A stretch of DNA of 64,000 nucleotides, from positions 62,001 through 126,000 of IMG/VR virus record IMGVR_UViG_3300021425_000008. One strand, written 5' to 3'. Of the stretch, positions 1 to 64,000 are shown one piece after another. The DNA comes from a virus. The stretch's first letter is position 1. Every line of letters starts with the position of its first letter. The position numbers and the translations under genes were made by a program. The notes under the pieces were generated by a model. That model was given only the letters and a program-made list of their open reading frames with translations. It had not been told where the DNA came from and did not search any database.

Positions 1-147
1 ACTGTCATTGTTCATAATGATCGGACGATTGACAATGTGGAGATGATATTCTCTAATGTAGATGACGCAGTTCGTGTCACTGAAACTTATCTTGACAGTG
101 ATGATCCTGCTGACATAATGACGTACGTTGATCCATCTCTTCTATGA
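1..147 (+). CDS. 3' end of an unknown gene (partial)
   Basis: The frame is open from base 1 to a TGA at 145-147 and encodes the last 48 residues of a protein whose start lies outside the window. The tail is acidic (many Asp) and ends TYVDPSLL. The stop overlaps the ATG of the next gene as ATGA, which suggests translational coupling. No family was recognised. Confidence 0.6.
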   Translation, partial: TVIVHNDRTIDNVEMIFSNVDDAVRVTETYLDSDDPADIMTYVDPSLL

Positions 148-689
148 AAAAGATCATTCTTGCCACACTATCAGCACTCAGTCTGATTCCGTTTAATTCA
201 GTTCATGCCTCAACATTCAAAGATCATGTTAAACTCTGGAAAGTATTGGACCAGATCGGTGTCACAACCGTCGTCAATAATCCCGTCCATTGTTATGATG
301 CTAAGCCTCAGCTTGATGGTATTTACTTCCCTTATTCTGGATTACTCGTTGTCTGTCAAGACAATAGAAAACCTGGAGAGGGTCAAGTTGAGTGGACAGA
401 AAACGATCTAGACACACTCAGACATGAAGCACAACATGTAGTCCAAGATTGTGCTAATGGTCCACTATTTGATGGTAAATCTCGGTCAATGTTCGATCAA
501 GATGAACTCTTAGCATTCATTGGAGCATCAACATGGACCAAGGAAAAGGTCAACGGTTTGTATAAACGACTCGATGATTTAGGCCTGACTGAGAAAGAGA
601 TCATCATGGAAATTGAGGCCTATGTAGTTGCATCTGGTATTTCTGCCGATGCTATTGCAGACAAACTACTTGAATTCTGTAAGAATTAA
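144..689 (+). CDS. Secreted putative zinc metallopeptidase (HExxH)
   Basis: The 181-aa protein begins with a clear signal peptide: MKK, a hydrophobic core at residues 4-17, and a likely cleavage after VHA at residue 22. Residues 94-98 read HEAQH, the HExxH zinc-binding motif, inside a predicted helix (TLRHEAQHVVQD). Cys50, Cys71, Cys103 and Cys179 could form disulfides, which fits an exported protein. The start is coupled to the upstream gene by ATGA. No metallopeptidase family was recognised beyond the motif, so peptidase function is inferred. Export to the periplasm or lysis-related wall or protein turnover is possible. Confidence 0.6.
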   Translation: MKKIILATLSALSLIPFNSVHASTFKDHVKLWKVLDQIGVTTVVNNPVHCYDAKPQLDGIYFPYSGLLVVCQDNRKPGEGQVEWTENDLDTLRHEAQHVVQDCANGPLFDGKSRSMFDQDELLAFIGASTWTKEKVNGLYKRLDDLGLTEKEIIMEIEAYVVASGISADAIADKLLEFCKN

Positions 690-690
690 A

Positions 691-720
691 GTTAGTAACC
701 ACCAAACGTCACTATTATTG
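691..720 (+). promoter_or_regulatory. Early promoter cassette, copy 1
   Basis: GTTAGTAACC at 691-700 is followed by CAAACGTC and TATTAT (713-718). It is the most degenerate -10 of the set. The ATG of the following gene lies at 734, outside the cassette. Confidence 0.6.
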
Positions 721-733
721 TAAGACACACATT

Positions 734-943
734 ATGAACAATTCTTCTCAAATTCTGCGTGAACTTCAGGAACTCCGTAAATCGTGGAGGGCACAAAACT
801 TCAACTACACTGTCAATCAACAGTCACGATATGATGAGTTGATGATGCTCCGTCGCGCATTTATTGCTAAGTGGCAAGAAGATGGCCTGGTCTGGAAAGG
901 CCCATCTAACGTTGGCAAAGCTTCTACCGTGACTGCAGAATGA
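734..943 (+). CDS. Small conserved-type cyanophage protein, function unknown
   Basis: 69 aa, probably helical (ILRELQELRKSWRAQ), charged, with no Cys pair or membrane segment. It is the first gene behind cassette copy 1, and its stop overlaps the next start (ATGATGA). I do not recognise a function. Confidence 0.55.
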   Translation: MNNSSQILRELQELRKSWRAQNFNYTVNQQSRYDELMMLRRAFIAKWQEDGLVWKGPSNVGKASTVTAE

Positions 944-1263
944 TGAAATTTGATTCTTCTAACACCGAAACATTCACTGTTGATGGTACTGAATTCCAGT
1001 TCAATACTGATCGAGTTCAGTACATCGCTGAAGAACAAATTGATCATTATGAAACACGAGTCAAGCAACTTGCCAAGAGTCTGAAGAAGAAAAAGAACAA
1101 AGAACAGCTGTCAAATGATATTGTTGCTCTCTATCAAGAGTGGAATGTGAAAGATAACGATGAGATTCTTTATCTGTTGTTCTCTAAAGACAATGAAGAC
1201 ATCTTCACCGATGTAACTACAGAGAATGATCTTTATGCCAATCCTGAGGAACCAATTGCATGA
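940..1263 (+). CDS. Hypothetical protein, acidic with a lysine-rich core
   Basis: 107 aa. A beta-like N-terminus (FTVDGTEFQF) is followed by a helix with a run of lysines (SLKKKKNKEQ, about residues 48-57) and a strongly acidic C-terminus. The start overlaps the previous gene by 4 nt and the end overlaps the next ATG by 4 nt, so three genes form one coupled unit. Function unknown. Confidence 0.6.
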   Translation: MMKFDSSNTETFTVDGTEFQFNTDRVQYIAEEQIDHYETRVKQLAKSLKKKKNKEQLSNDIVALYQEWNVKDNDEILYLLFSKDNEDIFTDVTTENDLYANPEEPIA

Positions 1264-1340
1264 TTGCACTTTTCAAATACTTCTATTATGTTTTTCTTGG
1301 TTGTATTGTGATGATGATCGTCAAACTATTGGCGAATTAA
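1260..1340 (+). CDS. 26-aa single-span membrane peptide
   Basis: Starts in an ATGA overlap with the upstream gene and encodes MIALFKYFYYVFLGCIVMMI followed by VKLLAN. Almost the whole peptide is one hydrophobic helix with one Lys near each end. The tight coupling and clean membrane-span composition support it as real, but it is very short. Confidence 0.45.
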   Translation: MIALFKYFYYVFLGCIVMMIVKLLAN

Positions 1341-1341
1341 A

Positions 1342-1370
1342 GTTAGTAACCTCCAAATGTCCACTTTAGT
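1342..1370 (+). promoter_or_regulatory. Early promoter cassette, copy 2
   Basis: GTTAGTAACC starts at 1342 and TTTAGT lies at 1365-1370. An ATG follows immediately at 1371, but a second in-frame ATG at 1389 lies where copy 4 has its only start. Confidence 0.65.
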
Positions 1371-1388
1371 ATGAACAACACTTCCGCT

Positions 1389-1727
1389 ATGAAAACTCAA
1401 ACTAAAGGTGAGTTTCTCTCTGATTGTCTGATTGAAACTCTCAACGACATGTGGAAAGTTAATTCTCTTGAAAACAGTCGTAATTCATATCAACAACTTG
1501 AATGTGAAGTTGGACGCAAATATGTAAAGATCTGGGATTATCTTGTGAGTGATGGTGAGAGAGTCCGTGGACGTTCTTGCTGGATGTTTGTAGATAAGGA
1601 AACTGGTTCCTGCTATAAACCTGCCTCACACAAAGCACCAGCAGTTGGTATCAGGTATCAGATCGAAGATCTTATCGAATCTCCTATGATTTGCGACCCA
1701 TATGGGTCATTCTTGTACCTGAAATAG
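1389..1727 (+). CDS. Conserved-type cyanophage hypothetical protein
   Basis: 112 aa. The segment GRKYVKIWDY, then SCWMFVDKETG and CYKPASHKAPA, looks like a small beta-rich domain that I have a sense of seeing in other T4-like cyanophages, without a known role. The frame also has an ATG at 1371, but that codon directly abuts the -10 box and would lie upstream of or at the expected transcription start, so 1389 is preferred. Confidence 0.6.
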   Translation: MKTQTKGEFLSDCLIETLNDMWKVNSLENSRNSYQQLECEVGRKYVKIWDYLVSDGERVRGRSCWMFVDKETGSCYKPASHKAPAVGIRYQIEDLIESPMICDPYGSFLYLK

Positions 1728-1739
1728 GTTGGAATTAAA

Positions 1740-1768
1740 GTTAGTAACCTCCAAATGTCTCCTATAGT
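1740..1768 (+). promoter_or_regulatory. Early promoter cassette, copy 3
   Basis: GTTAGTAACCTCCAAATGTC with TATAGT at 1763-1768. It is one of the best matches to the group consensus. Confidence 0.7.
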
Positions 1769-1783
1769 ATGAACAACACTCCA

Positions 1784-2011
1784 ATGACTCTCACCGAACG
1801 AAACCAAAAGCTTTACGACTTGCGTCAGAAACTCGACAAAGCTCGTGCAGAAGTTGCATGGATCGAACAAGAGATCTGGCTTGTTAAGGATCAATACGAT
1901 CGTCAAGATCTTGATCTCTTCCAGGAAATGTTTGGCGAGAAAAACACACTGTGGGATCATCTTGATCGCATGAGTGACACTCCCATGGCCGAAGAAGTCT
2001 ACGGAGGTTGA
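1784..2011 (+). CDS. Small helical protein, unknown
   Basis: 75 aa, predicted coiled coil in the first half (LTERNQKLYDLRQKLDKARA), with an acidic C-terminus. An upstream in-frame ATG at 1769 abuts the -10 box of cassette copy 3, so the second ATG is preferred. An ACGGAGGT ribosome-binding site for the next gene is embedded in its end. Confidence 0.6.
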   Translation: MTLTERNQKLYDLRQKLDKARAEVAWIEQEIWLVKDQYDRQDLDLFQEMFGEKNTLWDHLDRMSDTPMAEEVYGG

Positions 2012-2012
2012 T

Positions 2013-2171
2013 ATGGCTTACCCTCTCGGCATTGATAACCCTATTCTGATCAAAGGTGTGATTGGTTCACACAAATGGGCATTGTATTGGCGTGAAGACA
2101 TGACCAAGATTGCCACATTTAATTCGCAGTTCCAAGCATACGAAGCCCGTCGTTTTCTTCTCTCCAAATAA
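2013..2171 (+). CDS. 52-aa hypothetical protein
   Basis: The ATG at 2013 follows GGAGG by 6 nt and lies just after the upstream TGA. The product (AYPLGIDNPILIKG...HKWALYWREDM) has two tryptophans and a basic C-terminus (YEARRFLLSK). An in-frame ATG at 1974 lies inside the previous gene and is less likely. Function unknown. Confidence 0.55.
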   Translation: MAYPLGIDNPILIKGVIGSHKWALYWREDMTKIATFNSQFQAYEARRFLLSK

Positions 2172-2329
2172 TGAACCAACTCGAAATGTTGTCTGCCCGT
2201 GAACAACTCATGGAAGACATTGATTGTATCATCACTGATTACTTTGCACAGTTTGATGTCAATTATGACGAAGAACTTGTGAAGATTTTGTGTGATGCCG
2301 TCTGTAACAACTTTCCTACACAAAAATGA
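2171..2329 (+). CDS. 52-aa acidic hypothetical protein
   Basis: The start overlaps the upstream stop (TAATGA). The product is acidic and helical (ARE QLMEDIDCIITDYFA) with three cysteines. Its stop overlaps the next start as ATGA. Unknown function; supported mainly by tight coupling on both sides. Confidence 0.5.
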   Translation: MNQLEMLSAREQLMEDIDCIITDYFAQFDVNYDEELVKILCDAVCNNFPTQK

Positions 2330-2499
2330 AACTATCTAAAGCACAAGTTATTCGTGTGGTCAGAGATACTGCGTTGAATGTTGATAAGAACCTCACACGA
2401 GAAGAGAAACAACAAGTCTTCAATAATGTGGTCGATGGTCTACATCGTGACGGAAGAATCACGAAGAAACAACAAATGGCATGGACACATCCGTTCTGA
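2326..2499 (+). CDS. 57-aa basic hypothetical protein
   Basis: ATG in a 4-nt overlap with the preceding gene. MKLSKAQVIRVVRDTALNVD then a helix-rich stretch with LTREEKQQVF and a basic segment (RDGRITKKQQ). It could be a small nucleic-acid-binding helical protein, but no family was recognised. Confidence 0.5.
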   Translation: MKLSKAQVIRVVRDTALNVDKNLTREEKQQVFNNVVDGLHRDGRITKKQQMAWTHPF

Positions 2500-2504
2500 T
2501 TATT

Positions 2505-2533
2505 GTTAGTAACCTCGAAATGTCCCCTATAGT
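2505..2533 (+). promoter_or_regulatory. Early promoter cassette, copy 4 (decides start codons)
   Basis: GTTAGTAACCTCGAAATGTC with TATAGT at 2528-2533. Here the abutting codon is GTG followed by TAG, so no gene can start at the box. The leader GGAACCACTCAACCAC then leads to an ATG at 2553. This copy shows that the ATG touching the box in other copies is not required. Confidence 0.75.
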
Positions 2534-2552
2534 GTAGGAACCACTCAACCAC

Positions 2553-2876
2553 ATGCGTAAGATCGAAACCCTGATGAACGAAGCAGTTGCCAACAACAAA
2601 GATTGGCAATCTTCCAACACCAGTGTTACCTACAACGAAGAGAATGATGTCTCTATTGTTCGTCTTCACGGTAACAAGATCGCAGAGATTGGTGATGACT
2701 ACCTTCAGATCTTTGATGGCGGTTGGCAATCCAACACCACCAAATCACGTCTGAATGCACTCATCAACCGTTTCTGCAATGCAGTCACTGATGGTGTATT
2801 TCAGAAGGATTATGTTTGGTACGTTCGTGACAACAACGTGACCAAAGAATTTACTTCTGGTTACATCTTTGCCTAA
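2553..2876 (+). CDS. Conserved-type cyanophage hypothetical protein
   Basis: 107 aa. Two-part beta domain: VTYNEENDVSIVRLHGNKIA, then DGGWQSNTTKSRLNALI, then YVWYVRDN. The W..NTTKSRLNAL pattern seems familiar from cyanophage small proteins, with no assigned activity. The start is unambiguous because the cassette upstream provides no other in-frame ATG. Confidence 0.65.
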   Translation: MRKIETLMNEAVANNKDWQSSNTSVTYNEENDVSIVRLHGNKIAEIGDDYLQIFDGGWQSNTTKSRLNALINRFCNAVTDGVFQKDYVWYVRDNNVTKEFTSGYIFA

Positions 2877-2886
2877 GATGACTCAC

Positions 2887-2912
2887 GGAGAGACCAACAC
2901 TCTCTCCCTATA
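2887..2912 (+). terminator. Weak hairpin after the 107-aa gene
   Basis: GGAGAG at 2887-2892 pairs with CTCTCC at 2902-2907. The run that follows (CTATAGTTTT) is only moderately T-rich, so termination may be partial. Confidence 0.35.
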
Positions 2913-2942
2913 GTTTTCCCTTCATTCTTTACATTCTTTCTA

Positions 2943-3137
2943 ATGAAAACCACCACAAAAAGTACTAATCACAAAGTTGAATTTGATTCGTCCGAATATA
3001 TTCTTTTGATGGATATGCTCTCAGATGTTATTAACAATGATGGTAAATTAGATGATGATTTGATGGATTATATTAACACTGATAGTGATAACAATGCCTT
3101 TAATTCTCTCCATTATAAACTCATGCAAGCGATGTAA
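2943..3137 (+). CDS. 64-aa acidic hypothetical protein
   Basis: MKTTTKSTNHKVEFDSSEYI followed by a very acidic, Asp/Asn-rich helix. No cassette precedes it; the leader is pyrimidine-rich (CATTCTTTACATTCTTTC). No known family. Confidence 0.5.
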   Translation: MKTTTKSTNHKVEFDSSEYILLMDMLSDVINNDGKLDDDLMDYINTDSDNNAFNSLHYKLMQAM

Positions 3138-3155
3138 TCTTGTTCCCTCTTTTTT

Positions 3156-3398
3156 ATGTCTTTCATCGCACATTACACTGATCCAATGACTCTCACTCCT
3201 CAACAACTTGAAAATCTAAAGAGTGACTATGCCTGGCAAATTGTCGATGGTATGGATCTCAAAACACTTTGCCAGTGGGCAGCAGAACAAATTGAAGCAA
3301 ATATGAAGGATTACGATGAGACTGACCTGCAAGAAGAGATTAGTGATATGATGGGCGAAGATGTATGGGAGGACATGAAGAAAGATGCAATCGGGTGA
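3156..3398 (+). CDS. 80-aa conserved-type cyanophage protein
   Basis: Acidic helical protein: LTPQQLENLKSDYAWQIVDG, then DLKTLCQWAAEQI and a C-terminal acidic helix. A second ATG at 3186 (MTLTPQQ) could be the true start. It overlaps the next gene by 14 nt. Function unknown. Confidence 0.55.
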   Translation: MSFIAHYTDPMTLTPQQLENLKSDYAWQIVDGMDLKTLCQWAAEQIEANMKDYDETDLQEEISDMMGEDVWEDMKKDAIG

Positions 3399-3585
3399 TA
3401 TAGTAGAATTCAAGGGAGCATCACGATGGCAAGTGTTATGGGCATCGACTGATTATCCATCACATCTTATCATTGGTAAACGCTATGTTGTGGAGAGTGT
3501 ACACACTTATCCATGGTTCACAAAGATCACATTAGAACACAAGTCTGGTCAGTTCAATTCAGTTCATTTCACAAAAGTATCATGA
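3385..3585 (+). CDS. 66-aa putative small beta-barrel protein
   Basis: GDIVEFKGASRWQVLWASTD then a strand-rich remainder (LIIGKRYVVESV, ITLEHKSGQF). The pattern suggests an SH3-like or OB-like fold, which is inference only. It overlaps genes on both sides (14 nt before; ATGA with the next). Confidence 0.5.
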   Translation: MQSGDIVEFKGASRWQVLWASTDYPSHLIIGKRYVVESVHTYPWFTKITLEHKSGQFNSVHFTKVS

Positions 3586-3716
3586 ACAAGTTCACTGTCA
3601 CACTCGAAATTGAGACCTATTCTGATGATCCAGAAGATTGGATTATTGACAGCATCTCCGAGAATCTTGAGGATGATGAACAAATTACGAGCATAAACGT
3701 TCAGTTACAAAGTTAG
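3582..3716 (+). CDS. 44-aa acidic hypothetical protein
   Basis: ATG at 3582 overlaps the upstream TGA. The product, beginning MNKFTVTLEIETYSDD, is a strand followed by an acidic helix. An alternative start upstream at 3513 lies fully inside the previous gene. The last codons overlap cassette copy 5. Function unknown. Confidence 0.5.
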   Translation: MNKFTVTLEIETYSDDPEDWIIDSISENLEDDEQITSINVQLQS

Positions 3717-3745
3717 TAACCTCGAAAGGTCCACAGTAGTATAAG
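3712..3745 (+). promoter_or_regulatory. Early promoter cassette, copy 5 (divergent -10)
   Basis: GTTAGTAACCTCGAAAGGTC starts at 3712. At the usual -10 place it has AGTAGT, with TATAAG at 3740-3745 as an alternative. A 32-nt tandem repeat follows instead of a gene start. Confidence 0.55.
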
Positions 3746-3749
3746 AGTC

Positions 3750-3807
3750 GGACTTCTCTCACCTGATTGCTTCTCCGAATAGGACTTCTCTCAGGTGATT
3801 GTTTCTC
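3750..3807 (+). repeat. Tandem direct repeat, two copies, period 32
   Basis: GGACTTCTCTCA..TGATTG.TTCTC occurs at 3750-3775 and again at 3782-3807. The copies differ at three positions (CC/GG and C/T). They lie in the leader between cassette copy 5 and the membrane-peptide gene. Confidence 0.7.
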
Positions 3808-3836
3808 TGGCTCACAAGCTTTTCTTTTTTTCCATC

Positions 3837-3980
3837 ATGAAAATCGCACTTCTGATTGTTGTTGGTATTCTGTTCTGGACGAGTGATGATGCACGAAACT
3901 TCACCGCAGATCAACTCAACAATGCAAGTGAAATTGTGCGGCCTGATGTTGAGAAGAAAGTCTTCAGCATTAGTTTCTAA
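3837..3980 (+). CDS. 47-aa membrane-anchored or exported small protein
   Basis: MKIALLIVVGILFW forms one hydrophobic segment (residues 2-14), followed by a polar tail (TADQLNNASEIVRPD). It could be a signal anchor. An in-frame GTG at 3795 would add 14 residues across the direct repeat and is less likely. Confidence 0.5.
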   Translation: MKIALLIVVGILFWTSDDARNFTADQLNNASEIVRPDVEKKVFSISF

Positions 3981-3984
3981 TCTT

Positions 3985-4013
3985 GTTAGTTACCTCCAAA
4001 CGTCCCCTATAGT
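3985..4013 (+). promoter_or_regulatory. Early promoter cassette, copy 6
   Basis: GTTAGTTACCTCCAAACGTC with TATAGT at 4008-4013. The downstream leader (ACATGACTCAAACCACGATG) is nearly identical to that of copy 9. Confidence 0.7.
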
Positions 4014-4034
4014 ATGAACATGACTCAAACCACG

Positions 4035-4268
4035 ATGACCAACGAAACTTACAACGGTTGGGCAAATTACGAGACCTGGAATGTGGCTCTCTGGCTTGGC
4101 AATGACGAGGGTATGTATCGAATGGCTCGTATGTATCGCCATCATGGTTATAAGTCTCTGAGCCATATGTTGGAAGAATCTTATGGCTCAGTCACGCCTG
4201 ATGGTGTATATTGGAAACACGCAGATCTTGATATTGACGAACTGAACGAAATGCTGGAGGATCTTTGA
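4035..4268 (+). CDS. DUF7249-like protein
   Basis: 77 aa from the preferred ATG at 4035 (84 aa if 4014 is used). The N-terminal YNGWANYETWNVALWLGNDE is the hallmark of a small conserved family of phage proteins that I associate with DUF7249. The rest is helical with an acidic C-terminus. Its molecular role is unknown. ATGs at 4014 and 4020 lie in or next to the promoter. Confidence 0.65.
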   Translation: MTNETYNGWANYETWNVALWLGNDEGMYRMARMYRHHGYKSLSHMLEESYGSVTPDGVYWKHADLDIDELNEMLEDL

Positions 4269-4270
4269 TC

Positions 4271-4549
4271 ATGAATGCACCTGAGTTCGCCACATCTAAT
4301 CTGTCAAAGATCCGTCCTAAACTTCGTACTCAAGGCAATGTGACTGGTAACTTTGGAAGACCAAAAGTCAAAGCCGCAAACAATCAACAACTCGGATATA
4401 CCAAGAAAGATCACATTAACATGATCACCTGTAAGGAAGATTATATTGCCAAAATGTATCAGATCCTGGATACTACTGATGATCAAAAGATTCGTAACTT
4501 TGCCTATTCAGAAATCAAGAAGTATTTGATACAAACTGGCCAATGGTAA
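4271..4549 (+). CDS. 92-aa basic hypothetical protein
   Basis: ATG at 4271, two bases after the upstream TGA (a TTG at 4265 is also in frame). The N-terminal half is basic and low in hydrophobics (LSKIRPKLRTQGNVTGNFGR); the C-terminal half is helical. It may bind nucleic acid, but no family was recognised. Confidence 0.55.
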   Translation: MNAPEFATSNLSKIRPKLRTQGNVTGNFGRPKVKAANNQQLGYTKKDHINMITCKEDYIAKMYQILDTTDDQKIRNFAYSEIKKYLIQTGQW

Positions 4550-4553
4550 TAAA

Positions 4554-4582
4554 GTTAGTAACCTCCAAATGTCTTCTATAGT
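4554..4582 (+). promoter_or_regulatory. Early promoter cassette, copy 7
   Basis: GTTAGTAACCTCCAAATGTC with TATAGT at 4577-4582. It is the only copy in which no in-frame ATG is found just downstream of the box-proximal ATG. Confidence 0.7.
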
Positions 4583-4807
4583 ATGAATACAACTCAAGCT
4601 CTCTCAATTCTCTCTGAACAGTTCAACGCTACTTACACAGGTTCTAAAACAGTTCGTGAAATGTGTTCTAATCTGATCGATGCATGTTATTGGGATAAGG
4701 AAGATCCCAACACTGTATATCATCAGTTTAAGACTCAAGATGGTATGCCAAATCGTATTGTTGAAGATAGTCAAATCATCTCTCTTGCTCTTTCCTATTC
4801 CAACTAA
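4583..4807 (+). CDS. 74-aa hypothetical protein
   Basis: MNTTQALSILSEQFNATYTG then a helical domain with two cysteines. The box-proximal ATG is used here for lack of a nearby alternative; an unusual start codon inside ACTCAAGCTCTCTCAATT cannot be excluded. Function unknown. Confidence 0.55.
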   Translation: MNTTQALSILSEQFNATYTGSKTVREMCSNLIDACYWDKEDPNTVYHQFKTQDGMPNRIVEDSQIISLALSYSN

Positions 4808-4809
4808 TT

Positions 4810-4968
4810 ATGCTCTTTAATTGTGACATTGCCTGGTATGATAGCAAAGGTAGGAGACACACTACAACGATTGAATCTGATCGAACAGATAGAGACTTTA
4901 TCCGTCAATTAGTCGAAGCTCGTTATCCTACATCTAAGGTCATTATCAACCGAGTCTATCAAAAATGA
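4810..4968 (+). CDS. 52-aa basic hypothetical protein
   Basis: MLFNCDIAWYDSKGRRHTTT then a charged remainder ending VIINRVYQK. It begins two bases after the previous stop, and its composition suggests a small alpha/beta fold. No family was recognised. Confidence 0.45.
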   Translation: MLFNCDIAWYDSKGRRHTTTIESDRTDRDFIRQLVEARYPTSKVIINRVYQK

Positions 4969-5012
4969 ACCGTTAATTTATCCCCTTCGGGTATCCATTC
5001 ATTTCATTCATT

Positions 5013-5180
5013 ATGAATCATCACATTTACCATCTAAGGAACACTGAGCTAGATCAGGATTTAGCTCTTATGTTATCACCTATTATAGCTGCCTATCGTC
5101 CCCATGATGACATCCCCAGTAAGGAACAATTAGGTGATCCCATACAACGAGCTACCTGTAATCCTTTCACTAATGTATAA
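5013..5180 (+). CDS. 55-aa hypothetical protein
   Basis: MNHHIYHLRNTELDQDLALM then SPIIAAYRPHDD and a Cys near the C-terminus. The leader is T-rich with a short CCC-TT-GGG hairpin. It is followed by a strong hairpin, which supports a real transcription unit end. Function unknown. Confidence 0.4.
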   Translation: MNHHIYHLRNTELDQDLALMLSPIIAAYRPHDDIPSKEQLGDPIQRATCNPFTNV

Positions 5181-5186
5181 CGAGTG

Positions 5187-5240
5187 ATAGCTAGATTTAA
5201 CCCCTAAAATAAGGTCTAAATACTAGCTATTGCCTTTTTT
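5187..5240 (+). terminator. Long hairpin with T-run
   Basis: ATAGCTAG at 5187-5194 pairs with CTAGCTAT at 5223-5230. An inner ATTTA/TAAAT pair extends the stem, and TGCC then TTTTTT ends at 5240. It is well placed to end the transcript of the 55-aa gene. Confidence 0.65.
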
Positions 5241-5490
5241 ATGCCAAATAAATGGCTAATTAAATATAAGCTAATGTTTGCGCTAAGTTACTACAAAGGG
5301 GCTACAGAGTGACTCGCTAGGTACTCATGGGTGCTTAAAATGGCTGATCTTATAGTCATCTAAGATCGTATTCTATCAGACCTTCTGCATAATGTCAACC
5401 CCCAAATCCTGTCAAATCACTAATCCTTATCTGTCATAAATCTCCGAGTCCTCAGAGACACATAAGAGGGTCTTATTTTCCGCCATTATT
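5241..5490 (+). other. Non-coding gap with an inverted repeat
   Basis: No convincing gene is seen here. GATCTTA (5346-5352) and TAAGATC (5361-5367) form a perfect 7-bp inverted repeat around TAGTCATC. No T-loop or D-loop signature of a tRNA was found. An ORF on the opposite strand (5427-5732) is an antisense shadow of the next gene and was not called. Confidence 0.4.
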
Positions 5491-5519
5491 GTTAGTAACC
5501 TCGAAAGGTCTTCTACAGT
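5491..5519 (+). promoter_or_regulatory. Early promoter cassette, copy 8
   Basis: GTTAGTAACCTCGAAAGGTC with TACAGT at 5514-5519, preceded by the non-coding gap. Confidence 0.65.
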
Positions 5520-5534
5520 ATGAACACAACTCAA

Positions 5535-5729
5535 ATGCATAAGTTCAACATCTACGGTGAGTTTATCCGCCCTAATGGTCATCAACAGTATGACATTCTG
5601 AGCTACATTGCCGAGACAAGAGAAGAGGCAATTGCTACATGTAGGAAGAACAATCCTCACTTCAACATTATCACAATTCAGGTAGATGATACAGCACCTG
5701 AGGTAGTGAGAATGCAACCCCTTATATAA
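5535..5729 (+). CDS. 64-aa hypothetical protein
   Basis: MHKFNIYGEFIRPNGHQQYD then a helix with one Cys (REEAIATCRKNNP) and a strand (FNIITIQVDDTA). This beta-alpha-beta layout resembles small cyanophage accessory proteins. The ATG at 5520 touches the -10 box, so 5535 is preferred. Confidence 0.55.
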   Translation: MHKFNIYGEFIRPNGHQQYDILSYIAETREEAIATCRKNNPHFNIITIQVDDTAPEVVRMQPLI

Positions 5730-5799
5730 CACTTACTACATGACCTGATGATGTCATTAAACCCATCACACATACACACACTATTTCACACAAACTCTC

Positions 5800-5940
5800 A
5801 TGTCCCGTTCTGTTCTCATTGGTCTGCTGCGTAAGGGAAAGACTGGTGAAGAAGTCCTTGCTATCTTGGACGCCATTTGTAACAACGAAGAACCACAGAT
5901 TGAGAAGAGCTATGGTACACTCGAACCCCTGACATTCTGA
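5800..5940 (+). CDS. 46-aa conserved-type cyanophage peptide
   Basis: MSRSVLIGLLRKGKTGEEVL then AILDAICNNEE and a short tail. It looks like one amphipathic helical hairpin. I recall similar SRSVLIGLLRKG-type peptides in T4-like cyanophages, but no function is known to me. Confidence 0.5.
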   Translation: MSRSVLIGLLRKGKTGEEVLAILDAICNNEEPQIEKSYGTLEPLTF

Positions 5941-5950
5941 GGGTATTATT

Positions 5951-5979
5951 GTTAGTTACCTCGAAATGTCCCCTATAGT
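5951..5979 (+). promoter_or_regulatory. Early promoter cassette, copy 9
   Basis: GTTAGTTACCTCGAAATGTC with TATAGT at 5974-5979. It is the last copy found in the window. Confidence 0.7.
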
Positions 5980-6000
5980 ATGAACATGACTCAAACCACA

Positions 6001-6228
6001 ATGGTTAACACTTTCACTGAGAACTTTGACATCATGGGTGATATGACCATCGATGAACTTATCTCGTTCGTTGATATCAACCCCGTGTCAGTTGTTCACT
6101 CTCCCTCTCCAAATTGTTCGGAGTCTTATGACATCACCTTCAAAACATTTGAAGACATGATGACATTTACCAGAGGATACTTTGGAGACTACAGTGATAC
6201 CGAGATCCGTGAAGTTATGGGTTGGTAA
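6001..6228 (+). CDS. 75-aa hypothetical protein
   Basis: MVNTFTENFDIMGDMTIDEL, then a central YDITFKTFEDMMTFTRGYFG and a C-terminal helix. ATGs at 5980 and 5986 are too close to the -10 box. Function unknown. Confidence 0.55.
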   Translation: MVNTFTENFDIMGDMTIDELISFVDINPVSVVHSPSPNCSESYDITFKTFEDMMTFTRGYFGDYSDTEIREVMGW

Positions 6229-6240
6229 GTAACACTCACT

Positions 6241-6274
6241 GGGGTCACAGTTGTTATCAATTAGTGACCCTACA
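6241..6274 (+). terminator. Inverted repeat after the early block
   Basis: GGGTCAC (6242-6248) and GTGACCC (6264-6270) form a perfect 7-bp stem with a 15-nt loop. No T-run follows, so it may be a rho-independent-like pause or an RNA end structure rather than a full terminator. Confidence 0.4.
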
Positions 6275-6278
6275 GTTC

Positions 6279-6308
6279 TTGACACTTAGAGGGGTTATAT
6301 GGTAGACT
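6279..6308 (+). promoter_or_regulatory. Candidate sigma70 promoter
   Basis: A perfect TTGACA at 6279-6284, 18-nt spacer, then TAGACT (4 of 6 to consensus) at 6303-6308. It would transcribe the structured leader of the 73-aa gene. Confidence 0.45.
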
Positions 6309-6488
6309 GACAGTGTATCGATTCGACAGTGTTTTTGGCGGGTCGTTGATACCGCGGGGACCGCAAAGAGCCCCCCCTTAAAAGAAATTGCGGCAACTCT
6401 AACCTACAAAGGTCCCCAAACGGCCTTAAGAAAAGCCGCCGATAAAAAAAATTTCTATATAAAAAATTCCCCCATAAAGATTTTCCAT
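6309..6488 (+). other. Structured non-coding leader
   Basis: 180 nt without a gene. It holds a direct repeat GACAGTGT (6309-6316 and 6325-6332), a GC-rich stretch, a hairpin CCGCAA/TTGCGG (6361-6366 with 6388-6393), and a second hairpin CGGC/GCCG (6421-6424 with 6435-6438), followed by A-rich sequence. Either a structured 5' leader or a small RNA is possible. Confidence 0.4.
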
Positions 6489-6710
6489 ATGGCCCCTTCA
6501 GAAGACACGAAGTTATATCACATCTACTTAAAGAACGAGTGTGTACTTCATAGTTTGTCAGAGGAGAATTTTAAGAGTAGTTGGGAGACCTTACAGAATC
6601 TGGTGGGGCTTGTGAAGACTGACTATCATTCTGAGGATCTCTCATATGAAGTAGTGGATGTACTACAGGATAGAGAGGATATCAGTAATCTGTCAGATAG
6701 TTCACACTGA
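6489..6710 (+). CDS. Conserved-type T4-like cyanophage protein
   Basis: 73 aa: KLYHIYLKNECVLHSLSEEN, then a Trp/Leu helix, then GLVKTDYHSEDLSYEVVDV. The combination of KLYHIYLK and KTDY..EDLSYE is a layout I associate with cyanophage conserved hypotheticals located just before the structural module. Function unknown. Confidence 0.65.
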   Translation: MAPSEDTKLYHIYLKNECVLHSLSEENFKSSWETLQNLVGLVKTDYHSEDLSYEVVDVLQDREDISNLSDSSH

Positions 6711-6739
6711 CAGTGAGGAATACCGAAGGTATTTCGAGA

Positions 6740-6768
6740 TTGACAGAGTACTACATAATTGGTATAAT
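6740..6768 (+). promoter_or_regulatory. Perfect consensus sigma70 promoter
   Basis: TTGACA at 6740-6745, exactly 17 nt, then TATAAT at 6763-6768. Both hexamers match the bacterial consensus fully. It lies 29 nt before the glycosyltransferase start. Confidence 0.85.
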
Positions 6769-6796
6769 AATGATTGAAATGGAGTGATTCTAATTC

Positions 6797-7573
6797 ATGG
6801 CAAAAGGTTTTACAGTAAAGGCTTCAACACCAAAAAAAGATAAAGGTCCAGAGTGGGACTACGAAGCCATTAAAGAGAGAATGAGGGGCAAAGCGATTGT
6901 CTTCTGTCTACCTGGAAGGGGATGTTCATATGCATTCATGAAGAACTTTGTACAATTGTGTTTTGACTTGGTTCAGAACCAGATGAGTATTCAGATCAGT
7001 CAGGACTACTCGTCGATGGTGAACTTCGCACGTTGTAAGTGTCTCGGCGCCAATGTATTGAGAGGGCCTGACCAGATTCCTTGGGACGGTAAGCTTCAGT
7101 ATGATTATCAGTTGTGGATTGACTCTGATATTATTTTTAACACCGAGAAGTTCTGGCAGCTGTGCGACCTAGCGTTAAACTCTGAGGGAGAAGAGAAGGA
7201 GATTGTTGCTGGTTGGTATTCGACTGAGGACGGGCGAACAACCTCTGTTGCACATTGGCTGGAAGAAGATGACTTCAGGAATAATGGTGGTGTGATGAAT
7301 CATGAGATGGTTGATGGTATTCAGAAACGTAAGAAACCCTTTACTGTTGACTACACTGGTTTTGGATGGGTGATGATTCAGAATGGTGTCTTTGAGAATA
7401 AGGCAATGAAGTATCCTTGGTTTGCACCAAAGATGCAAGTGTTTGAATCTGGTGCAGTTCAAGATATGTGTGGTGAAGACGTTTCGTTCTGTCTGGATGC
7501 AATTGACGCAGGATATAATATTTGGTGTGATCCACGGATTCGAGTTGGTCACGAGAAGACAAGAGTCATTTGA
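6797..7573 (+). CDS. GT-A type glycosyltransferase
   Basis: 258 aa. AIVFCLPGRG near the N-terminus fits the nucleotide-sugar binding strand. YDYQLWIDSDIIF (about residues 100-112) has the DSD metal/sugar-nucleotide motif of GT-A enzymes, and GEDVSFCLDAIDAGYNIWCD with a later GHEK resembles the acceptor/catalytic end. It probably transfers a sugar to phage DNA, a virion protein or host surface glycan; the acceptor is not evident. It is a single-gene unit, with a perfect promoter before it and a terminator after it. Confidence 0.65.
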   Translation: MAKGFTVKASTPKKDKGPEWDYEAIKERMRGKAIVFCLPGRGCSYAFMKNFVQLCFDLVQNQMSIQISQDYSSMVNFARCKCLGANVLRGPDQIPWDGKLQYDYQLWIDSDIIFNTEKFWQLCDLALNSEGEEKEIVAGWYSTEDGRTTSVAHWLEEDDFRNNGGVMNHEMVDGIQKRKKPFTVDYTGFGWVMIQNGVFENKAMKYPWFAPKMQVFESGAVQDMCGEDVSFCLDAIDAGYNIWCDPRIRVGHEKTRVI

Positions 7574-7579
7574 TTCTGA

Positions 7580-7610
7580 GGTGGGTTCCTTGACAGGACC
7601 CACCTTTTTT
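7580..7610 (+). terminator. Rho-independent terminator overlapping a promoter
   Basis: GGTGGGTTCCT (7580-7590) pairs with AGGACCCACC (7595-7604) around a short loop, with one bulged T, and is followed by TTTTTT (7605-7610). Confidence 0.85.
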
Positions 7611-7618
7611 AGTATGAT
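7590..7618 (+). promoter_or_regulatory. Sigma70 promoter built into the terminator
   Basis: TTGACA (7590-7595) begins in the hairpin loop. The 17-nt spacer is the 3' arm plus the T-run, and TATGAT follows at 7613-7618. It sits 24 nt before the next gene. Confidence 0.75.
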
Positions 7619-7641
7619 ATGGGGGTACAAATGAGACAGGC

Positions 7642-7929
7642 ATGACCTATCGACCAAAGAACGAGTGTGACGATTGTGGTTACACTTGGTATCCAAGAGG
7701 AAAGAATCGTTCACTGAGATGTCCACATTGTGGAAGTCGTGATATCATTCAATATGAAACTCGATACACCACTAATTGGTGGCCTCTTAAATTCTTAGTG
7801 ATTTTATTTGTGTCTTTCATTATTGGTATGAAGGCTCAAGAAGCTAAGAATGATGTTCTGACTAATGTGGCTATGATTGGTTGTCTAGGTGGTGCAGTTG
7901 GTTTCACTATTTCTTACGCAAGAGATTAA
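7642..7929 (+). CDS. Zinc-ribbon membrane protein
   Basis: 95 aa. An N-terminal rubredoxin-like zinc ribbon with CDDC (residues 9-12) and CPHC (27-30) is followed by two hydrophobic helices: WWPLKFLVILFVSFIIGM and a C-terminal VAMIGCLGGAVGFTI. The protein probably sits in the host inner membrane with the ribbon in the cytoplasm. It is coupled to the next gene (TAATG). Confidence 0.6.
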   Translation: MTYRPKNECDDCGYTWYPRGKNRSLRCPHCGSRDIIQYETRYTTNWWPLKFLVILFVSFIIGMKAQEAKNDVLTNVAMIGCLGGAVGFTISYARD

Positions 7930-8075
7930 TGGCAAAACTCAAAAAATCTTTGACTGGTCAGACGATGATCGACTCGACTCCGAAGAAGACTCGTCAGGGC
8001 ATGGGTAAACACACGAAACTTGCAGCAACTTCTGCTAATAAGAAGAAGAAGCGTTATCGTGGTCAAGGACGTTGA
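7929..8075 (+). CDS. Very basic 48-aa conserved cyanophage peptide
   Basis: MAKLKKSLTGQTMIDSTPKK then TRQGMGKHTKLAATSANKKK and RYRGQGR. About one third of residues are Lys or Arg, there are no hydrophobic core residues, and the protein is probably disordered and nucleic-acid binding. I recall closely similar peptides (SLTGQTMID.PKKTRQG) in T4-like cyanophages without a function. The ATG at 7929 overlaps the upstream stop, and the TGA overlaps the TTG start of the SET-domain gene. Confidence 0.6.
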   Translation: MAKLKKSLTGQTMIDSTPKKTRQGMGKHTKLAATSANKKKKRYRGQGR

Positions 8076-8446
8076 TCGAAGGTTATAACCTAACTGTATA
8101 CACTTATCTCGCTCCCAGTAAAGTCTGTGACGGGGTAGGTGTTTTTTCTTTGGTTGATATTCCAAGAGATACTATTATCTTCAAACCAAAGAGGTGTATT
8201 CAGATTACTGATGTGTCTCCTGAGATACAGACCTATCTCAAGAAGATGACTTATTATGATGGTAATGGGTATTGGATTGATGATGATCTACAACGATTAG
8301 GTCAACAGTATTATATCAATCATTCACATCATCCGAATGTAGCTTACGAACGTAGTACAGGACAACTGTATGCGATTCGTGATATAATTAAGGACGAAGA
8401 ACTCACTGATTATTATTTTCCAGGAGAAAGGGATTGGCTTACTTAA
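8072..8446 (+). CDS. SET-domain protein (putative lysine methyltransferase)
   Basis: 124 aa. The diagnostic SET motifs are in the right order: GVGVFSLVDIPRDTIIF (about residues 22-38), NHSHHPN (about 84-90, SET consensus NHS..PN) and AIRDIIKDEELTDYYF (about 101-116, consensus I..GEEL..DY). This is close to the minimal length for a catalytic SET domain, with no pre- or post-SET zinc region. It starts at TTG (8072) in a 4-nt overlap with the basic peptide gene. Known SET enzymes methylate protein lysines with S-adenosylmethionine; the substrate here is not known. Confidence 0.7.
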   Translation: MIEGYNLTVYTYLAPSKVCDGVGVFSLVDIPRDTIIFKPKRCIQITDVSPEIQTYLKKMTYYDGNGYWIDDDLQRLGQQYYINHSHHPNVAYERSTGQLYAIRDIIKDEELTDYYFPGERDWLT

Positions 8447-9135
8447 ATCACAGTTTACCTGATTGGTCTTGTTACATTCGTAATGAGTTCCTGTATAACC
8501 ATAAGAAGGGACATGGAGAAGTTACTAAGGCTGATGTCCATAGTGTCGCGAGTATGGAGAAACGTGTCCCTTTGTTTGAGGCGTTTTTGGAGAATGGTGT
8601 CAATTGGACACGGAGACCACTACATGCCTTCTGTTGGGACCCACAGGCCGAGATAGAACCCTTAGAGGACATCATGTACTGGGATTGCTTTAGTCCTTAT
8701 ATTGACGTACAGAGACGACATCGACTTGCTGGTCTTCAGGCACAATTGATTCGACCTGATGATAAGAAAGTATTGGGTGATTATATGTTCACCTTAGATT
8801 GGTCCTGGGAGAATAAAGGTGTACCAGACCTAAACTATTCAGAAACTCCTGAACATAAGTGTGCACACCTGTTTAAGGTTGAAACTGGTAATTATTACGC
8901 CTATCCTAATAATCGGATCATTTGGTACGATAATGCATGGACATTCAAACGTATTGATAAGAATCCTGGTTTTGAGATTGATACCACTGTCTATAGTGTA
9001 GAGAACAAGAGAAAGATGGAAACATCTGATCACTACATGTATGAGGTGACTGATCTAGAAGAACCACAAGATGATTATGATGGTTTGATTGATACTTGGA
9101 AATCACAAGAGTTTAGATACGCTGATCCGCAATAA
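8434..9135 (+). CDS. Conserved-type cyanophage hypothetical protein
   Basis: 233 aa, TTG start with AGGAGA eight bases upstream, overlapping the SET gene by 13 nt. Rich in Trp, Tyr and Asp (PDWSCYIRNEFLY, FCWDPQAEIEP, FTLDWSWENKG, RIIWYDNAWTFKR), no membrane segment. Position directly before the late structural cluster suggests a late or virion-linked role, but no family was recognised. Confidence 0.6.
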   Translation: MAYLNHSLPDWSCYIRNEFLYNHKKGHGEVTKADVHSVASMEKRVPLFEAFLENGVNWTRRPLHAFCWDPQAEIEPLEDIMYWDCFSPYIDVQRRHRLAGLQAQLIRPDDKKVLGDYMFTLDWSWENKGVPDLNYSETPEHKCAHLFKVETGNYYAYPNNRIIWYDNAWTFKRIDKNPGFEIDTTVYSVENKRKMETSDHYMYEVTDLEEPQDDYDGLIDTWKSQEFRYADPQ

Positions 9136-9138
9136 ATA
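9131..9138 (+). promoter_or_regulatory. Late promoter box AATAAATA
   Basis: Lies 14 nt before the ATG at 9152, overlapping the end of the upstream gene. Confidence 0.5.
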
Positions 9139-9151
9139 ATCAAAAAGTGTT

Positions 9152-9307
9152 ATGGACGATAAGAACTTTTTGAGAGAGATTAATCACGATCAGAAAACAC
9201 CAAAGAATCAGAAGAAAGTCCGTCAAGATGGTTTCTATGAAGCGTCTGAAGCGGACTGGAAAGACTTCTGGGAGAATGAAGATAAAACTGAAATTTTAAC
9301 TGAGTAA
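9152..9307 (+). CDS. 51-aa acidic hypothetical protein
   Basis: MDDKNFLREINHDQKTPKNQ then a C-terminal half with ASEADWKDFWENEDK. No known family. It sits between two late boxes. Confidence 0.45.
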   Translation: MDDKNFLREINHDQKTPKNQKKVRQDGFYEASEADWKDFWENEDKTEILTE

Positions 9308-9323
9308 TTTGTCGGGATACCCC

Positions 9324-9331
9324 TATAAATA
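9324..9331 (+). promoter_or_regulatory. Late promoter TATAAATA (baseplate operon)
   Basis: Exact T4 late consensus, 27 nt before the gp25 GTG start. Confidence 0.8.
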
Positions 9332-9357
9332 ACCCTAGATTGTTGTAACATAGTTAA

Positions 9358-9759
9358 GTGCCAGTCCAAAGGGTAAGTAAAGGGTTCAAGGACGTTAGTG
9401 CAACGTTCAAGATCAACCCTATGAATTTCGACCTGATTTCAATATCAAATGAGACTGCGATTGCACGTGCAATTCGTAATCTTGTATTTACGGTACCTGG
9501 CGAAAAACCATTTGAACCTAATATCGGTTCTAGGGTCACTGCTCTGTTATTTGAAAATCTGGACGTTCTAACTGCTAGTACAATTCAAAGTGAGATTGAA
9601 TCTACAATCATCAACTATGAACCTAGAGTAGAATTAGTACAGGTTAGAGTAACACCTGATTATGATAACGGAGCATTTGATTGTTACATCAAATATAATA
9701 TTGTTGGAATCGATGTTCCACAACAACAATTATCATTTGTATTACAACCGACTAGGTAA
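9358..9759 (+). CDS. 25: Baseplate wedge subunit gp25
   Basis: 133 aa, close to T4 gp25 (132 aa). The signature run is IARAIRNLVFTVPGEKPFEP then GSRV..LLFENLD and a C-terminal strand region with PRVELVQVRV. gp25 bridges the baseplate wedge to the first sheath ring in T4-like phages. The start is GTG (9358); the stop abuts the gp6 ATG. Confidence 0.9.
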   Translation: MPVQRVSKGFKDVSATFKINPMNFDLISISNETAIARAIRNLVFTVPGEKPFEPNIGSRVTALLFENLDVLTASTIQSEIESTIINYEPRVELVQVRVTPDYDNGAFDCYIKYNIVGIDVPQQQLSFVLQPTR

Positions 9760-11805
9760 ATGCCTCTAGTTAATTTCGCAAACTTAGATTTTGATCAGAT
9801 CAAGGAATCCATTAAGGATTACCTTCGTACAAACTCAAACTTCACTGACTACGATTTTGAGGGATCGAATCTAAGCACAATTATCGATACGTTAGCATAT
9901 AATACGTACATTACCTCATATAATGCCAATATGGTATCTAATGAGGTATTCATTGATAGCGCCACTCTCAGGGAGAATGTGGTGTCTCTCGCGAGGAATA
10001 TAGGATATGTACCAAGGTCTAGAAAGAGTTCAGTAGCAAATGTATCTTTCGTTGTAAATGCATCTGGTACAACAGCAGTTGCGCTGACACTAAAAGCTGG
10101 TGCTGTATTGACTTCAAGATCAACACAGTCTGATAGAAATAAAAATTATATCTTCTCAATTCCAAATGATATCACCGTTCCTGTAGAATCGGACGGTTTT
10201 GCACGTTTTAATATTGATGTATACGAAGGAACATTCTTAACTCAGACGTTTACTGTCGATACTGGTAACCCTCAACAGAAATTTATCCTTCCAAACTCTG
10301 GTATTGACACCGACACCTTGTCAGTAATCGTCAAAGATACTGAACTTTCGACAGTTTCAAGAAAATTTGAACTTTTTGACAGTCTTTTTAACGTTACTAA
10401 GGATACTAGGTGTTATTTCGTACATGAAATTTCGCAGGAGAGGTATGAATTACTGTTCGGAGATGGAATTTTTGGCGTCAAACTTGATAATAATAACTTT
10501 GTTCAGGCAACATACATTGTTTCCAACGGTTCAGCCGCCAACAATATCAATAATTTCACTTATATCGGCAATATCGTAGATAATAACGGTGCAAGTGTAA
10601 GTCAAGGAGTCTCAGTTGTCTCTACAAACGTTCCTTCTTACGGCGGAAAAGAGATCGAAAGTGTCGAATCGGTCAAAAAATACGCTCCGCAGATCTACGC
10701 ATCACAAAATAGGGCAGTCACAGCAGCAGATTATGAGGCTTTAGTCCCTCAAATCTACCCAGAAGCCGAATCTGTGTCTGCTTTTGGTGGCGAAGACTTG
10801 AATCCACCTGAATTTGGTAAGGTTTTCATCAGTATTAAGCCTTATAACGGCGTATTTTTGTCAACTGCCATCAAACAAAACCTCCAACAACACATTAAAA
10901 AGTACACTGTTGCAGGAATTAGACCCGAAATCATCGATCTTAAGTATCTTTACGTCGAAGCAGACGTTGAAGCGTATTATAATCCAAATAAAGCACCATC
11001 TGGATCGTTTGTTCAGAATGTGGTAACTCAAAATATTGCAAAATATGCAGATTCTTCAGAATTAAACCAATTTGGTGCTCGATTTAAGTATTCAAAGTTC
11101 CAAAAAGTCGTAGATAGCAGTAATGAATCGATGACATCGAACATTACGACCATCAAAATGAGAAGAGATATGCAAGCAAGGCTAAATACCTTTGCTGAAT
11201 ACGAACTTTGCTTCGGAAATCGCTTCCATGTCAAGAATCATGGCCACACTCCAGTCTATGATGGTACTTTACTTGGTTATAATATTAGATCAACTGGATT
11301 TACAGTAAGTGGAATTAGTGGAACTGTATATCTTGGTGATAGACCGACTGGAAACCTTCAAAAAGGAACAGTTTTCCTATTCAAATTAAATTCACCAACT
11401 GAACCAATTATCGTTAAGCAGAATGTTGGTACGATTGATTATATAAAGGGAGAAATAAGATTGAATCCTATTAATATTATTAGTACACAAGTAAATAAGA
11501 ACTCTCCTATTGTCGAAGTATCTGCAAATCCATTCTCAAATGACGTTATTGGTCTCCAAGATCTCTTCCTACAATTGGATGTAAATAATACAACAGTGAG
11601 TGCTGTATCTGACAACATTTCTTCTGGAAATGATGTTTCTGGTACAAATTACATCGTATCATCAAGTTACAGTGTGAATACATTGGTAAGAGGAAATCCA
11701 ATTGTCACCATTGATGTGAATTCAGAGACTGCGTCCGCAACTTCTGCTTCACAAACGGTGACACCTTCAACAACATCTTCTAACACGTTCGGCAGATCCT
11801 ACTAA
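9760..11805 (+). CDS. 6: Baseplate wedge subunit gp6
   Basis: 681 aa (T4 gp6 660 aa). The N-terminus (FDQIKESIKDYLRTNSNFTD then EGSNLSTIIDTLAYNTYI) and the ATLRENV..LARNIGYVPRS region are typical of gp6/baseplate-J-like proteins. In T4, gp6 dimers form the core ring around the baseplate hub. The Ser/Thr-rich C-terminus (from about residue 640) is low complexity. Directly follows gp25 with no gap. Confidence 0.9.
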   Translation: MPLVNFANLDFDQIKESIKDYLRTNSNFTDYDFEGSNLSTIIDTLAYNTYITSYNANMVSNEVFIDSATLRENVVSLARNIGYVPRSRKSSVANVSFVVNASGTTAVALTLKAGAVLTSRSTQSDRNKNYIFSIPNDITVPVESDGFARFNIDVYEGTFLTQTFTVDTGNPQQKFILPNSGIDTDTLSVIVKDTELSTVSRKFELFDSLFNVTKDTRCYFVHEISQERYELLFGDGIFGVKLDNNNFVQATYIVSNGSAANNINNFTYIGNIVDNNGASVSQGVSVVSTNVPSYGGKEIESVESVKKYAPQIYASQNRAVTAADYEALVPQIYPEAESVSAFGGEDLNPPEFGKVFISIKPYNGVFLSTAIKQNLQQHIKKYTVAGIRPEIIDLKYLYVEADVEAYYNPNKAPSGSFVQNVVTQNIAKYADSSELNQFGARFKYSKFQKVVDSSNESMTSNITTIKMRRDMQARLNTFAEYELCFGNRFHVKNHGHTPVYDGTLLGYNIRSTGFTVSGISGTVYLGDRPTGNLQKGTVFLFKLNSPTEPIIVKQNVGTIDYIKGEIRLNPINIISTQVNKNSPIVEVSANPFSNDVIGLQDLFLQLDVNNTTVSAVSDNISSGNDVSGTNYIVSSSYSVNTLVRGNPIVTIDVNSETASATSASQTVTPSTTSSNTFGRSY

Positions 11806-11815
11806 TTAATAAAAA

Positions 11816-14800
11816 ATGGCAGTAGATAGAGTAAAATTCCAGGAAATTGTCACCAGTCAACTTCCAAGATATATTAGAGAAGATTTTCCTCTTCTTTCGG
11901 ATTTTTTAGAGCAATATTATATTTCCCAAGAGTCTCAAAGTGGACCTGCTGATATTATTCAAAACATTGATCAATATGTTAAGGTAGAAGAGTTATTTGA
12001 TATTGTAGATAATACGACTTTATCGTCGAATCTCAGTCTGACGGCGAAAACCATCCCTGTATCGTCAACTATTGGTTTTCCTGAAAATAATGGTATCGTT
12101 CAAATTGATAATGAGGTCATATTTTACTCTGGTGTCACTCCAACCTCATTAACTGGATGTAAAAGGGGATTTAGTGGTATCACAACCTATATCACTACAG
12201 GAAATCCTGATGAATTGACTTTTAGTCAAACTGATTCCGAAACACATAGTTCAGGTGCAGAGGTAAAGAACCTTAATGTGCTGTTTTTGAAGGAATTCTT
12301 CAAAAAACTCAAAAAACAGGTCACACCAGGCTATGACGATAGAAATTTTTACGGAGATTTAAATAAAAAGAATTTTATCTACAATGCTAAGAGTTTTTAC
12401 TCTTCAAAGGGTACCGATCAATCATTTGAAATTTTATTCAGAGCATTGTATGGTGAGGATGTCGAAATCCTGAAGCCATCAGAATTTCTTTTCACACCAT
12501 CTAATGCAAACTATAAAGTTACTAAGGATTATGTTGTTGAAAAACTTCAAGGCGATCCCTTAGACTTAAAAAATCTCACTATCTTCCAAAAGAGGACAGG
12601 GGCAAGGGGTGCAGTCACGAATGTTCAGAGAATTCCCTATGCAGACTACCAATTTTATCAAATCAGCATTGATCAAGGTTTTGATTACACCAGTGACACT
12701 GCTTCAATCTATGGTGAATTCAAACCAAATCCATTAACGAAAATTCTTGAGAGTGTCAGTATTGGTGCATCTATCATCAGTGTTGATTCTACCATAGATT
12801 TCCCTGAGTTTGGAAATTTGGCTATCAAGAACGTTGATGGTCAGGAAATGTCCATTGGATACTCTGGAAAGACTTCAAACCAGTTTTTCAATTGTGATGG
12901 GATCGGTAGAAACATCGATAAGACAGAAGATGTCAAACTTGATGACTATTCTTATGCATATGTTGGAATTAATACCGATACAGAGATTCAGGTACGTTTT
13001 ACATCGACTCTGAAAGACTTTGTTCAAAATGAGAGAACAAATTACTTCAGACCTCTTGATACTATTCAGATTAAATCTCTTGGTTATGAGGCTACAACCA
13101 AAAAGAGTAATAATTGGTTCCTCAACATCAAACCAAAGTATAGAGTTGCTGAAACCACAGTCATTGATCCTCTTGCTTTTATATACCAGTTTAAATTCTA
13201 TGATACTCACTTCTTTAGTGAAGGATATGAGTTAAGGTATGAAAATCCCGATCAAAATATCTCTTTGTTGGGAACAGTCATTAGGGTTATTTCAAAAGAT
13301 ACAGTCAATGTAAGATTTTCCGTACAAGTTCCTCTTACAGGTGAATTTTACGTTGAAAATCAACTTTTGAAGGGATCTTCAACAAGATATCCTTATATCG
13401 AAGAATTTGTTGCAAACGTTCAGAATACGTATGCCAAGTTTGATGGTGAGGTGATGGTTTCATCGAACTCAATTCCAAAATTTGATAATATTTTAACGAA
13501 TACCTACAATTGTAGTGTAACCTTTTCAACATCCCTTCAAAGCACACAGGTTATAACTCTTCCGACCAACCCAACGACTTTACCTGATCATGGGTTCCAT
13601 ACAGGTGACTCTGTTTACTTCCAGTCAGCTGGTCAAGGTTTTGAGGGTGTGTCATCAGGATCTTATTTCGTAAGAAGAATCAATGAGAGTCAGATTAGTC
13701 TCTCAAGAAGTAAGGCAGACTTATTCAAAGGAACATACCTCACTTTCAATGGTAATGTCACAAATGCATCTCTGACATTACTTGAATTCTATAAGAAAAA
13801 TATCGAACCTCAGGGTATTTACAGAGAAATACTTGAACCTACTAATAATAGAATTGATAATCAATTTACAAAATCTGGTACTACTGGTATTTGGAATAAT
13901 GGTGTTGAACTGTTAAATTATAAGTCTACGAATAGTGTCTACTATGGTGACATCATTAGCTTTAATGTTACGAGAGGTGGAGAAAATTATGACATCATTA
14001 CTCCTCCTGTTGTAAAAATAACTGATGAAACAGGTGTTGGTGCAACAGCTATTGCCAACGTAATTGGAAGTCTGGAAAGACTTGACGTTACTGACCCTGG
14101 TTTGGGTTATTATGCACCACCGACCATTACGATTAAGGGTGGTAATGGTGTAGGTGCGGCTGCAAAACCAAGAATGGTTTCTATTGTTCATGAAAATCCA
14201 TTCAATGCAAATTCAAATGAAGTAAATCTTGCCACTGACGAATTATCCTTTAAAACAGATCACAAATTACTAGATGGTGAAAGTGTCATCTATCAACCAA
14301 GAGGTACAAAAGGAATCGCTGGTCTCACAACTGATTCCGAATATTTCGTATTTGTAACTGGTCAAAAAACTCTTAAACTTCATAGAAACAGAGCTGATGC
14401 TATTGTTGGTATCAATACTGTGATTCTAACTCAGTTTGGTGATGGTGTTCAATACATTACCGCATCTAAACTGAAATCCGTTGTCTCCAGTGTCGTAATC
14501 ACTAATCCTGGAACAGGTTATGAAAATAAGAAGAGAACAATCCCATCTGTTGGTGTCAATACCGTTTCAAACAGAGTTGAGATTGTAAATCATGGTTATA
14601 AAGATAGAGAAATTGTAAGATATACAAGAGATGACTCTTTACCAAGAGTTGAGGGACTATCCGAAAATAAAGATTATTATGTCTTGAAAATTAATGATGA
14701 CGAATTTGCTCTCACTGAAGTTGGTACTGATGGTAAACCAGCATCATATTACTTTGACAGAAGAATAACAATTGATTTTACTAATGCAGGTAAAGGTTCT

Positions 14801-17800
14801 TTCAACTATCCACCTATCACCGTTGATGTTGAAGGGGCAGCAGCATCATTTGATAAAACCTTTGTTGAGGATTTCCAAGAACTTTACGTAATTGAATCTC
14901 CAATTACTGAAAATATTATCACACCAGTATCAGTTCTTGCTTGGACAGATACAGAAGCAGAGATTCATAATCCATATTATGTTCTCGTCAGTGAAGGTGC
15001 AAACTGGCTTATCAGTGATGACCCCTTCATTGGTAATATTTTTCTGTATGAAGCAAAATTACAACCAATATTCAGAGGTTCTATTCAAACCATCGATACG
15101 GTAAACGGTGGTGTTGGATACGGTGCATCAACAATTATTGACTTTAACAGACAACCAGAAGTCACTTTCCAATCAGGCGAAGGAGCACTATTGACTCCTA
15201 TCATCAACAACGGTCAGATATCAGAAGTTGTTGTTCTCTCTCCTGGTAATGGATATAATTCTCCACCAGATTTAGTTGTCAGAAGTTTAGATGGTAAGGG
15301 TGATTTTGCAATTCTTGTTCCAGTAATCTCAAATGGCCAAATTGATAGTGTAATCGTTCAAAAAGGTGGAGCTGGATATACAGCAGGTAAAACATCTGTT
15401 GATGTAATTGCAGCAGGTCAGGGTGCAAGAGTTCAAACCATGATCAGGGGTTGGAACATTAACCTGTTTGAGAAGAACTTTAACAATATCTTGGACGATG
15501 ATTGTGTATTGACGGAGAATATCGCTAATACATCTTTACAATTTGCATCCTTCTTTGCCCAGAGACCCCTTAGAGCAGCTTCTAATTCAATTAATGGATT
15601 TGAAGAGGATAATATCAAGTATGGTCTTTTTGATCTTCAATTGACCACAGGTGGTGAGGAAACATCCAGTGGATTCCACTCTCCTATTTTTGGATGGGCA
15701 TATGATGGAAATCCAATTTATGGTCCATATGCATACGATAAGATTAATGGATCTGGTAGCATTCGTCGAATGCAGAGTGGATATAAGTTGAAGAATACAC
15801 CAGTCAACAGACCATCATACACAGCATTCCGTAATGGATTCTTCGTTGATGACTACGAATTTGTTGGAGATGGTGATCTTGATGAATACAACGGTAGATT
15901 CTGTGTCACACCTGATTATCCAAATGGTGTGTATGCTTACTTCTGTACTATCAGTAATGATATTGAATCTTCTGGTCCTTTCAATAAATATAGACTTCCA
16001 CAGTTCCCATATGTTATTGGTGACAAGTTCAAGTCTTTACCGAATGCATTCAACTTCAGATCATCGTCCAATCAAACTGAATATGACATCACCAAAAATA
16101 ACTGGTTGAGAAATACCAGATACTATTTTACTAATGGTGGAAATAATGGATACGATTATATCTTTAATTCGGATCTGATAAGAAATTCATCTGTAGATAT
16201 CACTGCAACCACTAGTGGTGGTATTGATATTGTTGATATCAAAGATCCAGGTGAAAATTATAAAGTAAATGATAAAGTCATCTTTGATTCATCTCAAACT
16301 GATGGAAGAGGTGTAAATTGGAGAGTTGCTGAAATTAAGGGTAAAGATGTCACTCAGGTAAGTCTTGCAAAAACAGTATTTGAAGATTCTGAATTTGTAG
16401 GTGATGCATCTAGAAATGCTTTCACTGGAATCACTTCAGTACCTCATGATTTCTTGACGAATGATATTGTCTTTGTTGATGGTCTGTCAGAATTCTATAG
16501 GGGATTTACTGGACCATTCAGAGCGGGTGTTTCAAGTGAAAGATGGTATACATCAGTTGGTATTAAGACTGGAACAGTCACTGGTATCGTAACGTTTGTT
16601 TATCTCAGCGGTATTATTGATGAAGCTATTATTAGACCGAATGACATTCTAAGAATTGATCGTGAACAATTCAAAGTATTAAATCTTGATGTTGCATCAG
16701 GAAGAGTGAGAGTTGAGAGAGGTTATAACAGCTCACCACAAACTACTCACACAGCTGGTACTCTTGTGAGAGATGATCCCAGAAAGATTAGATTTAGTGC
16801 TCCAGGTATCTCTACATTCAAACCTTTAAATTTAAACAAGACTCATTACTTCATGCCTAATGAGTCTGTTGGTCTTGGAACTGCTACTGCAGGTACTGCA
16901 ACGACAATTACATTCTCAAATCCTGGTGTTGGTATCACACAGTTGAGACTTCAACAACAACAATTCTATTATCCAGATCACGGACTTGAATTAAATACTC
17001 CACTCAAATATTATAAGGGTGGTGGTACTTCCTTAGCAGTTTGGAGTGGTATTCAATCTTCCTCGATATTCAATCTTGATGAGACAAGAGATTTGTTTGC
17101 TGTACCTATTACTCAAGATATTATTGGTCTGGCATCGGATAGAGTTGCCTTGAGTACGGTAACCAATCAATATGTTGGTGTCGATAGTACTAAAGGTGGA
17201 TTATTATACTATACCAATTCTACCAATCTTGGACAGACACATAGTCTTGTTACTGTTCTTCCAACAGTTCTCACGGGTAGAATCTCTCAAAATGTAGTGA
17301 CAGTTTCTACTGGTGAAACTCATGGTATGAAGAGGGGTGATAGGATTTTGGTTGATGTAAATCCAACGACAACCACAACAGTTAAGGTTCTTTATGATGA
17401 TTACAATAGAAGAATAGTATTTGATAGAGATACCATTGAACCATCTGGTATCAACACAAGTAATAATTCGTTTACTGTTCCAATTAACAAGTATAGAACT
17501 GGTGATAAAGTCATTTACACTTCTGGAGATCCATCAGAGGGTCTGAATGCAAATGAAATGTATTATGTTTATGTCTACAAGGATGACGTAATCAAACTTA
17601 CAGATGAAGTTTATCAATTGTTCTCAGAAAACCCAACTTTTGTCAATGTTGGTTCTGCAACAACTGGAAGTATTGCAAGAATTAATCCAAGAATCGAAGT
17701 TCAGAAGAATCAGGATTTGAAGTTTGATTTATCCGATCCCTCATTGTCATTTGTTGATAAGACAATCACATATTCTGCATTTGAGATGCATCTTTATAGT

Positions 17801-20800
17801 GACTCTCAGAAGATTAATGAATTCTTCACAACAAAAACAAATTCAAAATTTGAAGTTACAACTTCAGGACAAATTGGTATCGATAGTACGGCAAACCTCA
17901 CTTTAAGTATAAGTAACGAACTTCCTGAGAGTCTGTATTATGGTTTTGAACCAGATAACCTAGACATCATACCACCAGTCAAGTTGAGAATATTTGAAGA
18001 TGACCAAGTATTCAAACATAACACTATTGGTGTCGTACCAAATAAGTTTGATGGTGTTTATAGTGTTGTGGGGGTAACTTCAGATACCTTTGATTATAAT
18101 ATCCCTTATGATAGTGATACTGTTACTTCTTATGGTTCAACCAATTCAACGGTTAAGTATAACACCACTTCACCAACTGCATTTGGACCTATTAATAGAG
18201 TAACTGCAGTCAATGAAGGAATTGGTTACAAAACTCTGCCTGGATTTACATCTGTAAGAAGTGCAAAAGGAACTGGTGCATTATTAGAGCCAAGAAGTAC
18301 AACAATTGGTTCGGTTCTCAAACAGAAGATAAACTATATTGGATTTGGTTTCCCATCCGACAATACTCTGAACATTGTTGCAAATCTTCCACAGGTTCTC
18401 AGAGTAGAACCACTTGGTAAATTCGAACAGATCGGTATTTCTTCGGGTGGTGTTAATTATAGTCAACCTCCACAATTGGTTGTTCTTGACGGTTTAACAG
18501 GATTACAAATTACTGACCTTGATCTGAGATTTGACTTTGATCAGACCTTTGTAGATATTGTTCAGAATACACAATCTCTGAATGATGTTATACCAGAGAT
18601 TATTCCCGTTCAAAACACTAATGGTTTCAGTATTAGTTCAATCACTTACAACAATACCTCAAAAGTTGTACGTTTGACTTTCTCTCATCAATTCAGTGAT
18701 CCTGAAGATTGGCCATTTAAGGTTGGTGAAGAATTCCTCGTAGAAAACGTTGCAATTGGTTTTGGAACTGTAGGTAAAGGTTACAACTCTGAAGATTATG
18801 GATATAAACTCTTCAAGGTGACTTCATTAGATAGTCAACTCGGAGGAAGTGGTGCATTTATTGAATATAGTCTTTCAGACGTTCTTGGTACAGGCGAAGT
18901 TCCTGGAGCAGTTGTAAGTACTGTATCTGGTACTGTAACTCCTAGAGTATACTTCCCGATCTTTGATCCTGTCATTAAAACTTCACCTCTGTTGACTGGA
19001 GAAAGGGTCACAAATGAAGGAAGAACTGGTATTGTTGAAAGATTTGATGAGGTAAGTAGATATCTCTTCGTTTCTGCTGAAGATGACTTTGTGGTTGGAA
19101 CAGATGTGGTCTCTGAAACATCTGGTGTAAGAGCAACAATTTTAGACACAACTGTGTTTGATTCAACGATCAAACTTGGTGTTGGTGCAACATTTATTGA
19201 TGGTTGGCAAACAAACTCTGGTTTCTTGAACGATAATCTTCAGGTGATTCCTAATAATGAATATTATCAAAACTTCTCATACTCTCTTAAATCGAGAGTT
19301 GCTTTAGACACATGGGATGATGCTGTAAGTTCTCTGAACCACACTGCAGGTTTTGAAAAATTTGCTGACTTGGTTATTGATAATAATGCACCTGGTATCG
19401 TAACAGCAGCAGACATTGAGATTTCAACTGTTGTCGATCTCATTGGTGAGGGAATGCTCAACTGTTTCCCTGACTTTGATGGTGCAACTGAAAGAACTTT
19501 GGATATTTCGAATGGAAGAACTATCTCCAATGAGATTGTATTTGAAACAAAAGTTCTTGTTGACTACTTCGAGTCAAGAGGAAATAGAGTTCTTAAAATC
19601 GATGACTTTAGTGATGAGTTTGATAGTGATCCAAGAGATACACCTTTCTCAATCATCAGTTTCTTTGATAACAAGTATGCATGGAATAAGTTCTTTACTC
19701 TTATTCAAGATACTGAAATTAGAAATAGAAAACAGTTTGGTATTGTCACCCTCCTTCAAAATGGTTCAGATGGTTTCTTGAATCAATACGGTACAGTTGA
19801 TACAGGTAAAGCACTTGGTTCATTTGAACATATCAGTATTGGTACAAGTCAGTTTGGTCTCGCATGGTACCCAAATCTCTTCGAATACAACAACTATGAA
19901 GTATCTTACTTCAACTTTGCTGGTGTAGAAAGTCTGACAGGAATTGGATCAACTGCAATCGGTAGTATGGTTTCAATAGCTTCATCTTCTGTCGCTGTTG
20001 GTGTTGGTACTACAACCACATTATTAGAACTTCCAACTGCAACTAGATCTGCAAAAGTTCACATTCAAATGGAAGATGGTAATGACAACTACTTCTATAA
20101 TGAACTGAACGTCCTTCATGATGGTACAAATGTACAACTCCTTCAATATGGCGATATTGATACTACCACCGATCCATCTTCAGGGTTTGGAACTTACACT
20201 GCAAACATAAGTGGTAGTAATATCGAGATTGACATTCATCCTACCGTAGGAACTGCTGTAACGGCAAACATCTTGTCAGTCGAGGTACATGGTACAAACA
20301 CTGGTGTTGACACCACTGGAATGATCGTGACTAACCTTTCATCATACCATACAAGTATCTCTTCATCTGGTACACCTACTGCCAATGAGATTGCATCTTT
20401 CAATAATCCATTTGCTGCAGAGTACTTCATGGTAACTGTCCATGATACTACGAATGATGAGTATGAAATGTTTGAGTGTCATGTCTTGGACTCCACTAGT
20501 AATCAAAATATTACTAAGTACGGTAGAATTGACACTATCTCTGGTGTAGGACTTGGTACCGTTGGTATGACCAAGACTGGAAGTTCGATTAGTTTGAACT
20601 TCACTCCAAATGCAAACATCGCTGTTGATGTGAAGACATTTGGTATTGGTCTAAAGAACTATAACAATATTACGGGTATCACTTCAATCAGTGACCTTCA
20701 AAATAATATTCTCTTCTCTAACCATGGTACTTACACAGGTACCCAGTTCGATACAAGAAGAGCATTTAACCTGAAGCACAATGATCTTCCAATCTTCCAG

Positions 20801-23800
20801 AGAGCATTCCTTGGAAATAATTCAAGTATTGTAGATCTTACAAATAATTTGATCACCGTTCCTGATCACTTCTTTGTCACTGGCGAAAAACTCATTTACA
20901 GCTATGAGAATTCATTATATGAGTCCACTAATGCAATAGGAATTGTCACACAATCAATCGCAGGTGTTTCCACTGACAAACTTCCAACAGAAGTCTATGC
21001 AGTTAAAGTAAGTGAAACTCAGGTCGGTCTTGCTACTAATGCAGCTGCAGCACTTAAAGGCACTCCTGACACCATTGATCTTTTGACTCTTGGTATTGGA
21101 ACATTCCACAAGTTGACATCAACCAATCAAAATGCAAGAGCATTGTTGGCTATCGATAATATGATTCAGGCTCCAGTCACTGAGGTTGTAGTCTCAACAA
21201 CTCTGAATGAGGAAATTATATTCGATGTTGACTTTGAAGTCACTGGAATCACATCATTCAAAGCAAATGATCTGATTAAGATTGACGATGAGATCATGTT
21301 GATTCAGAACGTTGGTGTGACTGCAGCAAATAGTTTCAAGGTTCTGAGAGCACAGATGGGTACTGGTGTTGGTACTCATGCAAACGGTACCACGGTTCAG
21401 AAACTTGGCGGTAACTACAATATTATTGATAACACTGTTCACTTTGCTTCTGCACCTTACGGAAATATTCCAATCGGAACAGATACTGCAGGTCCTGATA
21501 ATGTAGATTGGTCAGGTATCACCACTCATTCTACATTCCAAGGTAGAACATTCATGAGAAGTGGTATTGAAGATGAAACTACAAGTACTTATAGTACCAA
21601 CTTCACTTTTGATAACATTCAAAAGGATTTCAATGGTCAGAAGAAGGTATTCTCACTTCGTCAGAATGGAAGTAATATTACTGGATTTGCAACTAACCAA
21701 GCAATCATTCTGAACTCTAACATTCTTCAAGAACCACAGGGTGCTCAGGCAACTACTGGTGACTTTACTCTAAGTGAAACTGCTGGTGTTACGAGTATTA
21801 CTTATCTTGGTGAAAGTAGTTCTTCTGAGGATGATCCTAACAGAGCAACTCTTCCAAGAGGTGGCACTATTATCTCGGTTGCATCAACACCAGGTTTTGG
21901 TTTCCAACCTCTGATCTCTGCTGGTGCTTCATGTTTCGTCTCTGGTGGTGGTACAATCACTTCAATCGAAATTGGTAATCCTGGATCTGGATACAGAGTT
22001 GGTGTTCAGACAGTTCAGGTTGGTATCATTACAACTAACGTTGGTTTTGCAACTGTTGTCAACATTGGTACTGCAACCGTTCAAAACGGTGAGGTCGTAG
22101 CAATTACGACATCTTTCTTCGGATCAAATCTTGATCAGAATAATCCACCACAAGTTGTAATTGATGCACCTCTTCCGTATCAAGGTATTCCACTTGTATA
22201 TGCAGATGGAACGACTGGTATAGGTACTGGTGCTAGGGTTGATGTCAAGGTTGGTCAAGGTTCAAGTGTAATTAATTTTGAACTTGTAAGTGGTGGTCTT
22301 GGTTATGGTGAGAGTGAAGTACTCAGACTTGCCATTGGTGGTACTACAGGTATTCAAACAACCTCAAGTGCATCATTTGAACACTTTGAACTTACCGTAT
22401 CTGATGTTTATCGTGATACCTTCAACGGATTCACAATTGGCGAACTCGACGTATTTGATAGACTTGATCCTCTGTTTGATGGGGTCAGAAAGACATTCCC
22501 ACTTGAAATTGCAGGAAACTTATATGCAATTGAAACTGCTAAAGGTTCAAACATTGACATTGCACAGTGTCTGATTATCACCATCAATGACATTCTTCAG
22601 GTTCCTAATGTAGCATATAAGTTCAATGGTGGTAGTATTATTGAATTTACAGAACCACCTAAGAAAGGTGATGTATCTAAGATTATCTTCTACAAAGGCA
22701 CTCCAGATATTGACGTTGTTCTGGTTGATATTCTCGAAACCATCAAGATTGGTGATACCTTACAACTGAAGAATGATTCTGGAAAGGGTCAGACATTGGC
22801 ATTGTTCCAGGAGGAAAGAATTGTCACAGGTATCACAACCCTGGATACTGTCACAACTTTTGCTTATGATGGTCCTGGTATTACGACAAATCAGTCTCTG
22901 GTAAGACCAGTAACATGGTGTAAGCAGATTGACGACATTGTTATTAATGGTTCCTTTGTTACAAAGGATAGGGTTGAGTTTGAGCCATCGATCTATCCTT
23001 ACGGATACATCACTCAATATATTGGTGTGAATACTACTGACGCATATGTCGATAGTGTAAGACCATTCTTCAATTCAACAAATGAAACGGCACTTCTTGA
23101 TTATAACGATAGAGTAACGATCATCGACCAGACACCTATCGTTGGTGCATTAGCAACAGTTTCTGTCAGTACCGCTGGAACTGTCACTGGTTTTACAATC
23201 AGCAATGTTGGTTCTGGTTATTCTGGTTCAGCTGCTGTTTCTATCTCACAACCATTTGACATTGTGGGTGGTACAAGAGCAACTGCAACAGCCAACATCT
23301 CTGGTGGTGGTGTGACATCATTCACAATCACTAATGCTGGTGCTGGTTATTCAGCTGCTTATCCTCCACAAGTTCTAGTTGAAGTCCCTGAAGCAAGAAA
23401 AGAAACTGTTGGTGTCAATTCTTACTTCGGAGATCAAGGTATCATTGTTGGTTATGCTCAATCTGCTGGTGCTTTGGGAATCCTTGAACTGTATCTTCCA
23501 TATGATTCGTTCATGAGAGATACCACCATTGTAGGAACAGCTCTTACAGTCAGTACACTCAGAACTGGTGATCTGTTTGTTGTCAATCTTTCCAACTTCG
23601 GATTATCGACGAATACTAGTGATGGTATCTATCGTGCACATTATGTTTATGACCATACGGTTGATTTGACATCTGTTGGTATCGGAACAACCGTAGTCAA
23701 GAGAGTTGAAATTGAAAATGTTGGATTTGGTGTTACTGCAGTTGGAACATTTACAAGAGGTAAGGATCTGGGTGAATACACCTGGGGTAGAGTTCAATTT

Positions 23801-23917
23801 AAGAATAGAGTTGCTGCTAAAGCTCTCACATTTACACCAAATGGATATGCTGGATTGACCACATCTCCAATCATACAGAGGACCAGACCTCTGAAGTTCA
23901 ACAACTATCTAGTTTAA
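11816..23917 (+). CDS. Giant modular baseplate protein in the gp7 position (YHYH domain)
   Basis: 4033 aa, nearly four times T4 gp7 (about 1030 aa), located where gp7 sits between gp6 and gp8. The N-terminus (QEIVTSQLPRYIREDFPLLS then FLEQYYISQES) is a putative wedge-docking region. A YHYH-type domain occupies about residues 1285-1380 (FGWAYDGNPIYGPYAYD; YNGRFCVTPDYPNGVYAYF). The remainder is built from repeated beta-rich modules described in the findings: GxGYxxPP, DHGxxTGDxVxY, ID.E...H..GT, and a tandem pair at about 2746-2825 and 2866-2946. No transmembrane segments. Assignment to gp7 rests on position, not on sequence I can align by eye. Confidence 0.7.
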   Translation: MAVDRVKFQEIVTSQLPRYIREDFPLLSDFLEQYYISQESQSGPADIIQNIDQYVKVEELFDIVDNTTLSSNLSLTAKTIPVSSTIGFPENNGIVQIDNEVIFYSGVTPTSLTGCKRGFSGITTYITTGNPDELTFSQTDSETHSSGAEVKNLNVLFLKEFFKKLKKQVTPGYDDRNFYGDLNKKNFIYNAKSFYSSKGTDQSFEILFRALYGEDVEILKPSEFLFTPSNANYKVTKDYVVEKLQGDPLDLKNLTIFQKRTGARGAVTNVQRIPYADYQFYQISIDQGFDYTSDTASIYGEFKPNPLTKILESVSIGASIISVDSTIDFPEFGNLAIKNVDGQEMSIGYSGKTSNQFFNCDGIGRNIDKTEDVKLDDYSYAYVGINTDTEIQVRFTSTLKDFVQNERTNYFRPLDTIQIKSLGYEATTKKSNNWFLNIKPKYRVAETTVIDPLAFIYQFKFYDTHFFSEGYELRYENPDQNISLLGTVIRVISKDTVNVRFSVQVPLTGEFYVENQLLKGSSTRYPYIEEFVANVQNTYAKFDGEVMVSSNSIPKFDNILTNTYNCSVTFSTSLQSTQVITLPTNPTTLPDHGFHTGDSVYFQSAGQGFEGVSSGSYFVRRINESQISLSRSKADLFKGTYLTFNGNVTNASLTLLEFYKKNIEPQGIYREILEPTNNRIDNQFTKSGTTGIWNNGVELLNYKSTNSVYYGDIISFNVTRGGENYDIITPPVVKITDETGVGATAIANVIGSLERLDVTDPGLGYYAPPTITIKGGNGVGAAAKPRMVSIVHENPFNANSNEVNLATDELSFKTDHKLLDGESVIYQPRGTKGIAGLTTDSEYFVFVTGQKTLKLHRNRADAIVGINTVILTQFGDGVQYITASKLKSVVSSVVITNPGTGYENKKRTIPSVGVNTVSNRVEIVNHGYKDREIVRYTRDDSLPRVEGLSENKDYYVLKINDDEFALTEVGTDGKPASYYFDRRITIDFTNAGKGSFNYPPITVDVEGAAASFDKTFVEDFQELYVIESPITENIITPVSVLAWTDTEAEIHNPYYVLVSEGANWLISDDPFIGNIFLYEAKLQPIFRGSIQTIDTVNGGVGYGASTIIDFNRQPEVTFQSGEGALLTPIINNGQISEVVVLSPGNGYNSPPDLVVRSLDGKGDFAILVPVISNGQIDSVIVQKGGAGYTAGKTSVDVIAAGQGARVQTMIRGWNINLFEKNFNNILDDDCVLTENIANTSLQFASFFAQRPLRAASNSINGFEEDNIKYGLFDLQLTTGGEETSSGFHSPIFGWAYDGNPIYGPYAYDKINGSGSIRRMQSGYKLKNTPVNRPSYTAFRNGFFVDDYEFVGDGDLDEYNGRFCVTPDYPNGVYAYFCTISNDIESSGPFNKYRLPQFPYVIGDKFKSLPNAFNFRSSSNQTEYDITKNNWLRNTRYYFTNGGNNGYDYIFNSDLIRNSSVDITATTSGGIDIVDIKDPGENYKVNDKVIFDSSQTDGRGVNWRVAEIKGKDVTQVSLAKTVFEDSEFVGDASRNAFTGITSVPHDFLTNDIVFVDGLSEFYRGFTGPFRAGVSSERWYTSVGIKTGTVTGIVTFVYLSGIIDEAIIRPNDILRIDREQFKVLNLDVASGRVRVERGYNSSPQTTHTAGTLVRDDPRKIRFSAPGISTFKPLNLNKTHYFMPNESVGLGTATAGTATTITFSNPGVGITQLRLQQQQFYYPDHGLELNTPLKYYKGGGTSLAVWSGIQSSSIFNLDETRDLFAVPITQDIIGLASDRVALSTVTNQYVGVDSTKGGLLYYTNSTNLGQTHSLVTVLPTVLTGRISQNVVTVSTGETHGMKRGDRILVDVNPTTTTTVKVLYDDYNRRIVFDRDTIEPSGINTSNNSFTVPINKYRTGDKVIYTSGDPSEGLNANEMYYVYVYKDDVIKLTDEVYQLFSENPTFVNVGSATTGSIARINPRIEVQKNQDLKFDLSDPSLSFVDKTITYSAFEMHLYSDSQKINEFFTTKTNSKFEVTTSGQIGIDSTANLTLSISNELPESLYYGFEPDNLDIIPPVKLRIFEDDQVFKHNTIGVVPNKFDGVYSVVGVTSDTFDYNIPYDSDTVTSYGSTNSTVKYNTTSPTAFGPINRVTAVNEGIGYKTLPGFTSVRSAKGTGALLEPRSTTIGSVLKQKINYIGFGFPSDNTLNIVANLPQVLRVEPLGKFEQIGISSGGVNYSQPPQLVVLDGLTGLQITDLDLRFDFDQTFVDIVQNTQSLNDVIPEIIPVQNTNGFSISSITYNNTSKVVRLTFSHQFSDPEDWPFKVGEEFLVENVAIGFGTVGKGYNSEDYGYKLFKVTSLDSQLGGSGAFIEYSLSDVLGTGEVPGAVVSTVSGTVTPRVYFPIFDPVIKTSPLLTGERVTNEGRTGIVERFDEVSRYLFVSAEDDFVVGTDVVSETSGVRATILDTTVFDSTIKLGVGATFIDGWQTNSGFLNDNLQVIPNNEYYQNFSYSLKSRVALDTWDDAVSSLNHTAGFEKFADLVIDNNAPGIVTAADIEISTVVDLIGEGMLNCFPDFDGATERTLDISNGRTISNEIVFETKVLVDYFESRGNRVLKIDDFSDEFDSDPRDTPFSIISFFDNKYAWNKFFTLIQDTEIRNRKQFGIVTLLQNGSDGFLNQYGTVDTGKALGSFEHISIGTSQFGLAWYPNLFEYNNYEVSYFNFAGVESLTGIGSTAIGSMVSIASSSVAVGVGTTTTLLELPTATRSAKVHIQMEDGNDNYFYNELNVLHDGTNVQLLQYGDIDTTTDPSSGFGTYTANISGSNIEIDIHPTVGTAVTANILSVEVHGTNTGVDTTGMIVTNLSSYHTSISSSGTPTANEIASFNNPFAAEYFMVTVHDTTNDEYEMFECHVLDSTSNQNITKYGRIDTISGVGLGTVGMTKTGSSISLNFTPNANIAVDVKTFGIGLKNYNNITGITSISDLQNNILFSNHGTYTGTQFDTRRAFNLKHNDLPIFQRAFLGNNSSIVDLTNNLITVPDHFFVTGEKLIYSYENSLYESTNAIGIVTQSIAGVSTDKLPTEVYAVKVSETQVGLATNAAAALKGTPDTIDLLTLGIGTFHKLTSTNQNARALLAIDNMIQAPVTEVVVSTTLNEEIIFDVDFEVTGITSFKANDLIKIDDEIMLIQNVGVTAANSFKVLRAQMGTGVGTHANGTTVQKLGGNYNIIDNTVHFASAPYGNIPIGTDTAGPDNVDWSGITTHSTFQGRTFMRSGIEDETTSTYSTNFTFDNIQKDFNGQKKVFSLRQNGSNITGFATNQAIILNSNILQEPQGAQATTGDFTLSETAGVTSITYLGESSSSEDDPNRATLPRGGTIISVASTPGFGFQPLISAGASCFVSGGGTITSIEIGNPGSGYRVGVQTVQVGIITTNVGFATVVNIGTATVQNGEVVAITTSFFGSNLDQNNPPQVVIDAPLPYQGIPLVYADGTTGIGTGARVDVKVGQGSSVINFELVSGGLGYGESEVLRLAIGGTTGIQTTSSASFEHFELTVSDVYRDTFNGFTIGELDVFDRLDPLFDGVRKTFPLEIAGNLYAIETAKGSNIDIAQCLIITINDILQVPNVAYKFNGGSIIEFTEPPKKGDVSKIIFYKGTPDIDVVLVDILETIKIGDTLQLKNDSGKGQTLALFQEERIVTGITTLDTVTTFAYDGPGITTNQSLVRPVTWCKQIDDIVINGSFVTKDRVEFEPSIYPYGYITQYIGVNTTDAYVDSVRPFFNSTNETALLDYNDRVTIIDQTPIVGALATVSVSTAGTVTGFTISNVGSGYSGSAAVSISQPFDIVGGTRATATANISGGGVTSFTITNAGAGYSAAYPPQVLVEVPEARKETVGVNSYFGDQGIIVGYAQSAGALGILELYLPYDSFMRDTTIVGTALTVSTLRTGDLFVVNLSNFGLSTNTSDGIYRAHYVYDHTVDLTSVGIGTTVVKRVEIENVGFGVTAVGTFTRGKDLGEYTWGRVQFKNRVAAKALTFTPNGYAGLTTSPIIQRTRPLKFNNYLV

Positions 23918-23925
23918 AATAAATA
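23918..23925 (+). promoter_or_regulatory. Late promoter box AATAAATA
   Basis: Begins directly after the giant gene, 27 nt before the ATG at 23952. Confidence 0.65.
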
Positions 23926-23951
23926 AAACATAGAAAAGGATCCTACAGTAG

Positions 23952-24617
23952 ATGGCATACCAAGGTATTAATACTGGCACAACGCCAAATGATGGTACTG
24001 GTGACACTCTAGTTGCTGGTGGTGTAAAAATCAACAGCAACTTCACTGAGATTTATAATCTCCTTGGTAATGGAACCACTTTATCTGTTGGAGTTGTATC
24101 TGCAATAACCGCAGGAACAAATGTTTCGTTAAACACAACAACTGGTAATGTAACGGTATCTGTACCAACTCCAGTTTCTATTGCAACCACAGACGTTGAC
24201 ATTTCGAGAAACCTCAAGGTTGCTGGGATTACGACCTTAGGAGTTGTCACTGGAGCTACATATTATGGTAATGCATCTTATATCACACATTCTAAGTGGG
24301 ATCTTGGTGCAGATGGATCCACACACTATCTCTTTACGGGTCCGGCTGGATTAAGTTCTACAGCAGATCCAGTCATCTACTTGGCAAGAGGTCAGAATTA
24401 CGAATTTGTCAATAATATGGGTGCCCATCCATTTGAAATTCGTTCATCAAATGGTGGATCCGCATTCTCAACAGGTGTTACAAATAATGCAGTGTCTAAC
24501 GGAACTCTGAGATTTGAAGTTCCATTCAGTGCACCAAACTCGCTGTACTATCAATGTACAACTCACGCTGGTATGGGTGGAACGATTGTTATCTATCCGA
24601 ACTTGTTCACGGTCTAA
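23952..24617 (+). CDS. Tail protein with a cupredoxin-like C-terminal domain
   Basis: 221 aa. Residues 1-100 (YQGINTGTTPNDGTGDTLVA then GGVKINSNFTEIYNLLGNGT) resemble the N-terminal attachment and shaft regions of marine phage fibre-like proteins. Residues about 112-217 resemble a plastocyanin-type fold: FVNNMGAHPFEIRS, then LYYQCTTHAGMGGTIVIYP. His159, Cys202, His205 and Met208 match the four type-1 copper ligands (H...C-x2-H-x2-M). It sits between the giant baseplate protein and gp8 under its own late box, so it is a virion component rather than a soluble electron carrier. Copper binding is inferred. Confidence 0.65.
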   Translation: MAYQGINTGTTPNDGTGDTLVAGGVKINSNFTEIYNLLGNGTTLSVGVVSAITAGTNVSLNTTTGNVTVSVPTPVSIATTDVDISRNLKVAGITTLGVVTGATYYGNASYITHSKWDLGADGSTHYLFTGPAGLSSTADPVIYLARGQNYEFVNNMGAHPFEIRSSNGGSAFSTGVTNNAVSNGTLRFEVPFSAPNSLYYQCTTHAGMGGTIVIYPNLFTV

Positions 24618-24624
24618 ATTAACG

Positions 24625-24632
24625 TCTAAATA
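24625..24632 (+). promoter_or_regulatory. Late promoter variant TCTAAATA
   Basis: Located 21 nt before the gp8 ATG. Confidence 0.6.
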
Positions 24633-24652
24633 AGAAAAAAGTCCTCTAACAA

Positions 24653-26212
24653 ATGGCTGCGATAATTACTGATCAACTGCGTATCTTGAATGCGAAAAAT
24701 TTTGTAGATTCTGTACAAGATTCTTCTAATTCGTATTATGCATGGATTGGTCTTCCAGATGCTCCTGAGTTTCAGAGTGATTGGAATACTGCTCCTCCTG
24801 CACCAAAGGATAGTTTAGATGATTCCAATTATTATTGGGATACTATGTTGGCCCTTAAAAAGATCAACAGTGGTGATGTAAGTCAGGTTGTAAGAAAGAT
24901 TTCTTGGCAGTCAGGTACCACATACGACATGTGGAGAAATGATATTGACAGAGATAATCCTTCTCAACCATCTGGAGCATTTGATATCTATGACTCCAAC
25001 TTCTATGTAATGAATAGTGAGTATAAAGTTTATATTTGTCTCTTCAATAACGCAAATCCAGAGAATAGTTTTAGAGGTGGTCCTTCTCTCGATGAACCTA
25101 ATTTCACTGACTTAGAACCAAGACAAGCTGGAAGTAGTGGTGATGGTTATATTTGGAAATATCTTTATACTATCAAACCAAATCAAATTATTAAGTTTGA
25201 TTCTACGAATTATATTGCCGTTCCAACTGACTGGGACACTAATGCATCTTACCAATCAGTTAGAGAAAATGCAGGTACAAGTGGTCAGTTAAAAATCGTC
25301 ACGATCAGAAATCGTGGTGTTGGTATTGGAACAGCTAATGTAACTTACACAAGAGTTCCTATTCTTGGTGATGGTAGAGGTGCTGAAGCAACTGTTGTTA
25401 TCAACAATGACTCCAAAGTACAGTCTGTCACTGTATCAAGAGGTGGTGAAGGATATTCATTCGGTACACTAGATCTTGAAAGGGGTGGTGTTCCTACAGG
25501 AACAATTACTCCAGTATTTGATGTAATCATTCCTCCTAGTGGTGGTCATGGTGCTGACATTTATCGTGAGTTGGGTGCATATAATGTTCTCTCTTATGCA
25601 AGATTTGAAAATGATACTCAGAACCCAGATTTCATCACTGGTAACCAGTTTGCACAAGTTGGTATTGTTAAGAATCCAAAGGCTTACAATTCAACCACTA
25701 ATTTGACACTTGACAAAGCCAGTGCAGTATATGCACTGAAATTGGTTGGTACTGGATATAGTCAAGCAAAATTCACAGCAGATACTTTTGTTACTCAGAC
25801 TGTTGGTCTTGGTTCAACTGCTGTTGGTAGAGTTGTTTCATACGATCAACAAACTGGCATCTTAAAGTATTGGCAGGACAGAAGAACTGCTGGTTTCAAT
25901 ACTGATGGTACAAAACTTACCACACCTCAGTATGGATTCGGACAATTAAAGTTCACCGCCGATCCTGTAAGTGGTGGTAGCGTAGACATTATTCCTACAT
26001 CTGGAAATACTCTTCAAATTGACGGTGCTTTTACGGGTGTCTCAACGGTAATAAATAATCGTACCTACTACTTGGGTCAGGACTTCACTAAAGGAGTCTC
26101 TAATCCAGAGTCTGATAAGTACTCTGGTGACATCATTTATGTTGACAACAGACCTTCAGTTACTAGATCAGCTTCACAGAAAGAAGACGTTAAAGTTATC
26201 TTGCAATTTTAA
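24653..26212 (+). CDS. 8: Baseplate wedge subunit gp8
   Basis: 519 aa, longer than T4 gp8 (334 aa). The N-terminal domain carries the family pattern: ITDQLRILNAKNFVDSVQDS, YYAWIGLP, SDWNTAPPAP, YYWDTMLALKK, and YKVYICLFNN with GYIWKYLYTI. In T4, gp8 dimers connect gp7 and gp10 in the wedge. The extra length lies in the C-terminal part, which contains GEGY-type modules (about residues 215-290) shared with its neighbours. It is followed after 5 nt by the DUF4815 gene. Confidence 0.85.
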   Translation: MAAIITDQLRILNAKNFVDSVQDSSNSYYAWIGLPDAPEFQSDWNTAPPAPKDSLDDSNYYWDTMLALKKINSGDVSQVVRKISWQSGTTYDMWRNDIDRDNPSQPSGAFDIYDSNFYVMNSEYKVYICLFNNANPENSFRGGPSLDEPNFTDLEPRQAGSSGDGYIWKYLYTIKPNQIIKFDSTNYIAVPTDWDTNASYQSVRENAGTSGQLKIVTIRNRGVGIGTANVTYTRVPILGDGRGAEATVVINNDSKVQSVTVSRGGEGYSFGTLDLERGGVPTGTITPVFDVIIPPSGGHGADIYRELGAYNVLSYARFENDTQNPDFITGNQFAQVGIVKNPKAYNSTTNLTLDKASAVYALKLVGTGYSQAKFTADTFVTQTVGLGSTAVGRVVSYDQQTGILKYWQDRRTAGFNTDGTKLTTPQYGFGQLKFTADPVSGGSVDIIPTSGNTLQIDGAFTGVSTVINNRTYYLGQDFTKGVSNPESDKYSGDIIYVDNRPSVTRSASQKEDVKVILQF

Positions 26213-26217
26213 GAGAT

Positions 26218-29200
26218 ATGCCACAGGAAACTAATCTCAATGTCGCTCCGTATTTTGACGACTTTGATCCGCAGTCGAATTATTACAAGGTTTTATTTAA
26301 GCCTGGTTTCCCAGTTCAAGCAAGAGAACTGACTGGTCTGCAGTCTATTCTGCAAAATCAAGTTGAACAAATGGGCAACCATTTCTTCAAAGAAGGTGCG
26401 AAGGTAATTCCTGGTGATCTGACTTACATTAAAGATTATTATGGTATTCAAATTGAACCAGAATTCTTAGGTATTCCTGTTGGTATCTACCTGGATCAAA
26501 TTCTTAATACAACAATTACTGGTGCTACTTCTGGTGTCACCGCAAAAGTCGTAAAATATATTACAAACGAAGAATCGGAAAGAGGTGTATATACTCTTTA
26601 TTTGAACTATGAAAACTCCGCAACTTCTGACGAAGAGGTTAGCACTTTCTTAAGTGGAGAAATTTTATTAACAAGTAAGATTATTACATATGCATCAACC
26701 TTTATCTCAGCAGGTGAAGGTTTTGCAACTTCTATCCCATCAAATGCACCTATCATTGGTTCGTCATTCAACATTTCTGATGGTGTATATTTCTTAAGAG
26801 GGCATTTTGTCAATGTAAGTGCTGAGACTCTTATTCTTGATCAGTATAGTAATACTCCTTCCTACAGGGTTGGTTTGGATGTTATTGAAGAAATCGTATC
26901 TTCAGATATTGATCCAAATCTTGCAGATAATGCTCAAGGTTTCAATAATTTCACTGCTCCTGGTGCAGATAGATTAAAAATTGGTACATATCTCGCCAAG
27001 AAAGCACTAGACAATTTTGAAGATGCGAATTTTGTCCAATTGTCCGAAGTTAAGGACGGTATACTTAGACTTGTAAATACAAATACTGACTACAATTTTA
27101 TTGGTGATGAGTTTGCAAGAAGAACTTTCGATGAGTCAGGACATTATTATGTAAGGGCATTCAGAACAACTGTTAGAAATAGTCTAAACGATAACGAAGG
27201 AAACAGAGGTATATTTGAAGAGGGCCAAACCACTGATTATGGTCAAACACCAAATGACAACCTAGGTATCTATAAGGTAAGTCCTGGTAAAGCATATGTT
27301 AAAGGATATGAGGTAGAGACAATTGCCCCTACACTGATTGACTTCTTCAAACCAAGAACAAAGAAGACTAATAAAAATCAGGCTGTAAACTTTGGTTTTG
27401 GACCAACTCTGACATTGAATAGAGTTTATGGTTCTGCGACTATTGGTATTAATACAGACGGATCATTAAGTTTAAGAAGCGAAAGAGTAGGTTCTGATCA
27501 ACTGGTAGCAGCAGGAAAAGAAATTGGTGTTGCTAGAGTATATGACTTTGCTCTTGAGTCTGGTTCTTATGACTCAAGTATTCCCAACATCAATCAATGG
27601 GACCTCTCATTGTTTGACATTCAAACATATTCTGATATTTCAGTAAATGAACCTGTCACACTTACAACATCGACTCACATCAAAGGTGAGTCGAGTGGTG
27701 CTACAGGATTCCTGAAGTACAATGTATCTGCAGGAACGGCACTAACTGCTTATGGTGTCAATGGAAACTTCCACAGAGGTGAGAGACTTCTGTTCAATGG
27801 AGTTTTGGATGATGCAAGATTCGTAACAGATGATACTAATTATTCATTATCGGATGTAAAATCGGTCCATGGTATTGTAGGTACTGCAAATACATTTACT
27901 GGAGACCTTGTTCAAGATTCTGTTCGTAATTTTGGTTCTGCAAATGTTGCTGCAGCAAGTGGTTCTCAGTCAAAAGTCTCTATCCCTGCCGATGCTGGAT
28001 TTACTTTTGTTGGAATTGTTACCGTAGGCAATCTTGTCAGTTATTCAAGAGATTCACTCGACATCCAAAGTTTTGGTAGAGTTGTTAGTGTTGCAACAAC
28101 TAATTTTGACATTGAGGCTGTTCAAACCGTAAATGGCGTATGTAATGGTGCTCTTCCAACATCATCCGAAACTGTTCAGAACTTGAAATTAATTTCAACT
28201 AAAGTTTCTGGTGGACCTGGGTCTGGTAATATTGCTAGTAATGAAGCATTATACAGTACATTACCTAAACTCAATATCAGTGATGTAAGTCTTGTAGGTT
28301 CTGATATTACAATCAGAAGACAATATACTACTAATATTTCAAATAATTCTACTGCCGCAATCAATGCAGGAGATAATGAAGTATTCTTACCATTTGACGA
28401 AGAAAGATATACTCTTATCAGATCGGACGGTACGACTGAAATTTTAACAGAGGATAAGATCTCTCTGACAAATGGATCAACAACTTTGACTATCAATGGT
28501 CTAGGTACAAATGATAGTGGTTCACGATTGATTACTACTCTCAGAAAGACTAACCTTAAATCAAAAGTTAAAACAAGAAGTATCGCTAAAGATCTTGTTA
28601 TTAGTAAGTCTAAAGATTCTGCATCTGGTATTGGCTCTACAACCTTAAATGATGGTCTTGTATATGGAGACTATCCATATGGAACTAGAGTTCAGGATGA
28701 AGTAATTTCACTAAACATACCAGATGTATATAAGATCTATGGTATTTTTGAATCTGAAGATAACAGTGATCCAGTTGCTCCTAATATGACTTTAGGACAA
28801 CTTGATGGTGAAACTTCGACCACTAATGATCTGATTATAGGCGAAACTTTAATCGGTCAGACAAGTGGTGCAAAAGGTATATTATTATCGAAAATTGATG
28901 ATACACAGGTTGTTTTTACATACTTAAACAGCACAAGCTTTTCTAACAATGAAGTTATTAAATTCAAAACTTCAAATGTAAATGGTGTTTCGTCTGGTGT
29001 TAAGGCTGGTTCTAAGGAAATAACTGCCGACTTTAAATTTGATAATGGTCAAAGACAATCAATCTATGATTACTCTCGTATATTGAGAAAGTCTGAGGTA
29101 CCAGTACCTGCAAGAAAAATCAGAGTTTATTTTGCATCTGCAGGATATCAAGACTCTGATGATGGTGACATCACCACAATCAATTCTTACGAAGGATTCG

Positions 29201-32200
29201 ATTATACTAAGGATATTGGTGTGATCGGAAATTCTAGAGTCTCTGATATTATTGATGCAAGACCAAGAGTCACCGAATATTCAATCTCCGAAGGGGCAAA
29301 CTCTCCATTCGAATTCAGTGGTAGAACTTTTGAAGATGGTCAAAATGGTAGAACACACAGTTCATCCCACATCTTGGCATCTGATGAATCTATGACTCTT
29401 GATTATTCCTATTTCTTAGGAAGAATCGATAGATTATACGTAGATACCACTGGTCGAATTGGTGTAGCTCAAGGTGCACCTGACGATAATCCAAAGGCAC
29501 CTGATCCAATTAGCAATTGTATGAATATTGCTACGGTGTATCTCCCAGCATATCTTTATAATACTTCTGACGCTCAAGTATCATTTATTGATCATAAGAG
29601 ATATCAGATGAGTGATATCGCTAAACTTGAGCAAAGAATTGCAAGTCTTGAATATTATACATCACTGAGTTTAATGGAGACTCAGACTCTCAACCTGTTT
29701 GTCAGTGATGCTAATGGACTTAATAGATTTAAGTCTGGAATATTTGTAGATAACTTCTCTACCCTTGCACCTCAAGATACAACAATTGGTATCAGAAATG
29801 CCATTGATAGAAAAAATGGTATCTTGAGACCAGCTCACTATACCACTGCACTAAATCTTCAACTTGCTACTAATGCAATCAGTGGTGTTGGAACAACCTC
29901 CAATACAAGTCAAGATGCTGAATTTGCAGATCCTGTAGGTGTTAACGTAAGAAGAACTGGTCAAATGGTAACACTTGACTATTCTGATGTTGAGTGGTTG
30001 AATCAACCATTTGCAACAAGAGTTGAGAACGTCACACCATACCTGGTTCAATTCTGGCAAGGAAACATTGAATTGATCCCAGATGTTGATGTCTGGATTG
30101 ACACCACTCTGTTGGAAGTCAATAGTGTCATGATGGAAGGTTCTTTCCAAGGTATTGTAGAAGCACTTGGTGCAGAAATCACTACAAATGCAGATGGTCA
30201 GAGTGTAGGTGTTACTCCAATTATTTGGAACTCCTGGGAAACGACTGGTGTCAACTTGGATATATCCTTGGATAACCAAGTCAATCAGAGTACATCAACA
30301 TCCCAGAACACAGTTTCTTCAAACGCTTCTACCAACTTTGGTGATGGTGGTAGTGCCAGTGTTGGTATTGATATTGCCCAAACAACCACAACGACAACTA
30401 CAACAAATAATATTACTGCAACATCATCAATCTCCCTTAATCAACAACAAACTGGTGTTCAACATACAATTACTGAGAATATTGATACTGAATCACTTGG
30501 TACTAACGTGATTAATACTGAGATCATCAACTTTATGAGATCTCGTAATATTAATTTTGATGGAAGATCATTCAAACCATTTACTAGACTATATTCATTC
30601 TTTGATTCTGTCGATGTTACAAAATTCTGTACTCCAAAACTAATTGAAATTGAAATGCAGCATGGTACGTTTACCATCGGAGAGACTGTAGTTGGTACAA
30701 TGAACAATGGTGGTTCAGTGGCAAATAATACTGATTCCATTCCAGAAATTACATTTAGAGTTGCCAATTCAAATCATAAGTTTGGTCCCTTCTCTGCACC
30801 TGAAGACATTTACATCACTAACCCATACAATCGTGACCTTACTATTCCTGCAAATTATTCGGAATCATCAACAATCCTCAATGTAGACCTCTTTAGTCTA
30901 CAGTCTCAGGATACACCAGAATTCTATGGCTGGATTGAAACTGACATGATCTTAACGGGTCAAACCAGTGGTGCTCAGGCAAGGGTTACAAATAGAAGAA
31001 TTACATCTGATAGAGTTGGTACTATTCAGGGTTCGTTCTGTGTTCCACCTACTGGCAATTCTGCAAATCCAACATTTGAAGCTGGAACATCTTCATTCAG
31101 ACTTACAAACAGTAGCACGAATAGCTCAATCGAAGGTGTAACAACCACCGCTGGTGACGCACTTTTCTATTCACAAGGTACTCTTCAAACTACTCAAGAG
31201 ACCACGTTGTCTCTTAAGAATGCATCAGTCGTCACACAAGACTTTGTTCAGTTCCAGACTATTAGAGACACTGCAACATCTAATACTATTCAAGTTATCT
31301 CTACAGATACGAATACTCAAATTACAGATGTTGACCTTGATATTGACGTTGAGGCTCCTGATCCCCCAGAACCAATCGTTATTGTTGAACCAGCACCAGC
31401 TCCACCTGCTGGTGGTGGAAATGGTGGTGGTGACCCACTGGCTCAAACATTCACAGTTGATGATAAGACAGGTATCTTTGTCACGAAGGTTGACTTCTAC
31501 TTTAGAACAAAGGGCGAAAGTGCTCCTGTAATATTCCACATCAGAGAAACAACACTTGGTACACCAAATGCTAGAGTTCTTCCTTTCTCTGAAGTATCAC
31601 TTGATCCAGACAAGATCAACCTCAGTGAAGACGGTACAGTAGCAACGACTTTCCAATTCCCATCACCAGTCTATCTTGAGGGAGAGACTGAATATGCGAT
31701 GGTCTTGATGTCTCACTCAACAGACTATACCGTCTATATTAGTAGACTTGGTGAAGCAGACATCACTACATTAGGTGGTGGTGAGTCTGATCAGGTTATT
31801 GTATCAGAACAGCCTCTCCTTGGTTCGTTGTTCAAGTCACAAAACGCTTCTGTTTGGACACCAAGTCAATATGAAGACCTTAAGTTCAAACTCTATAGAG
31901 CTAATTTCAAACAATCTGGTAGTGTTTCTTTCTTCAACCCAAGATTGCCAGATTCTCTTGGTGTAGTCGATACAAATGGACTTTCACTTGAGCCAAGACA
32001 AATTAGAGTCGGACTTGGTACAACTGTCAATGATGCCAGTGTACCTGAAAGACTAACACTTGGTAATACCGTCAAACAGTTAAGTATTGGAGCACAAGGT
32101 ACTCTTGTTGCTTTAGCTGGTTCTGCAACAGGTGATCTTTCACTTACAAACGTTGGTGCTGGATATACACCTTCATCTGGTGGATTTACTTACACTGGTG

Positions 32201-33921
32201 TTGCACTTACGGCAATTACGGGTAAGGGTATAAACGGTACTGCAGATATCACCATCCAAAATGGTGTTGCAATTGGTGCAACAATTAGAGCAGGAGGTAG
32301 TGGTTATGTTGTTGGTGATGTATTGACTCCAGTTAGTGTTGGTTCTCTTGATCTTGGATCTAATATTCAACTTTCAGTACAAGAAATTCTTGGAAACAAC
32401 ACTCTTGTTCTCGAAAATGTTCAGGGTAACTTCTCTACCAGTTCTGCATATCCATTGTATTATGAAAACAATGTTGGTTTCACTACAGAACTCAACGGTG
32501 TTGGTGGAAATGTCGTTCCTACATCACCAATTGCTATTACTCATCAGGGTGATTACATTAGAGTATTCAAGAGAAATCATGGTTTGTACTCTAATGTCAA
32601 CAGGGTCACTATTTCAGACACAAGAAGTGATGTAACTCCAAGTACTCTTGCACAGCAATATACGTTCGATACAACATCCTTCATTACTCTCGAAGGTGTA
32701 GCAACTAATTATGAAACATTTGAAAATCTTGGAGTTGGTGGCACCAATCCTGGATACGTGAAGATTGGTAATGAAATCATTAGTTACACAGGTACTTCTG
32801 GAAGAACACTCACTGGTATCACCAGAGGTGTTGATAATACTACGATCGCAACCCATGCAGCTGATGAATTGGTATACAAGTATGAGTTGAATGGTGTATC
32901 ACTTAGAAGAATTAATAGAGAACATCAACTGATTCAGGTAAATGCATCTGACCTTGAAGAAGCACCAATTGGACTTGATTACTACTATGTGAAAATTCAA
33001 ATGAATGCCAATGGTACCAACAGAGCACCATCAAACTCTGAAGGATTCCCCCCACTTTACTTCAACGAGAGAAAGGTTGCTGGTGGTCCTGATGTGAAGT
33101 CTACTTATAACTTACCGTTCCATTTGATTACCCCAAGAGTCACAAACATCACACCTCTTGGAACAACTTTGATCTCTCAGGCTAGAACAGTCAGTGCATC
33201 AAGTGTTTCTGGCAATCAAGAGAATATGATTGATCAGGGATATCAGAGAGTTAATCTGTTTAACGAGAATTATTTTGATTCTCTTAGAATGGTTTCATCT
33301 GCAAGAAATGAGGAACTCTTATTAGATTCTGATCTCTTCCCTGGAGACAGATCATTCTCTATGTTATTCAATCTTGTAACAACAGATACAAGATTAAGTC
33401 CAGCAATTGACCTTGATAATGCATCTGTCGTATTCACATCTAACAGAGTTAATCAACCTATCACCAACTACGCTGATGACTTTAGGGTGGCTACAACAAC
33501 AGATGATCCAAATAGATTCTTCTATGTTTCTAAGAACATTGTTTTAGAAAATCCTGCAACATCTCTTGAAGTCTTGTTGGATGGATACTGTACAACTAGA
33601 AATGACATTAGAGTCTTCTATTCTGTTGATCAAGATGCACCTGTTGATGAAACAGTCTTTATTCCTTTCCCTGGATATGCAAATCTTGGTTCGAATGGTC
33701 AAGTTCTTGATCGTGGTAATAGTAATGGAACTCCTGATGAGTTTGTTCCTAAGAGAGACTCTTACGAGACCAATCCGTCACCAAACCTCTTCAGAGAATA
33801 CCAGTACACTGTTGACGATTTAGTATCCTTTAGATCTTTCAGAATCAAGGTTATTGGTACTTCTACCGATCAGGCAGTTGCACCAATGATTAGAAACCTC
33901 AGAGCAATAGCATTAGCATAA
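26218..33921 (+). CDS. Giant virion protein, DUF4815-type (gp9/gp10 position)
   Basis: 2567 aa. The N-terminus (NLNVAPYFDDFDPQSNYYKV, then LFKPGFPVQARELTGLQSIL and QVEQMGNHFFKEGAKVIPG) is the DUF4815 pattern common in marine T4-like phages. Later parts include four TSGA-type modules, a Thr-rich linker (about residues 1380-1405), a Pro/Gly hinge (PPEPIVIVEPAPAPPAGGG, about 1715-1735), a GxGY module pair (about 1970-2045) and one ID.E...H module (about 2180-2222). It probably forms the baseplate periphery or fibre connector. T4 homology is unclear. Confidence 0.75.
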   Translation: MPQETNLNVAPYFDDFDPQSNYYKVLFKPGFPVQARELTGLQSILQNQVEQMGNHFFKEGAKVIPGDLTYIKDYYGIQIEPEFLGIPVGIYLDQILNTTITGATSGVTAKVVKYITNEESERGVYTLYLNYENSATSDEEVSTFLSGEILLTSKIITYASTFISAGEGFATSIPSNAPIIGSSFNISDGVYFLRGHFVNVSAETLILDQYSNTPSYRVGLDVIEEIVSSDIDPNLADNAQGFNNFTAPGADRLKIGTYLAKKALDNFEDANFVQLSEVKDGILRLVNTNTDYNFIGDEFARRTFDESGHYYVRAFRTTVRNSLNDNEGNRGIFEEGQTTDYGQTPNDNLGIYKVSPGKAYVKGYEVETIAPTLIDFFKPRTKKTNKNQAVNFGFGPTLTLNRVYGSATIGINTDGSLSLRSERVGSDQLVAAGKEIGVARVYDFALESGSYDSSIPNINQWDLSLFDIQTYSDISVNEPVTLTTSTHIKGESSGATGFLKYNVSAGTALTAYGVNGNFHRGERLLFNGVLDDARFVTDDTNYSLSDVKSVHGIVGTANTFTGDLVQDSVRNFGSANVAAASGSQSKVSIPADAGFTFVGIVTVGNLVSYSRDSLDIQSFGRVVSVATTNFDIEAVQTVNGVCNGALPTSSETVQNLKLISTKVSGGPGSGNIASNEALYSTLPKLNISDVSLVGSDITIRRQYTTNISNNSTAAINAGDNEVFLPFDEERYTLIRSDGTTEILTEDKISLTNGSTTLTINGLGTNDSGSRLITTLRKTNLKSKVKTRSIAKDLVISKSKDSASGIGSTTLNDGLVYGDYPYGTRVQDEVISLNIPDVYKIYGIFESEDNSDPVAPNMTLGQLDGETSTTNDLIIGETLIGQTSGAKGILLSKIDDTQVVFTYLNSTSFSNNEVIKFKTSNVNGVSSGVKAGSKEITADFKFDNGQRQSIYDYSRILRKSEVPVPARKIRVYFASAGYQDSDDGDITTINSYEGFDYTKDIGVIGNSRVSDIIDARPRVTEYSISEGANSPFEFSGRTFEDGQNGRTHSSSHILASDESMTLDYSYFLGRIDRLYVDTTGRIGVAQGAPDDNPKAPDPISNCMNIATVYLPAYLYNTSDAQVSFIDHKRYQMSDIAKLEQRIASLEYYTSLSLMETQTLNLFVSDANGLNRFKSGIFVDNFSTLAPQDTTIGIRNAIDRKNGILRPAHYTTALNLQLATNAISGVGTTSNTSQDAEFADPVGVNVRRTGQMVTLDYSDVEWLNQPFATRVENVTPYLVQFWQGNIELIPDVDVWIDTTLLEVNSVMMEGSFQGIVEALGAEITTNADGQSVGVTPIIWNSWETTGVNLDISLDNQVNQSTSTSQNTVSSNASTNFGDGGSASVGIDIAQTTTTTTTTNNITATSSISLNQQQTGVQHTITENIDTESLGTNVINTEIINFMRSRNINFDGRSFKPFTRLYSFFDSVDVTKFCTPKLIEIEMQHGTFTIGETVVGTMNNGGSVANNTDSIPEITFRVANSNHKFGPFSAPEDIYITNPYNRDLTIPANYSESSTILNVDLFSLQSQDTPEFYGWIETDMILTGQTSGAQARVTNRRITSDRVGTIQGSFCVPPTGNSANPTFEAGTSSFRLTNSSTNSSIEGVTTTAGDALFYSQGTLQTTQETTLSLKNASVVTQDFVQFQTIRDTATSNTIQVISTDTNTQITDVDLDIDVEAPDPPEPIVIVEPAPAPPAGGGNGGGDPLAQTFTVDDKTGIFVTKVDFYFRTKGESAPVIFHIRETTLGTPNARVLPFSEVSLDPDKINLSEDGTVATTFQFPSPVYLEGETEYAMVLMSHSTDYTVYISRLGEADITTLGGGESDQVIVSEQPLLGSLFKSQNASVWTPSQYEDLKFKLYRANFKQSGSVSFFNPRLPDSLGVVDTNGLSLEPRQIRVGLGTTVNDASVPERLTLGNTVKQLSIGAQGTLVALAGSATGDLSLTNVGAGYTPSSGGFTYTGVALTAITGKGINGTADITIQNGVAIGATIRAGGSGYVVGDVLTPVSVGSLDLGSNIQLSVQEILGNNTLVLENVQGNFSTSSAYPLYYENNVGFTTELNGVGGNVVPTSPIAITHQGDYIRVFKRNHGLYSNVNRVTISDTRSDVTPSTLAQQYTFDTTSFITLEGVATNYETFENLGVGGTNPGYVKIGNEIISYTGTSGRTLTGITRGVDNTTIATHAADELVYKYELNGVSLRRINREHQLIQVNASDLEEAPIGLDYYYVKIQMNANGTNRAPSNSEGFPPLYFNERKVAGGPDVKSTYNLPFHLITPRVTNITPLGTTLISQARTVSASSVSGNQENMIDQGYQRVNLFNENYFDSLRMVSSARNEELLLDSDLFPGDRSFSMLFNLVTTDTRLSPAIDLDNASVVFTSNRVNQPITNYADDFRVATTTDDPNRFFYVSKNIVLENPATSLEVLLDGYCTTRNDIRVFYSVDQDAPVDETVFIPFPGYANLGSNGQVLDRGNSNGTPDEFVPKRDSYETNPSPNLFREYQYTVDDLVSFRSFRIKVIGTSTDQAVAPMIRNLRAIALA

Positions 33922-34154
33922 TGACAAATTTGATTCCAGTTGAAGGTATGGACGGGTATTATAGGGATGCCCGTTCTGGTGCCGTTGTCAATAAAAATAA
34001 AAATGACTTTGAGTCGTATGTGAAACGTCGTGAAGCATTAACCAATCAACAACAAAGTTTCTTTGATTTACAAGACGAAGTTGAAAACTTGAAAACTGAT
34101 GTGAATGATATCAAGAATATGCTTCATACTATCACGGATTTATTAAATAAATAG
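33921..34154 (+). CDS. 77-aa coiled-coil protein
   Basis: The ATG overlaps the preceding stop (TAATG). MTNLIPVEGMDGYYRDARSG then NKNKNDFESYVKRRE and a long C-terminal heptad-like helix (QDEVENLKTDVNDIKNMLHT). Common location in cyanophages between the DUF4815 gene and gp13; role unknown, possibly a small virion or assembly factor. Confidence 0.6.
   Translation: MTNLIPVEGMDGYYRDARSGAVVNKNKNDFESYVKRREALTNQQQSFFDLQDEVENLKTDVNDIKNMLHTITDLLNK
34146..34153 (+). promoter_or_regulatory. Late promoter box AATAAATA
   Basis: Embedded in the last codons of the coiled-coil gene, 26 nt before gp13. Confidence 0.65.
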
Positions 34155-34178
34155 ACATATAGATAGGTCTAATTATAG

Positions 34179-35042
34179 ATGGCACAGCCAAGTACTAGAC
34201 AAGAACTTATTGATTATTGTTTGAGACAGTTGGGTGCTCCTGTATTGGAGATCAACGTTGCAGATGAACAAATCGAAGATCTTGTAGATGATGCCATCCA
34301 GTATTTCCAAGAGAGACACTTTGATGGTGTAGGACAAACATATCTCAAGTATCAAATCACTCAGGCTGATGTTGATAGAGGAAAGGCAAGACCTCCAGGT
34401 GCACCTTCTGCAGGTTCATCGGTTGGTATTGCTTCGACATCAGCAAGTACTAATATCGTAGGAACTGCAACAACATACACATACTACGAAAATAGTAACT
34501 TTCTTCAGATCCCACCTAACGTTATCGGGATCAACAAAGTATTTCAATACGATGATGCTCAATCAATTAGCTCATCGAACATGTTCAGTTTCAAGTATCA
34601 ACTGTTCCTGAACGATATCTACTACTGGGGTAACACAGATTTGTTAAGTTACTCAATGGCTATGTCGTATTTGGAAACGATGAACTTCCTTCTGAATACA
34701 CATAAACAGATCAGATTCAATCAAAGAAAAGATAGGATGTATCTTGATGTTGATTGGAGTAACCTGAGAGTCGGTGAGTTTATTATTATCGATTGTTGGA
34801 GAACTGCTGATCCTAATGACTATCCAAGAGTTTACAATGATTCTTTCTTGAAACCATATCTAACATCACTTATCAAGAGACAGTGGGGTCAGAACCTGAT
34901 TAAATTCCAAGGAGTCAAATTGCCTGGTGGTATTGAGTTCAATGGAAGACAATTATATGACGATGCACAAGCAGAACTCGATCGTATTCAGGAGAGAATG
35001 TTGAGCACATATGAGTTACCACCTCTTGACATGATAGGGTGA
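34179..35042 (+). CDS. 13: Neck protein gp13
   Basis: 287 aa (T4 gp13 309 aa). RQELIDYCLRQLGAPVLEIN then VADEQIEDLVDDAIQYFQER is the family N-terminus. An aromatic region (FLNDIYYWGNTDLLSY) and a C-terminal segment (FLKPYLTSLIKRQWGQNLIK) follow. gp13 and gp14 form the neck that closes the packaged head and accepts the tail. A short GST-rich insertion (about residues 72-98) looks like a linker. Confidence 0.85.
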   Translation: MAQPSTRQELIDYCLRQLGAPVLEINVADEQIEDLVDDAIQYFQERHFDGVGQTYLKYQITQADVDRGKARPPGAPSAGSSVGIASTSASTNIVGTATTYTYYENSNFLQIPPNVIGINKVFQYDDAQSISSSNMFSFKYQLFLNDIYYWGNTDLLSYSMAMSYLETMNFLLNTHKQIRFNQRKDRMYLDVDWSNLRVGEFIIIDCWRTADPNDYPRVYNDSFLKPYLTSLIKRQWGQNLIKFQGVKLPGGIEFNGRQLYDDAQAELDRIQERMLSTYELPPLDMIG

Positions 35043-35048
35043 TGACAT

Positions 35049-36521
35049 ATGTTAAATCCCTTTTTTCTAAACGGTACTAGATCCGAACAAAACCTAATCC
35101 AGAGTCTTGTCAACGAACAGTTGCAGATGTATGGTGTGGAAGTATATTATCTTCCAAGAACTTATGCTACAACCAATTCAATTATAAAGGAAGTAATTGA
35201 ATCTGAGTTTAAGAATGCATATCCATTAGAAGCATATATCGATAATTACGAAGGATATACTGGACAAGGAACAATCTTATCAAAATTTGGTATTGAAAAT
35301 AGAGATGATCTTCAGTTGATCATTTCGAAAGAAAGATTTGAAAACTATATTGCACCACTGACTGAAGGTCTTTCCAACATGGAACTGACTGACAGACCTA
35401 AAGAGGGTGACCTTATTTACTTCCCACTAGGAGATAGACTTTTTGAGATTAAGTTTGTTGAACACGAACAACCATTCTATCAACTTAAGAAGACATATAT
35501 CTATGAGTTGAGATGTGAACTCTTTAGATATGAAGACGAAGTTATCGATACTGGTGTTGATACAATCGACGACGAGATTGCACAAATTGGTTATATTCAA
35601 ACTTTGAATTTGATTGGTGTTGGATCTACTGCAATAGCAGAAGTGGACTGGTGTGCTACAGGTGCAGTCAATGAAATCACAATTCAAAACATGGGTAAGG
35701 GATTTACTGCCCAACCCGTAGTCGGTTTCTCTTCAGCACCTCCAGGTGGAGTTACTGCAACAGGTATTGCCTCCGTCTCTTATGCATATCCTGCGTGTGA
35801 TGGTAAGTCTGGAAGAGTATCTGCAATTCACATCACAAATGCTGGTTGTGGATATACTGTCCCACCAGCAATCACGGTGAATGGTGGTGGTGGATCTGGA
35901 TTTGCTGCAACCACTGGTATCTCTACTGCTGGTTCTATTCAGGCTATCAGAGTTACAAATGGTGGTTCTGGTTACTACAAAGCTCCAACTGTTTCTATTG
36001 GTAATAGTTCTGGTACGTATCCTATCTTCGATTCTTCGATAGTCTATAGCTTTGATGCTAACACGTTTACGTTCGACTCAGCATTCCCACGTCCAACAAG
36101 AGATGCAGTCGGTCTTGCAACTATTTCTGCTTCTGGTATTGTTACTGCGGTATATGTTATCGAAGGTGGTGAAGGATATGACCATCCACCACAAGTCACA
36201 CTTTCTGGTCCTGCAGTCAATAATGTTGTTTCTGTTGGTGGGACGTTTATATTCAATGAGGTTGTCACTGGATCTATTTCAAGCACCACTGCAAGAGTCA
36301 AGGAATGGGATGGTGTCAACGATATCATGGAGGTAAGTATTGTAGATGGTTACTTCCAGGTTGGTGAGGTATTGACTGGTCAAGATTCTGGTGCTAAGTA
36401 CGTCATTGGTGGAACAAATGATGATGATCTTGTCGATCCATATGCAGACAATGACAATATTGAAATCGAGGCTGACACTATCATTGACTTCTCACAAAGT
36501 AATCCATTTGGAATGCCTTGA
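35049..36521 (+). CDS. 14: Neck protein gp14, enlarged
   Basis: 490 aa against 256 aa in T4. The N-terminal 180 residues (MLNPFFLNGTRSEQNLIQSL, VEVYYLPRTYA, GDLIYFPLGDRLFEIKFVEH) are the gp14 core. The rest consists of three or four GxGYxxPPxV modules (GKGFTAQPVV, GCGYTVPPAI, GSGYYKAPTV, GEGYDHPPQV) and one TGQDSGAKYVIGG element, the same modules as in the baseplate proteins. The added part probably decorates the neck surface. Confidence 0.85.
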   Translation: MLNPFFLNGTRSEQNLIQSLVNEQLQMYGVEVYYLPRTYATTNSIIKEVIESEFKNAYPLEAYIDNYEGYTGQGTILSKFGIENRDDLQLIISKERFENYIAPLTEGLSNMELTDRPKEGDLIYFPLGDRLFEIKFVEHEQPFYQLKKTYIYELRCELFRYEDEVIDTGVDTIDDEIAQIGYIQTLNLIGVGSTAIAEVDWCATGAVNEITIQNMGKGFTAQPVVGFSSAPPGGVTATGIASVSYAYPACDGKSGRVSAIHITNAGCGYTVPPAITVNGGGGSGFAATTGISTAGSIQAIRVTNGGSGYYKAPTVSIGNSSGTYPIFDSSIVYSFDANTFTFDSAFPRPTRDAVGLATISASGIVTAVYVIEGGEGYDHPPQVTLSGPAVNNVVSVGGTFIFNEVVTGSISSTTARVKEWDGVNDIMEVSIVDGYFQVGEVLTGQDSGAKYVIGGTNDDDLVDPYADNDNIEIEADTIIDFSQSNPFGMP

Positions 36522-36530
36522 TACAAATCT

Positions 36531-36538
36531 GTTAAATA
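36531..36538 (+). promoter_or_regulatory. Late promoter variant GTTAAATA
   Basis: Located 22 nt before the gp15 ATG. Confidence 0.5.
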
Positions 36539-36559
36539 GAGGTATATACCTGTAAAATA

Positions 36560-37561
36560 ATGTTTGAGTATTTTTACAACGAGATCTTTAGATCTGTTAT
36601 CATTGGTTTTGGATCAATGTTTAACGGTATACAGATCAAACACAAAGATGACTCTGATGATACCACAAGTATTATAAAGGTTCCTCTTGCATATGGTCCT
36701 ACTCAGAAGTTTCTTGCAAGGTTGAATCAGAACCCTGATCTGAATCATCCGACACAGATGACACTTCCAAGAATGTCATTTGAGTTTACCAATCTTGCTT
36801 ACGATCCTTCACGTAAGACTACTCAAACACAACAGATGGTTGTCAAATCCTTGGATGGAACTGAGGAAAGAAAGACCTATCTACCTGTTCCATATAATAT
36901 GACGATTGTCCTTTCAGTTTACACAAAACTGAATGATGACATGTTGCAGATCGTAGAACAAATCGTTCCATATTTTCAACCAGGTTACACTCTCCCGATT
37001 AAATTCCTTGGTAATTTTAATGAGGTAAGAAATGTCCCTGTTGTCTTAGACAACATTGATATGTCAGATGAATATGAGGGGAACTTCGATACAAGAAGAG
37101 CTCTTCTGTATACATTCACATTCACCGTCAAGACCATGGTCTTCGGTCCTCTCAGAGACGTTTCCAGCGATATCATCAAAAAGGTTTCTATCGGATACGT
37201 TACTGGCAATAAGGGTGGTAATCAGTACGAGAGAGATATTACATATCAGGTCACACCAAGAGCGCTCAAAGAATATGATGGTGTAGTTGCAACACTTCTC
37301 GCAGAAAACGTTGATATGAGTGAGACTGTGATTGATGTTGAGAATGGTTCAGCAATCTCTGAAGGATCTTACATCTATGTGGATCAGGAGGAGATGTATG
37401 TAGAGACGGTTTCAGACAATAAGATTCTCGTCAGGAGAGCTCAAGATAGGACACCTCTTCAGAATCATGTCAGTGGAACAAAGGTCTTTAATATTAACGC
37501 TGCCGATAATGCCATGATTGAACTCGGAGATGACTTCGGGTTTGATGGTACTATTTTGTGA
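36560..37561 (+). CDS. 15: Tail sheath stabilizer and completion protein gp15
   Basis: 333 aa (T4 272 aa). MFEYFYNEIFRSVIIGFGSM then GIQIKH and KVPLAYGPTQKFLARLN match the gp15 N-terminus (T4 begins with a similar MFGYFYN). The central LPRMSFEF and QIVEQIVPYFQPGYTLPIKF are also family-typical. gp15 caps the tail and binds the neck. The C-terminal 85 residues (VDQEEMYVETVSDNKI, then NHVSGTKVFNI) are extra relative to T4 and match a module found in the baseplate giants. Confidence 0.85.
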   Translation: MFEYFYNEIFRSVIIGFGSMFNGIQIKHKDDSDDTTSIIKVPLAYGPTQKFLARLNQNPDLNHPTQMTLPRMSFEFTNLAYDPSRKTTQTQQMVVKSLDGTEERKTYLPVPYNMTIVLSVYTKLNDDMLQIVEQIVPYFQPGYTLPIKFLGNFNEVRNVPVVLDNIDMSDEYEGNFDTRRALLYTFTFTVKTMVFGPLRDVSSDIIKKVSIGYVTGNKGGNQYERDITYQVTPRALKEYDGVVATLLAENVDMSETVIDVENGSAISEGSYIYVDQEEMYVETVSDNKILVRRAQDRTPLQNHVSGTKVFNINAADNAMIELGDDFGFDGTIL

Positions 37562-37568
37562 GGTGAGT

Positions 37569-37994
37569 ATGGATAAGTATGAAAAGCTTAATGAAACTTT
37601 TGATGTTGAACCCATCGAAGTAAAGAAGGAAGTTAAAAGTGTCGAAAAACAAATCCAAAAATTTGAAAACTCCAACGAAGATATCCGTAAAGACTACGAA
37701 TATACCAGGGGTAATTTATATTCGATCATTGAAAAAGGTCAAGAAGCAATCAATGGCATCTTAGAACTTGCTCAAGAGAGTGAGATGCCTCGTGCATATG
37801 AAGTTGCTGGACAGTTAATTAAAAACGTATCAGACGCAACTGATAAATTGATGGATTTGCAGAAAAAACTTAAAGATGTAAATGAGGAAAAGGATAAAGG
37901 ACCTACCTCGGTAACTAATAATGCACTTTTTGTAGGCAGTACCGCAGATTTGCAAAAAATGTTGAAAAACGTCAACAAAGATCTAAATAGTTAA
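37569..37994 (+). CDS. 16: Terminase small subunit gp16
   Basis: 141 aa from the ATG at 37569, with AGGTGAG just upstream; an in-frame start at 37518 lies inside gp15 and is rejected. RKDYEYTRGNLYSIIEKGQE, then ILELAQESEMPRAYEVAGQL, and a C-terminal NNALFVGSTADLQKML match T4 gp16 (164 aa). gp16 forms a ring that regulates the packaging motor. Confidence 0.9.
   Translation: MDKYEKLNETFDVEPIEVKKEVKSVEKQIQKFENSNEDIRKDYEYTRGNLYSIIEKGQEAINGILELAQESEMPRAYEVAGQLIKNVSDATDKLMDLQKKLKDVNEEKDKGPTSVTNNALFVGSTADLQKMLKNVNKDLNS
37982..37989 (+). promoter_or_regulatory. Late promoter variant TCTAAATA
   Basis: Overlaps the last codons of gp16 and lies 17 nt before the 65-aa gene, which also has AGGAG upstream of its ATG. 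Confidence 0.55.
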
Positions 37995-38005
37995 AAAGAT
38001 AGGAG

Positions 38006-38203
38006 ATGGCCGCTACTCCTGTTGTCAACATAGTTATTGCTCAAGGTACAGACTTCAGTGAAAGTTTTACTTCTACTGAATCTGATGGAAGTGCTTCTAA
38101 ATTGATCTTTAACACAACCGAGAACAAAGTACAGATGTATCTTGGTTCTGAGTGGAAATCATTGGCATTCGAACTGGATACATACACAGCAGTCGGTCTC
38201 TGA
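38006..38203 (+). CDS. 65-aa hypothetical protein in the terminase insert
   Basis: MAATPVVNIVIAQGTDFSES then NTTENKVQMYLGSEWKSLAF. It looks like two short beta motifs: a domain start seen in marine phage fibre proteins (NIVIAQGTDFSESF) and a strand/Trp motif (MYLGSEWKSL). It may be a truncated fibre-type domain or a small head protein. First gene of the segment separating gp16 from gp17. Confidence 0.5.
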   Translation: MAATPVVNIVIAQGTDFSESFTSTESDGSASKLIFNTTENKVQMYLGSEWKSLAFELDTYTAVGL

Positions 38204-38209
38204 TAAATA
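38202..38209 (+). promoter_or_regulatory. Late promoter box GATAAATA
   Basis: Located 23 nt before the 431-aa gene. Confidence 0.65.
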
Positions 38210-38231
38210 ATATTAAATACTCCTCAGTTGA

Positions 38232-39527
38232 ATGGCTAAGAACGGCAAGTGTGATGCTGGACAGTATTACTGTTACACCGATAAAAAATGTAAGGATATT
38301 CCAAAGGGTTTCGATGTAGATCCTAAGGGAATGCTCCGTAAGGAGAATGGTCATACCGTTTCTGAGGAGGGTCTTCGTGATTGGTTTGGTAAGTCCAAAT
38401 CTAAAGATGGTAAGAAAGGTTGGGTCAATGTTGTAACAGGTGATTCTTGTGCGAGTGACAAACCTGGTGAAGGTATCCCTAAGTGTGTATCTTCATCCAA
38501 AAGGGCAAGTATGTCCAAGAAAGAAAGAGTTGCAGCACAGGCTGCTAAGAGAAGAGAAGATCCAGGACAACAGAAAAAGTCTGGAGCTTCAAAACCAACA
38601 AATGTTAAAACTGACCGTAAGGTAAAAGAGGACATGGACATCAACGAAGCAAAAGACAAGAAGGGTAAGGGTTCTGGTTCTAAGGATGCTTGTTACCATA
38701 AGGTCAAGTCACGTTATTCCGTATGGCCTTCTGCATATGCCTCTGGTGCATTGGTGAAGTGTCGTAAAGTTGGTGCTGCTAATTGGGGTAACTCAACTAA
38801 GAAAGAAGAGTACATGGCTCTTCCTGAGTTTACCGATCTGCAGATCAAAGCAATGAGAGCTGCTGGTATTGAGGTTGAGGTAATAGACGAGAAGTGCTGG
38901 AAGGGATATGAGAAGAAAGGTATGAAGACCATGTTTGGTAAGAGATATCCAAACTGCGTCAAGAAAGAAGAAGCTACATGTATGGGGAGCAAGAAAGGTG
39001 AAGAGTGTCCTATTCACGGGAAGAAAGAGTGTCCTACACTCGAAGAGGCAACAAGAATTCCTCCTAAAACTGGAAACATCTTTCTGATTTCTTTCTCTTG
39101 GAGAGGGAAATATATGAATATGAAACTCTTTTTCCCTGAGGTAAGAAATCCTACAAGATCTGAAATTCAAGATGCACTTGATAAGTTCTATCCTGGTTGT
39201 AATCTTTTGAGATTTGACAAGACAACATTCCAACCCTCGGACTCTGTTCTGAATGTTGGTGTTAGTGAAGAGGTTGAGGAACTTGAAGAGAAGTCTGCAG
39301 CATGGCAGAGAAAGGAAGGAAAAAATCCTGAGGGTGGTCTGAACGAAAAGGGTCGTAAGTCATACGAAAGAGAAAATCCTGGTTCTGATCTCAAGGCACC
39401 TCAACCAGAAGGTGGTCCAAGAAAGAGATCATTCTGTGCTCGTATGGGTGGAATGAAGGGGCCTATGAAGGATGAGAAGGGTAGACCAACCCGTAAGGCT
39501 TTGGCGTTAAGAAAGTGGAAGTGCTGA
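38232..39527 (+). CDS. Mosaic Cys/Lys-rich protein (DUF5872/DUF6321-like segments)
   Basis: 431 aa, strongly basic, assembled from short segments: CDAGQYYCYTDKKCKDIPKG near the start; EEGLRDWFGKSKSKDGKKGW with GDSCASDKPGEGIPKC (DUF5872-like, residues about 45-110); ACYHKVKSRYSVWPSAYASG (about 151-171); KCWKGYEKKGMKTMFGKRYP (about 222-241); a Cys/His cluster (TCMGSKKGEECPIHGKKECP, about 250-269); and KSAAWQRKEGKNPEGGLNEK with SFCARMGGM..P and a C-terminal LRKWKC (DUF6321-like). I/LxE sites occur between segments (INE|A, LEE|A). It is likely packaged or virion-associated; family names are from memory and function is unknown. Confidence 0.6.
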   Translation: MAKNGKCDAGQYYCYTDKKCKDIPKGFDVDPKGMLRKENGHTVSEEGLRDWFGKSKSKDGKKGWVNVVTGDSCASDKPGEGIPKCVSSSKRASMSKKERVAAQAAKRREDPGQQKKSGASKPTNVKTDRKVKEDMDINEAKDKKGKGSGSKDACYHKVKSRYSVWPSAYASGALVKCRKVGAANWGNSTKKEEYMALPEFTDLQIKAMRAAGIEVEVIDEKCWKGYEKKGMKTMFGKRYPNCVKKEEATCMGSKKGEECPIHGKKECPTLEEATRIPPKTGNIFLISFSWRGKYMNMKLFFPEVRNPTRSEIQDALDKFYPGCNLLRFDKTTFQPSDSVLNVGVSEEVEELEEKSAAWQRKEGKNPEGGLNEKGRKSYERENPGSDLKAPQPEGGPRKRSFCARMGGMKGPMKDEKGRPTRKALALRKWKC

Positions 39528-39528
39528 T

Positions 39529-39846
39529 ATGAAAAGTTTTAAAGATTTTCTTCAAGAAAGTGTCAATATTCAACATGTTGATACACTCATTGTAAATGGC
39601 TCTGATTCAAACACTCAAAGTGTAGGTGAAGAGTTTTCAGCAGATGTAATGTACCAAGGTAGTATTCATAGAATTTCTATGGTTACTGAAAATGGTATTC
39701 CATCAAAGAATCAACTTGCAGAGTATCTACAAGATGATTACCCTGGTGCTATTGTTCAACAGATTTATGTAAAAGAGACATCTGATAAATCTATAAAAAT
39801 CAAAGATGATAAAAGATATCATCCAGCAAAATTAGATTGGGTATAA
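39529..39846 (+). CDS. Putative internal head protein with capsid-targeting peptide
   Basis: 105 aa. The first ten residues, MKSFKDFLQE, followed by Ser, match the layout of the T4 capsid-targeting sequence (MKTYQEFIAE|A) of internal proteins and Alt, including the L/I-x-E cleavage site of the gp21 prohead protease, which is encoded in this window. The mature part (residues 11-105) is an alpha/beta domain with VTENGIPSKNQLAEYLQDDY and a KIKDDKRYHPAKLDWV end. It begins two bases after the upstream stop. Confidence 0.6.
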   Translation: MKSFKDFLQESVNIQHVDTLIVNGSDSNTQSVGEEFSADVMYQGSIHRISMVTENGIPSKNQLAEYLQDDYPGAIVQQIYVKETSDKSIKIKDDKRYHPAKLDWV

Positions 39847-39849
39847 ATT

Positions 39850-41412
39850 ATGGCACAGTGGAATAAGACTACACAAGATTATCTAAACCAAGAAAGAAGT
39901 TTATTTGAAGTTTATATTTGTGCAGATAGGTACGGTAATATTGATGGATGTAATGGAACTGCAAGTGGTAGTGGTGCGTTTGGAGAACAAATAGTATCTC
40001 AAATCACACCAGTATTTCAACTTGATGCTCTCTACGGATTAGACTCTAATAAGTTTGAAAGATATTCTTTTGGAACTGGCATAACAACTTCCAATACTTT
40101 GATGACTGCATCAACAGGAACTGGTGCATATGGTTATGGTGTTGTTCGTTCAAAACGAGCAGTAAGATATAGACCAGGACAAGGTGCTCTTGGAAGATTC
40201 ACAGCACAGTTTTCTGGTGGTGTAGAAGGATATACACAAAGAGCAGGATTTTTTGCACAAGAACAAGCACTTCAAGTTGGTTATAGTACTGAAGGAAAAT
40301 TTGGTATTCTGCGAGAGAATGGTGGTAAAGCACACATTCATAGATTTGAAGTTACAACACCTACTAGTGGATCAGAAGACATAACAGTCACTCTTGCTGG
40401 AACTGCAACTACTGTAACTATTCCATCAGGAACTGCTACTCAAAATGCAACAGGTATTGGAACAAATACTTTTTCTGGTTGGATTACTGATTATCAAAAT
40501 GGATATATTGAATTCTTATCTACAAGTGTAGGACCAAAAACAGGAACATTCTCTATAGTAAGTTCTGGAACACTTGTAGCAACATCGACAACAGCACAAG
40601 CGGGTGTTGCAAATTCAACCAACTGGATATATCAAGATGATTGGAATTTTGATACTCTAACAGGTGTTGGTGGAACTACAAACCCATCAGGAGTTACATT
40701 AGATCCAACAAAATTGAATGTATATCAAATCAACTTCCGTTGGTTGGGTGCAGGTGAAATGAGGTTTGCTATTGAAAACCCAACTACTGGTGATATGATG
40801 CCCATTCATCACATTCATTATACCAATAGACATAATGATGTTCACCTTGACAACCCATCACTTAAACTTGGTTATGTCGCAGCTGAACTAAACGGAAATA
40901 CTGGTGTTGGTGTAACAGTATCTGGTGCATCTATGTTGGGTGCTATCGAAGGTGTTATTAACACAACAACATATCCAATTGGTGCTAGAAGGGCAAAGAC
41001 GGGTGGTATGAATACTACCGATACAAAATATCATCTACTCACCATTAAAAGTAATTTAATTGAAAACAATAAAATCAATACCAGAGAACTTTTAATAAAA
41101 AGGTTGACTGCTGGAACCACAGCATCTGCATCAGTCCCTTGTACTCTTTATCTTTATATTGATCCAACATATTCTACAAATAATTTAGACTTTACCCCTA
41201 TTGGAAACGCAGCATCATATTCCACAACTGACGCAACAATTACTGGTGGAACTCCAATTGCTATTTTCAATATTACATCTGGAGCACCTGACCATTTTGA
41301 CCTAGATAACTTAAGAATTGCACTCCCACCACAAACAAAACTTGCTGTTGCAATCGAAGCAACAGGTGTTATGCAATCTGCAAGTTGTGGAGTAACATTT
41401 ATTGAGGATTAA
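39850..41412 (+). CDS. Virion structural protein, fibre-like
   Basis: 520 aa. AQWNKTTQDYLNQERSLFEV then YICADRYGNIDG form the N-terminus. The middle has a glycine-rich head-like domain (RSKRAVRYRPGQGALGRFTA; GYTQRAGFFAQEQALQVGY) and NFRWLGAGEMRFAIENPTTG with PIHHIHYTNRH. The fold is all-beta in appearance. Its codons are more A-rich than those of the flanking terminase gene, hinting at separate origin. Exact role unknown. Confidence 0.55.
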   Translation: MAQWNKTTQDYLNQERSLFEVYICADRYGNIDGCNGTASGSGAFGEQIVSQITPVFQLDALYGLDSNKFERYSFGTGITTSNTLMTASTGTGAYGYGVVRSKRAVRYRPGQGALGRFTAQFSGGVEGYTQRAGFFAQEQALQVGYSTEGKFGILRENGGKAHIHRFEVTTPTSGSEDITVTLAGTATTVTIPSGTATQNATGIGTNTFSGWITDYQNGYIEFLSTSVGPKTGTFSIVSSGTLVATSTTAQAGVANSTNWIYQDDWNFDTLTGVGGTTNPSGVTLDPTKLNVYQINFRWLGAGEMRFAIENPTTGDMMPIHHIHYTNRHNDVHLDNPSLKLGYVAAELNGNTGVGVTVSGASMLGAIEGVINTTTYPIGARRAKTGGMNTTDTKYHLLTIKSNLIENNKINTRELLIKRLTAGTTASASVPCTLYLYIDPTYSTNNLDFTPIGNAASYSTTDATITGGTPIAIFNITSGAPDHFDLDNLRIALPPQTKLAVAIEATGVMQSASCGVTFIED

Positions 41413-41418
41413 TTTTTC

Positions 41419-43083
41419 ATGGCAAGTGACGTATATCTTGGTAATCCCCTTCTTAAGAAGGCGAATACACCGATTGAATTTACTAAAGAACAAATTGAAG
41501 AGTATATTAAGTGTAAGGACGACCCAGTTTACTTTGCACAAAATTACGTCCAGATTGTAACCCTGGACCATGGTCTTCAACCATTCAAGACCTATGACTT
41601 TCAGGAAAAGTTAATTAAAAACTTCCACGAGAACAGATTTAATATCTGTAAGATGCCTCGACAGACTGGTAAGTCTACAACGTGTGTGTCTTATCTTTTA
41701 CACTACGCAATTTTCAATGATAGTGTTAATATAGGTATCCTGGCAAACAAGGCAACGACTGCTAGAGAACTTCTTTCAAGACTTGCCACAGCATATGAAA
41801 ACCTCCCGACATGGATGCAACAAGGAATCTTGGTCTGGAATAAAGGAAACATCGAATTAGAAAATGGCAGTAAGATATTGGCAGCTTCTACGTCTGCAAG
41901 TGCTGTCCGAGGCATGTCGTTTAACATTCTCTTCCTCGACGAATTTGCCTTCGTTCCAAATCATATTGCAGATGCGTTCTTTGCCTCTGTTTATCCTACT
42001 ATTACTTCTGGTAAATCAACGAAGGTAATCATCGTCTCTACCCCACACGGTATGAATCACTTCTACCGTATGTGGCATGATGCGGAGAAGGGTGCAAACG
42101 AATATGTACCGACAGACGTTCATTGGTCAGAAGTTCCTGGTAGGGATGAAGTCTGGAAAGAACAGACTATCAAGAACACATCTGAACAACAGTTCAAGAT
42201 TGAGTTTGAGTGTGAGTTCCTAGGATCTGTTGATACTCTGATTGCACCTAGTAAATTAAAAGCACTTGTTTACGATAATCCTCTGACACAAAATGCTGGA
42301 CTTGATGTCCACGAACAACCTAAGAAGGAAAATGACTATGTAATTACCGTTGACGTTGCAAGGGGTGTTGGAGAGGATTACTCTGCATTCATCGTTGCCG
42401 ACATTACAACATTCCCACATAAAGTAGTTGCCAAGTATCGTAATAATACGATCAAACCAATGTTGTTCCCCAATATCATCTGGGAAGTTGCCAAGTCATA
42501 TAACAATGCATTCATTCTCTGTGAGGTCAATGACATCGGAGATCAGATTGCTTCAATTCTTCAATACGATCTTGAGTATCAAAACCTTCTCATGTGTGCC
42601 ATGAGAGGTAGAGCAGGTCAAGTTGTTGGACAAGGGTTTTCTGGAACTAAAACACAACTTGGCGTCAAGATGTCTAAGACTGTCAAGAAGGTGGGATCAC
42701 TCAACCTGAAGACTATGATTGAAGAGAATAAGTTGTTGTTGAATGATTACGAGATTATATCAGAATTAACTACATTTATTTCGAAAGGAAACTCTTTTGA
42801 AGCGGAAGAAGGATGTAATGATGACCTTGCTATGTGTTTGGTCATCTATGCATGGTTGGTAGCTCAAGATTACTTTAAAGAACTGACTGATCAGGATGTC
42901 AGAAAGAGATTATATGAAGAACAAAAGAATCAAATCGAACAGGACATGGCTCCATTTGGTTTCTTGAATGACGGTCTTGATGATGGGGTATTTGTTGACA
43001 ATGAGGGAGATAGATGGACCTCTGCTCCAACATATGATGAATATGGAAACACTGCTGGTGGTTGGACTCTTTGGGATTACTAA
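41419..43083 (+). CDS. 17: Terminase large subunit gp17
   Basis: 554 aa (T4 610 aa). DHGLQPFKTYDFQEKLIKNF leads into the Walker A RQTGKST (residues 81-87) and Walker B ILFLDEF (Asp174, Glu175). The C-terminal nuclease has VITVDVARGVGEDYSAFIVA with its first metal-binding Asp, then CEVNDIGDQI and a later CNDDLAMCLVI. It drives DNA packaging into the prohead and cuts the concatemer. In T4 it directly follows gp16; here 3.4 kb intervenes. Confidence 0.95.
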   Translation: MASDVYLGNPLLKKANTPIEFTKEQIEEYIKCKDDPVYFAQNYVQIVTLDHGLQPFKTYDFQEKLIKNFHENRFNICKMPRQTGKSTTCVSYLLHYAIFNDSVNIGILANKATTARELLSRLATAYENLPTWMQQGILVWNKGNIELENGSKILAASTSASAVRGMSFNILFLDEFAFVPNHIADAFFASVYPTITSGKSTKVIIVSTPHGMNHFYRMWHDAEKGANEYVPTDVHWSEVPGRDEVWKEQTIKNTSEQQFKIEFECEFLGSVDTLIAPSKLKALVYDNPLTQNAGLDVHEQPKKENDYVITVDVARGVGEDYSAFIVADITTFPHKVVAKYRNNTIKPMLFPNIIWEVAKSYNNAFILCEVNDIGDQIASILQYDLEYQNLLMCAMRGRAGQVVGQGFSGTKTQLGVKMSKTVKKVGSLNLKTMIEENKLLLNDYEIISELTTFISKGNSFEAEEGCNDDLAMCLVIYAWLVAQDYFKELTDQDVRKRLYEEQKNQIEQDMAPFGFLNDGLDDGVFVDNEGDRWTSAPTYDEYGNTAGGWTLWDY

Positions 43084-43313
43084 TGGATTTAGATGAACAA
43101 CTAGAAATCAATCACCTATTTCTAACAGACAGAAAGTGTAAGAGTTGTAGAGAGGTCAAGAATTTAGTCGATGGGTTTTATAGAACAAGAAAGGATAGAG
43201 GGGCGGTTCCTTCCTCATATTCTTATGTGTGTAAGGAGTGTTTTATAGAAGGTGTCAAGGAACGAAAGAAGGATAAGTGCCCAAAATCTCGGTGGGAATA
43301 CCCAGATTGGTGA
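43083..43313 (+). CDS. Zinc-ribbon small protein
   Basis: 76 aa from the ATG at 43083 that overlaps the gp17 stop (TAATG). CKSC and CKEC are about 33 residues apart around NLVDGFYRTRKDRGAVPSSY. This four-cysteine pattern resembles the zinc-binding half of phage HNH-type proteins and small DNA-binding zinc ribbons, but no HNH residues are present. Possibly a terminase accessory. Confidence 0.6.
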   Translation: MDLDEQLEINHLFLTDRKCKSCREVKNLVDGFYRTRKDRGAVPSSYSYVCKECFIEGVKERKKDKCPKSRWEYPDW

Positions 43314-43349
43314 TTTACGTCGTGTTTACCCTCTCAAAACAGTCAAATT

Positions 43350-43357
43350 TCTAAATA
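43350..43357 (+). promoter_or_regulatory. Late promoter variant TCTAAATA
   Basis: Located 38 nt before the sheath gene; an AGGAGA ribosome-binding site sits between them. Confidence 0.6.
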
Positions 43358-43394
43358 TTAGTAGTTAAACTGAGACCCACAGGAGAGATAGAAA

Positions 43395-45842
43395 ATGCCT
43401 ACTCCTCAATTATCTCCAGGAGTATTAGTCAGGGAAGTTGACTTAACTGTTGGAAGAGCTGAGAACGTTCTTGACAACATTGGTGCTATTGCTGGTCCTT
43501 TCTCGATCGGACCTGTAAACGAGCCAATTACCATTGAGACTCAACAACAATTCCTCGATACTTTTGGACAACCAATCGGCACTGACAGACAGTATGAGTA
43601 CTGGATGACAGGTAGTTCATTCCTCTCTTACGGTGGAATCCTCAAAGTTGTTAGAGTCGGTGGTGGTAGCCTGAACAACGCTAATGCTGGTGTTGGAACT
43701 GCAGGTGCAACAGTTCTGATTGAGAACCAAGACGATTACGAACTTAATCATCAAGACGACGCTACTTACTACTACGCAACCAAAAACCCTGGTCAATGGG
43801 GTAATGGTCTCAAGGTTTGTACGATTGACAACAAAGCTGACCAAATTATCAGTATTGCATCCACCAACCCTGGTGCAGAAAATCTGGTAGTTGGATACGG
43901 TGTTTCTGTTGCAAGAAACAGTATCAACATCCCTGGTAACGGTGCTGTCAATACATTCACTGGTCACCTTAAGGGTATCATCACTGGTGTTAACACCGAT
44001 GCTCAGAACTCAAACAGTTCAATTGAAGTCAGAGTTCTTGAAAGAGTATTCCCAAGAGTTGATGATTATCAGACAACTGGTGTCACAACTATTACTACAC
44101 AGATTAATAGAAACGACACTACCATCTTCATCAACAGTTCTGCAGGACTTACGACAGCAGCTGTTAATGCAGGTACTCAGTTCCTGACAATTCCAGGTGC
44201 AAATAGTAATTTTAATGTTACTGGTTTCGGTGCAACTTTTGTTAGTGTTGGTTCATCAATCGGTGTTTCAACTGTCACAGTTGGTCAAGGAGTTACATTC
44301 CAGAATCGGGTTTCAACTGCAGGTACAGTCACTCCTGTTACCTATCAACAGTCCTTTGACGGTGCATCATTCAAAGCTAATGATGATTTAACAATCACAC
44401 CTTCGACTGGAGTCGCATATACAACTACAATTTCTGGTGGTTCTGTAACCGACTGGTATGATGCACAGACACTTGGTCTGACAAACTCAACACTGTACTG
44501 GAAGAACATTGCTCCTAGACCTGTTGATACTCAGTACGTTACCCAGAGAAAGGGTAGTAACGACGCACTTCACATCGTTGTCGTAGATGATACGGGTGAC
44601 GTAACAGGTGTCCAGGGTAACATCCTTGAGAGATTCCTCTCACTGTCTAAAGCTTCTGATGCTGAGGCAGATGCAGATGCACCTACCAAGACATTCTATA
44701 AGGATTACCTGTCACTTAATTCTAAGTATATCTTCGCTGGTTACAACCCATCAATCAAAGAAGATACAATCCGCAACGTAATTCCAAGAGCTTCAGGTTT
44801 CTCAACCAGCTTCACACCCTACACAACCACTGAGGGTCTCTGGGGACAAACCGCAGCAAATAGTAACTTTGCTGCACTTGGTGCTGTTTCTTACTCACTC
44901 GTTAATGGTAGTGATTATCAGTCTGGTGGTGGTATGGAAGCCACACTTGGTGACCTGATCACTGGTTACAACTACTTCTCTAACAGAGATGAGATCGCAG
45001 TTGATTATCTGATCATGGGTCCTGGTCTGGCTCTTGAGAGTCAGTCACAAGCTAAGGCTAACTATCTGGTCTCCATCGCAAGTCAAAGAAAAGACTGTGT
45101 TGCAACAATTTCTCCACATAGAGATAACGTTGTAAACGTCACTAACTCCAACACTGCAACGAATAATCTCCTTCAGTACTACGCTCCAATCTCTTCATCG
45201 TCTTACGCTGTTCTCGATTCGGGTTACAAGTACACCTTCGATAGATTCAACAACCAGTTCCGTTACATCCCAACTAACGGTGACATTGCTGGTCTGATGG
45301 TCAGAACTTCAATCCAATCATATCCTTGGTTCTCACCTGCTGGTCTCCAGAGAGGTATTCTGAACAACGCAGTCAAACTGGCATACAACCCAACGAAGAA
45401 CCAGAGAGATCAACTCTATGGTTCTCGAATCAACTCGATTATCACACAAAGAGGAGCTGGTACTGTTCTGTTCGGTGATAAGACAGCTCTGGGTTACGCT
45501 TCTGCGTTTGATAGAATCAACGTTAGAAGACTGTTCCTGACTGTTGAACAAGCACTTGAAGGAGCTGCACACACTCAACTCTTCGAACTTAACGATTCAA
45601 ACACGAGAGCTAATTTCGTGAACATCGTTGAACCTTACCTCCGTGACGTTCAAGCGAAGAGAGGTCTCTATGACTTCCTGGTAGTTTGTGACGAGACAAA
45701 CAACACACCTGATGTCATTGATAACAATGAGTTCAGAGCAGACATCTTCCTGAAACCAACCAAGTCTATCAACTACGTCACCCTGACGTTCGTTGCAACC
45801 AGAACTGGTGTTGACTTCCAGGAAGTCGTTGGTACTGTTTGA
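43395..45842 (+). CDS. 18: Tail sheath protein gp18
   Basis: 815 aa (T4 659 aa). The N-terminal PQLSPGVLVREVDLTVGRAE, IGAIAGPFSIGPVNEPITIE and the C-terminal YLRDVQAKRGLYDFLVVCDE, with EFRADIFLKPTKSINYVTLT, are the conserved sheath domains that form the contractile helix. The extra length lies in the surface-exposed middle (about residues 200-360), which is Thr/Gly-rich. Confidence 0.95.
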   Translation: MPTPQLSPGVLVREVDLTVGRAENVLDNIGAIAGPFSIGPVNEPITIETQQQFLDTFGQPIGTDRQYEYWMTGSSFLSYGGILKVVRVGGGSLNNANAGVGTAGATVLIENQDDYELNHQDDATYYYATKNPGQWGNGLKVCTIDNKADQIISIASTNPGAENLVVGYGVSVARNSINIPGNGAVNTFTGHLKGIITGVNTDAQNSNSSIEVRVLERVFPRVDDYQTTGVTTITTQINRNDTTIFINSSAGLTTAAVNAGTQFLTIPGANSNFNVTGFGATFVSVGSSIGVSTVTVGQGVTFQNRVSTAGTVTPVTYQQSFDGASFKANDDLTITPSTGVAYTTTISGGSVTDWYDAQTLGLTNSTLYWKNIAPRPVDTQYVTQRKGSNDALHIVVVDDTGDVTGVQGNILERFLSLSKASDAEADADAPTKTFYKDYLSLNSKYIFAGYNPSIKEDTIRNVIPRASGFSTSFTPYTTTEGLWGQTAANSNFAALGAVSYSLVNGSDYQSGGGMEATLGDLITGYNYFSNRDEIAVDYLIMGPGLALESQSQAKANYLVSIASQRKDCVATISPHRDNVVNVTNSNTATNNLLQYYAPISSSSYAVLDSGYKYTFDRFNNQFRYIPTNGDIAGLMVRTSIQSYPWFSPAGLQRGILNNAVKLAYNPTKNQRDQLYGSRINSIITQRGAGTVLFGDKTALGYASAFDRINVRRLFLTVEQALEGAAHTQLFELNDSNTRANFVNIVEPYLRDVQAKRGLYDFLVVCDETNNTPDVIDNNEFRADIFLKPTKSINYVTLTFVATRTGVDFQEVVGTV

Positions 45843-45848
45843 TTTTTT

Positions 45849-45856
45849 ATTAAATA
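45849..45856 (+). promoter_or_regulatory. Late promoter variant ATTAAATA
   Basis: Located 19 nt before the tail tube ATG, with CGGAGG in between. Confidence 0.55.
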
Positions 45857-45874
45857 ACTACGGAGGATTAACCA

Positions 45875-46507
45875 ATGGCTGAAACAAAAACACTTTCACA
45901 ATTTAAGACCAGACTTCAAGGCGGGGGTGCCCGCCCTAACCTATTTGAAGTCTCTATCCCATCCTTCCCCTCGGCAATCACTGAGGCCTGGGGAAGTGGC
46001 GATACTGCAGAGAACGGCACTTTCAAGTTCCTTTGTAAAGCTGCTCAGCTCCCTGCTTCTAACACCAATTCATTTGAAGTTCCTTTCAGAGGAAGACAAC
46101 TGAAAATTGCTGGTGATAGAACGTTCGATGCATGGACAGTTAGAGTCATCAATGATGAGGACTTCCAACTCAGAACAGCATTCGAAAGATGGGCAAACGT
46201 CATCAGTAAACTTGATGATGCAACTGGTGTTACCAACCCATCGTCTTACATGACCGATGCATTCGTAACTCAACTCGGTAGAAGTGCTGAGAGATTCTCT
46301 ACTACCAATGCTGGTGGTGAATCTTCAGTATTGAGAACTTACAAGTTCTTCGATATCTTCCCAACACAGATCGGTGCAATCGAACTGAGTTATGATAATG
46401 GTGATCAGCTCGAAGAGTTTGATATCACCTTTGACGTTCAGTACTTCACCATCGGTAACTCACAAGAGTCTACCGCAGGTAATGCTGGAGAGGTTCTGAT
46501 TGAATGA
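45875..46507 (+). CDS. 19: Tail tube protein gp19
   Basis: 210 aa (T4 163 aa). LSQFKTRLQGGGARPNLFEV then FLCKAAQLPASNTNSFEVPF and GRQLKIAGDRTFDAWTVRVI are typical of the gp19 tube fold; the DITFDVQYFTI strand closes it. Polymerises as the inner tube within the gp18 sheath. Confidence 0.95.
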   Translation: MAETKTLSQFKTRLQGGGARPNLFEVSIPSFPSAITEAWGSGDTAENGTFKFLCKAAQLPASNTNSFEVPFRGRQLKIAGDRTFDAWTVRVINDEDFQLRTAFERWANVISKLDDATGVTNPSSYMTDAFVTQLGRSAERFSTTNAGGESSVLRTYKFFDIFPTQIGAIELSYDNGDQLEEFDITFDVQYFTIGNSQESTAGNAGEVLIE

Positions 46508-46513
46508 TAAATA
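46506..46513 (+). promoter_or_regulatory. Late promoter box GATAAATA
   Basis: Begins within the gp19 stop codon, 31 nt before the portal ATG. Confidence 0.65.
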
Positions 46514-46543
46514 ACTAGACAAGAAGTCTAGTATTTAAATATA

Positions 46544-48223
46544 ATGGCCAGATTATTTGGTTTTTCAATTGAAGATAACGACAAGAATCCACCTGGCGTA
46601 GTTTCTCCAATCCCTCCTTCTAATCAGGATGGGTCTGAGGCCTTCGCCAGTAGTGGATTTTTTGGTAGCTATAATTTAGACATCGAAGGTCTCTACAGAA
46701 ATGAGACTGATTTAATTCGTAGATATAGGACAATGGCACTCTATCCAGAGTGTGATAGTGCAATTGAAGATATTGTAAACGAAGCAATCGTATCTGATAC
46801 AAACGATTCACCTGTACAGATTGAATTGTCGAATCTGAATGCAAGTGATAAGATTAAAAAAATTGTAAGAGAAGAGTTTAGATATATTTGTGAACTTCTT
46901 GATTTTGATAAGAAGGCACATGAGATTTTCCGTAACTGGTATATTGACGGGAGACTCTATTATAACAAAGTCATTGATCAAAAGAATCCTCAGGATGGTA
47001 TTCAGGAACTGAGATATATTGACGCTTCGAAGATTAGATACGTCCGTAAACTTAAAAAACAAGATAAAACTGTTGGTAATGTAAAAGACGACTTCGGTCA
47101 GTCTGCAAATCCAACTGCATATAATTTCCCTGAAATCGAAGAGTATTTCCTTTATACTCCAGATATGGGAACCTCTAGAGGTGGTTACGGTGGTAATCCA
47201 CAGAAAGGAATCAAGTTGACTCGTGATTCTGTCGTGTATTGTACCTCGGGTTTGGTAGATAGAAACAAGGGTTTGACTCTTTCATGGATGCATAAAGCAA
47301 TCAAACCTCTCAATCAGTTGATGATGATTGAGGATTCACTCGTTATCTACAGACTTTCAAGAGCACCAGAACGTAGAATTTTCTACATTGACGTTGGCAA
47401 TCTTCCTAAGGTAAAGGCAGAACAATACCTTCGTGATGTCATGATGCGTTATAGAAATAAGATGGTCTATGACGCAAACACTGGTGAGATGCGTGATGAC
47501 AAGAAGTTCATGTCCATGATGGAAGACTTCTGGTTACCACGTAGAGAAGGTGGTCGTGGTACTGAAATTACTACACTTCCTGGTGGTCAAAACCTTGGTG
47601 AAATTACTGATATCAATTATTTCCAGAGAAAACTCTACAGAGCTCTGAATGTACCTGAGACCAGAATCGAAGGTGAAGGTGGTTTCTCACTGGGTCGTTC
47701 CTCTGAAATCTTGAGAGATGAAATCAAGTTCTCCAAGTTTGTTGGAAGAATGAGAAAGAGATTCTCAGCGATGTTTAACGACATGTTGAAGACTCAACTT
47801 ATTCTCAAGAATGTTGTCACTCCCGAAGACTGGGAGTACATGGCAGATCATATTCAATATGACTTCCTGTATGACAACCACTTTGCTGAACTAAAGGAAG
47901 CAGAACTTACTACTGAGAGACTGAATCTTGCACAAATTGCAGAACCATATATTGGTAAGTATTACTCTCAGGATTATGTAAGAAGAAATATCCTCAGACA
48001 GACTGACGAAGAGATTCTGGAACAGGATGAATTGATTGAAAAAGAGATTGAGAATGGTATAATTCCTGATCCTAATTCAATGGTTGATCCTATGACTGGT
48101 GCACCAGCAGATCCAGGAATGACACCAGCACCTGTTGCCACACCAGACTCAATGCAGGCACCTACATCACCTAAAGATCCTGAAGCACCAGGAACTCAGA
48201 ATCCTCCAGGTGGTGTCATCTAA
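46544..48223 (+). CDS. 20: Portal vertex protein gp20
   Basis: 559 aa (T4 524 aa). Recognised by LIRRYRTMALYPECDSAIED then IVNEAIVSD, LDFDKKAHEIFRNWYIDGRL, IKPLNQLMMIEDSLVIYRLS and RAPERRIFYIDVGNLPK. The clip and stem region has GGFSLGRSSEILRDEIKFSK. The C-terminal 50 residues are Pro/Ala-rich and disordered. Forms the dodecameric DNA entry portal. Confidence 0.95.
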   Translation: MARLFGFSIEDNDKNPPGVVSPIPPSNQDGSEAFASSGFFGSYNLDIEGLYRNETDLIRRYRTMALYPECDSAIEDIVNEAIVSDTNDSPVQIELSNLNASDKIKKIVREEFRYICELLDFDKKAHEIFRNWYIDGRLYYNKVIDQKNPQDGIQELRYIDASKIRYVRKLKKQDKTVGNVKDDFGQSANPTAYNFPEIEEYFLYTPDMGTSRGGYGGNPQKGIKLTRDSVVYCTSGLVDRNKGLTLSWMHKAIKPLNQLMMIEDSLVIYRLSRAPERRIFYIDVGNLPKVKAEQYLRDVMMRYRNKMVYDANTGEMRDDKKFMSMMEDFWLPRREGGRGTEITTLPGGQNLGEITDINYFQRKLYRALNVPETRIEGEGGFSLGRSSEILRDEIKFSKFVGRMRKRFSAMFNDMLKTQLILKNVVTPEDWEYMADHIQYDFLYDNHFAELKEAELTTERLNLAQIAEPYIGKYYSQDYVRRNILRQTDEEILEQDELIEKEIENGIIPDPNSMVDPMTGAPADPGMTPAPVATPDSMQAPTSPKDPEAPGTQNPPGGVI

Positions 48224-48226
48224 ATA
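48219..48226 (+). promoter_or_regulatory. Late promoter variant TCTAAATA
   Basis: Overlaps the gp20 stop and lies 25 nt before the gp67-like gene. Confidence 0.6.
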
Positions 48227-48250
48227 TTTCTTGTAGTAACATTTTTTGAA

Positions 48251-48451
48251 ATGGACGAACTTATGGATATGCTCGTCAGTCCCGACGAGTCTTCATCACA
48301 AATTAGTGATAAAATTAAGGATATTCTTTTTGCCAAGAGTGCAGAAAAAATTGAAGCAAGTAGACCTAATGTCGCCGCTTCAATCTTCGATGGTCCTCAG
48401 TCTGAGGTAGAAGGTTCTATTGAAGAACCTGAAGAAGAGACCGAAGAATAA
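48251..48451 (+). CDS. 67: Prohead core protein gp67-like
   Basis: 66 aa. A short helical N-terminus (SDKIKDILFAKSAEKIEASR then PNVAASIF) and a polyacidic tail match the layout of T4 gp67 (80 aa, acidic C-terminus), and the position between portal and protease genes is the same. In T4 it is a scaffold-core component cleaved by gp21. Confidence 0.7.
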   Translation: MDELMDMLVSPDESSSQISDKIKDILFAKSAEKIEASRPNVAASIFDGPQSEVEGSIEEPEEETEE

Positions 48452-48457
48452 TAAATA
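48450..48457 (+). promoter_or_regulatory. Late promoter box AATAAATA
   Basis: Begins in the gp67-like stop codon, 26 nt before the 182-aa gene. Confidence 0.65.
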
Positions 48458-48482
48458 GATATTATAAAACTATAATAAGAAG

Positions 48483-49031
48483 ATGAGTGCGTTAAAACCA
48501 GTAGGTGTTAATACAACATTTGCGACTAGTACCACCTCTGCGAGATCAGTAGCAATCTCACAACAATCAGATTCAATTCGAGTTGTTGCTGAGAGTGCAG
48601 GAGTTTATGTTGCTATTGGAACTCTTCCTACGGCAACACATGATAATTTTTACGTGACCTCCACTGACCCCGAAGAGATCTCTCTTGGCCCAGTTATGGC
48701 TCAAAGAGTTGTGGGTATCACCACTGGTACGACGACAACTATTGATTTTCCTGAAGGAACTGGTAGTCCTTTTGTTGTTGGAGATGCTGTTTCTCTGACT
48801 GTAAGTGGTCAATCTAACTTCGACTTTAGTCACAAGATTGTATCTAGTGTCAACAATTCTTCAGGAGTAGGTGGTTATTTCAGTACCAGGATCGTTGTTG
48901 ATCACGATTCAAGTTCAGTCACCGATGTCTTTGGTTCACCTGATGCTACTTTGAGAAAGTCAATCATGGTTGCAGCTAAGACACAATCTGGAACTGGAAG
49001 AGTCTATATCCAACAAGTACAAGTATCCTGA
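48483..49031 (+). CDS. Putative head-associated structural protein
   Basis: 182 aa, all-beta in appearance: KPVGVNTTFATSTTSARSVA, VRV.AESAGVYVAIGT, then GDAVSLTVSGQSNFDFSHKI and GRVYIQQVQV. No T4 counterpart recognised. The first half resembles small beta-barrel domains of marine phage capsid or decoration proteins. It lies in the prohead block and ends 8 nt before gp21. Confidence 0.5.
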   Translation: MSALKPVGVNTTFATSTTSARSVAISQQSDSIRVVAESAGVYVAIGTLPTATHDNFYVTSTDPEEISLGPVMAQRVVGITTGTTTTIDFPEGTGSPFVVGDAVSLTVSGQSNFDFSHKIVSSVNNSSGVGGYFSTRIVVDHDSSSVTDVFGSPDATLRKSIMVAAKTQSGTGRVYIQQVQVS

Positions 49032-49039
49032 GGAAACCA

Positions 49040-49690
49040 ATGAAACTTATCAGAGAAGAAATCGAATCAGTAGATTTTATCGTTGAAGAAAGAAACGGTA
49101 AAAAACAGATGTACATTGAAGGTATCTTCCTCCAAGGAAATATCTGTAATCGTAATGGTAGAATGTATCAAATGGAGGGACTGAGAAAGGAAGTCCAGAG
49201 ATACACAGAAAACCACATCAATTCTGGTAGAGCTCTTGGAGAACTCGGACACCCCGATGGTCCAACTGTTAATCTGGACCGCGTTAGTCACAAGATTATT
49301 AGTCTCAAAGAAGACGGAAACAACTTCATTGGTAAAGCGAAAATCTTATCGACTCCGATGGGTAATATTGCGAAGTCGCTTATCGGGGAGGGAGTTAAAC
49401 TTGGCGTTTCTAGTAGAGGCATCGGCTCACTTAAACAGACCAGAGAAGGAGTAAACATTGTAGGTGACGACTTCATGTTAGCAACTGCTGCTGACATCGT
49501 TGCCGACCCATCAGCACCAGATGCTTTCGTTGAAGGTATCATGGAAGGTAAAGATTGGGTTTGGGACGGTGGTATCCTGAGAGAACAGACCGCAAAGAAA
49601 ACTTACAAGACAATCAACACTCTTGTAACTCAAGGTCAGCTTGATGAGAAGAAGCTTGATTTATTCAACAACTTCTTAAATAATCTTTGA
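49040..49690 (+). CDS. 21: Prohead core protease gp21
   Basis: 216 aa (T4 212 aa). YIEGIFLQGNICNRNGRMYQ, GRALGELGHPDGPTVNLDRV (His71 as catalytic candidate) and LGVSSRGIGSL (Ser124 or Ser125 as nucleophile candidate) follow the gp21 serine-protease pattern. It cleaves scaffold, capsid and internal proteins after L/I-x-E during head maturation; such sites occur in gp22, gp23 and the CTS-bearing protein of this window. Confidence 0.9.
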   Translation: MKLIREEIESVDFIVEERNGKKQMYIEGIFLQGNICNRNGRMYQMEGLRKEVQRYTENHINSGRALGELGHPDGPTVNLDRVSHKIISLKEDGNNFIGKAKILSTPMGNIAKSLIGEGVKLGVSSRGIGSLKQTREGVNIVGDDFMLATAADIVADPSAPDAFVEGIMEGKDWVWDGGILREQTAKKTYKTINTLVTQGQLDEKKLDLFNNFLNNL

Positions 49691-49710
49691 TTATATTGAA
49701 TTATACAATT

Positions 49711-49718
49711 TATAAATA
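49711..49718 (+). promoter_or_regulatory. Late promoter TATAAATA (scaffold/capsid)
   Basis: Exact T4 late consensus in the gp21-gp22 gap, 38 nt before gp22. No similar box precedes gp23, so gp23 is probably co-transcribed from here. Confidence 0.8.
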
Positions 49719-49755
49719 AATATAGATTAAAAAAGGTTAATCGGAGTAACTTCAA

Positions 49756-50802
49756 ATGTCTCGTGGAGATTTACAAGAAATGGAGCAATCAAAAACTGCT
49801 GTGAACGCGAACGCTAAACCTGCTGAAGGTATGGGTAAGCTTTCCAGCCCAGGCGAAGGCCTGTCAACTTCTTACGAAGATCTCGGTGGTCCAACACCTG
49901 AGAACTATAAGCCTGACAACGATTCTGCAAAGCTCAAAGAGCCTAAGATCGCAACTGTCAGTGATGTAGTCAACAAAGGTGCAAAGGCTGCTGATCCTAT
50001 GAAGAAAATGGCTAAGGAAGAGATCGAAACCGAAGAGGAAGAGATTGTATCCGAATCTGACGAAGTTACCGAAGAGTCTGTTGACATCGAAGAAGACGTG
50101 AATGCACTTCTCGGTGGCGAAGAGCTCTCCGAAGAATTCAAAGAAAAGGCACGTGTCATCTTTGAAGCTGCATTAACCTCTAAAATCAAAGAAATCCAGG
50201 AAACCCTGGAGGTTCAGTACGCTGAGCGTCTGGACGAGGAGAGACAATCCCTGAAGGGAGAACTCACCGAGAGAGTTGACGCATATCTTGAGTATGTCTG
50301 CGAAGAGTGGATGACCGAGAATGAGTTAGCTATCGAACATGGTCTCAAGACCGAAATGACTGAATCCTTCCTGTCTGGCATGAAGGGTCTTTTTGAAGAA
50401 CATTATGTAACTATCCCTGAAGATAAATATGATGTACTTGAGAACATGGTAGAAAAACTTGATGATATGGAGACTAAACTCAATGAGCAGATTGAGAAGA
50501 ACATTGGTCTGAACAAGAGACTCGCTGAGTCCACTGCAGACACCATCTTCTCGACCGTCTCTGAAGGTCTTGCTGAGACCCAAAAAGAGAAGCTCGCTTC
50601 ACTTGCTGAAAGTGTAGAGTTTGAAAGTGAAGACGAATATCGTGAAAAGCTGGAGACCCTGAAGGAGTCATACTTCTCCAAGGCACCTACGGCGAAATCA
50701 GAAGCACCTCAGACAATCTCTGAAAGTGTTGATTCAACCCCTGCTCCTACCTCTACAGGTATGGAACAGTACATGAGAGCACTTGGTGCATTCAAAAAGT
50801 GA
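49756..50802 (+). CDS. 22: Prohead core scaffold protein gp22
   Basis: 348 aa (T4 269 aa), Glu-rich and predominantly helical. It has a disordered N-terminus (SSPGEGLSTSYEDLGGPTPE), a polyacidic section (about residues 80-115) and a long coiled region. Several I/LxE sites (IFE|A, IQE|T, LTE|R) fit complete degradation by gp21. The C-terminal GMEQYMRALGAFKK is typical of T4-like scaffolds. Confidence 0.9.
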   Translation: MSRGDLQEMEQSKTAVNANAKPAEGMGKLSSPGEGLSTSYEDLGGPTPENYKPDNDSAKLKEPKIATVSDVVNKGAKAADPMKKMAKEEIETEEEEIVSESDEVTEESVDIEEDVNALLGGEELSEEFKEKARVIFEAALTSKIKEIQETLEVQYAERLDEERQSLKGELTERVDAYLEYVCEEWMTENELAIEHGLKTEMTESFLSGMKGLFEEHYVTIPEDKYDVLENMVEKLDDMETKLNEQIEKNIGLNKRLAESTADTIFSTVSEGLAETQKEKLASLAESVEFESEDEYREKLETLKESYFSKAPTAKSEAPQTISESVDSTPAPTSTGMEQYMRALGAFKK

Positions 50803-50843
50803 ATTTAACATTCATTCAAACAACAACTATTAAGTAAAGGCAA

Positions 50844-52268
50844 ATGTTTCAATCCGAACATCTGCAGGAAAAGTGGAGCCCACTTCTCGACTATGAAGGT
50901 CTTGATCCAATCAAAGATTCTCATCGTCGTTCAGTAACCGCAGTCCTGCTCGAGAACCAAGAAAAATTCCTCAAGGAAGAGCATGCATTCCAGTCAGGTA
51001 TCAACCTGATGGAAACCCCAACCAACTCAGGTAATGCCGCTGGTGCATCTGGTGCGTTTGGTGCTGACTCTCCTGCTGCTGGTCCTACCGCTGGTTTCGA
51101 CCCTGTTCTGATCTCCTTGATCAGACGCGCAATGCCTAACCTGGTCGCATATGACCTGGCTGGCGTTCAGCCAATGAACGGTCCTACTGGACTGATCTTT
51201 GCAATGCGCTCCCGCTACGAGAACCAGTCTGGTAACGAGACCTTCTTCAACGAAGTCGATACCGCATTCTCTGGTCAGGATGATGGCTTCAACCTGACTG
51301 CTGGTTTCGCAGACGGTAACGCTGGTCTGGGTACAACTGCTCAGTCTGGTGACAACCCTTCAGTACTCAACCCTGTTGGTTCTGCATCCTCCACTGGCTA
51401 CAATGTCGGTGAAGGTATGGTAACTGGTGACTCTGAGAACCTGGGTTCAGGTACTGGTGATCACTTCAACCAGATGGCATTCTCGATCGAGAAAGTCACT
51501 GTAACCGCTAAGTCCAGAGCACTCAAAGCTGAGTACTCCTTAGAACTCGCACAGGATCTGAAGGCAATCCACGGTCTCAATGCTGAGGCAGAACTCGCAA
51601 ACATTCTCTCCACTGAGATTCTTGCTGAGATCAACCGTGAAGTCATCAGAACCATCTACAAGGTTGCTGAACAGGGTGCTGTTTCTAACACCGCAACTGC
51701 TGGTGTATTTGACCTTGACATCGACTCCAACGGTCGTTGGTCTGTTGAGAAGTTCAAAGGTCTTCTTTTCCAAATCGAGAGAGATGCGAACGCAATCGCA
51801 CAAAGAACTCGTAGAGGGAAGGGCAACATGATCATGTGCTCTGCAGACGTTGCATCCGCACTGACCATGGCAGGTATCCTCGACTATACCCCAGCCCTGA
51901 ACGCAAACCTGAACGTTGACGACACTGGCAATACCTTCGCTGGTACCATCAACGGTAAGTTCCGTGTCTACATCGACCCATATTCTGCAAACCTGACTTC
52001 TGCAAACGCAGCTAACGGTAACCAGTACTATGTCGTCGGTTATAAGGGTACTTCACCTTATGACGCTGGTCTGTTCTATTGTCCTTATGTTCCTCTCCAG
52101 ATGGTTCGTGCCGTCGGTGAGAACACCTTCCAGCCAAAAATTGGCTTCAAGACTCGTTACGGTCTCGTTGCTAACCCATTCGCTGAAGGCACCACACAAG
52201 GCCTCGGTAGACTCCGTGTTAACTCCAACCGCTACTACAGAAGAGTTGCAGTTAAGAACCTCATGTGA
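50844..52268 (+). CDS. 23: Major capsid protein gp23
   Basis: 474 aa (T4 521 aa). LQEKWSPLLDYEGLDPI at the N-terminus, FDPVLISLIRRAMPNLVAYD then LAGVQPMNGPTGLIFAMRSR, and the C-terminal YVPLQMVRAVGENTFQPKIG are hallmark gp23 sequences. A plausible maturation cleavage site is LME|T at residues 55-58, near the T4 position (after residue 65). No gp24 vertex gene is in the window. Confidence 0.97.
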   Translation: MFQSEHLQEKWSPLLDYEGLDPIKDSHRRSVTAVLLENQEKFLKEEHAFQSGINLMETPTNSGNAAGASGAFGADSPAAGPTAGFDPVLISLIRRAMPNLVAYDLAGVQPMNGPTGLIFAMRSRYENQSGNETFFNEVDTAFSGQDDGFNLTAGFADGNAGLGTTAQSGDNPSVLNPVGSASSTGYNVGEGMVTGDSENLGSGTGDHFNQMAFSIEKVTVTAKSRALKAEYSLELAQDLKAIHGLNAEAELANILSTEILAEINREVIRTIYKVAEQGAVSNTATAGVFDLDIDSNGRWSVEKFKGLLFQIERDANAIAQRTRRGKGNMIMCSADVASALTMAGILDYTPALNANLNVDDTGNTFAGTINGKFRVYIDPYSANLTSANAANGNQYYVVGYKGTSPYDAGLFYCPYVPLQMVRAVGENTFQPKIGFKTRYGLVANPFAEGTTQGLGRLRVNSNRYYRRVAVKNLM

Positions 52269-52290
52269 TTCGTCACTAGAGATCGTAATC

Positions 52291-52318
52291 AAGACCTCCT
52301 TCGGGGGGTCTTTTTTTA
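52291..52318 (+). terminator. Strong terminator after the capsid gene
   Basis: AGACCTCC, loop TTCG, GGGGGTCT, then a seven-T run. The stable UUCG-type loop and T-run make this the clearest rho-independent terminator of the window. Confidence 0.9.
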
Positions 52319-52341
52319 TGCCCTTATATTAGAAAAGTCTC

Positions 52342-52349
52342 TATAAATA
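52342..52349 (+). promoter_or_regulatory. Late promoter TATAAATA
   Basis: Exact consensus directly after the capsid terminator, 23 nt before the ATG at 52372; restarts transcription for the tail-completion/uvsY unit. Confidence 0.8.
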
Positions 52350-52371
52350 ATACATAAAACGCCACGGGGTC

Positions 52372-52530
52372 ATGGCATCATATATTCGAAAAATTATTTG
52401 TAATAAGGAAGTTTATTTTAAAGGAAATGGTCAGTGGACGGAAAATTTTTCCGAAAGGAAAAAGTATAATACTGAAGCAGACGCCAAAGAAGTCCATTAC
52501 GAATACTCAGGTGTTGTAGTCAACGAATAG
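52372..52530 (+). CDS. 52-aa hypothetical protein
   Basis: MASYIRKIICNKEVYFKGNG then a Trp/Phe pair and a C-terminal EVHYEYSGVVVNE. The layout is a beta hairpin, a turn and a helix. First gene after an exact late promoter; its stop lies one base before the next ATG. No family was recognised. Confidence 0.55.
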   Translation: MASYIRKIICNKEVYFKGNGQWTENFSERKKYNTEADAKEVHYEYSGVVVNE

Positions 52531-52531
52531 T

Positions 52532-53080
52532 ATGTCTGAATCAATTGCATTCCAGAATCAAATAACTGATAGGAATTTTCTTCAGGCAACTGGATTTAGT
52601 TTCACTGTCAGTAGAGCTCGTCACTTAGGATTTTATGGGAACTCCATTAATGTTCCTGGATTAGTTCTAGGTACATTGGAACAACCTTCTTATACAAGGA
52701 TGATTCCTAGACCAGGCGAATTACTGGAGTTCAATGACCTGAGGATTAGATTTCTAATTGACCAAGGTCTTGAAAACTATACTGAAATCCAGAATTGGAT
52801 GAGAGGTATTGGTTTCCCTGAAAGTCTTCAGGAAATCTATGACTTCCAGAAAGATGGACCACTAGATGATGGTCGAACTGAGAACCTTTATTCTGATGGT
52901 ACACTGACTATTCTGAATGGTATCAACAGACCAATGTTCAGTGTAAAATTTAAGGACATGTTCCCATACTCATTGTCTGATATCACATTCGACTCTACTG
53001 GGACAGATGTTGAATTCTTGACAGCAGAGGTCCTCTTCAAGTATTCTGTGTATAATATCACTGACGTACTCTGCTGCTAA
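52532..53080 (+). CDS. Putative tail completion or tube-like protein (gp3/gp54 candidate)
   Basis: 182 aa. FSFTVSRARHLGFYGNSINV then PGLVLGTLEQPSYTRMIPRP and FLIDQGLENYTEIQNWMRGI look like the gp19-superfamily tube fold also used by baseplate and terminator proteins. In cyanophages the gene after gp23 is, as I recall, labelled gp3 (tail terminator; T4 gp3 is of similar length). I cannot separate gp3 from gp54-type proteins by eye. Confidence 0.55.
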   Translation: MSESIAFQNQITDRNFLQATGFSFTVSRARHLGFYGNSINVPGLVLGTLEQPSYTRMIPRPGELLEFNDLRIRFLIDQGLENYTEIQNWMRGIGFPESLQEIYDFQKDGPLDDGRTENLYSDGTLTILNGINRPMFSVKFKDMFPYSLSDITFDSTGTDVEFLTAEVLFKYSVYNITDVLCC

Positions 53081-53514
53081 TGATCGACTTACCTACACTT
53101 CAACAGATGTGGGAAAAGGATTCTAAGATTGACATTGACAATCTTCATACCGAATCGTTGAACATTCCAGTTCTGCATTCAAAATATTATGACATTTATA
53201 ATAACCTCATGTTGTTGAGGACAAAAGCAGAACAACAAAAAAAGAATGTAAGACACGAAAGGTATGAATACTATTCGGGTAAAGCTGACCCCGATGTGTA
53301 TATCCAAAATCCTTTCCCGAAAAAGATTAGAGATAAAGATACGATGACAAAGTATCTCGACGCTGACGAGAGATTGTCGAATGTTTCAATGAAAATTGAA
53401 TACTATAATGTAATGCTTAGATACATAGAAGAGATTCTAAAACAAATTACGAATCGAACTTATCAAATCAAAAACAGTATTGAATTCATGCGTTTCAGTT
53501 CAGGACTAGGCTAA
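53080..53514 (+). CDS. uvsY: Recombination mediator UvsY
   Basis: 144 aa (T4 137 aa). LPTLQQMWEKDSKIDIDNLH, then IPVLHSKYYDIYNNLMLLRT and a helical C-terminus (ILKQITNRTYQIKNSIEFMR) match UvsY. It loads the UvsX recombinase onto gp32-coated ssDNA. The ATG overlaps the previous stop (TAATG), and its own stop overlaps the next ATG the same way. Confidence 0.9.
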   Translation: MIDLPTLQQMWEKDSKIDIDNLHTESLNIPVLHSKYYDIYNNLMLLRTKAEQQKKNVRHERYEYYSGKADPDVYIQNPFPKKIRDKDTMTKYLDADERLSNVSMKIEYYNVMLRYIEEILKQITNRTYQIKNSIEFMRFSSGLG

Positions 53515-53699
53515 TGGAACAAGAAGATCAGTATTACCATTTAGAGTTGCCGATTGAAGCGGTTCGTATCATCCATAAAGGACTGTCACAGGCCTGTGAG
53601 AAATGGTCTGGTGGAGATCCAGTCGAACAAGAAGATCTTCAGACAATGAGAGATCATTTTTACAGAATTGTTTTAGAACATAGGTTTGACACTATGTAA
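53514..53699 (+). CDS. 61-aa hypothetical protein between uvsY and uvsW
   Basis: Acidic helical protein: YYHLELPIEAVRIIHKGLSQ, ACEKWSGGDPVEQEDLQTMR. Coupled to uvsY (TAATG). Its last codon carries the late box for uvsW. Function unknown; context suggests recombination. Confidence 0.55.
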   Translation: MEQEDQYYHLELPIEAVRIIHKGLSQACEKWSGGDPVEQEDLQTMRDHFYRIVLEHRFDTM

Positions 53700-53705
53700 T
53701 AAATA
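53698..53705 (+). promoter_or_regulatory. Late promoter box AATAAATA (uvsW)
   Basis: Overlaps the stop of the 61-aa gene, 24 nt before uvsW. T4 uvsW is also a late gene. Confidence 0.65.
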
Positions 53706-53728
53706 CTTGTAGGTGAGAACCTACATGA

Positions 53729-55195
53729 ATGGCTGATTTGACTATAGAAAAGGTAAACGAAGTTTACTTGAAGATTACAACGGAACCTCATATTGAGTAC
53801 GAACTGAGAGATAAGTTCACCTTTGAAGTTCCTAATAAAAAATTCATGCCTCAGTATCGTAGTAAGTACTGGGATGGATTTGTTCATCTCTTCAACATGA
53901 AGACCAAGAGAATCTATGTGGGTCTTCTTGATAAGATTATTGCGTTCTGTGAGAGTGCAGGATACACATATAAGTTTTTAAATAATAAATTCTACGGTCC
54001 ACCGTTTGAGGTGAATGACTTAGTAAGTCATGGTGGAACAAAAGATTATATGGAAAGTATATCACCTAGTATTAGTCCTCGTGACTATCAGGTAGATGGT
54101 GTATATGAAGCGTTAAGGTATAACAGAAAACTACTCATCTCTCCTACGGGTTCTGGTAAGTCTTTTATGATTTACTCCGTGGTGAGATATCACGTTGCAC
54201 GTGGTAATAAAATTCTATTGGTTGTTCCGACCACATCTCTTGTAGAACAGATGTTCAAAGACTTCCAACAATATGGATGGGATGCAGAGAATCATTGTCA
54301 CAGAATCTATGCTGGACGTGAGAGAGTCAATACGAATGAGGTAACGATTACAACTTGGCAGTCTGTCTATCAATTGGATCGTAAGTTCTTTGAAGACTAT
54401 GACGTTGTGATTGGTGACGAGGCCCACCTTTTTAAGAGTAAGTCTCTTATTGGTATCATGGATAAGTTACATCATGCTAAGTATAGATACGGGTTTACGG
54501 GGACACTAGACGGCTCTCAGACCCATAAGTGGGTGTTAGAAGGACTCTTTGGTCCATCATATAAAGTAACTCAAACAAAGAAACTTCAGGATGAAGGACA
54601 CTTAGCTTCACTTGATATTCAGTGTCTTGTCTTGAAGTACAAACCAAAGAAGTTTGAAACCTACGAAGATGAGATACAGTTTCTCATTGGTCATGAGAAA
54701 AGAAATAACTTTATTACAAATCTAGTCAGAGATCTGGATGGTAATAGTCTTGTATTATATTCCAGAGTGGAGGCTCATGGTGCCATCCTTTTTGACTTAA
54801 TAAATAAAAAGGTAAGTGAAGACCGTAAAGTATTCTTTATTCATGGTGGTGTGGATGCCGAAGATAGAGAACAAGTAAGGGAGATTACTGAAAAAGAAAA
54901 AGACGCTATCATCGTTGCATCTTACGGAACATTTAGTACTGGTATCAATATTAAAAATCTACACAATGTAATATTTGCCTCTCCATCCAAATCTAGAGTA
55001 AGAAACTTACAAAGTATTGGTAGAGTCCTACGTAAAGGCAAAGATAAAGTCAGTGCAAAACTTTATGATATTGCAGATGACTTAACAATTGGATCAAGAA
55101 AGAATTACACACTGAATCATTTTATTGAACGGGTCAAAATTTATGTTTCAGAACAGTTCAACTATGATATTTTTACTATCGACATAAAAGAATAA
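53729..55195 (+). CDS. uvsW: RNA-DNA/DNA helicase UvsW
   Basis: 488 aa (T4 about 500 aa). SF2 helicase motifs: Q-like SPRDYQVDGVYEALR, Walker A PTGSGKS (139-145), DEAH (230-233), FTGTLDG (motif III), ASYGTFSTGINIKNLHNVIF (motif V) and QSIGRVLRKGK (motif VI). UvsW unwinds R-loops and branched DNA, shifting T4 from origin- to recombination-dependent replication. Confidence 0.92.
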   Translation: MADLTIEKVNEVYLKITTEPHIEYELRDKFTFEVPNKKFMPQYRSKYWDGFVHLFNMKTKRIYVGLLDKIIAFCESAGYTYKFLNNKFYGPPFEVNDLVSHGGTKDYMESISPSISPRDYQVDGVYEALRYNRKLLISPTGSGKSFMIYSVVRYHVARGNKILLVVPTTSLVEQMFKDFQQYGWDAENHCHRIYAGRERVNTNEVTITTWQSVYQLDRKFFEDYDVVIGDEAHLFKSKSLIGIMDKLHHAKYRYGFTGTLDGSQTHKWVLEGLFGPSYKVTQTKKLQDEGHLASLDIQCLVLKYKPKKFETYEDEIQFLIGHEKRNNFITNLVRDLDGNSLVLYSRVEAHGAILFDLINKKVSEDRKVFFIHGGVDAEDREQVREITEKEKDAIIVASYGTFSTGINIKNLHNVIFASPSKSRVRNLQSIGRVLRKGKDKVSAKLYDIADDLTIGSRKNYTLNHFIERVKIYVSEQFNYDIFTIDIKE

Positions 55196-55204
55196 GGAGA
55201 ACGT

Positions 55205-55591
55205 ATGATTGAAGACGATTTTTACGCAACAATCAAACTTAAATGTGGAGATGAGATATTTTGTAAGGTGGCAGCATCTGAAGAAGATGATCGAACAATG
55301 TTACTTGTGTCTTATCCTATCTGTGTTCAACCTATTAAGACAAGAGGATCAGTTACTGGATACAAGTTTGAACCATGGTTAAAGACTTCTAATGAAGATC
55401 TTTTCCTGATCAACTTAGATGAAGTTCTCACGATGTCTGAATCAGAGAACATTGAAATGATTATGAACTATCAGGACTACATCAGAAAGAGTAACCAAGG
55501 TAACTTTGCAAAGTTAGATCGAAGAATGGGTTACTTAGGAAATGTAAGAGATACGAAAGAGGTCTTGGAGAAGTTATACAAGTCTTCTTAA
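55205..55591 (+). CDS. Conserved-type cyanophage protein after uvsW
   Basis: 128 aa. Strand-rich N-terminus (FYATIKLKCGDEIFCKVAAS; MLLVSYPICVQPIKT), then YKFEPWLKTSNEDLFLINLD and a helical end. The start of the domain resembles small Sm/SH3-like barrels, which is inference. RBS AAGGAG overlaps the uvsW stop region. No T4 counterpart recognised. Confidence 0.55.
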   Translation: MIEDDFYATIKLKCGDEIFCKVAASEEDDRTMLLVSYPICVQPIKTRGSVTGYKFEPWLKTSNEDLFLINLDEVLTMSESENIEMIMNYQDYIRKSNQGNFAKLDRRMGYLGNVRDTKEVLEKLYKSS

Positions 55592-55649
55592 AGAACCTAT
55601 AGCTATCCTATCATCCTGGACAAGCCTAGTCTATACGACTTTCGTTACC

Positions 55650-55678
55650 TTGTCAACACCTGATATCTCTGGTATAAT
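55650..55678 (+). promoter_or_regulatory. Sigma70-type promoter of gp55
   Basis: TTGTCA at 55650-55655, exactly 17 nt, then TATAAT at 55673-55678. It lies in an intergenic gap and decides the start: a TTG in frame at 55650 is inside the -35 box and cannot be the initiation codon. Confidence 0.8.
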
Positions 55679-55700
55679 TAAAACAACAAAAAGAACTTTT

Positions 55701-56180
55701 ATGCCTAAACCCAGAAATGCAGAACACTATGTAAATAACAAAGAGTTTCTGAACGCCCTTGAGAACTACTTCGCCAGAGTTGAGAAAGCAAAACTCAATG
55801 ATGAACCGAAACCAGAAATTCCTCGTTACATTGGTGAGTGCTTTCTGAAGATTGCAAATCATTTGTCATACAAACCAAACTTTGTGAACTACATGTTCAA
55901 AGATGACATGATCTGTGATGGTATCGAGAACTGTGTAAGATATATCCATAACTTTAATCCTGAGAAGTCCAAGAACCCCTTCGCTTATTTTACTCAGATC
56001 ATTTATTACGCATTCCTGAGAAGGATCTCTCAAGAGAAGAAACAGTTAGAGATCAAGAACAAGATTCTTGAGAAGACTGACTTCGATGAAGTCTTTGATG
56101 CCAATGATCTTGACATGGGTAACTATTCTGATTATAATAGTATTAAGGATACAGTTCATCAAAAACTGAGAAATTCATGA
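55701..56180 (+). CDS. 55: Late sigma factor gp55
   Basis: 159 aa (T4 185 aa). YVNNKEFLNALENYFARVEK, then IPRYIGECFLKIANHLSYKP, IENCVRYIHNFNPEKSKNPF and AYFTQIIYYAFLRRISQEKK match sigma region 2 of gp55. It directs the host RNA polymerase to TATAAATA-type late promoters, which are abundant in this window. Driven by a host-type promoter, so it can be made before late transcription starts. Confidence 0.88.
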   Translation: MPKPRNAEHYVNNKEFLNALENYFARVEKAKLNDEPKPEIPRYIGECFLKIANHLSYKPNFVNYMFKDDMICDGIENCVRYIHNFNPEKSKNPFAYFTQIIYYAFLRRISQEKKQLEIKNKILEKTDFDEVFDANDLDMGNYSDYNSIKDTVHQKLRNS

Positions 56181-56485
56181 TTGGAAAACTTGACCCCGAG
56201 GAACATGTTATGGACGAGTCCGTGATTTATCCTGGGAAGATGCTTGGACAACTTGCCATCGCATTGGAAAAACTGGGATGGGAGTATGGTGATGAGGTTG
56301 ATGTAGAGATTGGTGGCACTCAAGTCTCTGGTATTGATGTCGGTGAGGAGTACAATAAGAAGTGGCAGTCACCTCTTGGTACTCGTAAGTACAATAAAGA
56401 TGCCTTTATCATTATCAAAAATCAGTCACGTAGAGACTTGACTAAATCACAACCTATGGAAGAATTTAAGCCAGAACACGGTTAG
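56177..56485 (+). CDS. 102-aa hypothetical protein
   Basis: ATGA overlap with gp55. A helix (GKMLGQLAIALEKLGWEYGD) precedes a strand (DEVDVEIGGTQVSGIDVG), and the end is charged. It could be a regulatory or replication accessory; no family was recognised. Confidence 0.55.
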   Translation: MIGKLDPEEHVMDESVIYPGKMLGQLAIALEKLGWEYGDEVDVEIGGTQVSGIDVGEEYNKKWQSPLGTRKYNKDAFIIIKNQSRRDLTKSQPMEEFKPEHG

Positions 56486-56487
56486 AG

Positions 56488-57528
56488 ATGAAAGTTGCAA
56501 TAATTTCAGACACGCACTACGGCGCCCGTAAAGGATCTAAACTCTTTCACGATTACTTTGAAAAATTCTACAACGATGTGTTCTTTCCTACGATAGATAA
56601 AGAAGGTATCACCACTGTCATTCACATGGGTGATGCCTTTGATAGTCGAAAGGGTATTGAATTCAAGTCATTGAAGTGGTCGAAGAGAGTTGTGTTCAAT
56701 CCTCTCAAAGAACGTGGTATCAAGATGCATCTCATGGTTGGTAATCATGATGCATATTACAAGAATACGAATGAAATCAATGCTGTTGATCTTCTCCTAA
56801 AAGAATATGATAATGTTGAGGTTTATTCTTCTCCTACAGAAGTATCTGTGGGTGATCTCCCCGTTCTATTCATTCCTTGGATCAATGAGCAGAACGAAAA
56901 AGAAACCAACAGTATTATCAAAAAGACAAAGTGTTCAGTCGCAATGGGACACCTCGAACTCAACGGATTCGTCGCGACCCCTGGTCACATCATGGAGCAC
57001 GGTCATGACGCAAGAGCCTTTAATAAGTTCGAGAAAGTCTTTTCGGGACATTATCACGCTCGATCCGACAATGGGACCGTGTTCTATCTTGGTAATCCCT
57101 ATGAAATGTTCTGGAATGATGTCGAAAGTCCCAGAGGTTTCACTATTTTTGATACTGAGTCCCTGGAACATCGACCCGTAAACAATCCATACAGATTGTT
57201 CTACAAGATCTTCTACGAAGACACTGACCATCAGACATTCAACACCTCTGAGTATGAGAACAAGATCGTCAAGGTCATTGTAAGAAAGAAGACAGACACA
57301 AAGAAGTTTGAAAAGTTCATCGACAAACTCTATACGTCTGGTGTTGCTGATCTGAAGATTGTAGAGAACTTCCAACTCGATGAGTCCGAAGAGTTTGAAG
57401 CAGATGAGTCAGAAGACACGATGTCTATCCTCAGTCGTTATATTGACGAATCTGAAACTGAGTTAAATAAAACAGTAATTCAGTCTCTGATTAAAGAAAT
57501 ATACCAAGAGGCATGTGAGGTCGTATAA
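56488..57528 (+). CDS. 47: Recombination nuclease subunit gp47 (SbcD/Mre11 type)
   Basis: 346 aa (T4 339 aa). Calcineurin-type metallophosphoesterase motifs in order: ISDTHYG (Asp8, His10), HMGDAFDSRKG, MVGNHDAYY, MGHLELNGF and FSGHYHARS. Pairs with gp46 as the T4 Mre11-Rad50 complex for end resection and host DNA breakdown. Its stop overlaps the next ATG (TAATG). Confidence 0.93.
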   Translation: MKVAIISDTHYGARKGSKLFHDYFEKFYNDVFFPTIDKEGITTVIHMGDAFDSRKGIEFKSLKWSKRVVFNPLKERGIKMHLMVGNHDAYYKNTNEINAVDLLLKEYDNVEVYSSPTEVSVGDLPVLFIPWINEQNEKETNSIIKKTKCSVAMGHLELNGFVATPGHIMEHGHDARAFNKFEKVFSGHYHARSDNGTVFYLGNPYEMFWNDVESPRGFTIFDTESLEHRPVNNPYRLFYKIFYEDTDHQTFNTSEYENKIVKVIVRKKTDTKKFEKFIDKLYTSGVADLKIVENFQLDESEEFEADESEDTMSILSRYIDESETELNKTVIQSLIKEIYQEACEVV

Positions 57529-57809
57529 TGTTTATCATTACAGTTGCTGGTAAAGAAAAGGACGGTGCATACTCTGTGGTTGATGAGTCTGGGGAACAAG
57601 TCCTTTATATCTTCTGTGACGAAGACGACGCAGAAAGATATGCCTTACAACTGGAAGAACTTGACTACCCCGAGATGAATGTGTTAGAAGTAGAAGATGA
57701 GATAATGATCAAGACCTGTGAGATGCATGATCACAGGTACACTATTATAACCACTGACGATATTGTGATCCCTCCTGATTCTGAATATGATAGTTTTCAA
57801 AAAAATTAA
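57528..57809 (+). CDS. DUF3110-like protein
   Basis: 93 aa. VLYIFCDEDDAERYALQLEE, then LDYPEMNVLEVEDEI and a C-terminal IVIPPDSEYDSF match the pattern of DUF3110, a family otherwise of cyanobacteria and plastids. It sits between gp47 and gp46 and overlaps gp46 by 23 nt. The function of the family is unknown. Confidence 0.65.
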   Translation: MFIITVAGKEKDGAYSVVDESGEQVLYIFCDEDDAERYALQLEELDYPEMNVLEVEDEIMIKTCEMHDHRYTIITTDDIVIPPDSEYDSFQKN

Positions 57810-59496
57810 GTGGCAGAATTTTTTATCAACCGGCAATCATCCCACAGAAGTTAATTTAAACGAGGGGAACACCACTCTGATCATCGGTTCGAATGGTGCT
57901 GGTAAGTCCACCATTCTTGATGCACTGACTTTTGTTTTGTATGGTAAGTCTTTTCGTAAGATCAACAAGGGACAGTTGATCAACTCTACGAATGAGAAGG
58001 CTTGTCTCGTCGAGATTGAGTTTGATGTGAACTCTGTAAACTGGAAGATTCAACGTGGGATCAAACCAAACATCTTCAAGATCTATCGTAACGATGAGGA
58101 GTTGGATCAGTCCGCATCAGCAATTGATCAACAGAAGTGGTTGGAACAGAATGTTCTGAAGATGAACTACAAGTCATTCACACAGATTGTGATTCTTGGT
58201 TCTTCGACCTTTGTTCCGTTTATGCAACTTCCTGTCTCCTCACGTAGAGAAGTTGTAGAAGATCTATTGGACATTAAGATCTTCTCCTCGATGAATGATG
58301 TGATCAAGGGAAAGATTCGTAATATTCGTGAACAGGTCAAGACTCTGGAACTGAAGAAAGAGAACTTGAAAGATAAGGTTGATATGCAAAAAGACTTTAT
58401 CGATAAGATCGAGAGTCAGAGTAAGGATGACATCAAGACACGGATGGATAAGATCGAAACTCTGAATCAAGAAATTGAAAGATGTTTCAAACAGAGTTTT
58501 GAACAAGAAGAAGTATTGGAATACTTACAGAAAGAATTAAAATCTGTTGACAATGCTCAAGAGAGACTGAGAGAGTTTGGTAGTATCAAAGGTAAACTGT
58601 CTCAACGTATACAAAGTATTGTCAAGGAACATAAATTCTTCACAGAAAATACGGTATGTCCTACCTGTGACCAAGATATTGAGGAGTCGTTTCGAGTAAA
58701 TAGAATTAGTGACTCCCAATCTAAAGCAGAAGAGCTCCGAGAGGGTTATGAAAAACTTCAATCGGCTATTAAAGACGAAGAATTGAGGGAGTCACATTTC
58801 AAAACTCTATCCTCTAAAATTTCAGAAACACTTAATGACATTTCTTCTTTCAATGTACAGATCTCTGGTTTTCAACGACAGATCAGCGGACTGGAATCAG
58901 AAATTCAAACTGTTACCAGTCAGCTCGAGAACAGAAATACTGAGCATGAGAAGTTAGAATCCTTACACAGTAGTCTTGATAAGACATACGATGAACTGGT
59001 AGAGCACAAAGACAATATTTCCTACCACGATTTCATCTATAGTCTTCTTAAAGACGGTGGTGTAAAAGCAAAGATCATCAAAAAGTATCTACCCCTTATT
59101 AACCAACAAGTTAATAAGTATCTACAGATGATGGACTTTTACATCAACTTCAAACTTGACGAAGAATTCAACGAAACCGTAGAGTCTCCCATTCACGAAG
59201 ATTTTTCTTACGCATCTTTTAGTGAAGGGGAGAAGATGAGAATTGACCTGTCACTTCTATTCACCTGGAGGGAAATTGCAAGGGTCAAGAACTCAGTCAA
59301 TACAAATCTCCTGATTATGGATGAAGTCTTTGATAGTTCACTAGATGGTTTTGGAACCGATGAGTTCCTTAAAATTATTCGATACATCATCAAGGACGCA
59401 AACATATTCGTTATCAGTCACAAGACTGGTATGGATGATAAGTTTGATTCAGTCGTCAAGTTCGAAAAACATAAAGGTTTCTCAAGAAAAATTTAA
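57787..59496 (+). CDS. 46: Recombination nuclease ATPase subunit gp46 (Rad50/SbcC type)
   Basis: 569 aa (T4 560 aa). Walker A GSNGAGKS (34-41), a long coiled coil interrupted by a zinc hook CPTC near residue 290, ABC signature FSEGEKMRIDLSLLF and Walker B LLIMDEVFDSS. The start lies inside the DUF3110 gene. A complete Rad50-like protein. Confidence 0.93.
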   Translation: MIVFKKIKWQNFLSTGNHPTEVNLNEGNTTLIIGSNGAGKSTILDALTFVLYGKSFRKINKGQLINSTNEKACLVEIEFDVNSVNWKIQRGIKPNIFKIYRNDEELDQSASAIDQQKWLEQNVLKMNYKSFTQIVILGSSTFVPFMQLPVSSRREVVEDLLDIKIFSSMNDVIKGKIRNIREQVKTLELKKENLKDKVDMQKDFIDKIESQSKDDIKTRMDKIETLNQEIERCFKQSFEQEEVLEYLQKELKSVDNAQERLREFGSIKGKLSQRIQSIVKEHKFFTENTVCPTCDQDIEESFRVNRISDSQSKAEELREGYEKLQSAIKDEELRESHFKTLSSKISETLNDISSFNVQISGFQRQISGLESEIQTVTSQLENRNTEHEKLESLHSSLDKTYDELVEHKDNISYHDFIYSLLKDGGVKAKIIKKYLPLINQQVNKYLQMMDFYINFKLDEEFNETVESPIHEDFSYASFSEGEKMRIDLSLLFTWREIARVKNSVNTNLLIMDEVFDSSLDGFGTDEFLKIIRYIIKDANIFVISHKTGMDDKFDSVVKFEKHKGFSRKI

Positions 59497-59499
59497 TAT

Positions 59500-59532
59500 T
59501 GTTACGTTTTCACAAATGTTAGTGAAGTAACA
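59500..59532 (+). promoter_or_regulatory. Hairpin upstream of the 56-aa gene
   Basis: TGTTAC and TTCAC on the left arm pair with GTGAA and GTAACA on the right (three-base bulge). It begins just behind the gp46 stop and ends 12 nt before a TATAAT (59545-59550), so it overlaps the expected -35 region. Could be an operator or a gp46 transcript end. Confidence 0.45.
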
Positions 59533-59544
59533 CAAACACAACTA

Positions 59545-59550
59545 TATAAT
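59545..59550 (+). promoter_or_regulatory. -10 box TATAAT
   Basis: Perfect -10 hexamer, no good -35 at 17 nt (GTGAAG), 21 nt before the ATG at 59571. An activator may be needed. Confidence 0.45.
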
Positions 59551-59570
59551 GTGTGAATTGGAGATTGGTA

Positions 59571-59741
59571 ATGCACAATCTGATTTCGCACAATGAACTT
59601 GCATCTTGGAAGTGGGATGAAAAGTCTAACTCTGATGAGAAATACGACCAAGTATCCGAATACTTCCAATGCATTTCAGAATGTGGTATCATAGATAGCG
59701 ACGCAAGGAGGTTCTGCAGACACGTCCTGACCGAAGACTAA
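59571..59741 (+). CDS. 56-aa hypothetical protein
   Basis: MHNLISHNELASWKWDEKSN then YFQCISECGIIDSDARRFCR and a short tail. ATG at 59571 follows GGAGATTGGTA; in-frame GTG at 59553 is less likely. Three cysteines and a helical look. It is a single-gene unit between its own -10 and a terminator. Function unknown. Confidence 0.55.
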   Translation: MHNLISHNELASWKWDEKSNSDEKYDQVSEYFQCISECGIIDSDARRFCRHVLTED

Positions 59742-59763
59742 TCTTGTAAAAGGAGCAATCATC

Positions 59764-59803
59764 ACCAAAGACCCCTCTTGGAGAAATTCAAGAGGGGTTT
59801 GGT
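59764..59803 (+). terminator. Strong hairpin terminator
   Basis: ACCCCTCTTG (59771-59780) pairs perfectly with CAAGAGGGGT (59789-59798), extended outward by ACCAAA/TTTGGT. The outer pairing is bidirectional-like, though a long T-run is lacking. Confidence 0.7.
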
Positions 59804-59820
59804 CTATGTGCCAATATATA

Positions 59821-59865
59821 AACTGTCCGACCCAGTACAGACCATGATGGGTTTCGATGTATTAT
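59821..59865 (+). promoter_or_regulatory. Shared promoter type, copy 1 (VWA gene)
   Basis: AACTGTCC at 59821-59828 and TATTATAGCT from 59860. The ATG lies 28 nt after the start of TATTAT. Confidence 0.6.
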
Positions 59866-59887
59866 AGCTATATCGAGACAGACAACC

Positions 59888-62020
59888 ATGATCAACTACG
59901 AAATCAAGTCACAACTCGCTAAACTCCTTGCCACTGAGAACATGGTGGTGGAGAACGCCAATGTGGAGACTGCACAGTTTGATGTGGAACGTCGAGTTCT
60001 GACTCTCCCGATGTGGAAGAGGGCATCCAACACTGTATACGATATGCTCGTGGGTCACGAGGTTGGTCATGCATTGTATACACCTAATGACTGGTCATGG
60101 GAAGATCGTATTCCTAAACAGTTTGTCAACGTGACTGAAGATGCACGTATTGAGAAACTGATGAAACGTCGATATCCAGGACTGTCTAAGAGTTTCTATC
60201 AAGGATACAAAGAACTTGCTGAAGATGATTTCTTTGATCTTGAGAACAATGATCTTGATTCTTTCAATTTGGCTGACCGTGCCAACCTTTACTACAAGAT
60301 TGGTAACTTCGTAGATATTCCCTTCACTGAAGAAGAGAAGAAGTATGTTGAGATGATGGGTGAGACAGAAACCTTTGCTGATGCAGTGATGGTTGCTGAA
60401 GAGATCTATAAGTTCTGTAAGGTTCAGAGTCAAAAGGAAGAGAGTGTTGATGTTCCTCTGTCGGGTAATGGATCTGGTGAAGGAATGACTCACGAAGAGA
60501 TGCTTGATGAAGCACAACGTCGTGAAGTTGAAAACGGAGAGGGTGAAGAAGACTTTGGTGAACTGGAAGATCTTTCTGAAGGTCGCTCAAAACCACAATC
60601 AACGACTGCTCCAGAACCCGAAGTTCAAACTGACGACATCTTTGAATCTGGTAAAGAAGAATTCAACGGTGGTGTACAACGTGGTGGTCGTGACTTCAAC
60701 TATCTTGAGGTACCAAAGGTCGATGTTGATAAGATTGTAATCTCTAACAAGCAGATTCATCAGGAATTGAATGATCATTGGATCGATCAATTGACACCTA
60801 AAGAGTATTACTGTGCATATACAGAGACAACAAAGATGACACATCCACGAGACTTTGGTCCTGTTGATGCTGAGTACGATCAATACAAGAAGTCTTCTCA
60901 GAAAGAAGTCAACTATCTCGTGAAAGAGTTTGAGTGTAAGAAGTCTGCAGATGCATACTCTCGGTCATTCTCTTCTAAGACTGGTACTCTGGATTGTTCT
61001 AAACTTCATACCTACAAGTATAACGAAGATCTTTTCAGAAAAGTGAATGTCATTCCTGATGGTAAGAATCATGGTCTGATCTTTATTCTTGATTGGTCAG
61101 GATCTATGGGTGACTGTCTGATGGAAACTATGAAGCAACTGTTCAATTTGATTCAGTTCTGCAGTAAGGTCAACATTCCTTTTGATGTGTATGCATTCAC
61201 AAACAACTATCAGAAGAGTGAGGATTATTTTTCTTATACTGAAAGTCCTATTCAGGAAGTCAAAGAGTATGACATGATCATCAGCCCAGACTTCAGTCTT
61301 CTTCACTTCTTCACCAGTGATGTGAACAAGAAACAGCTTGATCAACAAATGAGGAATCTGTATCGTATTGCATATTCCATTGTACGTTGGTCTAACTACT
61401 CTATTCCTGTCGGTTACAATCTCTCAGGTACTCCTCTGAATGAGGCTATCGTATGTCTTTATCAACTTATCCCTCAGTTCAAGACGAAACATAAAGTCCA
61501 GAAGATCAATACCGTGATTCTGACTGATGGTGAAGCAAATGTTCTCCCCTTCTATAAAGTCAACAATTACTACGATGATGGACGTATGGGTTCAGGACGT
61601 GTGTACATGGGCGACTTCATTCGCAATCGTAAGACTGGACACACTTACAAGGTTGAGGGTTCTTTTCACAAGTTCACTGAAGTTCTTCTCGAAGACCTTA
61701 AGACGATGAATCCTGGTGTGAATATTATTGGTTTCCGTCTCGCCAGTAATAGTGACTTCAAAGGATTTGTTCGACGGTATGATGACACCATGACCGAAGA
61801 GTCCTACAGGAAGATCAAAAAGAACAAGTCTGTTGCAATCAAGACCAGTGGATATACTTCTTACTTTGGTATTCTTTCATCTTCTCTTGACAACGACATT
61901 GAGTTTGATGTTGAGGATGGTGCAAGTAAAGCAAAAATCCGATCTGCTTTTGTTAAAAATCTTAATGCAAAGTCTCTAAATAGAAAGGTATTAAGTCAGT
62001 TTGTAGATATCATCAGTTGA
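59888..62020 (+). CDS. VWA-domain protein with N-terminal HExxH (CobT-like)
   Basis: 710 aa. Residues 57-61 are HEVGH in VGHEVGHALYTP, an HExxH zinc motif, followed by VNVTEDARIEKLM (Glu84 or Glu89 as possible third ligand). An acidic low-complexity linker (about residues 175-255) precedes a VWA domain with a complete MIDAS: DWSGS (about 402-406), SGT at about 520, and LTDGEAN at about 545. VWA proteins of this layout work with MoxR/CobS-type AAA+ ATPases, and such an ATPase is the next gene. In cyanophages it is often called CobT- or peptidase-like; cobalt chelation is not shown by the sequence. Confidence 0.75.
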   Translation: MINYEIKSQLAKLLATENMVVENANVETAQFDVERRVLTLPMWKRASNTVYDMLVGHEVGHALYTPNDWSWEDRIPKQFVNVTEDARIEKLMKRRYPGLSKSFYQGYKELAEDDFFDLENNDLDSFNLADRANLYYKIGNFVDIPFTEEEKKYVEMMGETETFADAVMVAEEIYKFCKVQSQKEESVDVPLSGNGSGEGMTHEEMLDEAQRREVENGEGEEDFGELEDLSEGRSKPQSTTAPEPEVQTDDIFESGKEEFNGGVQRGGRDFNYLEVPKVDVDKIVISNKQIHQELNDHWIDQLTPKEYYCAYTETTKMTHPRDFGPVDAEYDQYKKSSQKEVNYLVKEFECKKSADAYSRSFSSKTGTLDCSKLHTYKYNEDLFRKVNVIPDGKNHGLIFILDWSGSMGDCLMETMKQLFNLIQFCSKVNIPFDVYAFTNNYQKSEDYFSYTESPIQEVKEYDMIISPDFSLLHFFTSDVNKKQLDQQMRNLYRIAYSIVRWSNYSIPVGYNLSGTPLNEAIVCLYQLIPQFKTKHKVQKINTVILTDGEANVLPFYKVNNYYDDGRMGSGRVYMGDFIRNRKTGHTYKVEGSFHKFTEVLLEDLKTMNPGVNIIGFRLASNSDFKGFVRRYDDTMTEESYRKIKKNKSVAIKTSGYTSYFGILSSSLDNDIEFDVEDGASKAKIRSAFVKNLNAKSLNRKVLSQFVDIIS

Positions 62021-62031
62021 GCCAGTCGGAC

Positions 62032-62076
62032 AACTGTCCCATCCGCCACCCCACAAGGGTGGTTTTCGTATATTAT
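62032..62076 (+). promoter_or_regulatory. Shared promoter type, copy 2 (CobS-like gene)
   Basis: AACTGTCC at 62032-62039 and TATTATAGCT from 62071: the same 39-nt offset as upstream of the VWA gene, and the same 28 nt to the ATG. A terminator lies between its two boxes. Confidence 0.6.
62046..62066 (+). terminator. Terminator after the VWA gene
   Basis: CCACCC, loop CACAA, GGGTGG, then TTTT. It is located between the two elements of the next promoter. Confidence 0.7.
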
Positions 62077-62098
62077 AGCTTTGTTGAGACAAATCATC

Positions 62099-63160
62099 AT
62101 GGCACTATCCACTTCTTCTATCGTCGCTTCCCTTCAAGATACTTTCGGACCTGAGGTTACTACTGGTGACATTCGTGGATGGTGTGCCATGAATGACATG
62201 AGCTATCAGACCGTCACCAAGAAACTCAATGAGTACAAGGTTGGTCGTGGTAAATGGAACCTCACCGTTCAAGAAAAACTCGAACAGAACTATCAAGCTC
62301 CTGCAGCTCTTCCCACAATCGAACAAGACCTTATCCCTCAAAAAGATGATTCCTTCGTCAAGTTTGGTAACTTCTCTGATATTAAAAAAATTATTCAGTC
62401 CCGTCTTTTCTACCCTACGTTTATCACGGGTCTCTCGGGCAATGGTAAAACGTTCCTTGTCGAACAGGCGTGTGCCCAACTCAAAAGGGAACTGATTCGT
62501 GTCAACATTACTATCGAGACTGACGAAGATGACCTTATTGGTGGCTTCCGTCTGGTTAATGGTGAAACTGTTTGGCATAACGGTCCAGTCATCGAGGCTC
62601 TGGAACGTGGAGCAGTACTTCTTCTAGACGAGGTTGACCTGGCTTCTAACAAGATCCTGTGTCTTCAGTCTATTCTCGAAGGTAAGGGTGTCTTTCTGAA
62701 GAAGATCGGTCGATTCGTCAAACCTGCTAACGGTTTCCAAGTCATCGCCACTGCCAACACCAAGGGTAAGGGTTCTGACGATGGTCGGTTCATCGGTACT
62801 AACGTTCTGAACGAAGCATTCCTTGAACGTTTCTGTGTGACCTTCGAACAGTCCTATCCGACTCCTTCTACAGAACAGAAGATTCTTGAGTCTGATTGTG
62901 ATGACAAGGAATTCTGTAAGCACTTGGTTGACTGGGCAGACATCATCCGCAAGACCTTCTATGATGGTGGTATTGATGAGATCATCTCCACCCGTCGTCT
63001 GGTTCACATCGTCCGTGCATACTCTATCTTTGGTGACAAAGCCAAAGCACTTCAGGTTTGTATCAATCGTTTCGATGATGAAACTAAAGCTGCATTCTTG
63101 GAACTCTATGACAAAGTTGATGTAGATTTCCAAATGATTGACACTACGGAGGAATCTTGA
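62099..63160 (+). CDS. cobS: CobS/MoxR-type AAA+ ATPase
   Basis: 353 aa from the ATG at 62099; an in-frame TTG at 62081 lies at the expected transcription start and is rejected. The N-terminal helical domain (DIRGWCAMNDMSYQTVTKKL) is followed by Walker A GLSGNGKT (111-118), Walker B LLLDEVDLAS (about residue 174), ATANTKGKG (sensor 1) and FLERFCVTF. This is the protein called CobS in cyanophages, after the cobaltochelatase ATPase subunit. A general MoxR-type remodelling role with the VWA partner is equally consistent with the sequence. Confidence 0.85.
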   Translation: MALSTSSIVASLQDTFGPEVTTGDIRGWCAMNDMSYQTVTKKLNEYKVGRGKWNLTVQEKLEQNYQAPAALPTIEQDLIPQKDDSFVKFGNFSDIKKIIQSRLFYPTFITGLSGNGKTFLVEQACAQLKRELIRVNITIETDEDDLIGGFRLVNGETVWHNGPVIEALERGAVLLLDEVDLASNKILCLQSILEGKGVFLKKIGRFVKPANGFQVIATANTKGKGSDDGRFIGTNVLNEAFLERFCVTFEQSYPTPSTEQKILESDCDDKEFCKHLVDWADIIRKTFYDGGIDEIISTRRLVHIVRAYSIFGDKAKALQVCINRFDDETKAAFLELYDKVDVDFQMIDTTEES

Positions 63161-63164
63161 TAGA

Positions 63165-63617
63165 ATGAACTCATGGTCCCTATTGTATGATGAACTCATG
63201 AGTGATGATGAATGGGTGAAAGAAAACGGGGGGTATGAATATACTCCTCTCACCGAATCTTCTACGGGTAACGTAGATATCCACACAAATTATGAAATGA
63301 CATTGAACATTGATAACGCTAATGGTTTCTGGAAATATCAGGAAGATGTAATCCTCAAGGAGATCCGTGACTATCTTGGTGGTACGTATAAAGCACATTA
63401 TGCTAACGACAACAAGACTCAGACACTGGATCTGATTGATAGTATTGGTGACTCAGAAGCATTCTGTCGATCCAACGCAATCAAATATCTCTCACGGTTT
63501 GGTAAGAAGGACGGCAAGTCTAAACTTGACATCCTCAAAGCAATCCACTACTGTATTCTCCTCTATCATTTCTCTGGCATCAATAAGCAACCAAAAGGTA
63601 ATTATGAAACTTTCTGA
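63165..63617 (+). CDS. DUF3310-like protein
   Basis: 150 aa from the ATG at 63165 (GGAGG at 63149-63153). The C-terminal half, with AHYANDNKTQTLDLIDSIGD, AFCRSNAIKYLSRFGKKDGK and LDILKAIHYCILL, follows the DUF3310 pattern of small phage proteins of unknown function. The N-terminal half (DDEWVKENGGYEYTPL) is not recognised. The stop overlaps gp45 by 14 nt. Confidence 0.7.
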   Translation: MNSWSLLYDELMSDDEWVKENGGYEYTPLTESSTGNVDIHTNYEMTLNIDNANGFWKYQEDVILKEIRDYLGGTYKAHYANDNKTQTLDLIDSIGDSEAFCRSNAIKYLSRFGKKDGKSKLDILKAIHYCILLYHFSGINKQPKGNYETF

Positions 63618-64000
63618 ATCTACTGTATCTCTCCTGAAGAACTTCTCTTCGATCAATCAGTCTATCCTGTTCAAGGAAGGACAGAAGTTGCGTTCAATTT
63701 CAGTGATGAAGAACATCCTGGTTGAAGCCAATGTGTCTGAAGAGTTCCCTAAAGACTTCGGTATCTACGATCTGAACCAGTTCCTCAATGGACTGTCTCT
63801 TCACTCCTCTCCTGATCTTGACTTTGACAATGATCAGTATGTTGTAATCAAGGAAGGTCGTTCTCGTTCTAAGTATTTCTTTGCAGATCCTTCTGTGATT
63901 GTTGCACCTCCTGAGAAAGAGATCACTCTTCCGACTGAGGATGTTTGTTTCCAACTGACCAGTCAACAACTGGAGAAACTGAAGAAAGCTGCATCTGTCT
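63604..64000 (+). CDS. 45: Sliding clamp gp45 (5' part, partial)
   Basis: 132 residues are visible before the window ends. MKLSESTVSLLKNFSSINQS, then ISVMKNILVEANVSEEFPKD and FGIYDLNQFLNGLSLHSSPD, align with T4 gp45 (228 aa; MKLS..T..LLKNFA.IN start, YDLN.FL.. motif, ADPS.VVAP). gp45 is the trimeric DNA polymerase processivity clamp and, in T4, the activator of gp55-dependent late transcription, so both factors are encoded here. Confidence 0.92.
   Translation, partial: MKLSESTVSLLKNFSSINQSILFKEGQKLRSISVMKNILVEANVSEEFPKDFGIYDLNQFLNGLSLHSSPDLDFDNDQYVVIKEGRSRSKYFFADPSVIVAPPEKEITLPTEDVCFQLTSQQLEKLKKAASV

Follow-up and report, generated by a model that had tools for sequence, protein, structure and literature searches.

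Are the short units repeated in one block of this cyanophage genome ordinary promoters of the host polymerase, or do they hold a site for a protein of the phage itself? In the 64,000-nucleotide stretch analysed here (the window, positions 62,001 to 126,000 of IMG/VR record IMGVR_UViG_3300021425_000008), each cassette opens with a 10-bp left box, GTTAGT[AT]ACC, which a gap of 3 nt separates from a right box, AAANGTCNNC; a hexamer resembling a -10, TATAGT, completes it. The initial annotation had listed nine copies, all on the + strand, and all nine are present where it had placed them (Table 1), with 0 mismatches to GTTAGTNACCNCNAAANGTC. When 3 mismatches were allowed, the window yielded a single extra match, on the minus strand at 43065 and with 3 mismatches, against 0.62 expected (chance alone giving about 0.6 matches per 64 kb), and 0/100 shuffled sequences reached 10 matches. 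The window edge cuts the block, and four further copies lie upstream of it (record positions 58423, 59364, 60002 and 61617), so that the virus record holds 13 copies within 10 kb, all on one strand and 0 on the minus strand. It is the exact, full-length cassette matches alone that exceed chance, unlike the short motif GTTAGTNACC, which at 1 mismatch was found 17 times overall against 12.2 expected. That every copy precedes a tiny gene of unknown function was nearly right, the exceptions being the copy at 58423, which precedes a gene of about 300 aa, and the copy at 3712, with about 90 nt before the next ORF. Judged by position only, the block would be an early one.

Table 1. Cassette copies, the reading frames that follow them and one ordinary promoter for contrast (window coordinates).
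Feature	Position	Strand	Description
Cassette copy 1	691..719	+	box GTTAGTAACC, hexamer position ATTATT
ORF after copy 1	734..943	+	69 aa, PHROG 3262 (unknown function)
Cassette copy 2	1342..1370	+	TTTAGT; ATG of ORF 1371 abuts
ORF after copy 2	1371..1727	+	118 aa, DUF7717
Cassette copy 3	1740..1768	+	TATAGT; ATG of ORF 1769 abuts
ORF after copy 3	1769..2011	+	80 aa, PHROG 19748
Cassette copy 4	2505..2533	+	TATAGT
ORF after copy 4	2553..2876	+	107 aa, Kyano_Gp96
Cassette copy 5	3712..3740	+	AGTAGT; no ORF directly after
Cassette copy 6	3985..4013	+	box GTTAGTTACC, TATAGT; ATG of ORF 4014 abuts
ORF after copy 6	4014..4268	+	84 aa
Cassette copy 7	4554..4582	+	TATAGT; ATG of ORF 4583 abuts
ORF after copy 7	4583..4807	+	74 aa
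Cassette copy 8	5491..5519	+	TACAGT; ATG of ORF 5520 abuts
ORF after copy 8	5520..5729	+	69 aa
Cassette copy 9	5951..5979	+	box GTTAGTTACC, TATAGT; ATG of ORF 5980 abuts
ORF after copy 9	5980..6228	+	82 aa
Consensus sigma70 promoter, ordinary class	6740..6768	+	TTGACA-17-TATAAT; precedes ORF 6797

Does this architecture describe a promoter? The left box and the hexamer are held at a fixed offset of 23 nt, the 10-bp box lying 13 bp upstream of the hexamer. This offset had been noted for seven of the nine window copies, those with TATAGT, TTTAGT or TACAGT, and it stands; the remaining two carry ATTATT (691) and AGTAGT (3712) at the same distance, and the hexamer position lies at 23 nt in 13/13 copies of the record. 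Of 252 copies that were located by their upstream part alone, leaving the hexamer unconstrained, 146 carry TATAGT, in agreement with a sigma70 -10 element, its predicted role; in the same 252 copies, the positions 6 and 7 nt beyond the hexamer are enriched in C and A, respectively, which is where -1 and +1 would be expected. Against a promoter of the host polymerase count the A at hexamer position 2, whose conservation (0.79) is below the expectation for a sigma70 -10, and the ATG that directly abuts the hexamer in 6/9 window copies and in 211 of 629 copies overall, and so precedes the start predicted at 7 nt after TATAGT. GTTAGT had been called a poor -35, and indeed the left box is no sigma70 -35: relatives have GGGGGG, ACTGAAGCC and others in its place, their boxes also include AGGGGGGTCG and AACTGAAGCC, and a TTGACA- or GTTTAC-like -35 is absent at 16-18 bp. 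Since ordinary TTGACA/TATAAT promoters occur elsewhere in the same genomes, the cassettes would form a second class without a -35. At the RNA level, a hairpin joining the left and right boxes was seen by eye in GGGGGG types only and is not general, and Rfam gave no match in the cassette block.

What is new here is the comparison of the left and right halves across phages, made with IMG/VR contigs and the isolates S-SM2, SynMITS9220M01, RB11-B and P-TIM68. Cassette sites are restricted to one block and one strand in the first three of these isolates. The right half is largely common to related phages; the left box is uniform in each phage and differs between phages, its identity being 0.93 within contigs versus 0.46 after permutation (maximum 0.49 of 200), with flanks at background, and 42 consensus left boxes were counted among 167 loci. 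The two parts combine independently, as GTTAGT is joined to AAANGTCNNC in the window, to AAAGTGTCCC at two other loci (L140, L147) and to AAATTGANTT in P-TIM68, and the left part TTACTC occurs both with AAANGTCNNC and with AAAGTGTCCC. P-TIM68, a Prochlorococcus phage, and the window phage have the GTTAGTTACC box in common. A foreign box, one each, was found in 6/63 contigs, and therefore cassettes move between phages. Within genomes, box positions -12 to -4 (relative to AAA) are conserved at 0.90-1.00, and positions -3 to -1, +3, +7, +8 and +16 vary; such an interleaving of constrained and freely varying positions is a pattern as for protein contacts. An additional protein contact had been proposed from the window alone, and such a contact, in place of the -35 of a promoter-like unit, gains support from a box that is uniform per genome and rewritten between genomes, as well as from the chance-level occurrence of the left-box motif in bacterial genomes. 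This is what the site of a phage-specific regulator would look like, and the rewriting of the left box in every copy at once between relatives points to a separate switch protein for this gene block in each phage lineage.

The best explanation, to which about even chances are given, is that the cassettes are promoters of the host polymerase in which a regulator encoded by the phage and specific to its lineage, probably an activator, has its site where the -35 would be. They would constitute a second promoter class for the host RNA polymerase, in which TATAGT would serve as the -10 and the 10-bp box, 13 bp upstream of it and with no -35, would be bound by a regulator whose DNA specificity would differ between lineages; the conserved AAANGTC or AAAGYGTCCC stretch between box and hexamer may provide a second contact, common to lineages, and the block of small accessory genes would be turned on as one regulon. 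In T4 middle promoters an activator box replaces the -35, 12+/-1 bp from the -10 (PMC2988021), and by analogy with this MotA box the regulator most likely activates. The likeness extends to the host -10, to the box of about 10 bp and to the many copies per genome, the binding of an activator being putative in the cassettes; unlike T4 middle promoters, however, their boxes are unrelated to the MotA consensus (a/t)(a/t)(a/t)TGCTTtA and differ per lineage, and their spacer is conserved too.

Which protein could this regulator be? Cyanomyoviruses have been reported without MotA, AsiA, Alt or Mod, and how their early and middle transcription runs has been described as unclear (PMC2984593). MotA domains (PF09114, PF09158) were not found in 9 cassette phages, two of them incomplete records (G000 and G003), while the T4 control matched; sigma region 4 (PF04545) gave a sub-threshold match in one phage only, versus 14/14 control genomes. 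The best-correlated candidate regulator is a basic protein of about 200 aa, with a predicted structure mostly of low confidence that has a C-terminal helical hairpin and no clear DNA-binding fold. No candidate carried a recognised DNA-binding domain, and the ranking of protein/box co-variation across contigs gave no clear factor. One of the best in this ranking, a helical protein of 70 aa with a partial rho of 0.53, is also present in Bellamy and is not convincing, and neither are some small families that ranked with it, which are missing from other cassette users. A 67-69-aa protein ranked top by phylogenetic incongruence (RB11-B resembling SynMITS9220M01, with the same box) and was discarded as it also occurs in Bellamy, which is cassette-free, and phrog_21741 is likewise present in cassette-free phages.

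Could the left box be an operator instead? A lineage-specific phage repressor would then shut the promoters after first expression and block those of a superinfecting relative, an unlikely reading, with which an immunity arms race would fit the diversification of boxes among relatives. Many asymmetric, genome-specific sites in one orientation within short intergenic gaps, with a variable and a shared half, are also found in the operators and stoperators of cluster A mycobacteriophages, whose repressor has one DNA-binding domain more variable than the other, to be compared with the two cassette halves (PMC9283540, PMC6550527). Yet each cassette, unlike those sites, is tied to a hexamer that resembles a -10 and is not promoter-free, T4-like cyanophages are lytic, no clear repressor was found, and an unaided polymerase would have no -35 left. 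It is slightly more unlikely still that they are ordinary sigma70 early promoters, copied with genes and homogenised by recombination, with the left box as a passenger and no dedicated protein. T4-type phages do have such units, the PeSL cassettes (promoter early plus stem-loop), in which a stem-loop terminator is paired with each promoter. The cassettes resemble them as dispersed direct repeats between small genes of a hypervariable, gene-shuffling block, apparently moving with genes, and the foreign boxes and the N-terminal codons MN.T recurring after six window copies fit this reading; but the block holds no more stem-loops of terminator type than chance would give (4 sites versus 3.7 expected), the box is rewritten genome-wide between relatives, and constrained box positions are interleaved with others that vary within genomes, which disfavours this origin because conversion would even out all positions. 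T4-like early promoters, whose consensus differs slightly per phage and which often precede novel ORFs (PMC1524935), keep a GTTTAC-like -35, whereas the cassettes have unrelated boxes at that position.

The abutting ATG leads to a further reading, very improbable on balance, by which transcripts start in or upstream of TATAGT and the messages are almost leaderless; either the start would be T7/SP6-like, at the G of TATAG, or the unit would act at the RNA level, in processing or translation. Promoters of T7, T3 and SP6 are uniform within a phage, with a specificity box that differs between phages and CTATAG near the start, and the cassettes are similar in their uniformity and phage-specific upstream box. 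By the counts of the triplet next to the hexamer (ATG 211, GTA 240, ATA 90 and GTG only 12) and by a frame open in 197/211, the abutting ATG is selected, and in one orthologous gene the N-terminus that begins at this ATG is retained even in phages without the cassette. Nevertheless, a T7-type RNA polymerase (PF00940) had no match in the 9 cassette phages, while the T7 control matched, the conserved region extends further upstream than in those promoters, most other copies have their start codon 15-25 nt further downstream, and the layout in P-TIM68, where 6 nt separate the hexamer from AAGGA and an ATG, agrees with transcription beginning 6 nt beyond the hexamer. Finally, phages can use host regulators, and cyanophages have predicted NtcA sites (PMC3037559); a host factor binding the left box is, however, the least credible of these readings, as the motif is at chance in 84,980 bacterial genomes, the 17 stretches with an exact match in 257 billion bases include none followed by the hexamer and none named as Synechococcus or Prochlorococcus, and host genus does not set the box type, as the box common to P-TIM68 and the window phage illustrates.

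A promoter class with phage-specific boxes would provide a concrete regulon and also a route to its regulator, because the site is known and the natural changes of the box between relatives amount to a genetic experiment. The cassette may serve as a sequence signature by which uncultured cyanophages could be grouped, and foreign boxes as a means of spotting imported gene modules. More broadly, and only tentatively, marine T4-like cyanophages might possess a diversified promoter code: a co-regulated regulon of accessory genes with a -30 box that comes in dozens of versions and, for every version, a cognate phage regulator that reads it and co-evolves with its sites, so that co-infecting relatives would not read, or would actively silence, each other's blocks.

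All nine copies of the cassette (a 10-bp left box, a 3-nt gap, a right box and a -10-like hexamer) described in the initial annotation were found where it placed them in the window, i.e., bases 62001-126000 of a 141,061-base record from a T4-like cyanophage related to the Synechococcus phages S-B05, RB11-B, RN05-S, S-SM2 and Bellamy. A motif search confirmed that GTTAGTNACCNCNAAANGTC lies well over background, with ten matches in the 64-kb window at up to 3 mismatches vs 0.62 expected, and four additional copies are located upstream of the window edge. As for the fixed 23-nt offset, counted from the first base of GTTAGT, it holds for the hexamer position in 13/13 record copies and only partly for the hexamer itself, which is TATAGT, TTTAGT, TACAGT or TATATT in 10/13 and ATTATT or AGTAGT in the other three.

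Coordinates of the cassette copies and of features in their surroundings
Feature	Location	Remarks
Cassette copies (13)	record 58.4-68.0 kb	none on the opposite strand
Exact GTTAGTNACCNCNAAANGTC matches (nine)	window, first 6 kb, + strand	
Gene for a basic ~200-aa protein	record 57634-58266	upstream of window; best cassette association
Stretch past copy 5	window 3741-3838	~90 nt, two similar direct repeats (GGACTTCTCTCACCTGATTG / GGACTTCTCTCAGGTGATTG), no gene; possible small RNA or leader
Intergenic region	window 6279-6480	TTGACA promoter-like site and ATTCGACAGT ... CTAACCTACAAAGGTCCCCAAACGG; possible noncoding RNA
Ordinary promoter	window 6740	TTGACA-17-TATAAT

The left box has a phage-specific sequence. 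In RB11-B, RN05-S and S-B43, nearly every copy carries ATTACTCACC in place of GTTAGTAACC, and in SynMITS9220M01 and S-SM2 the left box is [AG]TTACTCACC and AGGGGGGTCG, respectively, with TATAGT in both after an AAAG[TC]GTCCC-like sequence. When IMG/VR was searched for the right half only, so that the left side was free, boxes of many kinds turned up in at least 120 stretches. Left-box identity within loci of four or more copies was 0.93 vs 0.46 when copies were permuted among loci (maximum of 200 permutations, 0.49), an initial count on loci with at least three copies having given 0.91 within and 0.43 between loci; outside the cassette, identity was at background level, within loci and permuted alike. 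Among the 167 loci whose box could be called there are 42 consensus left boxes, which form 8 groups when boxes with at most 2 differences are chained, and whose only nearly fixed bases are the ninth (C, 41/42) and the fifth (G, 35/42). Left and right parts combine freely, and a single foreign left box is present in 6/63 loci, where it looks as if a gene had been imported along with its cassette.

If recombination alone kept the copies alike, equal likeness would be expected at all positions inside the cassette. Within loci, identity is instead 0.90-1.00 at left-box positions -12 to -4 (numbered from AAA) and 0.65-0.83 at the three bases after the left box and at +3, +7, +8 and +16, which is the pattern predicted for base-specific protein contacts; copying may act as an additional force beside selection. 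This favours the extra protein contact initially proposed.

A scan of IMG/VR for the exact upstream part of the cassette retrieved 98 stretches with 252 distinct copies. At positions that the search left unconstrained, the hexamer is TATAGT in 146/252, with C immediately 5' and R-T-R 3'; C then A are preferred 6 and 7 nt beyond it, where a start usually lies, and an A/T-rich, ATTA-like stretch precedes the left box. Among 629 right-half copies, the hexamer is followed by GTA (240), ATG (211, one third), ATA (90) and only rarely GTG (12). The ATG-abutting copies have an open frame in 197/211 cases vs 37% for the other main types, and in one gene the N-terminus encoded from this ATG is kept in phages without the cassette too, so there it is a real start codon. 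A transcript starting 6-7 nt past the hexamer would leave the abutting ATG off the message. About half of the open-frame ATG copies (93/197) show another ATG in the same frame 15-18 nt downstream, the start-codon distance of most other copies, and it is suggested for these 93 that read-through messages use the first ATG and promoter-initiated ones the second. The layout in P-TIM68 (hexamer, six bases, AAGGA, ATG) agrees with a standard start.

Regarding the reader of the left box, a host factor is unlikely, because the motif is no commoner than expected by chance in 84,980 genomes of bacteria and archaea, and because GTTAGTTACC is common to the window phage and P-TIM68, a phage of Prochlorococcus. 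The basic ~200-aa protein was found in 10/11 cassette phages and 0/12 phages without a visible cassette, for some of which the early block was covered only in part (Fisher p 1e-5, relatedness of phages ignored). Of 50,697 phage records only 10 had a match to it, almost all from phages with the cassette, and it pointed the way to the cassettes in P-TIM68 (ten copies) and AG-345-O18. It is a candidate only, since S-B43 has eight cassettes without it and AG-345-E15 encodes it with no cassette seen in 16.8 kb. Confidence is low over most of its structure model, which has a helical hairpin at the C-terminus, and the N-terminus of the protein (MKTxxxF) resembles the capsid-targeting leaders of T4 internal proteins.

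One gene family encodes proteins with a KxDG motif, as in ligase-like nucleotidyltransferases, and a MKNTHLEHPEDSILTGDLSV-like N-terminus; it follows a cassette in dozens of phages (loci L128 (SSM2_070), L129, L413, L392 and many in IMG/VR). In cyanophages without the cassette (L409-L413: ACG-2014f, S-SSM7, P-SSM2; L399-L401: Bellamy), the corresponding block contains another repeated element, the inverted repeat TGTG[AC]CA-N9-TGGCACA, which lies ~35-40 nt upstream of TATAAT/TATACT and looks like a palindrome of the CRP/NtcA type. Clade-specific repeated units are GTTCCTTTGACTCTTATAGAATACAGG in S-SCSM1 (L403-L405, minus strand) and GGCCCTACAATAGCCACAT in S-CAM9 (L468 and L470). Parts of the intergenic ATTCGACAGT ... 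CTAACCTACAAAGGTCCCCAAACGG are found again near the corresponding gene of RB11-B, S-SM2 and Bellamy, and its region gave no Rfam or tmRNA match.

Ordinary promoters similar to that of the window are present in all phages examined, so the cassette would substitute for a -35 rather than indicate a phage without -35 elements. No match to sigma region 4 above its cut-off and no T7-type RNA polymerase (T7 control matched) was found in cassette phages. The 13 bp from left box to -10 agree with the 12+/-1 bp from MotA box to -10 in T4 middle promoters (PMC2988021), which the cassette would resemble in its working, as a likeness and not as a class assignment; motA, asiA, alt and mod are reported missing from cyanomyoviruses (PMC2984593), and no MotA domain was detected in nine cassette phages (T4 control matched). 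The cassette is a real, widespread and constrained element and, most likely, a second promoter class of these phages with a lineage-specific regulator box.

Follow-up and report, generated by a model that had tools for sequence, protein, structure and literature searches.

The gene and its place in the baseplate cluster

A short gene among the structural genes of a virus raises the question of why a phage tail protein should end in a His-Cys-His-Met set resembling the ligands of a type-1 copper site, and what such a site would do on a virion. To answer it, we analysed a window of 64,000 nucleotides, which corresponds to positions 62001–126000 of a 141-kb viral record. The gene, its neighbours and its parts are as follows, in window coordinates.

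11816..23917, + strand: upstream neighbour, a 4033-aa giant baseplate wedge/virion structural protein (PHROG 2885, 3240 bits)
23918..23925, + strand: late-promoter-like element AATAAATA, fitting NATAAATA; its end lies 27 nt upstream of the ATG
23952..24617, + strand: gp9-type baseplate wedge/tail-fibre connector protein of 221 aa with a predicted C-terminal cupredoxin domain (intact ORF; PHROG 677)
23961..24146, + strand: T4 gp9/gp10 N-terminal domain (aa 4–65), the putative baseplate anchor (PF07880, E 4.2e-9)
24240..24278, + strand: single shaft repeat GVVTGATYYGNAS (aa 97–109); longer homologues carry related repeats
24282..24602, + strand: predicted cupredoxin-fold domain (aa ~111–217; AlphaFold2, VIA, profile against PDB)
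24653..26212, + strand: downstream neighbour, a gp8-like baseplate wedge subunit of 519 aa (PHROG 438, E 3e-155)

The N-terminus, which a preliminary description made from the sequence alone had taken for that of a generic fibre, matched PF07880 (T4_gp9_10_N) over aa 4–65 with 37.1 bits against a cut-off of 25, and the T4 structures of gp10 (2fl8, E 1.5e-7) and gp9 (1pdp, E 5.6e-4). Over residues 52–216 the protein aligned with the C-terminal region of PHROG 677 (E 2.7e-56), a family described as 'baseplate wedge tail fiber protein connector'. The proposed fusion thus stands, but it joins the C-terminal domain to the baseplate-anchoring domain of T4 gp9/gp10 and not to a generic fibre. Since this is the sole PF07880 match in the 141-kb record, the 221-aa protein is best named the gp9-type protein of the phage. 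The suggested location inside the baseplate operon was borne out by the baseplate genes on both sides, and a place in the baseplate cluster near gp8 is the one expected for the T4 gp9/gp10 family. The homologues of P-RSM4 (gp9) and Syn9 (gp102) are likewise preceded by a giant structural gene and followed by gp8, with one extra gene intervening. The protein shares its N-terminal domain and its baseplate-cluster position with T4 gp9 and gp10 (baseplate wedge; long-tail-fibre socket/tail pin), whereas the T4 matches end by query residue 85 (aa 4–85) and the C-terminal cupredoxin has no T4 match.

The late promoter named in the same description agrees with the published cyanomyovirus late consensus, NATAAATA (PMC2984593). 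ATAAATA itself was not over-represented in the window (15 observed, 13.0 expected); all 15 copies, at 9132–54806, lie on the + strand, and nine of them are placed 23–38 nt upstream of the start of a + strand ORF. The elements at 9132–54806 may outline the late operons of the phage.

A truncated or frameshifted ORF was ruled out as an artefact, because a similar 215-aa short form occurs in contigs L003–L006, L020 and L026 and because the window equals the related contig L009 minus an in-frame shaft stretch of 858 nt.

The C-terminal domain is predicted to fold as a cupredoxin

An AlphaFold2 model built with 32 aligned sequences reached a pLDDT of about 85–97 over aa 111–210 and 79 over aa 211–220, compared with 46–65 in the N-terminal half. 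The top VIA-align match of the domain was the N-terminal part of the three-domain NirK 2dv6 (Z 11.2, rmsd 2.4 Å, 94 aa), and 50 of the 50 matches listed were cupredoxin proteins, among them NirK, two-domain laccases and rusticyanin (Z 9.3–11.2). The best PDB matches in Foldseek were nitrite reductase and rusticyanin (E 2.5e-5), and none of the PDB matches listed by VIA and Foldseek had a non-cupredoxin fold. The structure prediction thus supports the cupredoxin fold. When a profile of the ligand-bearing domains was compared with the PDB, 33 of the 34 matches at E<1 were cupredoxin proteins (NirK, plastocyanin, amicyanin, pseudoazurin, azurin and auracyanin; best E 0.0037). These matches are individually weak, and it is their agreement that is evidence at the sequence level for a cupredoxin relation. 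PF00127 was sub-threshold against the window sequence alone (E 0.13, 13.1 bits against a cut-off of 21.2), for which PDB hits were weak as well, and was found in 10 of 15 family members (best 9.9e-5). As modelled, the C-terminal domain has a cupredoxin fold, that is, a Greek-key beta-sandwich. His159 is predicted to lie in the loop after strand 149–154, and Cys202, His205 and Met208 between strands 197–202 and 209–215; this predicted placement, in a His loop and between the final two strands, is that of cupredoxins. It bears indirectly on the outcome that would have refuted the preliminary description, a fold holding the four residues apart, and does not point to such a fold.

Four candidate metal ligands are under joint constraint

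The four residues were found where they had been described, in the intact 221-aa ORF.

24426..24428, + strand: codon of His159, predicted metal ligand in an HPF motif, invariant in 59 of 59 ligand-bearing representatives
24555..24557, + strand: codon of Cys202, predicted metal ligand and only Cys of the protein, invariant in the ligand-bearing representatives
24564..24566, + strand: codon of His205, predicted metal ligand, invariant in the ligand-bearing representatives
24573..24575, + strand: codon of Met208, predicted axial ligand, also retained in the ligand-losing clade

Constraint was assessed on 59 ligand-bearing relatives that are pairwise less than 80% identical, and the four ligands were the only columns that were 100% invariant among them. 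The spacing C-x2-H-x2-M was found in all 54 representatives with a readable HPF...C-x2-H...M motif. Exactly one Cys is present in the domain in 58 of the 59, so that it has no disulphide partner within the domain, and a conserved intradomain disulphide was ruled out as the explanation of the Cys. Loci retrieved with ligand-bearing search patterns were left out of the count of ligand states because of search bias. The 64 relatives found by ligand-free patterns comprised 54 with all four ligands and 10 with F-A-T/V-M, and none was intermediate.

These 10 relatives represent a single paralogue of about 784 aa, of which a copy (L002) also resides in the genome of the window:

record around 29985–30281; L002 967–3297: second domain of this phage with a predicted cupredoxin fold, part of a fibre-like protein (at least 777 aa) and reading FPF...QASNTAGM

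In this clade the H, C and H are lost together and the M is kept. The paralogue is monophyletic (support 100/99), and since its members form one clade, the loss of ligands was one evolutionary event and not many. Its model (pLDDT 90.8; Z 10.7 to 2dv6) predicts that the cupredoxin fold is retained despite the loss of H, C and H. The persistence of this ligand-less paralogue in the same phage means that not every copy depends on metal. The C-terminal part of the L002 fibre-like protein is rich in HNHN, HSHN and HKH motifs, reminiscent of iron-binding fibre tips.

Judged from these alignments, the predicted site is more than chance and its four residues are under strong constraint. Their conservation and joint loss are as expected of a metal site and difficult to account for in another way, and the ligand set points to copper as the likely metal.

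The loop is of the amicyanin/NirK class

The C-x2-H-x2-M loop belongs to the class of amicyanin and NirK, whose loops in the structural alignments read CTPHPFM, CTLHPWM and CSIHPYM. The cupredoxin domains of these proteins (2dv6, 6hbe, 9cck) share with the phage domain the H...C-x2-H-x2-M order, the short loop and the fold; they differ in that identity is about 17% and in that they are periplasmic electron-transfer or enzyme domains, whereas the present domain terminates a protein of the phage baseplate. Plastocyanin and the phage tail domain both fall in the cupredoxin superfamily, with the PF00127 match of the latter sub-threshold, but the plastocyanin loop is C-x2-H-x4-M. In addition, plastocyanin is a separate soluble exported protein, while this domain is fused to PF07880. 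Of the plastocyanin-like ligand set that had been proposed, the His-Cys-His-Met order is correct, and a specific link to plastocyanin is not supported. A plastocyanin query hit 401 phage records at one place each, and the matches listed were annotated as plastocyanin or petE, that is, as separate petE genes only. Syn9 encodes both kinds of loop in separate genes: gp102, annotated 'T4 gp10-like', ends with HPF...CTLHSLM, and PetE (gp117), a protein of 107 aa encoded apart from it, has CGPHKGAGM and an N-terminus resembling a signal peptide. Capture of petE by a tail gene was ruled out, because the two loops are of different classes and PetE is encoded by a gene of its own.

Other additions to virion proteins offer partial parallels. 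Many virion proteins bear immunoglobulin-like domains as small added beta-sandwich modules; the present domain is alike in being such an appendage, but the immunoglobulin-like domains of phages belong to another fold class and have no metal site. The T4 gp37 tail-fibre tip is an iron-binding HxH structure. For Alteromonas phage R22Y, too, there is an iron-binding HxH tail-fibre tip, with the metal proposed or known (PMC11705849). Metal at a fibre tip would be common to these phages and the present one, but the gp37 and R22Y sites are His-only iron sites and not cupredoxins with a thiolate ligand.

The domain recurs in cyanophages and in unrelated protein contexts

By tblastn, the protein or parts of it were detected in 356 phage records, nearly all of cyanophages, some with the N-terminal part only, and two overlapping sets of at least 566 and at least 430 relatives were retrieved in searches of viral contigs. 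Of 169 distinct proteins, 113 carry the domain no more than 15 aa from their C-terminal end, and a large share have a gp9/gp10-type start; a tail protein of P-SSM2 contains the module twice. No such domain was found in two regions of S-PM2, including the positional equivalent S-PM2p085. Virion proteomes exist for S-SM1, Syn9, S-PM2 and S-TIM4, according to two published papers whose main texts do not name this protein (PMC3037559, PMC6224464).

The module was also present outside baseplate proteins. A cupredoxin domain with HPF...CSIHSSM is inserted in a subtilase-like protein of 803 aa (L088 3578–5986), whose gene is close to one of the phage capsid type, and a collagen-like surface protein of Bacteroidetes (L089 1948–4968) carries a ligand-complete module. 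A narrow domain-only motif scan of 84,980 species genomes gave two loci, a phage contig inside a MAG and this same collagen-like protein. Structure matches in BFVD were viral proteins labelled peptidase S8, S74, YHYH, Ig-like and ConA-lectin. Fainter BFVD matches were small 'beta-sandwich' proteins of giant viruses (Pithovirus and Marseillevirus metagenomic genomes). The plant At5g54830-like domain (PF25489), a possible eukaryotic relative, matched four alignment members weakly (best E 0.0049).

The tip is exchanged and the shaft varies in length

Comparison with closely related contigs located a junction in the shaft and an exchanged stretch.

24234..24245, + strand: shortened-shaft junction relative to L009, with a 12-nt overlap and 858 nt of L009 absent (blastn)
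24242..24626, + strand: exchange cassette of shaft repeat and putative cupredoxin tip (blastn against L037 and L031; only a 38-nt repeat aligns inside)

The flanking DNA of L031 and L037 is 93–96% identical to the window up to 24241, and homology resumes at 24627, ten bases past the stop codon (blastn); both breakpoints are sharp. At the protein level, identity of L031 and L037 to the window is 96–98% in the N-terminal 95 aa and 91–98% in gp8, compared with 54–55% in the tip. These conserved flanks around a divergent tip indicate that tips are exchanged between otherwise similar phages. In L009, the tip is 99% identical to that of the window and the shaft is longer: window 22000–24245 corresponds to L009 161–2406 and window 24234–27500 to L009 3265–6531 (blastn), and the 858-nt difference is in frame. 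From this comparison, anchor and tip are kept, and the length of the shaft is free to vary. A cassette pattern of this kind would be usual for attachment parts, and the exchange fits attachment of a fibre as well as recognition of a host.

Proposed role and alternative explanations

Our results suggest that the protein is probably the gp9-type fibre connector of a marine cyanomyovirus with a metal-stabilised, exchangeable cupredoxin tip that serves attachment of a fibre or of the host. The N-terminal T4 gp9/gp10 domain would dock on the baseplate wedge, and the apo-domain would fold within a trimeric tip during assembly. The metal, most likely copper, would be taken up in the virion or on release, after lysis. 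It would hold the loop of His159 and that of Cys202, His205 and Met208 together and so give a stiff head, to which the next fibre or the host surface could attach, and the tip would pass between phages as a cassette. Metal binding, copper as the metal, the trimer, a structural rather than a redox role and the attachment function are what we infer, and the trimer and the shaft can be no more than inferred since model confidence is low in the N-terminal half.

The main functional rival is that the domain with its metal site is itself the receptor-binding tip, and that the metal or the surface near the exposed His contacts a host ligand. Its C-terminal position in many tail proteins, the exchange of the cassette in a conserved background and the recurrence of the module in viral proteins annotated as tail fibre, peptidase S74, YHYH, Ig-like or ConA-lectin would all suit such a tip. 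However, T4 gp9 is a connector rather than a receptor-binding protein, and the metal in a type-1 site is mostly buried with its coordination filled, so that an open coordination position is not expected; we regard a receptor role as unlikely. A third function, electron exchange at the host surface by a redox-active domain, for instance as the trigger of a baseplate change, would draw on the complete H-C-H-M set and on a fold used for electron transfer. No redox partner was seen and the context offers no evidence for such a role. The module occurs in unrelated structural contexts, among them the collagen-like protein of Bacteroidetes and subtilase-like proteins; this speaks for a general function in structure or binding and makes the redox function very improbable.

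The main sceptical reading is that the domain is metal-free and that the four residues either are conserved because of packing or are left over from a cupredoxin ancestor. In its favour, the paralogue that lacks the ligands is predicted to fold just as well. Packing leaves unexplained, however, that invariance is confined to the four ligand columns, that the lone free Cys never drifts singly to Ser or Ala, and that three ligands vanish together whenever they are lost. We consider it improbable, more so than a receptor role, that no metal is bound. The metal-stabilised connector is the explanation that we favour, and the ligand-less paralogue within the same genome is a natural control against which a real metal site can be judged.

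Significance

The cupredoxin fold, the ligand set and gp9 are each already known. The domain was unnamed in every annotation that we encountered for its carriers, and in hundreds of marine viral contigs and many cyanophage records the proteins that bear it were annotated only as 'baseplate wedge tail fiber connector'. A literature search confined to open-licence papers, itself weak evidence of absence, returned nothing relevant that joined a cupredoxin with a phage virion or tail. If loaded with metal, this would be, to our knowledge, the first cupredoxin known as part of a virion.

It is possible, and we put it forward tentatively, that type-1 copper sites sit on the exchangeable tail-tip domains of a large, so far unrecognised class of marine phages, whose virions would then be copper proteins that depend on copper in seawater for attachment or stability. 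Copper is both scarce and toxic in the surface ocean. The recurring domain predicts that phage tails may carry bound metal and provides a mobile tip module with a ligand-less natural control in the same genome; if the domain is metal-loaded, attachment or stability of the phage would be tied to copper.
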